IMG/VR virus record: IMGVR_UViG_3300031396_000155
Coordinates: 1 to 24,433 of that record
Length of the DNA stretch: 24,433 nt
Strand: one strand, 5' to 3'
DNA from: a virus
Positions 1-24,433 of the stretch are shown in pieces; position 1 is the first letter of the stretch, and the number at the start of each line of letters is the position of its first letter. The position numbers and the translations under genes were made by a program. The notes below the pieces were generated by a model. That model had not been told where the DNA came from. It searched no databases and saw nothing but the letters and a program-made list of their open reading frames with translations.

Positions 1-1
1 A

Positions 2-1321
2 CGCCTGGTAAATCTGTACGCTGAAGCATTGCCGCAGGACAGCAAAGCGCCTGTAGCGCTGTATGGCACGCCAGGCACCAGAGTCTTTTCGTCACTGCCC
101 ACCAAGCCTGTAAAAGCCCTGAACAAGCTGAATGGCGTTGTCTATGCCGTCACAGCAACCCGGCTCTACACCATCGACAAGTTTGGCGATTACACAGAAG
201 AGGGCGAGATAGATCAGGCCGGGCCTGTATCGTCAGCCTCAAACGGCATTGACCTGGTATTCGTGGATGGCCGGAAAGGGTACGCATACAATCCCATCGA
301 CGGATTGCGGCAGCTGAGTGGTGATGGCTGGTATCCGGCAAACACTGTCACCTATCAGGACGGCTATTTCATTTTCAACCGCGCCGGCACCGGGCAATTC
401 TTCCTGTCTGACCTGCTATCAACCGAGTTTGACCCGTTGCGGTTTGCAACCGCTGAAGGATCCCCGGATGACGCTGTGGCCGTGATATCCGATCACCGGG
501 AACTGTGGGTGTTTGGCGTTGAGTCTATTGAAGTCTGGTACAACAGTGGCGATGTAGATTTTCCTTTTGAACGGATGCAGGGCGCATTTGTCGAAAAAGG
601 CTGTGAGGCCCCGGGCAGTGTAGCCAAGCTGGATAACACGGTTTACTGGTTGGGCAATGACGGCATGATTTACCGGGCATCCGGCTATCAGCCAATGCGG
701 GCCAGCACGCACGCCGTTGAAGCCCGTATAGGCGACAACAACCCGGACGCTTTCGCTTATACCTACATCGAGGAAGGCCATTCGTTCTATGTAATCACCT
801 TCCCATCGAAAGAACTGACACTCGTTTTTGATGCTGCAACCGGCCTATGGCATGAGCGCAGCCATTACCAGTGGGGCAGGCACCACACGGAATGCCACGT
901 TTACGCTTATGGCCAGCATTTGGTTGGCGACTACCAAAACGGCAACGTCTACACCATGGCATTAAATATCTATGAAGATAACGTGGACGAAATTTTGCGC
1001 ATTGCCGTGTCGCCGCCGATTCACAGCAACCGTAGCCGGGCAATCATGCACTGCCTGGAACTGGATATGGACAGTGGCGTTGGCCTGGTGACCGGACAAG
1101 GCGACGACCCACAGGCAATGCTGCAATGGTCAGACGATGGCGGCAAGACGTGGAGCAATGAACACTGGTCACCAATCGGCAAGATTGGTAGTTACCTTAC
1201 TAGAGTGCAATGGAACCGCCTGGGAATGTTCAGGCAGCGCCAGTACAAGGTAGAGATCAGCGACCCGATACCCGTTGCAATCGTTGGGGCATACGCGGAG
1301 GTCGAAAATGGCAGGAATTAA
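2..1321 (+). CDS. P22 gp10-like packaged-DNA stabilisation protein, 5' truncated by window edge
   Basis: In P22 this family (Phage_stabilise) forms part of the tail hub that plugs the portal after DNA packaging. The frame is open from base 2, and the codons before the first TTG (base 29) read RLVNLYAEALPQDSKAPVAL. That is the usual conserved N-terminal part of the family (VNLY.E...KSPVALYGTPG), so the true start lies upstream and the TTG is not the start. The body has many short beta-type segments with repeated aromatic/Gly turns (for example WVFGVESIEVWYNSG, YWLGNDGMIYRASGY), consistent with a beta-propeller-like fold. At least 440 residues are present, against about 470 for P22 gp10. The next gene begins inside its last codons (14-bp overlap). 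Family assignment is from recognised motifs; order in the operon supports it. Confidence 0.85.
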   Translation, partial: RLVNLYAEALPQDSKAPVALYGTPGTRVFSSLPTKPVKALNKLNGVVYAVTATRLYTIDKFGDYTEEGEIDQAGPVSSASNGIDLVFVDGRKGYAYNPIDGLRQLSGDGWYPANTVTYQDGYFIFNRAGTGQFFLSDLLSTEFDPLRFATAEGSPDDAVAVISDHRELWVFGVESIEVWYNSGDVDFPFERMQGAFVEKGCEAPGSVAKLDNTVYWLGNDGMIYRASGYQPMRASTHAVEARIGDNNPDAFAYTYIEEGHSFYVITFPSKELTLVFDAATGLWHERSHYQWGRHHTECHVYAYGQHLVGDYQNGNVYTMALNIYEDNVDEILRIAVSPPIHSNRSRAIMHCLELDMDSGVGLVTGQGDDPQAMLQWSDDGGKTWSNEHWSPIGKIGSYLTRVQWNRLGMFRQRQYKVEISDPIPVAIVGAYAEVENGRN

Positions 1322-2729
1322 GGTCGATCCGCCACCAGTCAACATGCAGATCATTGATATGAAAACCGGCAGACCGACCAGGCCGTTTATCGAGTTCATG
1401 CATAGGTTATGGCAGCGCACAGGTGGTGAAGTAGACGCGATTGAAGATTTGGACGTGACCAATTCCTACCCGGTTTTTAAGCCAACAAGCGCCAGTGACG
1501 CAGAAATTGGCCAGCCCTCATTCCTGGAAGGGCAAAAAGGAGCCAGTGAGGAACAAATCAACGAGGCCATTCAAAACCTATCCGCCCTGGTTCATGCCAA
1601 GGCGCCACAGCCTGACGTACTTGATGCGATAGAATCACTCCGAGCGGTTACACTGTCTGATATGGCCGGGCTTCACAGTGAGATTGGAGAGTTGCGTGAG
1701 CATGTAGAAAGCTTAATCACGCTGGTAATGATTATTGAACGTCCAGGTCGCGCCGCTTCTGATGCTGTAAGCAATCACGTCGCGCTACCTGACCCACATA
1801 GTCAGTATGCCGATCAAGCCAATACCTACACTGAAACAGAAGTTGACAACCTTCTGGACGACAAAGCAGACAAAGCGACAACCTACACTGAGACGGAAGT
1901 TGACGGGCTGCTTAACACAAAAGCAGACAAAGCCAATACCTACACTGAAACAGAAGTTGACGAGCTGACAGGAAGTCTTGCCTACCCCAGTACCACACTG
2001 GCATCTAGCTCAGACATCCCAGAAAGTGTTAAAACTGCCATTGCCGCATATCCACACATTCAGGGCTTTCGCACGGGCACTGGAGCAGCACTCACTTTTG
2101 CACAGGTAGTAGAAGAGGCGGCAGAGCGCGGGGCAAGGCTGCTTACTATCCAAGAACTGGAGGCTGGTGTGTGTCAGGGTACAGGGTACTCTTATGACGC
2201 AGAAATAACATGGACAAGCTCGCCTGCTGGAGTTGGGCTGGTATATGGAAATATTGGCGCTGGCGACGGCACCAGAGTTATCTTAAACACGAGTACAGAC
2301 ACCGCTGCTGGCGGTTACGCCGTTTCTGTTATTGGTCAAAGGCAGTGGACGGACACTCAGTATGCAGAGATAGCGGGTGGCGCAGCTGCCAACTTCGCAG
2401 CCATGCCACAAGTCGGCGGCGATCCTATTGTAGAGAGTGGGAGTAATGCTGATGGGGAGTGGACGCGGTGGGCTGATGGTACTCAGATATGTACATTGCA
2501 GTCTGCGATTGTAAATAGTGCTGAGATTACGTGGACTTACCCAGTGGTTTTTTCTGCCGCCCAAATTTACGTTGGCGTAGAAAAAACTGGCGGTGGAACT
2601 GGCCAAACCAATCAGACGGTTATGGGTGGTAGGACTACCTCATCTGTATTATTAAATCTGTATGATTCTGATGGTGTGTCCAATGACAGTGCAGATATTA
2701 CCGCGCTAGCAACTGGCCGCTGGAAATAA
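1308..2729 (+). CDS. Tail fibre / needle-position protein with receptor-binding C-terminus
   Basis: Probable trimeric tail protein of 473 residues in the P22 gene 26 (needle) position. The start is the ATG at 1308 because a GGAGG box lies at 1297-1301; an upstream in-frame start at 1275 has no such support. Residues 1-40 (MAGIKVDPPPVNMQ...RPFIEFMHRLWQR) look like a virion-attachment segment. About residues 85-145 are heptad-like and probably coiled coil. Next comes the fibre motif HVALPDPHSQYAD and three copies of a 19-residue repeat (TYTETEVD..). The following region (TFAQVVEEAAERGARLLTIQELE, then YDAEITWTSS) resembles a small lectin-like fibre domain, which is a weak inference. The C-terminal 110 residues carry NADGEWTRWADGTQICT and end in ATGRWK, a tip typical of fibre proteins. 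It is not clearly homologous to P22 gp26 itself, so the exact role (needle or fibre) is open. Confidence 0.75.
   Translation: MAGIKVDPPPVNMQIIDMKTGRPTRPFIEFMHRLWQRTGGEVDAIEDLDVTNSYPVFKPTSASDAEIGQPSFLEGQKGASEEQINEAIQNLSALVHAKAPQPDVLDAIESLRAVTLSDMAGLHSEIGELREHVESLITLVMIIERPGRAASDAVSNHVALPDPHSQYADQANTYTETEVDNLLDDKADKATTYTETEVDGLLNTKADKANTYTETEVDELTGSLAYPSTTLASSSDIPESVKTAIAAYPHIQGFRTGTGAALTFAQVVEEAAERGARLLTIQELEAGVCQGTGYSYDAEITWTSSPAGVGLVYGNIGAGDGTRVILNTSTDTAAGGYAVSVIGQRQWTDTQYAEIAGGAAANFAAMPQVGGDPIVESGSNADGEWTRWADGTQICTLQSAIVNSAEITWTYPVVFSAAQIYVGVEKTGGGTGQTNQTVMGGRTTSSVLLNLYDSDGVSNDSADITALATGRWK
1818..1970 (+). repeat. Three tandem 57-bp units in the fibre gene
   Basis: The repeats begin at 1818, 1875 and 1932 with exact 57-bp spacing (19 codons). 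Each encodes a variant of ANTYTETEVDxLLxxKADK; units 1 and 3 are closest at the DNA level. Such units form the stalk of trimeric fibres and can gain or lose copies by recombination without breaking the frame. The third unit is cut short and leads into the next domain. Confidence 0.9.
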
Positions 2730-2751
2730 AGAACCCCACAAGGAGCACACT

Positions 2752-3123
2752 ATGAAGATCACAGTAATACCAACAGGCACACCTGTCACTCACTACGCTT
2801 TTAACGGTGAAATTATCACCGCGTTCTGTAAAGGGGAACAAGAAGACTTTGACTTGTCTTCACTTGTCGCCAGTGCAGAGTTTCAATCCGTTGTTGTAGA
2901 CACACTGGATACGTCACCCAGTCAGATCATCCGTGAAGCGTACCGTGACGATGCCGGTGAGCTGCATGTAACACTATGCCAAGGCGTAGGCTCAGGTCAC
3001 TGGGAAGCATCTGGCGCACTGAAAAGCGCAAGTTACGATCCAGATACCGTGTACGTGAAGCTGAATCAAGAGAAAGTATTCAGTGGTACAGCTAAAGCAT
3101 TTACTCGCCAAGGGGCTGTGTAA
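2752..3123 (+). CDS. Conserved-looking phage protein of unknown function, fibre accessory
   Basis: This is a 123-residue soluble protein with no signal peptide or membrane segment. A strong AAGGAG box lies 6 bases before the ATG. The sequence is mixed alpha/beta (MKITVIPTGTPVTHYAFNGE..., then SYDPDTVYVKLNQEKVFSG). I do not recognise a domain. It lies directly after the fibre gene and its stop overlaps the next start by one base (TAATG), so it is translationally coupled to the probable fibre-assembly protein. A role in fibre folding, attachment or as a minor fibre subunit is inferred from position only. Confidence 0.6.
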   Translation: MKITVIPTGTPVTHYAFNGEIITAFCKGEQEDFDLSSLVASAEFQSVVVDTLDTSPSQIIREAYRDDAGELHVTLCQGVGSGHWEASGALKSASYDPDTVYVKLNQEKVFSGTAKAFTRQGAV

Positions 3124-3449
3124 TGGGATCAATCAATGTTAAATCAGCAGCCGTGTTGCAGGAGGAGTTCTTAGCATCCACGAAGTCTCGGCTTACCTCA
3201 GCTATCCAGTCCATGCTTGACGATAAGGCCAAGGAGAGAGGCTACGACAGCATCTTGAGCCTATGCACCTATGCCACATCAACCGCCGCAAAGTTCGCCG
3301 CTGAAGGTCAGGCAGGCGTTTCATGGCGTGATGAAGTCTGGGCAAAGGGCTATGCCATTCTTGCCGATGTTGAAAGTGGATCGCGGGCTATTCCGACAGT
3401 CGATGAGTTGCTTGCAGAGTTGCCAGACTTTGCGTGGCCGGGAGCATAA
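3123..3449 (+). CDS. Probable tail-fibre assembly chaperone-like protein (DUF4376-like)
   Basis: This 108-residue helical protein contains the pattern KERGYDSILSLCTYA...F.AEGQAGVSWRDEVWAKGYAILADV, followed by TVDELLAELPDFAWP. The same pattern marks DUF4376 and the C-terminal part of many tail-fibre assembly proteins, which sit just after the fibre gene and help it trimerise. Here it follows the fibre gene and the 123-residue protein as a coupled set (TAATG junction). The assignment rests on motif and position; no catalytic residues are expected. It could also be a structural component of the fibre base. Confidence 0.6.
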   Translation: MGSINVKSAAVLQEEFLASTKSRLTSAIQSMLDDKAKERGYDSILSLCTYATSTAAKFAAEGQAGVSWRDEVWAKGYAILADVESGSRAIPTVDELLAELPDFAWPGA

Positions 3450-3452
3450 CGC

Positions 3453-3500
3453 ATGATCTACGCACAGCACTTCTTATCTGAAGAGAACTTACTGAGGTAA
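3453..3500 (+). pseudogene. 15-codon remnant sharing the first codons of an M15-like endolysin start
   Basis: ATG followed by codons for IYAQHFLSEENLLR and a TAA stop. Its first 20 bases (3453-3472) are identical to 20373-20392, where the same peptide start opens a longer M15-peptidase-like fragment. A GGAG lies just upstream, at the end of the preceding gene. It is too short for an enzyme. It is probably the scar of an endolysin gene once located after this fibre module, or a leader peptide. The TAA lies 4 bases before the next ATG, and the GAGG used by that gene lies inside this ORF. Confidence 0.35.
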
Positions 3501-3504
3501 CTCC

Positions 3505-3843
3505 ATGAACGCAAAACCGATTCAGCTAATTGCAGTCACGGCACTGACCGCCAGCCTTGCCAGCTACTACACCGCACCGGCCAGCAAGCGCGTGATTATC
3601 AGCAAATTCACGCTGACCAATACGGATGCAGGCGTGCAAAACGTCGACGTTCACGTTGTCCCTACGGGTGGATCAGCCGACTCAAGCAACATTGTCATTA
3701 AGCAGCTGGCACTGGACGCGGGGCAAACGGCAGCGGTTTACCAGCTGGAAGGACACATTATGGCGGCAGGTGACGAGATACACGCGGTAGCAGACGATGC
3801 CAGCGTGGTTCTTCTGTTCGCGTCTGGCGTGTCGGTGGTGTAA
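3505..3843 (+). CDS. Small beta-rich virion-type protein, function unknown
   Basis: This is a 112-residue protein with a GAGG box at 3494-3497. Residues 28-112 consist almost entirely of alternating hydrophobic strands (VIISKFTLTNTDA, VDVHVVPTGG, IVIKQLALDAGQT, VVLLFASGVSVV), suggesting a beta-sandwich like those of minor capsid or tail decoration proteins. The N-terminal stretch (PIQLIAVTALTASLASYY) is moderately hydrophobic but lacks a basic signal-peptide start and reads better as beta structure. It lies in the late operon directly before the gp14-like gene, with no gap. I cannot name the family. Confidence 0.65.
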   Translation: MNAKPIQLIAVTALTASLASYYTAPASKRVIISKFTLTNTDAGVQNVDVHVVPTGGSADSSNIVIKQLALDAGQTAAVYQLEGHIMAAGDEIHAVADDASVVLLFASGVSVV

Positions 3844-4296
3844 ATGAATGCGGTCATAGAGCGCACCTTTGATACCGCTTTAGTGCGCTCTATATTGTCG
3901 AGCAAGCGCCTTAAAATCCGGATATCAGATATGCCGATAGAAGCGTTTGATCCTGAAAATCAGGAAAATATTTATTATCTGGTGTGCAAGCGTGGAAATA
4001 CTGCTATTGGTCTAATTGTGTTTCATGCTTTCAACAGCCTTGCGTGCTGCCAGGGGCACGTAAACTACCTTCCAGAATACTGGGGCGAGGACTTGCACAA
4101 GCACACAAAGAAGGCAATAGAATGGATCTTTGAGAACACGGATTTCATAAAGATAGTGGCACTGGTTCCGGATTATTACGCCATTGTCCTGAAACATGCA
4201 CTGGCAGCAGGCATGAAAAAAGAGGGATATTTGACCAACGCAGTAATATCCAACGGCAAGCCTGACAACATGACACTTTTAGGGATCGAAAAATGA
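3844..4296 (+). CDS. P22 gp14-like head-assembly-region protein (DUF2824-type, GNAT-like fold)
   Basis: This 150-residue protein starts directly after the previous stop (TAA-ATG), so it is probably translated by coupling. P22 gp14 belongs to DUF2824, is about the same length, and lies between genes 26 and 7 exactly as here. The visible pattern is acetyltransferase-like: an N-terminal helix, then IYYLVCKRGNTAIGLIVFH, then YWGEDLHKHTKKAIEWIFENTDFIKIVALVP, where a GNAT would bind acetyl-CoA, and the C-terminal YAIVLKHALAAGMKKEGYL, the usual 'neighbour-helix then GF.xEG' ending. The classic acetyl-CoA loop (QxxGxG/A) is not visible, so catalytic activity is uncertain. Its stop overlaps the sulfotransferase start (ATGA). 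Confidence 0.6.
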   Translation: MNAVIERTFDTALVRSILSSKRLKIRISDMPIEAFDPENQENIYYLVCKRGNTAIGLIVFHAFNSLACCQGHVNYLPEYWGEDLHKHTKKAIEWIFENTDFIKIVALVPDYYAIVLKHALAAGMKKEGYLTNAVISNGKPDNMTLLGIEK

Positions 4297-4928
4297 GCGA
4301 CGATGCCATTGTGACGTTCATTCGGATACCCAAGAACGCCAGCACGTCTCTGTATTCCTTTTTTGGAACAGCAAACACTGTCAGGAACGAGTACCTGAGC
4401 GCGGACAACCCGAAGCACCTTGGTATATTTGAGTCTTCGCACCAGAGCATATCCGAGCTACAGCATAACCTTGGCAGCTACATCCTGGAAAAACCTGTGC
4501 TTGCCGTGGTGAGGAACCCGTTTGATCGACTGGTATCCATGTACTTCTTCGCAAAAAAGCATGACCTTGGGAAAATATACGATATCGACACTAAAGATTT
4601 CCTAAGTTTTGCTAGGGGATTTCACCGATTCAGCAAGGATGAAAACTTTTTTCATGCAATTCCGCAAGTCAAATTTATGGAGCACGACCTAAGCTATCGG
4701 TTCACAGTGATTAGGTTTGAGGATCTGAAAGCAGGGATTAGGAAGTTTATAAAAGACTACGATCTTGATAATTGTTTTGACGCGGATAATTTGGAAACCC
4801 TCAACGGCACTGACCATTGTCACTATAGCGACTATTATGATGATGAGACAAAAGAGATTGTTAAAGATATGTGGGGGTGTGACCTAACCGCATTTTCCTA
4901 TTCGTTTCAAGAAAAAGGCCACAGGTGA
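4293..4928 (+). CDS. Phage-encoded sulfotransferase family protein
   Basis: A probable PAPS-dependent sulfotransferase of 211 residues, moving sulfate onto a hydroxyl of a carbohydrate or other acceptor. Both cofactor motifs are visible. Residues 12-20 (IPKNASTSL) form the 5'-phosphosulfate-binding loop, with K14 and the T18/S19 pair. Residues 74-84 (RNPFDRLVSMY) form the 3'-phosphate-binding segment, with R74 and S82. The C-terminus (YYDDETKEIVKDMWGCDLTAFSYSF) matches the usual end of the Sulfotransfer_2 family, so the domain looks complete. H50 is a possible catalytic base, which is inference. No signal or membrane segment is seen, so it acts in the cytoplasm or virion. It overlaps the gp14-like gene by ATGA. 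P22 has no gene here, so it is an accessory gene inside a conserved block. Confidence 0.8.
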   Translation: MSDDAIVTFIRIPKNASTSLYSFFGTANTVRNEYLSADNPKHLGIFESSHQSISELQHNLGSYILEKPVLAVVRNPFDRLVSMYFFAKKHDLGKIYDIDTKDFLSFARGFHRFSKDENFFHAIPQVKFMEHDLSYRFTVIRFEDLKAGIRKFIKDYDLDNCFDADNLETLNGTDHCHYSDYYDDETKEIVKDMWGCDLTAFSYSFQEKGHR

Positions 4929-4931
4929 CTT

Positions 4932-5639
4932 ATGGGTGTTGCAGGCGCAGTAGTTGGTAGCGCAGTAATTGGCGCGGGTGCATCTTATATGAGCAGCAAA
5001 AAACAATCCAAGGCAGCAGGTAAAGCTTCTGATGCTTCAGTAGCGGCAAATCGGGAAACGATCGCTTTTCAGAAACAAGTGTTTGCTCAACAAAGGGAGG
5101 ACAACGCGCCGTGGCGCGAGATTGGTGAACAGTCACTTGATCGCCTGCAAGCTGGTGTAGAGTCTGGCGAGTATGACCCCGGAAGATTCACTTTCGATTT
5201 TCAGGCAGATCCAAGCTACGCATTCAGAAAGCAGGAGGGGATCAATGCGCTGGACGCCAGCGCAGCAGCCCGTGGCCGTTTGCAGTCAGGCGCACAGGAT
5301 CGAGCCGTTACCCGCTACGCATCAAACCTTGCCAGCCAGGAATACGGCAACGCTTTCAATCGCGGCCTGACCCGTTACAACACCAACGCCAACAGGAAAC
5401 AAAACCAGTTTAATCGACTGGCGACCCTTTCAAACGTGGGGCAAGTGGCGAATCAGGCCGATGCGAATGCCCGGCAGACCATGGCCAGCAACGTAACTCA
5501 GGCCACACAGGCAAGCGGCAACGCATTGGCTCAAGGCGCAATTAACAAAGGCAACGCCCGTGCAAGCGCTTATCAGGGCATTAGCCAATCCATTAACCAG
5601 GGTGCGCAAAACTACCTGCTTTACGACGCATTAGGATAG
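4932..5639 (+). CDS. P22 gp7-like DNA-ejection (internal virion) protein
   Basis: This 235-residue protein (P22 gp7 is about 229) has the typical build: an Ala/Gly-rich hydrophobic N-terminus (GVAGAVVGSAVIGAGASY), a charged helix, and the family motif ANRETIAFQKQVFAQQREDNAPWREIGEQSLDRL. It continues with DPSYAFRKQEGINALDASAAARGRLQSGA and ends in a long Asn/Gln/Ala-rich helical stretch with ANRKQNQFNRLATLSNVGQ. In P22, gp7, gp20 and gp16 are packed in the head and released into the cell envelope to form the DNA conduit. The AGGT near 4923 lies at the end of the sulfotransferase gene. Family identity is from motif plus gene order. Confidence 0.82.
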   Translation: MGVAGAVVGSAVIGAGASYMSSKKQSKAAGKASDASVAANRETIAFQKQVFAQQREDNAPWREIGEQSLDRLQAGVESGEYDPGRFTFDFQADPSYAFRKQEGINALDASAAARGRLQSGAQDRAVTRYASNLASQEYGNAFNRGLTRYNTNANRKQNQFNRLATLSNVGQVANQADANARQTMASNVTQATQASGNALAQGAINKGNARASAYQGISQSINQGAQNYLLYDALG

Positions 5640-5648
5640 GGGGCCGGC

Positions 5649-6536
5649 ATGGCTAATCAGTTTGGTATTGATATGGGCCAGGTCTATAAAACGACCGAGG
5701 CCGTGAAAGGCTCCCGGCAGACCCGAAAGGCCAACGCATTGGCTATGGACTGGAAGAAAGAGGACCGGGAAAGCGCACGCCAGCGCAGCCAGACCATTAA
5801 CCAGTTGCGTGCAAAGGTGGCCGCAGGTGGTGAAGAAGGCAAGCAGGCAGAGCGCCAGCTGATTGCTTTCGCGCCGGAAGAAGCCACGAAAGTTCAGGAA
5901 GCCTTTGCCAACATGGACGAGCGCCAGCGCAAGCAGGCATCTGAAAACGTGGAAACCCTGGGCCGTGTCAGTACGTTTGTCCTGGAAGGGCAGACCGTTG
6001 AAGAACAGTCACAGCGCTATCAGCGTGCCCGTGCCAACCTTGCGCCGGAAATCGTCGCCAACATGCCAGAAGAATACGATCCCAATTTTGTGCAGATGGG
6101 ACTGGCGCGTGCCCGTGAGCTTGACGATATGCTGGAAAACCCCGAACAGATCACGTTTGGTGGAGAGGACCGGCTTTACAAGGATGGCAGGCAGATCGAG
6201 TCAACCACCAGCAACGCATTGCTGAAGCAACAAGCTGGCGGATCAGGCAGTGATTTCAAGTCGTCCGATGAAAACCTGATGTTCCGCCAGGCCGCAGAGT
6301 TGTTGGGTGGGATCTTTGACAAGCAGGGCAACCTTCAGAACCTGGACCCTGAGAACAGATCCAAGGTTCAGGCCATTACCACCAGGGCCGCGGGACTATT
6401 CCAGAGTGGGGAAACCCGGACCCGATCACAGGCCGTTACCGAGGCCGCCCGCCAGTTAGGCATAAGCGTGCAGAACCTTGGTGGTGGCGGTAGTATGGAC
6501 CGCAATCAGTTACTCGAAATGTACGGCACTCAGTGA
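5649..6536 (+). CDS. Helical internal virion protein in the P22 gene 20 slot
   Basis: This 295-residue, highly charged, Gln/Glu/Arg-rich protein is almost wholly helical (KKEDRESARQRSQTINQLRAKV, EEATKVQEAFANMDERQRKQ). It has no membrane segment. A purine-rich TAGGGGG box precedes the ATG. A middle strand-turn segment (ITFGGEDRLYKDGRQIESTT) divides two helical halves. The C-terminus has a Gly-rich hinge (NLGGGGSMD). It is much shorter than P22 gp20 (about 470), and I see no clear sequence match, so the ejection-protein role rests on its place between the gp7-like gene and the giant gene. Its TGA stop forms part of the giant gene's ribosome binding site. Confidence 0.65.
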   Translation: MANQFGIDMGQVYKTTEAVKGSRQTRKANALAMDWKKEDRESARQRSQTINQLRAKVAAGGEEGKQAERQLIAFAPEEATKVQEAFANMDERQRKQASENVETLGRVSTFVLEGQTVEEQSQRYQRARANLAPEIVANMPEEYDPNFVQMGLARARELDDMLENPEQITFGGEDRLYKDGRQIESTTSNALLKQQAGGSGSDFKSSDENLMFRQAAELLGGIFDKQGNLQNLDPENRSKVQAITTRAAGLFQSGETRTRSQAVTEAARQLGISVQNLGGGGSMDRNQLLEMYGTQ

Positions 6537-6543
6537 GGCAATA

Positions 6544-9500
6544 ATGAGCGAGAACCAGCAGCCTTCCAAGGATCAGCTATTAAACGCGCTTGAGAAGGCG
6601 CACCTTGCGGGAGACACCGAAGGGGCAAAAGAGCTGGCACGCTGGCACAACGAGCTTTACCAGGCGCAACCAGAGCCCGAACCAGAGCCGCAGCGCCGTG
6701 AACTGAACCTTCAGCCCGATACGGGCCGCAAAATTGCCGACGCCGGCCGCCGTGGTCCGGCGCCTGTGTCCGCACCTGCACCACCAGCAAGACAGCCAGA
6801 GCCGCAGAGAGGACCAAACGGAACAACCGGGAGCTATGCACCGCAGCCACAAACAGGTGGCGCTACTGGCTCTTATGATGACAGAGGCCAGCAAGTAAGC
6901 GCATTTGAGCCGACGCTGTGGGATCGTATAAAAGGAATAATCCCTTCGAACAAAGATGCGGCCGTAATGGAGCTAGAGGCCCGGAAGGTTGCAGAAGAAG
7001 AAGGCATATCAATAGATCAGGTTTATAAGAATATCGGTGTTAGCCGCCCTGTGTTTAACCCGGAGGGGCGCCCGACTGTTCAGGCACTTGCCGAAGCGAG
7101 CGAGATAACCGCCAAAGAGCTTCCCGACTTAATCCCTGGCGCAGTCAATACCGTTATGAGGGCTATTCGTGGTGGTGACGAAAGCGCTTCTGACGAGGGC
7201 TGGCTTGATCGTGCCATTTCTGCAACAGAGCCTGACCAGCCTGAAAACATGGACCCCAACTATCAGGCGTTCTATGGCGTAGGTAAATCGCTTGGATACA
7301 GCCTCAGCACAATGACCGCATCCGCCATAGCGGCAGCTTTAAGCGGGCTCGCTACAGCAAACCCGGCGATAGCGGCAGGCGCAGCAGGGGCAGCTGGTGG
7401 TGCAGTAGCTTATCGCGGTAGCCGTGATGAGTTTATTGGCAGAATAAAAGATGAGCTAGATAAAAAAGCCAAGTTCATTTACGGCAGGAAGCTGAATCAG
7501 GATGAGTGGGAAAAAGCATATTCTGAATTTGATGAAGCTGCAACGAAGTACGGAGCCTGGGAGGCAGTTCCAGAAGCCGTTGGTAACCTTATTTTCTTGC
7601 GTGCAATTTCAGCTCCACTGAAGGGAATTGGAAAACAGAAGGCGGCAGAGATTGCCAAGCGGGCAGCTTCTGTATGGGGAAGCGAGAACGTCACAGAGAC
7701 AACCACTGGCGTGGGCCAAAACAGGGCAGAGCTTGAGGCTGGACTTACCGATGAAGAGTTAACCGTAGCTGACGCATTCCGCAAGCAAGTAATACCGACC
7801 ACTATCGTAACCGGCCTCATGGGTGGCGCCGGAGCTGGCGTTAAAGCTGGTGTTGAAGCAACAAAATCCAGAGAAAGGAAAATAGGCGAGGCACTGGACC
7901 GTGCTGTAGATAGCTCAGAATTTGCGCCAGCAGATCAGTTTGCAACTGAAAGTCTTGATCCTTCCCGCGCACAAATGGAACAGGTGGGCACGCCGCAGCG
8001 TCCAAGCATGGCAGAGCTTGTGTCTCAGAAGATGAAGGAGCGGGGCTTTGATTTCACTCCGCAACAGGGGCAGATGCCGCCGAACGTCGACGTGCCGTTG
8101 CAGCCAAACATACCGCCAGCGACAGCTATTCCAGAATCCGAGCAAGAAGCTGACGACGCCAGCAGTGTAGGCATTGGTTCGCAAGTAACCTTTAACGGAA
8201 AGGATGAAACCGTTGCTGACGTAATGCCGCACCCTGACTCCGGAAAGGCGATGGTATCGTTTAAATCTTCGCCCAATCGTTATGTGTTTGCCAGCCAGAC
8301 GCAGCAAACAGCAACCGATGCCAAATCACCAAAACCCAATGACCTGGTAGACGAAGAGGGCCGAAATCGCTCACCTGCATCGCAGTCAGTAAAAGAATTT
8401 AAAGAAAAAACCGGACTTGGACAGGATGGAGTAAGAGCCTTACAAAAGTCGATCATGGAAGGCCAGCCTATAACTCTGGAAGAAGCCAAAAATATAGAAA
8501 TAAAAGAAAAAACACGCAGAGATCAGGAGCGTGAGAATTACAAAAATAGAGATCCAGACAAAGACCCGGTACTGAAACGAGAACGCAAAGCGCAGGCCGA
8601 GAGAAATGAATATAGAGATGGCGTGGATATTGAGCCTGGGATTTATAAACACAAAGACCTTGACGCCACATACGAAGTAACGGAAAGCGGCACTGTAATT
8701 TCTATTGGTCCAAACGGTGAGCGATCAGGTTACGGTGTAATAACTAAAAATAACGTTGATGAGGGTGGTGTGGCTTTCGCCAGCTATGTAAAACGAGGAA
8801 TTGTAAATCGACAGGATCAACAACCCGTTGATTTACAAGGCGCCGAAAATTTACCACCAGGTGGTAAAACTGGCCAGGCCGCCGATGATATAACGCCGCA
8901 GCAAAGCGAAATGCCCGGTAACGTCGACGTGCCGTTGCAGCCAAACATACCGCCAGCGACAGCTATTCCAGAATCCGAGCAAGAAGCTGACGACGCCAGC
9001 AGTGTAGGCATTGGTTCGCAAGTAACCTTTAACGGAAAGGATGAAACCGTTGCTGACGTAATGCCGCACCCTGACTCCGGAAAGGCGATGGTATCGTTTA
9101 AATCTTCGCCCAATCGTTATGTGTTTGCCAGCCAGACGCAGCAAACAGCAACCGATGCAAAAGAAGAAGTTTCCATTGCTGCTAAAGGCTCTAATCTGCC
9201 CGAAAAAACAGAAGTGGATAGCAGCAAGGACTTCAGTGCCCTGCAAAGCCGGGTAGATAATATCAACAAGGAAGTTGACGCCGAAAGAATCCGCGTTAAA
9301 TCCGAATCAGTAACCAGAGCAATCAATAACAGCCAGCTAAACGATCAGCAAAAGCAGGAATTGTTACGCCAGTTGCCAGAGGAAAGCACTAATGAACCTA
9401 CAGAACTGGATCAACCAGGCCAGGAGCCACTGGCAGGAGCACCGGCCGAAGTTTTACCAGAGCCTGAAGAAACAGGGGACGCTGGAACCGATGCTGAAAC

Positions 9501-12500
9501 AGGCAGCGGAGAGAACGTATCAGGAGGTCAGCCAGCTGGAGGACGCCGGGTATCAACCAGACGAGGCGTTTCAGATGGTGAGGGAAAAGTACCTGTTTCC
9601 CCCGGGGGAACCGGAGAACGATCGACCCGCCAGCAACGGGCCAGGGATTCTGAACGAGGCAATGAGGACGATGGGCAGGACGCTGGAAGTGGACAGCCCA
9701 CAACCCGAGGATCTGAGGAAGCCATAGATGCGACAGAAGAAGCGGCAGAAACGGCGCCAACGTCAAAAGGCGCAACAACGCAAAGAGCAGAGCCAGCAGG
9801 CGACCGCCCGGCCAAGTTCTTCACACTGACGCCGGAAATGAACATTGGTAGTGGCGGGGCCAAAACCAAGTTCAAAAACAATATCCGAGCCATTGAAACG
9901 CTGAAGCAGCTGAACGAGGAAGGCCGCCAGGCAACACCGGAGGAACAGCAGATCCTTGCCGGGTATGTCGGGTGGGGTGGTATCCCGCAGGCGTTTGTTG
10001 GTGAGAACGGCAAGATTACCAAGGGATGGGAGAAAGAAGCCAAGCAGCTGCAAGAGGTAATGACCGATGCAGAGTATGAGGCCGCCCGCCGCAGCACGCA
10101 GGATGCCCATTACACCAGCCCGGAGATTGTCACCGAGATTTGGCAGGCCGTTAAGAATATGGGCTTCCAAGGTGGCCGTGTGCTTGAGCCTTCCGTGGGA
10201 ACGGGCAATTTCCTGGGCTTTATGCCTGGTGGCGTGCGCAGCAAGAGCAGCATTGCCGGGGTGGAGTTGGATCATATCACCGGGGGCATTGCCCAAAAAC
10301 TCTATCCCGGAGCCAACATTCAGGCGCCGTTAGGATTCCAAGAGTTCACCATGCCGGATGGCTATTTTGATCTGGCCATTGGTAACCCGCCGTTTGGCAA
10401 CCAGAAGCTGTATGACGGCAAGCGCAAAGCCTTGTCAAAAATGAGCATCCACAACTACTTCTTTGCCAAGTCTATGGCCGGGCTAAAACCCAATGGCGTG
10501 CTGGCCATGGTCGTGTCCAGTCGCCTGATGGACGGCAACAACAAGATGGCGCGTGACTATCTGGCTGAGCAGGCGGATTTGTTGGGCGCCGTGCGACTGC
10601 CAAACAATGCCTTCCTGAAGAACGCGGGAACAGAGGTCACCACCGATATCATTTTCTTGCGCAAGCGCCGGGAAGGTGAAGCGCCGGCAGGTGATTCGTG
10701 GTCCGTGGTCAACACCGTGCAGGATGCCAAGGGCATTGATGTACCACTGAACGAATACTTCAGCCGCAATCCTGGAATGATGCTTGGTGAATGGGGCGCC
10801 TATGGCTCCATGTACGGGCCGAACGAACCCGCCCTGGTAGCCAAAGAGGGCCAAGACACCAACGCATTGCTGAAGGAAGCGCTGGCCAGTCTGCCCAAAG
10901 GATTCATGGACAAGGCAGGCGCCAACCCGGTACCGGAAGAAGTCGCCATACCTACCAACGTCGAGGACGTGAAGGTGGGCAGCATGTTCATGGACGGCGA
11001 TCAGATCAGCATTCGCCTGGAAGATGAAATGGGCAAGGCACGCTCTGAAGCCGTCGACGTGCCAAGCCAGAAAGCGGAAGAACGGGTAAAAGGTCTGATT
11101 AAGGTCCGGGACGTGTTCGCGGATCTGCGTAAGGCGCAGCTGACCGAAAACGTGAAAGATGAAGCGCTGGCGGCATTGCGGGACCGACTGAACCGCGCCT
11201 ATGACCAGTTCGTGAAGAAGAACGGGCCAATCAACCTGGACGCCAATAAGCGCCTGTTCCGGGATGATCCAACGTGGCCGCAGCTGGCCGCCCTGGAAGA
11301 ATCATACGATAAAGGTATCAGCGCGACTGTTGCCAAGCGCACCGGGGAAACCCCGCGCAAGCCGAGCGCCGAGAAGGCCGCCATCTTCAGGACCAGGACA
11401 CAGCAGCCATACAAGGCACCGGACAAAGCCAGCACAGCCAAAGACGCCATGACCGCCAGCCTATCCGAAAAAGGCCAGGTCGATATGCAGTACATGGCCG
11501 AGCTTTACGGCAAAACCGAAAGCGCCATTGTGGACGAGCTCGGGGATCTGGTTTTCGAGAGCTCACCGAATAATTGGGAATCCCGCGACGAATACCTGTC
11601 TGGCAACGTAAAGCAGAAGTTGGCCATGGCCGAGCGTATGGCCAAGGATATGCCGCGCTTCCAAAAGAACGTCGACGCCCTGAAAGAAGTGCAGCCGGAA
11701 GATATCGAGGCCGTTGATATCAAGGTGAAGCCCGGCGCCCACTGGTTGCCGCCCGAAGTGGTTACAGAATTTGCCGATCATATTCTTGGCAAAGCCAGCG
11801 GCAAGGCCACGTACAACCCGGTAATGGCCAAGTGGTCTGTCCGTGGTGAGCCCACAACCGCCGCCGCGAACCAGTACGGCACCGACCGGGCCAGCGTGTC
11901 AGATATCCTCACCGCCGCGGCAAACGACAAGAGCATTGTGATTCGTGACCGAATTGACGAAAGCACCACCGTAGTCAACGAATCCGCCACCAATGCCGCC
12001 AACGAAAAGATTCAGCGAGTAAAAACCGAGTTCCGCCGATGGATCTGGCGCGACGATGCACGCAGGGAAAGACTGACCAGGCTCTATAACGATACGTTCA
12101 ACACCGATCAGTTGCGCGAGTATGACGGATCGCACCTGACATTCCCCGGCAAGGTCAGTGACGACATTGTGAAGTTGCGGCCGCACCAGGTAAACGCGGC
12201 ATGGCGCATTGTGCAAAGCGGCACCACGTTGCTGGATCACGTAGTCGGCGCCGGTAAAACCTTCACCATGATTGCAGGCTCTATGGAGCTACGCCGCACG
12301 GGCCGGGCCAGGAAACCCATGTTTGTGGTTCCGAATCACCTGGTAGGCCAGTGGGCAGAAGATTTCACCAAGCTGTATCCGAACGCGAACATTCTGGCCG
12401 CCACCAAAAAAGACTTTGAGAAGGGCAACCGTAAGCGCCTGTTCGCCAGGATCGCCACCGGGGATTGGGACGCCGTGATTGTGGCGCATTCCTCGTTTGG

Positions 12501-15500
12501 CAAGGTCGAAATGGATGCAGAGTTTCAGGACCGCTTCATTAAGCAGCAGATCCGGGATATTGATACCGCTATATCGACTATCCGGGACCAAGAGGGCAAG
12601 GGCTCCCGATCCATTAAGCAGATCGAGAAGCAAAAGGAACGACTCGAGGAAAAGCTAAAGCGCCTGTATGACGCCGAAAACAAGGACGACAACCTGACGT
12701 TTGGTGAGTTGGGTATCGATGCCCTGTTTCTGGATGAAGCGCACGAGTTCAAGAACCTGGGATTTGCCACCAGCATGACCCGTGTGGCTGGCCTGGGTAA
12801 CCCGCAGGGAAGCCAGAAAGCCGCTGATATGTTTATGAAGGTGCAATCCATCCTTGAGCGCACTGGCGGCAACAACGTGGTATTTGCGACCGGCACGCCG
12901 ATCAGCAACACCATGGCCGAAATGTATACCATGCAGCGCTTCCTGGATTATCAGATGCTTCAGGACCAGGGCATTGCACACTTTGATGCCTGGGCTCGCA
13001 TGTACGGGGAAGTGGTCACCGATTGGGAGCTGTCACCAACCGGCAACTACAAACTGAACAGCCGCTTCAGCAAGTTCGTGAATCTGCCTGAGTTAATGCA
13101 GCGTTACCTGACTTTTGGTGACGTGATTAACCGGGACGATATCAATAAGCAGTTGGCGGCACAGGGCAAGCGCCTTCCCGTTCCCAAGATCAAGGGCGGC
13201 AAGCCCAATAACATCGTTGTGGAGCGCAGCGAGGACCAGGCCGATTACATAGGCGTGCCAGTCAAAGACGACAACGGCAGAGAAACCTATCCCAAGGGCT
13301 CACTGGTGTACCGGGCTGAACACTTGCCCAAGAAGCCAGAGAAAGGCGCGGATAACATGCTCAAGATAATGAGCGATGCCCGCAAGGCCGCCCTGGATAT
13401 GCGCCTGATTGACCCTGCACTGTACGGAGACAACCCCGACAGCAAGATCAACGTGGCCGCAGACCGGATAAAGACCCTGTACGACCAGTGGACCGCCGAC
13501 AAGGGCGCACAGCTGGTATTCATCGACCTGAGTACGCCAAAAGGCGCCAAGGCTCAGGAAGCGAACCGAATCCGTGACCTGATGCAGCGTGCGGAGAATG
13601 GCGACGAGGCCGCCAGCGAACAGCTGGACAAAATGAGCCCGGACGAATTTGAAGCGCTGGATGGTGATTTCAGCGTTTACGACGACTTGCGCCAGAAGCT
13701 GATCGACAAGGGTATCCCGGAATCTGAAATCGAATACATCCATAGCGCTAACACAGAGATTCAGAAGGCCGAACTGTTTGCCAAGGTGCGAACGGGCAGG
13801 GTGAGGGTGATGATGGGCTCCACCGCCAAGATGGGCGCCGGTATGAACGTGCAGACGCGCCTGGTGGCACTACACCACATGGATGCGCCGTGGCGTCCGT
13901 CTGACCTGGAACAGCGGGAAGGCCGGATTATCCGCCAGGGTAACGAGCTTTACGAGCGCGACCCGGACGGTTTTGAGATCGAGATTAACCGTTACGCCAC
14001 CAAGCAGACGCTGGATAGCCGTATGTGGCAGACCATCGAAACCAAAGCCAGGTTTATCGAGCAGGTGCGCAAAGGCAACACCAAGCAGCGCGAAATTGAG
14101 GACTTGGGCGCCGAATCGGCCAATGCCGCCGAAATGAAAGCCGCGTCCAGTGGTAATCCGCTGATCCTGGAAGAAATGGAGCTACGCCGGAAACTGCGAA
14201 CGCTTGAGCAAGCCGAAGAAGAACACGACCGCGAACAGTTCCGGATTCGTGACGCGATTCGTCGGGAGAAAAGCATTGTTGAGCGTGGCAAGGATCGCTT
14301 GCTGAAGTACGCGCAGGACGTGAAGAAGGCCAAGGCCGCGCCCAAAGACTTCACCATGACCGTGAACGGGCAGAAAATCGACAAGCAAAAGGTAGCGGGC
14401 CAGGAGATTCTGGCCGAAGCCAACAAGATGGAAAATTCTGGCGTTGAATCAAAAGCCATTGGCAGCTACGCCGGTTTTGATATGACCCTGGACAAAGTGA
14501 CTGGCCCTTTTTTAAATAACTACATGGTGACTCTGCAAGGCGCTATGGAGCACCAAATACAGATAAACGACATTTCTTCAGCTGACCCGGCCGGACTAAC
14601 GCGCAGAATTATCAACACGATATCGGCCATTGATGCAGAGGCAAAGCAGGCCGCCAAACGGGTGAGCCAGGCCGAAAAGGATCTACCGCAGCTGGAAGAA
14701 CAGGTAGGCGAATGGGATCAGGCCGACGAATTGGCCAAGGTCAAAGCCCGCCACCAGCTGGTAATTGCCGAATTGCAGCCGAAGAAAGACCCGGAGCCAG
14801 GGCAGGAGGACGCCACCAGCGCCATGATGAGCGATATGGGGGCGGATACACCTATGCCGCAATGGCAACCACCGTACAGCATGACCGGAGTTCCCCGGCG
14901 CCCTGACAGCGACCAGTTCAAGATTGGGGATCGCACCGTAAAGCTGAAGCCCGAGGAAAAGCCGACCCGCCGTGAAGGTATCCGCTTCATGTTGCAGGAT
15001 CTGATTGGCAAGCGGATCTATTTTGGCAAGGTCCGGGGCAAGTCAAAGCTAGGCTTCTACCGCAGCAGCAACAGCGAAGTGCGCGTTAAGAACTACGACG
15101 ATGTGGAGGTAATGGCGCACGAAATGGCGCACTACCTGGATATGCACTATCGCTACAACAAGCGCTTTACACGGGAGTACAAAGACAGCAAGTACCGCAA
15201 AGAAGTGGAAGCGTTGAGCTACACCAGCAAAAAGAACCTGAAGGCCAAAGAAGGTTTTGCCGAGTTCGTGCGCCTGTGGCTGACCAACTACAGCGAAGCC
15301 AAAGCCAGAGCCCCACTGTTCACGCAGCGCTTTGAAGAAGTAATGAAGGACGATGCTGTACTGAACCGCAAGATGAAGCGCTTGCAGGATGAAATGCACC
15401 GCTGGTATTTGCAGGGGCCACGGGCACAGCTACGGGCCAAGTCTGGCCGGGAGTTGACCGCACAGCAGCAGATCCTGGAATACCAGAACAGCTATCCGCT

Positions 15501-18135
15501 TGAGCGTTACCGCCAGCAGGTGATTGATAAGATTCATGCCGCCAAGGTGGTAGAGCGCACGCTGAAAGGCGAAGTAGGCGATGCCGTCGTGAGCCCGTAC
15601 AAGCAGTTTCAGATGGTCAACGGGGCAGAATCCGTGCATGAGGCTGTGATTAAAAACGGCACGCCGCGCCTGACCGATGAAGGCTATTACGAGTTTAGCG
15701 GCAAAGGACTTAATGAAATCTTTAAGCCAGCCAGCAAACACGGATGGCGCCGGTTTGATGATCTGATGGAGTATTTCAAGGCACGCCGGGGCCAGGAGCT
15801 ACGCAAGCAGGGCCGGGAGAATCTGTTTACCGAGCAGGAGATTGACGCCGGTTTGTCCCTGGGCCAGAAATTCCCGGAGTTTCCGCAGATATTCTCTGAG
15901 TTCCAGAAATTCAACGACCGAATGCTCGAGTTCTATGTGGATATGGGGCTGATAGACGAAAGCCAGCGCGATGCATTCAAAAAGATGAACCAGAACTACG
16001 TGCCTTTCCATCGTGTGATTGAGCGGATCGAGGACGGCCACGAAATGGGCGTTAGCGAAATCGGCAGGCGCCTGACCGGGGGCACGCAGAATACCAAGGA
16101 TATCGCTGAAAACATCGTTGAGAGCATTCAGACCAATATCCGAGCCGCGATCATTGCCCGCGCCAAGGCTACGCTCTACAACGACATTATGGACAGCCAG
16201 GATGGCGCCCTGTTTGCCGCCAGGATTGCACCGGACAGCAAGAAGGTGAAGGTAGAGCAGGCACAGATGGCGTCCAAGATGGCCGAAGCCATGGTCGAAA
16301 TGGGGCTCACTGTCAGCAAAGACGGAATGATAATGGCCGGAGATCCGGACGCACAGATCACGGACGTTGAAGATATCGCGGCAATCCTGGAAGAAAACCC
16401 CGGACTGTTGAGCTTCTGGACGTTTGGCCACAAACCGCAGACTACGGAAACCTATGTGGACAGCGCCGTGGTCAACGGCAAGCGCGTGTACTTTGAAGTG
16501 CATGAGCCATTGCTGGTGGAAATGCTTACCGGCCTGAGAGGGCTACGCAGTGGCGCCGTGATGAATGCCCTGTTTCGGGTGAAGAACCTTCAGACCCGAA
16601 CCGTAACCAGTATGTTTCAGTTCCTGGGGCCGAACGCAGTAAGGGATACCGTGAGTGCGTCCATAATGAGCCGCAACCGATTTATCCCGATCTACAGCAC
16701 GCTGAAGGGCATGGGACACTTCATGTTCAACACGCAGACCTACAAGGACTTCAGGCTGCAAGGGGGCGGATACGGCACCAGGATCGAGGCCAGGACACAG
16801 GAAACCCGCGACCGGCGCCGTCTGGACTTGCCGAGTGAGTCGGCATGGGATGCGGCCGCAAAGTTGCTAGCCGGATGGGACCGCTTCACCAGCGCGTTTG
16901 AGTACGGATCGCGCATTGGTGATTACGAGGTTGGCGTGAAGTCTGGCACGTCTCCGATGGAGGCCGCCTGGGAAGCCAGAGAGATTGCCACCGACTTTAG
17001 CAAAATGGGCCGCAATGAGTTGTGGGCTAATTTCCTTCGCACTGTTCCGTTTATGAACGCCGGTATTCAGGGCCTGGACAAGTCAGCCAGGGAGTTGGTC
17101 GAAATGAAAGGCGAAATGAAGGGCGCCAACTTTGCCAAAATGACCGACAAGAAGGCCGCTTTTCTGATGAAAGGTGGCGTGCTGACGGCCATGACCGCCA
17201 TTCTGTGGTTGCTGAATCACGACGACGAGCGATACAAGCAGCTGACGCCGGACCAGAAAGCCCGCTTCTGGTGGATCTTTCCGCCAGGTGCAGACACGCC
17301 GTTCAAGATTCCGCGCCCGTATGACGTGGGCCATATCTTTGGAACCCTTCCGGAAGTCGGTTTGGACTACATGGAGAACCGGGACGGCAAAGAAGCATCC
17401 GAGCACTTGGCCTGGGCACTGGTCAACACTGTGGGCATTGGTGACTATCCCGGCATCCTTCAGCCATGGATCGAAGTTCAGCGTAACGAGAAGTTCACCG
17501 GGGCGCCCGTGGTCCCTCAGTTTATGATGGACCTGCCCGCCGAATACCAGTACACCGATCGCACGCCGATCATGTACCGGAAATTGGGCGAGTACCTGGG
17601 TGTATCGCCACTGGTGGCCGAGCATTACAGCAAAGGCTTCTTGCGCTACGTGGAGATGATTGTTGCGGATGCTTCAGAGGCCGCACTGTGGAAAACAGAC
17701 GAATGGGGACCGCGCCCGTTTAACCGAGGCACGCCTATCGACTACATGACGCACCAGTTCGTGGGCCAGAAAGTGCCATACCGCACAAAATGGACAGAAG
17801 GGTATTGGGATCTGAAAGTGAAGGCCGCCGCCGCACAGCAGACGTTCAACATGCTCAAGCGTGAGGCCATCCGTAATCCGAGCAAAGCGCCGGACTTTGC
17901 CAGTGAAAAGGTCAATCAGATTCTTATAGGGCTCAACGGGGCCTTCAGTCAGGTCGACAGCGCTTTTTCAGATCAGCAGGAAATCATTGCCTCGTACAAA
18001 TACAACGAGAACATGACCGCTGAAGAAAAAGAAGCCAAGATCGAAAGCTACTACGAGCAGAAAAACGAGACACTATCTAAGGTCTACCGCCAGGCCAAAG
18101 AAGCACTGGAACAAGTACACGTAGAAATGCCGTAG
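6544..18135 (+). CDS. Giant polyvalent protein: ejection-like N-terminus, N6-adenine methylase, SNF2 helicase, zinc peptidase, LPD38-like C-terminus
   Basis: This is a 3863-residue protein in the P22 gene 16 slot. The ATG at 6544 has GAGG at 6535-6538, made by the upstream stop; starts further upstream lack this. Residues 1-110 have a short helix (AHLAGDTEGAKELARWHN) then a Pro/Gln-rich linker. About 250-290 is hydrophobic Ala/Gly, like ejection proteins. Residues 514-593 and 793-872 are an exact duplicate. About 950-1090 is disordered. From 1092 comes the N6-adenine methylase: motif I at 1213-1225 (LEPSVGTGNF), NPPF at 1281-1284. The helicase has GAGKT at 1902-1906, DEAH at 2064-2067, ATGTP at 2115-2119 and QREGRIIRQG at 2457-2466. 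After coiled coils, HEMAH at 2859-2863 with EGFAE at 2903-2907 marks a gluzincin-type peptidase. The end, from about 3340, resembles LPD38. Known relatives are thought to be injected with the DNA and protect it; that role here is inference. Confidence 0.88.
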   Translation: MSENQQPSKDQLLNALEKAHLAGDTEGAKELARWHNELYQAQPEPEPEPQRRELNLQPDTGRKIADAGRRGPAPVSAPAPPARQPEPQRGPNGTTGSYAPQPQTGGATGSYDDRGQQVSAFEPTLWDRIKGIIPSNKDAAVMELEARKVAEEEGISIDQVYKNIGVSRPVFNPEGRPTVQALAEASEITAKELPDLIPGAVNTVMRAIRGGDESASDEGWLDRAISATEPDQPENMDPNYQAFYGVGKSLGYSLSTMTASAIAAALSGLATANPAIAAGAAGAAGGAVAYRGSRDEFIGRIKDELDKKAKFIYGRKLNQDEWEKAYSEFDEAATKYGAWEAVPEAVGNLIFLRAISAPLKGIGKQKAAEIAKRAASVWGSENVTETTTGVGQNRAELEAGLTDEELTVADAFRKQVIPTTIVTGLMGGAGAGVKAGVEATKSRERKIGEALDRAVDSSEFAPADQFATESLDPSRAQMEQVGTPQRPSMAELVSQKMKERGFDFTPQQGQMPPNVDVPLQPNIPPATAIPESEQEADDASSVGIGSQVTFNGKDETVADVMPHPDSGKAMVSFKSSPNRYVFASQTQQTATDAKSPKPNDLVDEEGRNRSPASQSVKEFKEKTGLGQDGVRALQKSIMEGQPITLEEAKNIEIKEKTRRDQERENYKNRDPDKDPVLKRERKAQAERNEYRDGVDIEPGIYKHKDLDATYEVTESGTVISIGPNGERSGYGVITKNNVDEGGVAFASYVKRGIVNRQDQQPVDLQGAENLPPGGKTGQAADDITPQQSEMPGNVDVPLQPNIPPATAIPESEQEADDASSVGIGSQVTFNGKDETVADVMPHPDSGKAMVSFKSSPNRYVFASQTQQTATDAKEEVSIAAKGSNLPEKTEVDSSKDFSALQSRVDNINKEVDAERIRVKSESVTRAINNSQLNDQQKQELLRQLPEESTNEPTELDQPGQEPLAGAPAEVLPEPEETGDAGTDAETGSGENVSGGQPAGGRRVSTRRGVSDGEGKVPVSPGGTGERSTRQQRARDSERGNEDDGQDAGSGQPTTRGSEEAIDATEEAAETAPTSKGATTQRAEPAGDRPAKFFTLTPEMNIGSGGAKTKFKNNIRAIETLKQLNEEGRQATPEEQQILAGYVGWGGIPQAFVGENGKITKGWEKEAKQLQEVMTDAEYEAARRSTQDAHYTSPEIVTEIWQAVKNMGFQGGRVLEPSVGTGNFLGFMPGGVRSKSSIAGVELDHITGGIAQKLYPGANIQAPLGFQEFTMPDGYFDLAIGNPPFGNQKLYDGKRKALSKMSIHNYFFAKSMAGLKPNGVLAMVVSSRLMDGNNKMARDYLAEQADLLGAVRLPNNAFLKNAGTEVTTDIIFLRKRREGEAPAGDSWSVVNTVQDAKGIDVPLNEYFSRNPGMMLGEWGAYGSMYGPNEPALVAKEGQDTNALLKEALASLPKGFMDKAGANPVPEEVAIPTNVEDVKVGSMFMDGDQISIRLEDEMGKARSEAVDVPSQKAEERVKGLIKVRDVFADLRKAQLTENVKDEALAALRDRLNRAYDQFVKKNGPINLDANKRLFRDDPTWPQLAALEESYDKGISATVAKRTGETPRKPSAEKAAIFRTRTQQPYKAPDKASTAKDAMTASLSEKGQVDMQYMAELYGKTESAIVDELGDLVFESSPNNWESRDEYLSGNVKQKLAMAERMAKDMPRFQKNVDALKEVQPEDIEAVDIKVKPGAHWLPPEVVTEFADHILGKASGKATYNPVMAKWSVRGEPTTAAANQYGTDRASVSDILTAAANDKSIVIRDRIDESTTVVNESATNAANEKIQRVKTEFRRWIWRDDARRERLTRLYNDTFNTDQLREYDGSHLTFPGKVSDDIVKLRPHQVNAAWRIVQSGTTLLDHVVGAGKTFTMIAGSMELRRTGRARKPMFVVPNHLVGQWAEDFTKLYPNANILAATKKDFEKGNRKRLFARIATGDWDAVIVAHSSFGKVEMDAEFQDRFIKQQIRDIDTAISTIRDQEGKGSRSIKQIEKQKERLEEKLKRLYDAENKDDNLTFGELGIDALFLDEAHEFKNLGFATSMTRVAGLGNPQGSQKAADMFMKVQSILERTGGNNVVFATGTPISNTMAEMYTMQRFLDYQMLQDQGIAHFDAWARMYGEVVTDWELSPTGNYKLNSRFSKFVNLPELMQRYLTFGDVINRDDINKQLAAQGKRLPVPKIKGGKPNNIVVERSEDQADYIGVPVKDDNGRETYPKGSLVYRAEHLPKKPEKGADNMLKIMSDARKAALDMRLIDPALYGDNPDSKINVAADRIKTLYDQWTADKGAQLVFIDLSTPKGAKAQEANRIRDLMQRAENGDEAASEQLDKMSPDEFEALDGDFSVYDDLRQKLIDKGIPESEIEYIHSANTEIQKAELFAKVRTGRVRVMMGSTAKMGAGMNVQTRLVALHHMDAPWRPSDLEQREGRIIRQGNELYERDPDGFEIEINRYATKQTLDSRMWQTIETKARFIEQVRKGNTKQREIEDLGAESANAAEMKAASSGNPLILEEMELRRKLRTLEQAEEEHDREQFRIRDAIRREKSIVERGKDRLLKYAQDVKKAKAAPKDFTMTVNGQKIDKQKVAGQEILAEANKMENSGVESKAIGSYAGFDMTLDKVTGPFLNNYMVTLQGAMEHQIQINDISSADPAGLTRRIINTISAIDAEAKQAAKRVSQAEKDLPQLEEQVGEWDQADELAKVKARHQLVIAELQPKKDPEPGQEDATSAMMSDMGADTPMPQWQPPYSMTGVPRRPDSDQFKIGDRTVKLKPEEKPTRREGIRFMLQDLIGKRIYFGKVRGKSKLGFYRSSNSEVRVKNYDDVEVMAHEMAHYLDMHYRYNKRFTREYKDSKYRKEVEALSYTSKKNLKAKEGFAEFVRLWLTNYSEAKARAPLFTQRFEEVMKDDAVLNRKMKRLQDEMHRWYLQGPRAQLRAKSGRELTAQQQILEYQNSYPLERYRQQVIDKIHAAKVVERTLKGEVGDAVVSPYKQFQMVNGAESVHEAVIKNGTPRLTDEGYYEFSGKGLNEIFKPASKHGWRRFDDLMEYFKARRGQELRKQGRENLFTEQEIDAGLSLGQKFPEFPQIFSEFQKFNDRMLEFYVDMGLIDESQRDAFKKMNQNYVPFHRVIERIEDGHEMGVSEIGRRLTGGTQNTKDIAENIVESIQTNIRAAIIARAKATLYNDIMDSQDGALFAARIAPDSKKVKVEQAQMASKMAEAMVEMGLTVSKDGMIMAGDPDAQITDVEDIAAILEENPGLLSFWTFGHKPQTTETYVDSAVVNGKRVYFEVHEPLLVEMLTGLRGLRSGAVMNALFRVKNLQTRTVTSMFQFLGPNAVRDTVSASIMSRNRFIPIYSTLKGMGHFMFNTQTYKDFRLQGGGYGTRIEARTQETRDRRRLDLPSESAWDAAAKLLAGWDRFTSAFEYGSRIGDYEVGVKSGTSPMEAAWEAREIATDFSKMGRNELWANFLRTVPFMNAGIQGLDKSARELVEMKGEMKGANFAKMTDKKAAFLMKGGVLTAMTAILWLLNHDDERYKQLTPDQKARFWWIFPPGADTPFKIPRPYDVGHIFGTLPEVGLDYMENRDGKEASEHLAWALVNTVGIGDYPGILQPWIEVQRNEKFTGAPVVPQFMMDLPAEYQYTDRTPIMYRKLGEYLGVSPLVAEHYSKGFLRYVEMIVADASEAALWKTDEWGPRPFNRGTPIDYMTHQFVGQKVPYRTKWTEGYWDLKVKAAAAQQTFNMLKREAIRNPSKAPDFASEKVNQILIGLNGAFSQVDSAFSDQQEIIASYKYNENMTAEEKEAKIESYYEQKNETLSKVYRQAKEALEQVHVEMP
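8083..8321 (+). repeat. Copy 1 of a perfect 239-bp direct repeat inside the giant gene
   Basis: By direct comparison, bases 8083-8321 and 8920-9158 are identical over 239 bp. The offset of 837 bp is 279 codons, so the duplication is in frame. It encodes a Pro-rich lead (NVDVPLQPNIPPATAIP) and a small beta domain (GSQVTFNGKDETVADVM, then GKAMVSFKSSPNRYVF). Diverged similarity (TPQQ..MP.NV) extends about 25 bases upstream of each copy. Confidence 0.97.
8920..9158 (+). repeat. Copy 2 of the perfect 239-bp direct repeat
   Basis: Identical to 8083-8321. The 598 bp between the copies is visibly richer in A and T than its surroundings, especially 8395-8600, and encodes a Lys/Glu-rich helix plus a second small beta domain (GIYKHKDLDATYEVTESG). 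Recombination between copies would remove 837 bp without changing the reading frame. Confidence 0.97.
9392..9727 (+). CDS. Nested gene in the +1 frame of the giant ORF; 111-residue probable phage protein
   Basis: An ATG at 9392 is preceded by AGAGG at 9378-9382 (9-base spacing). The product begins MNLQNWINQARSHWQEHRPK and continues with KQAAERTYQEVSQLEDAGYQ and EAFQMVREKYLFPPGEPEND. This amphipathic, Trp-containing, mainly helical protein looks globular and resembles small conserved phage proteins I have seen with a WxxxR-type helix and a 'VREKYLFP' end; function unknown. By hand count about 77 percent of its third codon positions are G or C, as expected for this phage. In the same bases the giant frame has A-rich third positions, many GGA, CGA and AGA codons, and only a Gly/Glu/Ser/Thr-rich linker. 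The nested frame therefore looks like the older coding frame. An in-frame TAA at 9338 makes a frameshift product less likely than separate initiation. Confidence 0.6.
   Translation: MNLQNWINQARSHWQEHRPKFYQSLKKQGTLEPMLKQAAERTYQEVSQLEDAGYQPDEAFQMVREKYLFPPGEPENDRPASNGPGILNEAMRTMGRTLEVDSPQPEDLRKP
9728..9829 (+). CDS. Possible second nested micro-ORF, very basic 33-residue peptide
   Basis: The ATG directly follows the TAG of the 111-codon nested ORF and has GAGGA at 9715-9719, 8 bases upstream. The product starts MRQKKRQKRRQRQKAQQRKE and ends at a TGA at 9827. It is almost all Lys, Arg and Gln for 20 residues, which could bind nucleic acid. The same bases in the giant frame encode an Ala/Glu/Thr linker, so base composition alone could produce such a peptide. 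It is reported because of the adjacent start, ribosome binding site and frame shared with the preceding nested ORF. Confidence 0.28.
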   Translation: MRQKKRQKRRQRQKAQQRKEQSQQATARPSSSH

Positions 18136-18170
18136 GCTATAATCAGCCAAAGACAATTAGGAGAAGCATC

Positions 18171-20351
18171 ATGGCAGCATCAATTATTGGTCCCAAGTTC
18201 TACGCATGGGACAGCGACACTGGCGCACCGTTGGCATTTGGCAAAGTGTTTACCTACCAGGCAGGCACCAACACGCCAAAAGCAACGTTTCAAAGCGAGG
18301 ATGGCGTCACAGCCAATGCCAACCCTACCATTTTGAATGGTGCGGGCTATGCAAATATCTACCTTGACGGCAGTTACAAGGTAGTCGTCAAAGACGCTGA
18401 TGATGTTGAAGTGTGGACTTCTGATCCTGTTACTGATCCTTCCGGACTGCAAAAAGAATGGATCAATGAGCGTGCGGCAACACAGGTATCACCTACGAGC
18501 TTTTCTATTGTAGGAAACCACACAGACGTTTATACCGCAGGAAAAGCGTTGCAGCTTGACGATGCAAGCTACCTATACGGGTATGTCGATAGCGTTACCT
18601 ACGTTGGCGGCAATACAGTAGTAGAGGTTCTATCGGACGATCCTTTAACCGGATCTTTGACCCGATCCTGGACCGGCATCGCAAGCATGAATAGCTTGCC
18701 TCAGGCCCTATCGGGGAGCTCTGAAAGCCTGCAAGACGCAGTAAGCAAGCGGGTAATTCGCGTCACAAGCGTATCTGACCTACTTGCGCTTGCAACACCT
18801 ACGCAAGGCAGTCAGGTTTCAACCTTTAGTTATCACTCAGGCTTTTTAGAAGGGGGTGGAGTTTACTATTGGGATTCCACAAAAAGTAAAGCAGACCACA
18901 ATGGAGGAACCGTACTCGACCCCGGCAAATCTTTTCCAGATTGGGCAGTTGATGCTGAAGTTGAGCAATGGTTTACTGCTGACGGCGCTGGTGACGGGTG
19001 CTGGATAAGGTCAGTATATACGAATGCTGCATTTGCATTTGGCGCATTTAGTTCAGGCACTAACGACAATAGCCGACAAATACAAAGCTGTGTTGACTCC
19101 CTTGGCAGATGTGTAATAGAAGTGAGTACAACGGTTAAAAGAATGATTGAGCTTAATAGCGGTACAGCACTATACCTTACTGCTACGGGAAGATTAATTA
19201 AGCCTTCTGGATTAGGAACCGATCCTGTTGTATGGATTAAAGGACTTGTTTCCAATGTAATTGGTGAAGGACAGCGCTCTGCCATAGTCAGCCTAAGTGA
19301 TTGCCCGTTTGGCATTATTCGTATGGGCATGAAAGATATGTTTGATACTGGAAGCACTGTATCTTATTCAGGAGTAAGGAACTGTGCTGTTCAGGGGCCA
19401 ACGGCTTACGGCAATGCGTCAGGAGATACAAACAAAGGTATCTACATGGCAGCGGCTCAGATTAGTAGCTCCGCTGTAGTTTACTTCAATCACGTACGAG
19501 ATGTGTGGTTTAAAGACTTAAACACAGCGCTTAGTCTTAACGGTTGGGCTAATGCCAATCAGTTTTCTGGCATTCAATTATACCGCTGTGGTAATGGTAG
19601 TCATCCATCGGACGGCAGATTTGCGATGCATTGGAATGGTGCTCAGGAATGTACTCTTTCAGAAGTGTTTCACCATTTTTCCCCTGATGCCTTTACGCTA
19701 GTAGTAGAAAATTTAACCGGCGAAGGCGGCGTCCCAGCAAGAAACTATTTTCCACAATACAATAACTTTGACCTAATTTCAGAGCAAGGAGGTTACAACG
19801 CTAGGTGCTTAGTTGTTAGAGGAGGGGCAAGAAATCGCTATTTTGTTCATCGCAACGTAAACAGAGCAAACGAGCTTCCTTCAAACTTTTTTGAAACCAA
19901 CAGTATTTACTCTGCTGGGGACGCTTCTCTTAGCAAGCTAAACACTGTCGCTTCATCTGTTTCTGGGCGGACTGAGTTGGCAGGCACAACTTTAATTCAG
20001 AGCGCAAAAGTAGTCGGCACAGAAGCAGTAGAAAAAGATCTGTTGACTGTATCATTAATATTCGACGACGCGGCGTTTGTTAAAATATCTGGAACAGCTA
20101 AAGCAACCGCACTAGATGAGACTTCCGTTTTTAGTTATGAGTGGGCCGTGCAAAGAGTAGGAGCAATCTATACAATAACTCAAATTTCTGGAACTACTGT
20201 AGGAACGGCAGGATCTATTGGATTTACTGACGGAACAGAAGCTAAGTTTCATTTTACCCCTACGAACAATGGAACGGGCACTGACGTAGACATTAACTAC
20301 AATGTTCTAACAACTCTTGCAAATACTGATGACGCCGAAATTCCTGTATGA
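18171..20351 (+). CDS. Tailspike / tail fibre with podovirus head-binding N-terminus and beta-helix body
   Basis: A receptor-binding protein of 726 residues with AGGAG 8 to 12 bases before the ATG. Residues 1-100 carry the common podovirus attachment domain: GPKFYAWDSDTGAPLAFGKVFTYQAGT, NPTILNGAGYANIYLDGSYKV and VWTSDPV. From about residue 215 comes an SDLLALATPTQGSQV-type neck. The body from about 295 (NDNSRQIQSCVDSLG) to 580 has repeated strand-turn units typical of a right-handed parallel beta-helix (pectate-lyase-like), often a polysaccharide depolymerase. The last 110 residues form a separate beta domain, probably the trimerisation end. No catalytic residues can be assigned by eye. Its position matches P22 gene 9. 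From about 18830 the base composition is more AT-rich than in the upstream gene, suggesting the body was acquired separately from the conserved N-terminus. Confidence 0.82.
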   Translation: MAASIIGPKFYAWDSDTGAPLAFGKVFTYQAGTNTPKATFQSEDGVTANANPTILNGAGYANIYLDGSYKVVVKDADDVEVWTSDPVTDPSGLQKEWINERAATQVSPTSFSIVGNHTDVYTAGKALQLDDASYLYGYVDSVTYVGGNTVVEVLSDDPLTGSLTRSWTGIASMNSLPQALSGSSESLQDAVSKRVIRVTSVSDLLALATPTQGSQVSTFSYHSGFLEGGGVYYWDSTKSKADHNGGTVLDPGKSFPDWAVDAEVEQWFTADGAGDGCWIRSVYTNAAFAFGAFSSGTNDNSRQIQSCVDSLGRCVIEVSTTVKRMIELNSGTALYLTATGRLIKPSGLGTDPVVWIKGLVSNVIGEGQRSAIVSLSDCPFGIIRMGMKDMFDTGSTVSYSGVRNCAVQGPTAYGNASGDTNKGIYMAAAQISSSAVVYFNHVRDVWFKDLNTALSLNGWANANQFSGIQLYRCGNGSHPSDGRFAMHWNGAQECTLSEVFHHFSPDAFTLVVENLTGEGGVPARNYFPQYNNFDLISEQGGYNARCLVVRGGARNRYFVHRNVNRANELPSNFFETNSIYSAGDASLSKLNTVASSVSGRTELAGTTLIQSAKVVGTEAVEKDLLTVSLIFDDAAFVKISGTAKATALDETSVFSYEWAVQRVGAIYTITQISGTTVGTAGSIGFTDGTEAKFHFTPTNNGTGTDVDINYNVLTTLANTDDAEIPV

Positions 20352-20372
20352 CCGTTTGTAAAATAGGTTAAT

Positions 20373-20498
20373 ATGATCTACGCACAGCACTTTAGCGCCG
20401 AAGAGTTCCGCGAGTGGTCAGACGACATGAGCGCCCGGCTTGTCACTATGCTGGACGTGCTCAGGTTTCGCATTAGCCAAAAGCCAAAAGCTGGTTAA
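20373..20498 (+). pseudogene. 5' fragment of an M15 peptidase-like endolysin gene
   Basis: The ORF reads MIYAQHFSAEEFREWSDDMS, then ARLVTMLDVLRFRI, then SQKPKAG and stop. The first 34 residues resemble the start of phage M15 (D-Ala-D-Ala carboxypeptidase/VanY-type) endolysins, where a HFS..EF segment and LLxMLDxLR helix precede the catalytic His and Asp motifs. All catalytic parts are missing. The last seven codons come from the antisense strand of a DUF1367 gene end, so the gene was cut near base 20470 by a rearrangement. Its first 20 bases match those at 3453. Confidence 0.5.
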
Positions 20499-20550
20499 TG
20501 GCGCTATCTGCCTGTCCTTCGCTTTCAAACGTGCGGGACAGGCCAGCTTT
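20473..20550 (-). pseudogene. 3' remnant of a second DUF1367-type gene
   Basis: The minus-strand frame ends AGLSRTFESEGQADSAINQL plus LAFG and TAA. This aligns with the end of the intact DUF1367 protein at 21048 (ILSRAFEDDNQAQNAIDQL, LQFG). At the DNA level the two are similar but clearly diverged, so this is not a fresh copy of the neighbour; it derives from a related allele or paralogue. It directly follows, and shares two bases with, the HNH endonuclease stop. No start codon or upstream half remains. Confidence 0.65.
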
Positions 20551-20953
20551 AAATATGCGTCCACGTTTTTTTATTAACAATGTCGCGGATTGTGCGACCA
20601 CTAACTCCAAACTCAAGACCAAGCGCCGGGCTTCCGTTAATGCAACAGCCCCTGACGTACCTGGACCGAATACGTTGGACCTGGCTGGCCGTAAGAATGG
20701 TGTGTCCGTGACGCCCTCTATCAAGCATATCGCGCAAGTTATCTGCCTGAGTCCCTATCTCAAGGTGGTCCGGATTAACGCAGCCAGGATTGTCACAGGT
20801 ATGCCGAATTACTTTACCGTCTATTTCATTTAAGGAAAGGCCATTGGCTTCAGCGTAAACTATTCTATGCGCCAGTCGTGGAATCCGCTTTACCTTGATC
20901 CGCCCATATCCATCTTTATCGCGCAGTTTTGTCCATTCAATGCAGTCGATCAT
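20549..20953 (-). CDS. HNH homing endonuclease with C-terminal helix-turn-helix
   Basis: This 134-residue free-standing endonuclease is of the HNH_3 type. Residues 6-35 (WTKLRDKDGYGRIKVKRIPRLAHRIVYAEA) form the lead strand-helix. The nuclease core is IRHTCDNPGCVNPDHLEIGT at about 49-68, followed by NLRDMLDRGRH; the paired Cys residues and the second His of NPDHL are the expected metal-site residues. The C-terminus, LTASQVQRIRSRY...LGLEFGVSGRTIRDIVNKKTW, is a helix-turn-helix that would give target specificity. A GAGGG box lies about 7 bases before the ATG. It sits between the intact DUF1367 gene (94-bp gap, no gene or clear terminator in it) and the remnant of another DUF1367 gene, as expected for a mobile endonuclease brought in with flanking DNA from a relative. 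Confidence 0.85.
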   Translation of the reverse strand: MIDCIEWTKLRDKDGYGRIKVKRIPRLAHRIVYAEANGLSLNEIDGKVIRHTCDNPGCVNPDHLEIGTQADNLRDMLDRGRHGHTILTASQVQRIRSRYVRGCCINGSPALGLEFGVSGRTIRDIVNKKTWTHI

Positions 20954-21047
20954 ATCTCTACCCTCAGAGATTCCCGAAATATGAATGCGGCAGTACGCTT
21001 CGGGTGACGCGCACGTTCGGTAGCTAGCCTAGCCGCACAGATCGAGG

Positions 21048-21650
21048 CTATCCGAATTGTAAGAGCTGATCAATGGCGTTTTGTGCTTGATTATCGTCTT
21101 CAAAAGCCCGGCTCAAGATGAAGCGCCACACCACCGAGAACGCTGCCTTGTAGAACACGCCGAACTCATCTTGGCTCATCGCGTTGAAGTTGATCGACAA
21201 CGGCACCCGGCGCACGCCGCCGGGAGTCTCCTCCAATCGATAGTAACCCGCCTCAATCTTGATCCATTCGTGAAGCGCCTCTCGTGACTTGTGAGGGGCA
21301 TCAATGCGCAACCCGCGTGAATGCATTAGTTCATCCAGAAACGCAGCGCAGGCCCTACGTATGGCTCCAGAATTGCCGCCCTGCTTGTCCAGCCAATCCG
21401 CAAACCGTTTGAGCGTGCTTGTTTCACTTGAAGACACCAGACCGCCCGTAGGCTCCCAATAGTCCATGGCCAACTCAATAAGCCCGCCCCAATACAGCCT
21501 GTGGTGCTGCAATGACCTGGATTTAATCTGTGTCACGGATACCCTGACTGCTTTCCCGGTTTTAAATTTGCCCATGTGGTCCTGGTCAGCGGCAGACGCC
21601 GGCCGCAATGCGCCGTCTTGACCTTTCACCAGCATGAGTTCAATCGGCAC
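21048..21650 (-). CDS. DUF1367 family phage protein (nin-region type)
   Basis: This 200-residue protein has the DUF1367 hallmarks: an N-terminal IELMLVKGQDGALRPAS, then FKTGKAVRVSVTQIKSRSLQHHRLYWGGLIELAMDYWEP. Members lie after the replication genes in lambdoid phages; the function is unproven, although the position suggests recombination or DNA metabolism. The chosen start is GTG at 21650, which has a GGGGGA box and gives the usual MxIEL beginning; it overlaps the end of the P-like gene by 11 bases. An ATG at 21635 is an alternative. The C-terminal ILSRAFEDDNQAQNAIDQL recurs in the remnant at 20473. Confidence 0.75.
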   Translation of the reverse strand: MPIELMLVKGQDGALRPASAADQDHMGKFKTGKAVRVSVTQIKSRSLQHHRLYWGGLIELAMDYWEPTGGLVSSSETSTLKRFADWLDKQGGNSGAIRRACAAFLDELMHSRGLRIDAPHKSREALHEWIKIEAGYYRLEETPGGVRRVPLSINFNAMSQDEFGVFYKAAFSVVWRFILSRAFEDDNQAQNAIDQLLQFG

Positions 21651-22353
21651 CTTTCAGATCCCCCATGAGCTTTGCCAGCGTTTCCCGGCCTTTCTTGCGA
21701 CTGGACTCAGTAACAACGCCCGTTGGATTTCCGTGCTCGATCATTGCAGGCTGCTCATAAAAATCATGGCCGTTCATCCAGTGGTCAATCATTTCGTCAT
21801 AAGCCCGCGCCATGGCCTTGGTTGCCTTTTCGGCATCGTTGTTTTTCATTTCGTACCAGTCAATAAACCGGCTCATGGTATACATGGCAGGGCTCAACCT
21901 GGACCGGCGCCGGTTATGATCGCCTTTGCGTAGCAGTGCCATCATCTGGCTTATCGCGTTGTCCTTGCCTGGTATGCCGTTTCGCTCTTTGAGCGCTTCC
22001 AGACACCAGGCCACAAACTGGCCAGCGCTTGGAGGGCGAACCCATCCGCAGGCTCTGGCCTGTTCTAATCCTTCCTGAATCATCTGAATGTCACTGACGC
22101 CCGCTTTTACCAGCTGCTTTGCCCATTGCCGCTTGGCTGCTTTCACTTCGCCGTCTGACTGCCATATCTCTCGCCATTTGGGGAATATCTCTTGCAGCCT
22201 CTGAAACAGGCGATTGATAACCTTGGTGTCCATTTCCTCAAAGGTTTTCGAGGTCGCCTGAGTTGGGGTTAAATCCTTCTGCCCAACTGGTGTCGTCGGG
22301 GTCCGTTGTAAATGTCGGGATGCTTGATCGACCGTTTCGTTGATGTTTTTCAT
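21640..22353 (-). CDS. Lambda P-like replication protein (DnaB helicase loader)
   Basis: In lambda, P brings host DnaB helicase to the O-bound origin. The product of 237 residues (lambda P is 233) shares the conserved block INRLFQRLQEIFPKW...EVKAAKRQWAKQLVKAGVSDIQMIQEGLEQAR...RPPSAGQFVAWC, matching lambda P in order and spacing, including the PSxGQFVAWC motif. The start at 22353 gives MKNINETV, like lambda's MKNIAAQ, places the conserved block at the same distance from the N-terminus, and has GGAG upstream. It overlaps the O-position gene by 116 bp. A second candidate ATG at 22233 lies 4 bases after that gene's stop with GAGG embedded in it, and would give a 197-residue form. Both could be used. 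Confidence 0.85.
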   Translation of the reverse strand: MKNINETVDQASRHLQRTPTTPVGQKDLTPTQATSKTFEEMDTKVINRLFQRLQEIFPKWREIWQSDGEVKAAKRQWAKQLVKAGVSDIQMIQEGLEQARACGWVRPPSAGQFVAWCLEALKERNGIPGKDNAISQMMALLRKGDHNRRRSRLSPAMYTMSRFIDWYEMKNNDAEKATKAMARAYDEMIDHWMNGHDFYEQPAMIEHGNPTGVVTESSRKKGRETLAKLMGDLKGAD

Positions 22354-23071
22354 TTTGTAACCACTCCGCTTTAAATCCTCGCCAGCCCCTGGTGGCTGCT
22401 TCTGCCAGACATTCATCGACCGATATTCCCATTGCCGCCGCTTTGCGCAATTCTTTGCCGATCTGGTTCATGGCGGTTTGGCTATGCGTTGCTTTGGCCT
22501 TACGCCGTGCTGCAAGCCAATCATTGAACACCTGCTCCGATGGACTATCTGGCCATGACGAATAATCAATCGCGGCAGCGGGTGTCTTTGTATTCTTTTG
22601 TTTTTTACCTTCTGTATCTGTATCTGTATCTGTATCTGTATCTGTATCTTTATTCGTTGGTTTCTCGTTGCCATCCCGTTGCAACGAATCGTCAACGGTC
22701 GTTGAACGGTCGTTGCCTTTCCGTTTGTTTCCTTCCTGTTTTGACCGCTTTCTGGCTTCAGCTGACGCCCTGCCAGCACGAACCCGCTGTTCCTGTGCAT
22801 CCTTTACCGCCTCAAGGTCACGTTCAATTCGGTCGTGTACCCATTCCGTTCCTGTGTCGTTGAAAAACTCGATCAACGAAACTTTAACGGTCGTCCAACG
22901 GTCGTTGTCCATCCGTGCAATTTTGGACAGCCTGTTTTTTGGTATCGGCTTACCTGTCTGCCAATAGTTCATTATCAGCAGCAGGTAGGCGCCGTGTTCC
23001 TCAGTGGTCAGGTGCATGGTGTCGGCCAGGTAATCAGCCACGTACAGCTGCATGTAAGGTAAGGCTGCCAT
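22238..23071 (-). CDS. DUF1376 replication protein in the lambda O position
   Basis: The DUF1376 domain fills residues 1-90: PYMQLYVADYLADTMHLTTE, then EHGAYLLLIMNYWQTGKPIP, then the winged-helix-like LSKIARMDNDRWTTVKVSLIEFF. Such proteins are placed with phage replication initiators and precede P or DnaC-like loaders, as here. A basic linker (about 90-150) contains an Asp-Thr repeat from a hexamer array. The C-terminal domain has FNDWLAARRKAKATHSQTAM, then ...ATRGWRGFKAEWL and ends DDTSWAEGFNPNSGDLENL. AAGGAG before the ATG lies in the end of the HTH gene, giving tight coupling. Tandem 11-bp iterons lie within the gene, as lambda's origin lies within O. Role as origin binder is inference. 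Confidence 0.78.
   Translation of the reverse strand: MAALPYMQLYVADYLADTMHLTTEEHGAYLLLIMNYWQTGKPIPKNRLSKIARMDNDRWTTVKVSLIEFFNDTGTEWVHDRIERDLEAVKDAQEQRVRAGRASAEARKRSKQEGNKRKGNDRSTTVDDSLQRDGNEKPTNKDTDTDTDTDTDTEGKKQKNTKTPAAAIDYSSWPDSPSEQVFNDWLAARRKAKATHSQTAMNQIGKELRKAAAMGISVDECLAEAATRGWRGFKAEWLQNEKHQRNGRSSIPTFTTDPDDTSWAEGFNPNSGDLENL
22611..22649. repeat. Six perfect tandem hexamers (TCTGTA) in the replication gene
   Basis: Six exact 6-bp units run from 22611 to 22646, followed by a partial unit. On the minus strand they encode alternating Asp-Thr. Copy-number change by slippage would lengthen or shorten the linker by two residues without a frameshift. Similar Asp-Thr runs are common in DUF1376 proteins. 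The array lies about 45 bp from one iteron pair. Confidence 0.97.
22694..22715. repeat. Tandem pair of 11-bp iterons AACGGTCGTTG; candidate origin element
   Basis: Two exact copies of AACGGTCGTTG lie head to tail at 22694-22704 and 22705-22715. With the preceding C, the first is an inverted repeat (CAACG-GT-CGTTG) of the kind bound by dimeric proteins. Another pair is at 22886-22907. The location inside the initiator-type gene mirrors the lambda origin. Origin function is inference. Confidence 0.55.
22886..22907. repeat. Second tandem pair of 11-bp iterons; candidate origin element
   Basis: AACGGTCGTCC at 22886-22896 is followed by AACGGTCGTTG at 22897-22907, 192 bp from the first pair. The two pairs encode the similar peptides NDRWTTV and NDRSTTV on the minus strand. 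The repeat could therefore reflect protein-level similarity, but exact DNA identity including silent positions favours a DNA-binding site. Confidence 0.55.
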
Positions 23072-23074
23072 TGG

Positions 23075-23296
23075 TTACTCCTTTACCGCTTCAAATTCAC
23101 CAAGCGCGATGTACTCAGAAAGAGAAAGGCCGAACAGATCCGCCATTTGAACCATCGTCGCCATAGAGGCCGTTTCGTTGTTCAGGATTCCGCTGGCGCG
23201 TTGTGGTGACACGTTTAACTGTTCTGCCAGCCAGGCCCTGCTTTTTCCTCTTTGTGCCATGGCGACCTTTGCCGCCCGGCCTGCATTAAATTCCAT
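23075..23296 (-). CDS. Small XRE-family HTH regulator (Cro/CII-type)
   Basis: This 73-residue DNA-binding protein is essentially a single helix-turn-helix domain: GKSRAWLAEQLNVSPQRASG, then ILNNETASMATMVQMADLFG and LSLSEYIALGEF. It lacks the C-terminal oligomerisation/cleavage domain of CI repressors, so it matches Cro or a small CII-like activator. GGAG at 23305-23308 lies 8 bases before the ATG. It is first in the minus-strand early operon, and its stop is 3 bases before the replication gene start. It would probably bind the divergent promoter region just upstream and balance the two operons; that is inference. Confidence 0.82.
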   Translation of the reverse strand: MEFNAGRAAKVAMAQRGKSRAWLAEQLNVSPQRASGILNNETASMATMVQMADLFGLSLSEYIALGEFEAVKE

Positions 23297-23327
23297 ACGA
23301 TATACTCCAATCTGTTACGGTATGACA

Positions 23328-23356
23328 AGAATAAAGGACGAAATGTAGAATGACAA
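23328..23356 (-). promoter_or_regulatory. Candidate promoter for the minus-strand early operon (PR-like)
   Basis: On the minus strand, TTGTCA (23351-23356) and TATTCT (23328-23333) are separated by 17 bases. The 7-mer TTGTCAT occurs twice in this region, at 23350-23356 and 23322-23328, so it may also be an operator half-site for the HTH protein. The -10 is only 4 of 6 to consensus. Confidence 0.45.
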
Positions 23357-23364
23357 ATAAATAG

Positions 23365-23393
23365 TTGCACATATCCAAAACCGCTAGTACAGT
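23365..23393 (+). promoter_or_regulatory. Candidate promoter for the plus-strand early operon (PL-like)
   Basis: TTGCAC (23365-23370) and TACAGT (23388-23393) are spaced by 17 bases, 25 bases before the first GTG. It lies 8 bases beyond the outer edge of the opposing -35 box, so the two promoters are back to back and could be controlled together. Confidence 0.45.
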
Positions 23394-23418
23394 TTGAATT
23401 GTTGATACGGAGGTGAAC

Positions 23419-23595
23419 GTGAATAAAGCAATCGCAATAGCCGCAACAATCCTTGTGCTTGGCCTGGTAGGCACCGCCGACTACGAGGAGGAAAAACGCT
23501 CCAACGAGTTCTACTGCAAAATGGTCGCGGAAGGTACGTGGCCAAACTTCAACCCTGAAACACAATGCGATACGGAGAGTGGCAGCAATGAGTAA
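23419..23595 (+). CDS. Small membrane-anchored or exported early protein
   Basis: This 58-residue protein starts at GTG 23419, with GGAGG at 23409-23413 five bases upstream; an earlier GTG at 23413 overlaps that box and is unlikely. Residues 2-19 (NKAIAIAATILVLGLVGT) form a signal peptide or single membrane anchor. The remainder (DYEEEKRSNEFYCKMVAEG...NFNPETQC) is acidic, with two Cys that could pair outside the membrane. Similar small Cys-pair proteins occur in phage early regions with unknown function. It overlaps the next gene by 8 bases (ATGAGTAA). Expression early in infection, at the envelope, would fit superinfection exclusion or host takeover, but nothing proves it. Confidence 0.6.
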   Translation: MNKAIAIAATILVLGLVGTADYEEEKRSNEFYCKMVAEGTWPNFNPETQCDTESGSNE

Positions 23596-23890
23596 TTCCA
23601 TTCCAGAAACCATGAAAGTAGAAATTCACTTCCATGTGGACAAGTACAAGCCCGGCAAAATAGAGGTTTTCACCAGCGATATGAGCGGTATGGGTTACCC
23701 GCACCTCGGGAAAGATACCGTTATTGTCGCTGTGCCTGAGTGCGACCCGGTAAAGGCTGAGATAGATATGCTGGAAACCAAGGCCGACCAGGTACGCCGG
23801 GAAATGGGCAGCCAGCTGCACAACATCGAGCAGCGCATTAAGGAACTGGCCGCCATTGAGTACAAACCGGAGGGCCGCGACAGTGAGTAA
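23588..23890 (+). CDS. Hypothetical early protein with beta N-terminus and coiled-coil C-terminus
   Basis: This 100-residue protein starts at the ATG at 23588 with GGAGAG 8 bases upstream, inside the end of the preceding gene. Residues 9-50 look like strands (MKVEIHFHVDKYKPGKIEVF, KDTVIVAVPEC). Residues 55-90 form a charged helix (EIDMLETKADQVRREMGSQL, HNIEQRIKELAAI) that probably self-associates. No family is recognised. It is wedged between the membrane peptide and the recombinase gene with 8-base overlaps on both sides, so the three are made together. Confidence 0.6.
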   Translation: MSNSIPETMKVEIHFHVDKYKPGKIEVFTSDMSGMGYPHLGKDTVIVAVPECDPVKAEIDMLETKADQVRREMGSQLHNIEQRIKELAAIEYKPEGRDSE

Positions 23891-24433
23891 CCTTGAACTG
23901 TGGAAATCCGTTGAGGAAACCGCGCCGGGCTTTACCAAGACTGGCGACCTGGATGGCCGAAAAGTTACCAGCATTAACGGCACCTACATGGTGAAGCGTG
24001 CAACTGAAGCCTTTGGGCCAATCGGCAAAGATTGGGGCTATGAGATTGAGGACGAGCAATTCCAGCCAGGCGCACAGATCAAGCATGGTGGTGAAGTGAT
24101 TGGCCATGCCGTAATGCACACGCTCAAGGTCCGGCTTTGGTACATGCAGGACGACAAGAAGTGTGAAGTAGTGCATTTCGGCCATACGCCCTATATCCGG
24201 GGCACGCACTACGGCGCCATGACTGATTTTGACGCGCCAAAAAAATCCCTGACGGACGCAATCAAGAAGTGCCTTTCAATGATTGGTTTCAGCGCTGACG
24301 TGTTCCTGGGACTGTACGACGACACCAACTATGTGGAAGCCGCCAAGATCCGGGAAACCGTCAAGAACGCCGACGATGCTGAAGAAGAAATGACCAAAGC
24401 CCGAACAGAGTTCAGCGAGTGGCTGAAGCGGGA
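23883..24433 (+). CDS. Probable single-strand annealing recombinase (Sak/Rad52-like), 3' end outside window
   Basis: At least 183 codons run to the window edge from GTG 23883, which overlaps the previous stop as GTGAGTAA. The start resembles a recurrent phage family: LWKSVEETAPGFTK, then KVTSINGTYMVKRATEAFGP and IGKDWGYEI, followed later by DAPKKSLTDAIKKCLSMIGF and SADVFLGLYDDTNYV. The 'TDAhKKxLSMhGFxADhFhGhxDD' segment is typical of phage single-strand annealing proteins. These coat ssDNA and anneal homologous strands during replication and repair. The tail after it is an acidic helix, as expected before the SSB-interacting C-terminus, which is not in the window. Placement in a lambda PL-like operon, where red genes lie, agrees. 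An ORF on the opposite strand here is a shadow. Confidence 0.6.
   Translation, partial: MSNLELWKSVEETAPGFTKTGDLDGRKVTSINGTYMVKRATEAFGPIGKDWGYEIEDEQFQPGAQIKHGGEVIGHAVMHTLKVRLWYMQDDKKCEVVHFGHTPYIRGTHYGAMTDFDAPKKSLTDAIKKCLSMIGFSADVFLGLYDDTNYVEAAKIRETVKNADDAEEEMTKARTEFSEWLKR

Follow-up and report, generated by a model that had tools for sequence, protein, structure and literature searches.

The window, the whole stretch of DNA analysed here, is a virus record of 24.4 kb in which genes for head closure (Hc3), DNA ejection and tail fibres lie around an 11.7-kb DarB-like open reading frame (positions 6478-18135, plus strand). The related Vibrio phage VvAW1 has a DarB-like giant ORF in similar gene surroundings. 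The giant ORF of the window matches PHROG 10089 (DarB-like antirestriction) and the Pfam families Eco57I, ResIII/SNF2, Helicase_C and LPD38, and its true start, judged by eye, is probably the ATG at 6544. An adenine methylase domain (Eco57I, PF07669, E 6e-11) is encoded at 10342-10587 and an SF2 helicase region, from ResIII/SNF2 to Helicase_C (PF04851, PF00176, PF00271), at 12169-13941, both on the plus strand. This fusion of an adenine methylase to an SF2 helicase, together with the PHROG match, places the outer frame among the DarB-like proteins, and is shared with DarB of P1 and other DarB-like polyvalent proteins (PMC5512222). P1 DarB begins directly with the methylase, whereas in the podovirus giants an N-terminal module and a nested gene come ahead of it. 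Packaging in the virion and protection of the DNA from restriction have been reported for P1, and the giant protein of phage JC1 has been reported in the virion (PMC9144972). A megablast search of phages with the methylase region returned no close relative. A direct repeat of 277 nt (8049-8325 and 8886-9162, 95% identical) is found within the giant ORF, a short distance before the nested gene.

The nested gene itself occupies positions 9392-9727 of the plus strand, with an ATG at 9392 and a stop codon that ends at 9727, and its 111 codons are read in the +1 frame relative to the giant ORF. A stop codon at 9338-9340 closes the nested frame upstream of the start, so that the stop-to-stop stretch covers 9341-9724 plus the final stop, and a Shine-Dalgarno core (AGGA, plus strand, 9380-9383) stands 8 nt 5' of the ATG. 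The preliminary description of this DNA had noted this box, as well as GC-rich third positions in the nested frame and A-rich third positions in the giant frame over the same bases, and all three hold. GC3 is 77.5% in the nested frame; over the nested gene, 42% of the third positions in the giant frame are A and its GC3 is 38%, and in the giant gene downstream of the overlap GC3 is 70%. RNA structure at the nested start is not unusual (z 0.11). When the giant's synonymous codons are permuted, an ATG-initiated ORF of at least 111 codons appears in the nested frame in 21% of permutations (P ~0.21), so we dropped ORF length as evidence for the gene. The nested ORF is far above chance through its homology, its conserved start and Shine-Dalgarno sequence, and frame-specific selection, not through its length.

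A tblastn search with the nested product, as the preliminary description had proposed, finds relatives in 21 phage records that represent about 11 distinct phages (VvAW1, PBC5, Itty13, SopranoGao, LASTA/SJM3, Pavtok, Stean, PEp14, Atu_ph08, POI1126 and Mwe-JY07), and further relatives occur in IMG/VR metaviromes and bacterial genomes. No homologue was found in the plasmid collection. Of 114 fetched loci, 99 have the gene nested with the same frame offset, and residues invariant among 79 sequences include H13, W14, P19, L31, T42 and A59. In all phage records examined it lacks a separate annotation: the match lies under the giant CDS or, in Itty13, under a CDS on the opposite strand. The genes annotated over the giant ORF of Itty13 (L021, 3905-15163) sit on the strand opposite to that of the conserved ORF, which has more than 4000 codons. 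We found no earlier description of a nested gene in such giants in the literature searched, a search whose scope did not extend to the original Bcep22 genome paper.

The distribution of the gene was also counted starting from the methylase, in 80 IMG/VR loci, many of which are related to one another, so that a number of loci here does not equal a number of independent events. A match to the small-gene profile occurs at the expected place and frame in 65 loci, and there a further 13 have a diverged form, most with a Shine-Dalgarno sequence and an ATG; thus 78 of the 80 carry the small gene, and in the other two neither form was found. Most of the 13 diverged members were used to build a second profile, which they match by construction, and their kinship is suggested instead by place, frame, the Shine-Dalgarno sequence and a comparison of the two profiles (hhalign probability 95%). 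The diverged form is present in the Bcep22-like phages JC1 and BcepIL02 and in phages 8P and USP_18. In JC1 (L274, 2657-2992) and BcepIL02 (L275, 2657-2977) it is an unannotated nested ORF with a strong Shine-Dalgarno sequence (aaggag), whose C-terminal half looks TnpV-like by eye. The small gene was not found in P1 DarB, Bordetella PHB04, a Streptococcus element or two faecal contigs.

The gene appears to have its own translation start. In 68 of 81 unique nested loci the conserved HW is preceded, 12 or 13 codons earlier, by an ATG, and in 72 of the 81 a Shine-Dalgarno core of at least 4 nt lies upstream of the nested start, mostly 5-10 nt away; the background is 18% for positions in the same phase and 10% for other ATGs in that phase. 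In many relatives a stop codon closes the nested frame just 2-5 codons ahead of the ATG. A rival reading is a programmed +1 frameshift, by which ribosomes in the giant frame would slip into the nested frame and terminate there, yielding a short ejection protein whose C-terminal domain is helical; in other systems, frameshifting can be stimulated by SD-like sites. In the record of PBC5 (L020, 1767-8309) the giant gene is split and the upstream CDS does run to its end in the nested frame; PHROG 938 has the same construction. However, PBC5 is a single old record that may carry, and probably does carry, a frameshift error. The start codon itself is conserved at a spacing of the initiation type, stops in the nested frame lie close before it in many relatives, and its methionine is also where free homologues such as L117 begin, with a normal Shine-Dalgarno sequence. 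We therefore consider frameshifting very improbable. Internal initiation is favoured because the start and its Shine-Dalgarno sequence are conserved and upstream stops are close by; the conservation strongly suggests that ribosomes would start the nested gene internally, at its own Shine-Dalgarno sequence and ATG on the giant mRNA.

The split PBC5 record also explains why the nested protein stands at the end of a family labelled endolysin. The last 100 positions of PHROG 938 correspond to the nested protein, and 21 of 21 members of our first alignment match it; the join to an upstream transglycosylase-type protein comes from the PBC5 record and is not a general fusion.

Selection was compared in the two frames by simple counting rather than a likelihood model, with changes classed in both frames and pairs that share no locus. 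For the nested core, omega is 0.23 (0.16-0.31) in the nested frame and 1.49 (0.97-2.38) in the giant frame; the corresponding values are 0.25 (0.17-0.36) and 1.55 (1.27-1.97) for copies in Verrucomicrobia, and 0.48 (0.28-0.62) and 1.50 (1.13-1.98) for the diverged branch, the slight excess over 1 in the giant frame stemming from the counting method and not being read as positive selection. In the downstream methylase region the same method gives 0.15 for the giant frame and 0.83 for a pseudo-nested frame. This control is reversed, and thus the method responds to the coding frame. On another rival reading the nested frame is an untranslated shadow that looks conserved only through conservation of the giant protein. 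The nested frame is under purifying selection and the giant frame is not, which strongly disfavours a shadow ORF, as do the conserved start signals and the existence of homologues outside the giant gene. Although the ORF is unremarkable in length and no examined record annotates it, we regard a shadow as extremely improbable, more so even than frameshifting. The comparison of dN/dS in both frames that the preliminary description had called for comes out on the side of its proposal that this is a real gene, which now has homologues beyond the outer frame, conserved start signals and selection of its own. Two outcomes that it had named as counting against the proposal, a lack of stand-alone homologues and purifying selection confined to the giant frame, were not observed.

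The giant frame over the nested gene (9391-9726, plus strand) has a different character. No giant-frame stop occurs over the overlap in 81 loci, against 89.7 expected when synonymous codons of the nested frame are permuted, while the third frame has 441 stops against 412 expected; the giant frame is thus kept from closing here. We infer from this absence of stops that the outer frame is translated. Across relatives, hydrophobic residues make up 10% of the giant frame over the overlap and 30% in the methylase region. The segment is of low complexity, and the earlier view of it as a disordered linker agrees with this composition and with residues that are free to change. The giant protein probably reads through the overlap as a disordered tether, the exact residues of which would hardly matter.

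AlphaFold2 predicts the nested product to be a domain of four helices (residues 3-67, pLDDT >90) followed by a disordered tail, in keeping with the helical product first proposed from the translation. No real match was found in the PDB by sequence or by fold, a search of viral folds gave a strong match to nothing but the giant protein of PBC5 itself, and PADLOC and NCBIfam had no match. Literal membership of the window protein in the TnpV family (PF14198) was considered and dropped, its score of 16.5 bits being below the Pfam cut-off of 27. The free homologue L137 passes the cut-off (31.9 bits), 15 of 21 diverse members of the family match TnpV (up to E 1.5e-10), and hhalign aligns the family with TnpV genes at 93% over 50 columns. 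Weak matches to DUF5828, EcoEI_R_C and NCBIfam models were ignored, each being limited to one or two members with poor E-values. The small-protein family thus seems to be a distant, TnpV-like one, with kinship at the level of a superfamily. Like the TnpV proteins of Tn4451-type mobile elements, the window protein is small and helical, and its family resembles theirs in the profile comparison; unlike them, it is without the N-terminal part of TnpV and its gene is nested in a methylase-helicase gene.

A further question is which of the two frames came first. Homologues that stand free are found in Variovorax (L126), Desulforudis (L137), a Bacillota genome (L138) and others, and the TnpV-like free relatives are genes with no adjoining methylase-helicase. 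In the Bacillota genome (L138, 5575-5962) the free homologue stands after a gene that, judged by eye, looks HicB-like and before an integrase, a setting that recalls a mobile element. Such short and divergent proteins do not allow a rooted tree, but because of the codon pattern, the selection and the free relatives, the nested frame is probably the older one, as originally proposed, and the giant frame was probably overprinted on it as a disordered linker. The opposite polarity, in which the small gene was born by overprinting in the linker of a methylase gene and later escaped, draws on the fact that the overlap is very widespread and old, and that some close free copies (L117) resemble prophage remnants beside pieces of transposase. 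It accounts less well for free TnpV-like relatives, for a normal codon pattern and selection that are present in the nested frame and in neither respect in the giant frame, and for methylase-helicases outside the group (P1) that have no overlapped segment. We consider it unlikely.

The preliminary description had placed the overprinting at the fusion of two neighbouring genes, and this part of its proposal is not supported. Methylase-helicase genes that are not fused to an ejection module (19 copies in Verrucomicrobia, L135, and the phage contigs L104 and L217) carry the same overlap, with the small gene in the same frame over the 5' part of the large gene. The overlap is present with and without the fusion and is therefore independent of it. 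Nor was any case found of a fully non-overlapping small gene standing directly before an intact methylase-helicase gene, an arrangement that the preliminary description had hoped to see. The methylase tree has three changes between the fused and separate states and does not indicate which is ancestral. In most Verrucomicrobia copies the ATG of the large gene lies about 50-90 nt upstream of the small gene, and one copy (L187) has one stop in the large frame. Between the ATG and the overlap, the large gene of most Verrucomicrobia copies encodes a motif of the QL(S/D)LF type (L172-L191), which is the consensus of beta-clamp-binding peptides (PMC11139829). Similar motifs are seen at a comparable place in Streptococcus (L277, QELNLF) and Bacteroides (L279, NELGLF).

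Taken jointly, the reality of the gene, its internal start and the greater age of its frame are, in our judgement, highly likely on the genomic comparisons presented here. On this reading the ORF is an independent, translated gene that lies inside a DarB-like polyvalent gene, in its +1 frame, and encodes a small protein of the TnpV-like superfamily, with four helices and a disordered tail. This gene would have come first, the large frame later being extended through it. The corresponding stretch of the giant would have become a stop-free disordered tether from the N-terminal module to the methylase-helicase, on whose residues we detect no selection. A comparable arrangement is that of the Rz1 spanin gene, reported to lie inside Rz in JC1 and in Bcep22-like phages (PMC9144972), where a small gene also lies wholly within a larger one, on the same strand in another frame and in the same kind of phage. 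In the present case, however, the outer gene is a giant polyvalent one, and whatever selection can be detected lies in the nested frame, the outer one being merely maintained as open.

What the small protein does is a matter for more tentative suggestions. We suspect that it may be a dedicated partner of the methylase-helicase, either a holding or folding partner or a loader into the virion. We favour such a role because the position of the small gene, directly ahead of the methylase core, is the same in phages and in unfused bacterial genes; the link to the methylase-helicase is one of genomic position, and we hold it as a possibility rather than as probable. P1 DarB works without a nested gene. 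Atu_ph08 and Bcep22 have been reported to be without a homologue of DarA, presumed to be required for DarB to enter the capsid (PMC6630229), and a loader or holding role is for this reason our first guess. The nested protein could instead be real but act alone, for instance in anti-defence or as an excision-type accessory of mobile elements. Free homologues do stand alone, one of them beside an integrase (L138), and for TnpV of Tn4451 a part in excision has been postulated, on the model of lambda Xis (PMC3158075). The conserved place before the methylase core and the lack of any match in PADLOC or NCBIfam speak against independence, to which we would nevertheless give a substantial chance, somewhat short of even.

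Every annotated record of these phages that we examined thus omits a conserved gene, which escaped notice by lying entirely within a larger one. The small gene offers a clean case in which all detectable selection lies in the smaller frame and the larger frame is merely kept open, shows how overprinting a helical gene can yield a disordered linker, and explains why PHROG 938, a family of supposed endolysins, has this protein at its end. The small protein also becomes a candidate helper for DarB-like proteins in the phages reported to be without DarA. It is conceivable, though we would not yet call it probable, that almost all DarB-like giants of this class hide an ancient second gene, whose product would be dedicated to loading, chaperoning or inhibiting the methylase-helicase packaged in the virion and would perhaps replace the DarA-type helper that these phages lack, the flexible tether of the giant being the helical gene read one frame over.

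Follow-up and report, generated by a model that had tools for sequence, protein, structure and literature searches.

A virus record of 24,433 bases from IMG/VR, called the window here and analyzed over its whole length, carries one giant gene in the place that gene 16 holds in phage P22. We asked what kind of protein this gene encodes and whether that protein enters the cell with the phage DNA or acts in some other way.

The giant gene and its product

The ORF at 6544 to 18135 on the plus strand translates without a stop into 3863 residues, and its frame is open from 6478. It lies among the following genes.

29 to 1321, plus strand: head closure protein Hc3 (gp10 type); PHROG; frame open to the record start
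1275 to 2729, plus strand: tail fiber/needle-slot protein; PHROG
3844 to 4296, plus strand: gp14-type head morphogenesis protein; Pfam, PHROG
4932 to 5639, plus strand: gp7-type DNA ejection protein; PHROG 598, E = 1.8e-50
5649 to 6536, plus strand: gp20-slot protein of PHROG 36852, a function-unassigned family; PHROG
6544 to 18135, plus strand: giant polyvalent protein, 3863 aa; ORF translation, Pfam, PHROG
18171 to 20351, plus strand: tail fiber in the gp9 slot; PHROG

The order Hc3 / tail / gp14 / gp7 / gp20 slot / giant / tail fiber is that of P22 (10-26-14-7-20-16-9), with the giant gene directly 3′ of the gp7-type and gp20-slot genes and before the tail fiber gene. The first-pass annotation had placed the protein in the gp16 ejection slot, adjacent to gp7- and gp20-like genes. 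The position is borne out and PHROG identifies the gp7-type neighbor, but "gp20-like" is true of position only: the gp20-slot protein and P22 gp20 gave an hhalign probability of 0.4, with no homology detected (profile against single sequence). Nor was homology to P22 gp16 detected when a profile of the C-terminal module, the only part compared, was set against the single gp16 sequence (probability 0.1). We use "gp16 slot" as a positional term.

Along the giant chain we distinguish these features.

6544 to 6669, plus strand: leader, residues 1 to 42, candidate capsid-targeting signal; near-identity across loci, P1 DarB analogy
6883 to 8154, plus strand: N-module, residues 114 to 537, helical, glycine rich; profile matches to BA3-, VvAW1-, and LASTA-type N termini
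8049 to 8325, plus strand: 277-nt direct repeat, copy 1; sequence comparison
8886 to 9162, plus strand: 277-nt direct repeat, copy 2, 95% identical; sequence comparison
9361 to 14853, plus strand: DarB-like core, residues 940 to 2770; PHROG 10089, BLASTP to P1 DarB
10342 to 10587, plus strand: N6-adenine methylase (Eco57I family) with GNPPFG; Pfam, motif
12169 to 12756, plus strand: first lobe of the SNF2/ResIII ATPase with GAGKT and DEAH; Pfam, motifs
13711 to 13941, plus strand: second lobe, Helicase_C, with QREGRIIRQG; Pfam, motif
14875 to 18132, plus strand: C-module, residues 2778 to 3863; conserved across proteins of differing cargo, model pLDDT 84.9
14962 to 15363, plus strand: zincin-type metallopeptidase part, residues 2807 to 2940, with HEMAH/EGFAE; motif, structure alignment
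17224 to 17685, plus strand: LPD38 domain, residues 3561 to 3714; Pfam

Pfam matches above the curated cut-offs were found for an Eco57I methylase at residues 1267 to 1348 (E = 8.5e-11), for ResIII and SNF2 at residues 1876 to 2071 (E = 8e-10 and 2e-7), for Helicase_C at residues 2390 to 2466 (E = 5e-7), and for LPD38 at residues 3561 to 3714 (E = 3e-34, 119 bits against a cut-off of 27). The motifs GNPPFG (residue 1280), HVVGAGKT (1899), LDEAHEFKN (2063), QREGRIIRQG (2457), HEMAH (2859), and EGFAE (2903) are all in place. Methylase, SNF2 motor, zincin motif, and LPD38 are unrelated domains in a single phage-encoded chain, which makes this a polyvalent protein. The first-pass annotation had read the ORF as just such a chain, with an intact methylase, an intact SNF2 helicase, a zinc-peptidase signature, and an LPD38-like C terminus, and our analysis confirmed each of these parts. 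Pfam found no T7-like RNA polymerase domain in it.

The methylase and the motor behind it lie in a region that PHROG 10089, "DarB-like antirestriction," covers from residue 852 to residue 2833 (E = 0), and three blocks of this core, comprising methylase and SNF2, share homology with P1 DarB (BLASTP E values of 1e-22, 3e-16, and 4e-8). GNPPF is kept in 10 of 11 aligned cores, the exception being P1 DarB itself with GNVPF; QREGRIIRQG is also kept in 10 of 11. P1 DarB differs further in its length (2255 aa), in belonging to a myophage, and in being encoded in a separate operon. A search of solved structures by sequence with the core gave nothing convincing. Because of its Pfam and PHROG domains and its homology to P1 DarB, the giant protein can be assigned to the DarB-like polyvalent class (PMC5512222) on every sequence-based count.

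The nearest named relative is gene 1 of Vibrio phage VvAW1 (AFH14473), 72% identical over 2926 residues and in the same genomic place. The two phages share the gene order, the leader, the DarB-like core (72.9%), and the C-module (69%), and the VvAW1 gene is likewise a single ORF, of 3640 aa. It differs in being 223 residues shorter and in having another type of N-module, so that window residues 114 to 439 find no match of their own type there. VvAW1 gene 1 is already annotated as "DNA methylase" or "DarB-like antirestriction"; the genome paper (PMC3558961), which draws a comparison between VvAW1 and P22, gives its product as DNA methylase (COG4646). The kind of protein is therefore a known one: the giant joins the DarB-like polyvalent proteins, and close relatives of it are already on record.

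Histories of the core and the ends

In whole-chain BLAST searches, different parts of the protein matched different phages. Residues 940 to 2760 matched the giants of Erwinia phage PEp14 (59%) and Klebsiella phage LASTA (57%), whose other ends were unmatched, with the exception that LASTA also matched residues 114 to 421. Residues 2778 to 3861 matched BA3-type phages at 37 to 38%, whose cores were unmatched. The Pavtokvirus and Lastavirus giants (PEp14, Pavtok, and LASTA) thus have cores that align to that of the window at 59 to 60% identity, and LASTA has the window's own N-module type (about 45 to 46% identity over residues 114 to 421), but they differ by an N-terminal lytic transglycosylase domain (SLT) and LPD39 in LASTA, and none has a BLAST match to the C-module. 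Thalassomonas phage BA3 and its kin (1.211, FGH, and X14) share the structural operon, the gp20-slot protein (41%), and the C-module, but have an unrelated methylase region, without an SNF2 motor, in place of the core. A more distant relative, gp69 of Burkholderia phage JC1 (Bcep22-like, Lessievirus), contains SLT, LPD3, a DarB-like core 34.9% identical to that of the window, and LPD38. LPD38 is common to both proteins, whereas JC1-type phages have 61-kb genomes and the N-terminal SLT and LPD3 of gp69 were not found in the window protein.

We then computed identity along the giant protein in 150-residue windows. Against PEp14 it was 51 to 86% over residues 1051 to 2550 and then 20 to 34%; against L070, one of the loci from our scans of viral contigs, it was 65 to 95% over 1051 to 2850 and then 35 to 49% from 3001 onward. 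Locus L060 gave 81 to 98% from 1051 to the C-terminal end, yet 20 to 49% over residues 1 to 900. Against L090 (IMG/VR 3300006920_000023), no such window exceeded 43% before residue 2850, and values of 57 to 67% held from there to 3750. The L090 protein has 1619 residues, with a C-module 60% identical to that of the window and only 125 residues between its modules; its first 532 residues had no Pfam match.

Phylogenies of the two parts disagree. In the core tree (13 rows, 1830 columns), the window, L060, L070, and L094 form a single clade with full support. In the C-module tree, made by a quick search on 18 rows and 1096 columns, the window and L060 join the VvAW1-type rows, apart from L070 and L094. 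For clades picked after the identities were known, and in trees with long branches, AU tests rejected a constraint that joined VvAW1-type rows to the window and L060 in the core tree (P = 0.0003) and the grouping of the four loci in the C-module tree (P = 0.0009, at a cost of 316 log units). The conflict agrees with module exchange. Together with the 150-residue identities, it indicates that a carrier (the N- and C-modules) and a cargo (the core) are evolutionarily exchangeable; judged by sequence, the giant is mosaic, its ends having a history separate from that of its enzymatic core. Earlier work has described both mosaic ejection proteins (PMC8954989) and polyvalent proteins with shuffled domains (PMC5512222). 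A limited literature search, and hence a weak negative, turned up no published account of a conserved gp16-slot carrier on which the cargo is exchanged.

Terminal modules and cargo across viral contigs

The first 40 or so residues are near-identical in the window, VvAW1, L060, L070, L094, and L020, and the N-modules behind them are of three types. Since the N-terminal 30 residues of P1 DarB suffice to carry a reporter into the capsid (PMC9024508), the leader is a candidate packing signal. Within the first 90 residues of ORFs with a C-module, two leader types, AL..AH.AGD..GAKELA and FR..NPQY.D..DD.L, recur before different modules or cargo. They fit 11 and 25 of the 64 full ORFs found among the best 80 of 293 loci and 17 and 7 of 1121 other ORFs, counts that are descriptive and not a test because the patterns were composed after the sequences had been inspected.

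A profile of the N-module built from the window alone had 5 rows; profiles seeded with BA3 and VvAW1 had 88 and 87. The first-pass annotation had called this N terminus ejection-like. It matched no named ejection family, but the module is conserved in giants of this class. Its structural model is mostly helical at low confidence (pLDDT 56.8), too poor for fold comparison, and by a simple hydropathy scan it has no strong membrane helix; the sole segment above the hydropathy threshold in the whole protein is at residues 3539 to 3557. Both copies of the 277-nt repeat sit inside the linker from the N-module to the core. Each is backed by a separate contig, since L014 (97.7% identity with the window as far as residue 640 or so) spans copy 1 and L059 (100% over its first 382 residues) spans copy 2.

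The C-module model is confident (pLDDT 84.9, pTM 0.81, 49 sequences). A Foldseek search of the PDB found no match at E = 0.001, so the module as a whole is unlike any solved structure, and a profile search against the sequences of solved structures gave nothing convincing. Among predicted viral proteins, Foldseek returned 73 matches, the named ones being LPD proteins and fusions with methylase, RelA/SpoT, or transglycosylase. Residues 29 to 163 of the model align to zincin peptidases with middling Z scores of up to 7.0; structural alignments elsewhere in the model reflected common helical arrangements and were set aside. HExxH with its downstream glutamate fits this fold, and HExxH is kept in all 37 of the 49 C-module rows that extend over the site, the remaining 12 stopping short of it. 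Because the motif is present in 51 of the 64 full ORFs among the best 80 of 293 loci, including L090 with almost no cargo, the zincin is part of the carrier and not simply one more cargo. LPD38 is described as known only from phage-type polyvalent proteins (PMC5512222).

We scanned viral contigs with the gp20-slot family and obtained 45 loci, some of which are near duplicates or belong to the named phages. Three of the 45 had no detected downstream ORF; at the other 42, the ORF that follows has a match to one or more segments of the giants. Eleven of these 42 have a window-type core (54 to 89% identity where mostly covered, 68% where cut) and 17 a BA3-type core (56 to 100%), while 10 ORFs are cut before the core. 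The remaining 4 (L027, L039, L040, and L047) have no strong match to either core, two of them matching part of the BA3 core weakly at 31 to 32%.

A second scan, with the C-module, was followed up for the best 80 of 293 loci, which comprise 64 5′-complete and stop-free ORFs (60 distinct), 15 cut ORFs, and 1 with an internal stop. The N-module is present in 43 of these 64 full ORFs, at 125 to 2696 residues from the C-module. Their fetched flanks contain the gp20-slot gene in 36 cases, gp7 in 33, and both in 32, and in all 32 the order is gp7, gp20 slot, giant. The C-module also lives in other genomic contexts, since neither gene accompanies 13 of the 40 loci whose upstream sequence extends for at least 2.5 kb (gp20 slot in 26, gp7 in 25). 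Genome contigs yielded 14 further relatives, none with gp7 or a gp20-slot gene in the flank; the cargo of the four that were scanned includes methylase plus SNF2, ART, and ddrB-ParB.

Cargo was surveyed with Pfam in 19 chosen ORFs, over the parts upstream of the C-module. We found SNF2 in L074; ddrB-ParB, RadC, and RelA/SpoT (the last just below the cut-off) in L099; PBECR3 in L103 and L107; ART in L106 and L108; GGDEF in L102, L105, L106, L112, and L123; RadC in L102 and L106; pyrophosphatase in L129; and methylase-like matches below or near the cut-off in L126. Seven of the 19 (L077, L090, L097, L100, L101, L114, and L118) had no Pfam cargo. Both gp7 and the gp20-slot gene lie upstream of L099, L100, L103, L107, and L108. 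The N- and C-modules thus recur beside gp7 and the gp20 slot around a DarB-like core, an unrelated methylase, ParB/RadC/RelA, PBECR3, ART, or as little as 125 residues.

At one locus the place is filled differently. Vibrio phage 1.184 (13275 to 16993) has the BA3 structural operon with a gp20-slot protein bearing a new C-terminal half, and an unrelated 819-residue protein stands where the giant would be. This protein fell into no PHROG family, and as a candidate P22 gp16 homologue it gave no match. Phage 1.184 possibly represents a carrier-free state.

Probable packaging and injection, and the proposed site of action

The first proteins to leave the virion in P22 and T7 are three that assemble into a conduit, with gp16 reaching the inner membrane and cytoplasm (PMC8954989, PMC8402733). 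We consider it likely that, in a podovirus of P22 type, the giant protein serves as the third ejection protein, occupying the place of P22 gp16 and delivering a DarB-type enzyme. Its packaging is well supported by analogy, because JC1 gp69, with its DarB-like core and LPD38, was detected in CsCl-purified virions by 51 unique peptides (PMC9144972, Table 6) and P1 DarB is itself a virion protein (PMC9024508). Packaging and injection are what we infer as best fitting the giant protein, and the simplest reading is that, like JC1 gp69, it would be an ejection protein bringing a DarB enzyme in with the DNA. Pavtok gp27, too, is described as a very large putative ejection protein with partial homology to a P1 ejection protein (PMC8402733). 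Like P22 gp16 and the virion RNA polymerase of N4 and DEV, the giant is the third and largest member of a three-gene ejection set, the DEV polymerase being described in a preprint as an enzyme between helical ends (PMC10925440). It differs from P22 gp16 and the N4 polymerase in having no sequence match to them as far as the C-module was compared (N4 gp50: probability 0.8, no match, profile against single sequence).

Such a protein would be taken up into the procapsid, with its leader and terminal modules as the probable means of packing. At infection it would pass out of the portal together with gp7 and the gp20-slot protein or following them, in a wholly or partly unfolded state. Its terminal modules, both helical, may then aid DNA passage across the envelope, the role that gp16 plays in P22 and T7, while the central methylase and SNF2 motor would reach the cytoplasm, move along the DNA as it enters, and methylate it in cis, leaving type I-like restriction enzymes ineffective on it. 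Methylation and protection by the core are predicted from its likeness to DarB, which is on record as shielding P1 DNA in cis against type I restriction (PMC5512222, PMC9024508). The P1 Dar system requires several proteins (PMC9024508, PMC9144972), and protection could need only part of the giant chain. The first-pass annotation had gone further in proposing that the protein could act on incoming DNA before any host defense responds, a reading that is too strong as it stands. The C-terminal zincin may cleave the chain and release the enzyme: self-processing has been suggested for such peptidase domains by Iyer et al. (PMC5512222), and the position of the zincin at the cargo/carrier border is compatible with it.

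A virion protein need not act at once, and its methylase-motor core might instead work after entry on host or replicated phage DNA, as an epigenetic switch or in host takeover. The known domains of the giant are enzymatic only, and elsewhere the same carrier bears cargo not aimed at restriction, namely PBECR3, ART, GGDEF, and RelA/SpoT. Homology of the core to DarB, with its recorded cis effect, argues the other way, and we regard action after entry as unlikely. We hold it much less probable still that the late-operon place is incidental and that the protein stays in the cell, methylating phage DNA before packaging. A methylase made late would protect progeny DNA too, but the virion location of JC1 gp69 speaks against this, as do the conserved adjacency to gp7 and the gp20-slot gene and the methylase-free proteins, such as that of L090, that hold the same slot. 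Restriction systems also combine a methylase with an SF2 motor, and the giant could on that account be a type I/III-like or BREX-like restriction or superinfection-exclusion enzyme against other phages. We rate this as the slightest of chances: a Pfam search of the chain gave no nuclease family at E = 0.01, and both the carrier, which is of virion type, and the late operon fit it poorly.

Delivery of a DarB-type enzyme by an ejection protein leaves the role of the ends themselves to be considered. Leader, N-module, and zincin-LPD38 C-module may together make up, in the gp16 slot of phages resembling P22, a carrier that suffices by itself for protein injection. Ejection would be its older job, and its passengers would be interchangeable (the DarB methylase-motor, other methylases, ParB/RadC/RelA, the PBECR3 ribonuclease, an ADP-ribosyltransferase, GGDEF, pyrophosphatase, or almost none) and possibly freed by the zincin at the cargo/carrier border. 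Our confidence in this proposal is evenly divided. Single injected chains that join an ejection function to a counterdefense enzyme are known and have been little tested. Natural variants with the same neighbors and full, different, or nearly no cargo offer ready comparisons for the part of the ends in DNA entry and of the enzyme on a restricting host, and they bear on whether an arbitrary protein could enter a bacterium with the help of these ends. LPD38 gains a concrete candidate role, in packing and ejection.

Two further features of the window lie outside the giant gene. A sulfotransferase-like gene (4293 to 4928; Sulfotransfer_2, E = 1e-7) separates the gp14-type gene from the gp7-type gene in the late operon, and the JC1 late operon has a PAPS reductase at a similar place. 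Downstream of the late operon, at 21640 to 23071 on the minus strand, are genes for a P-like helicase loader and for primosomal/replication initiation.
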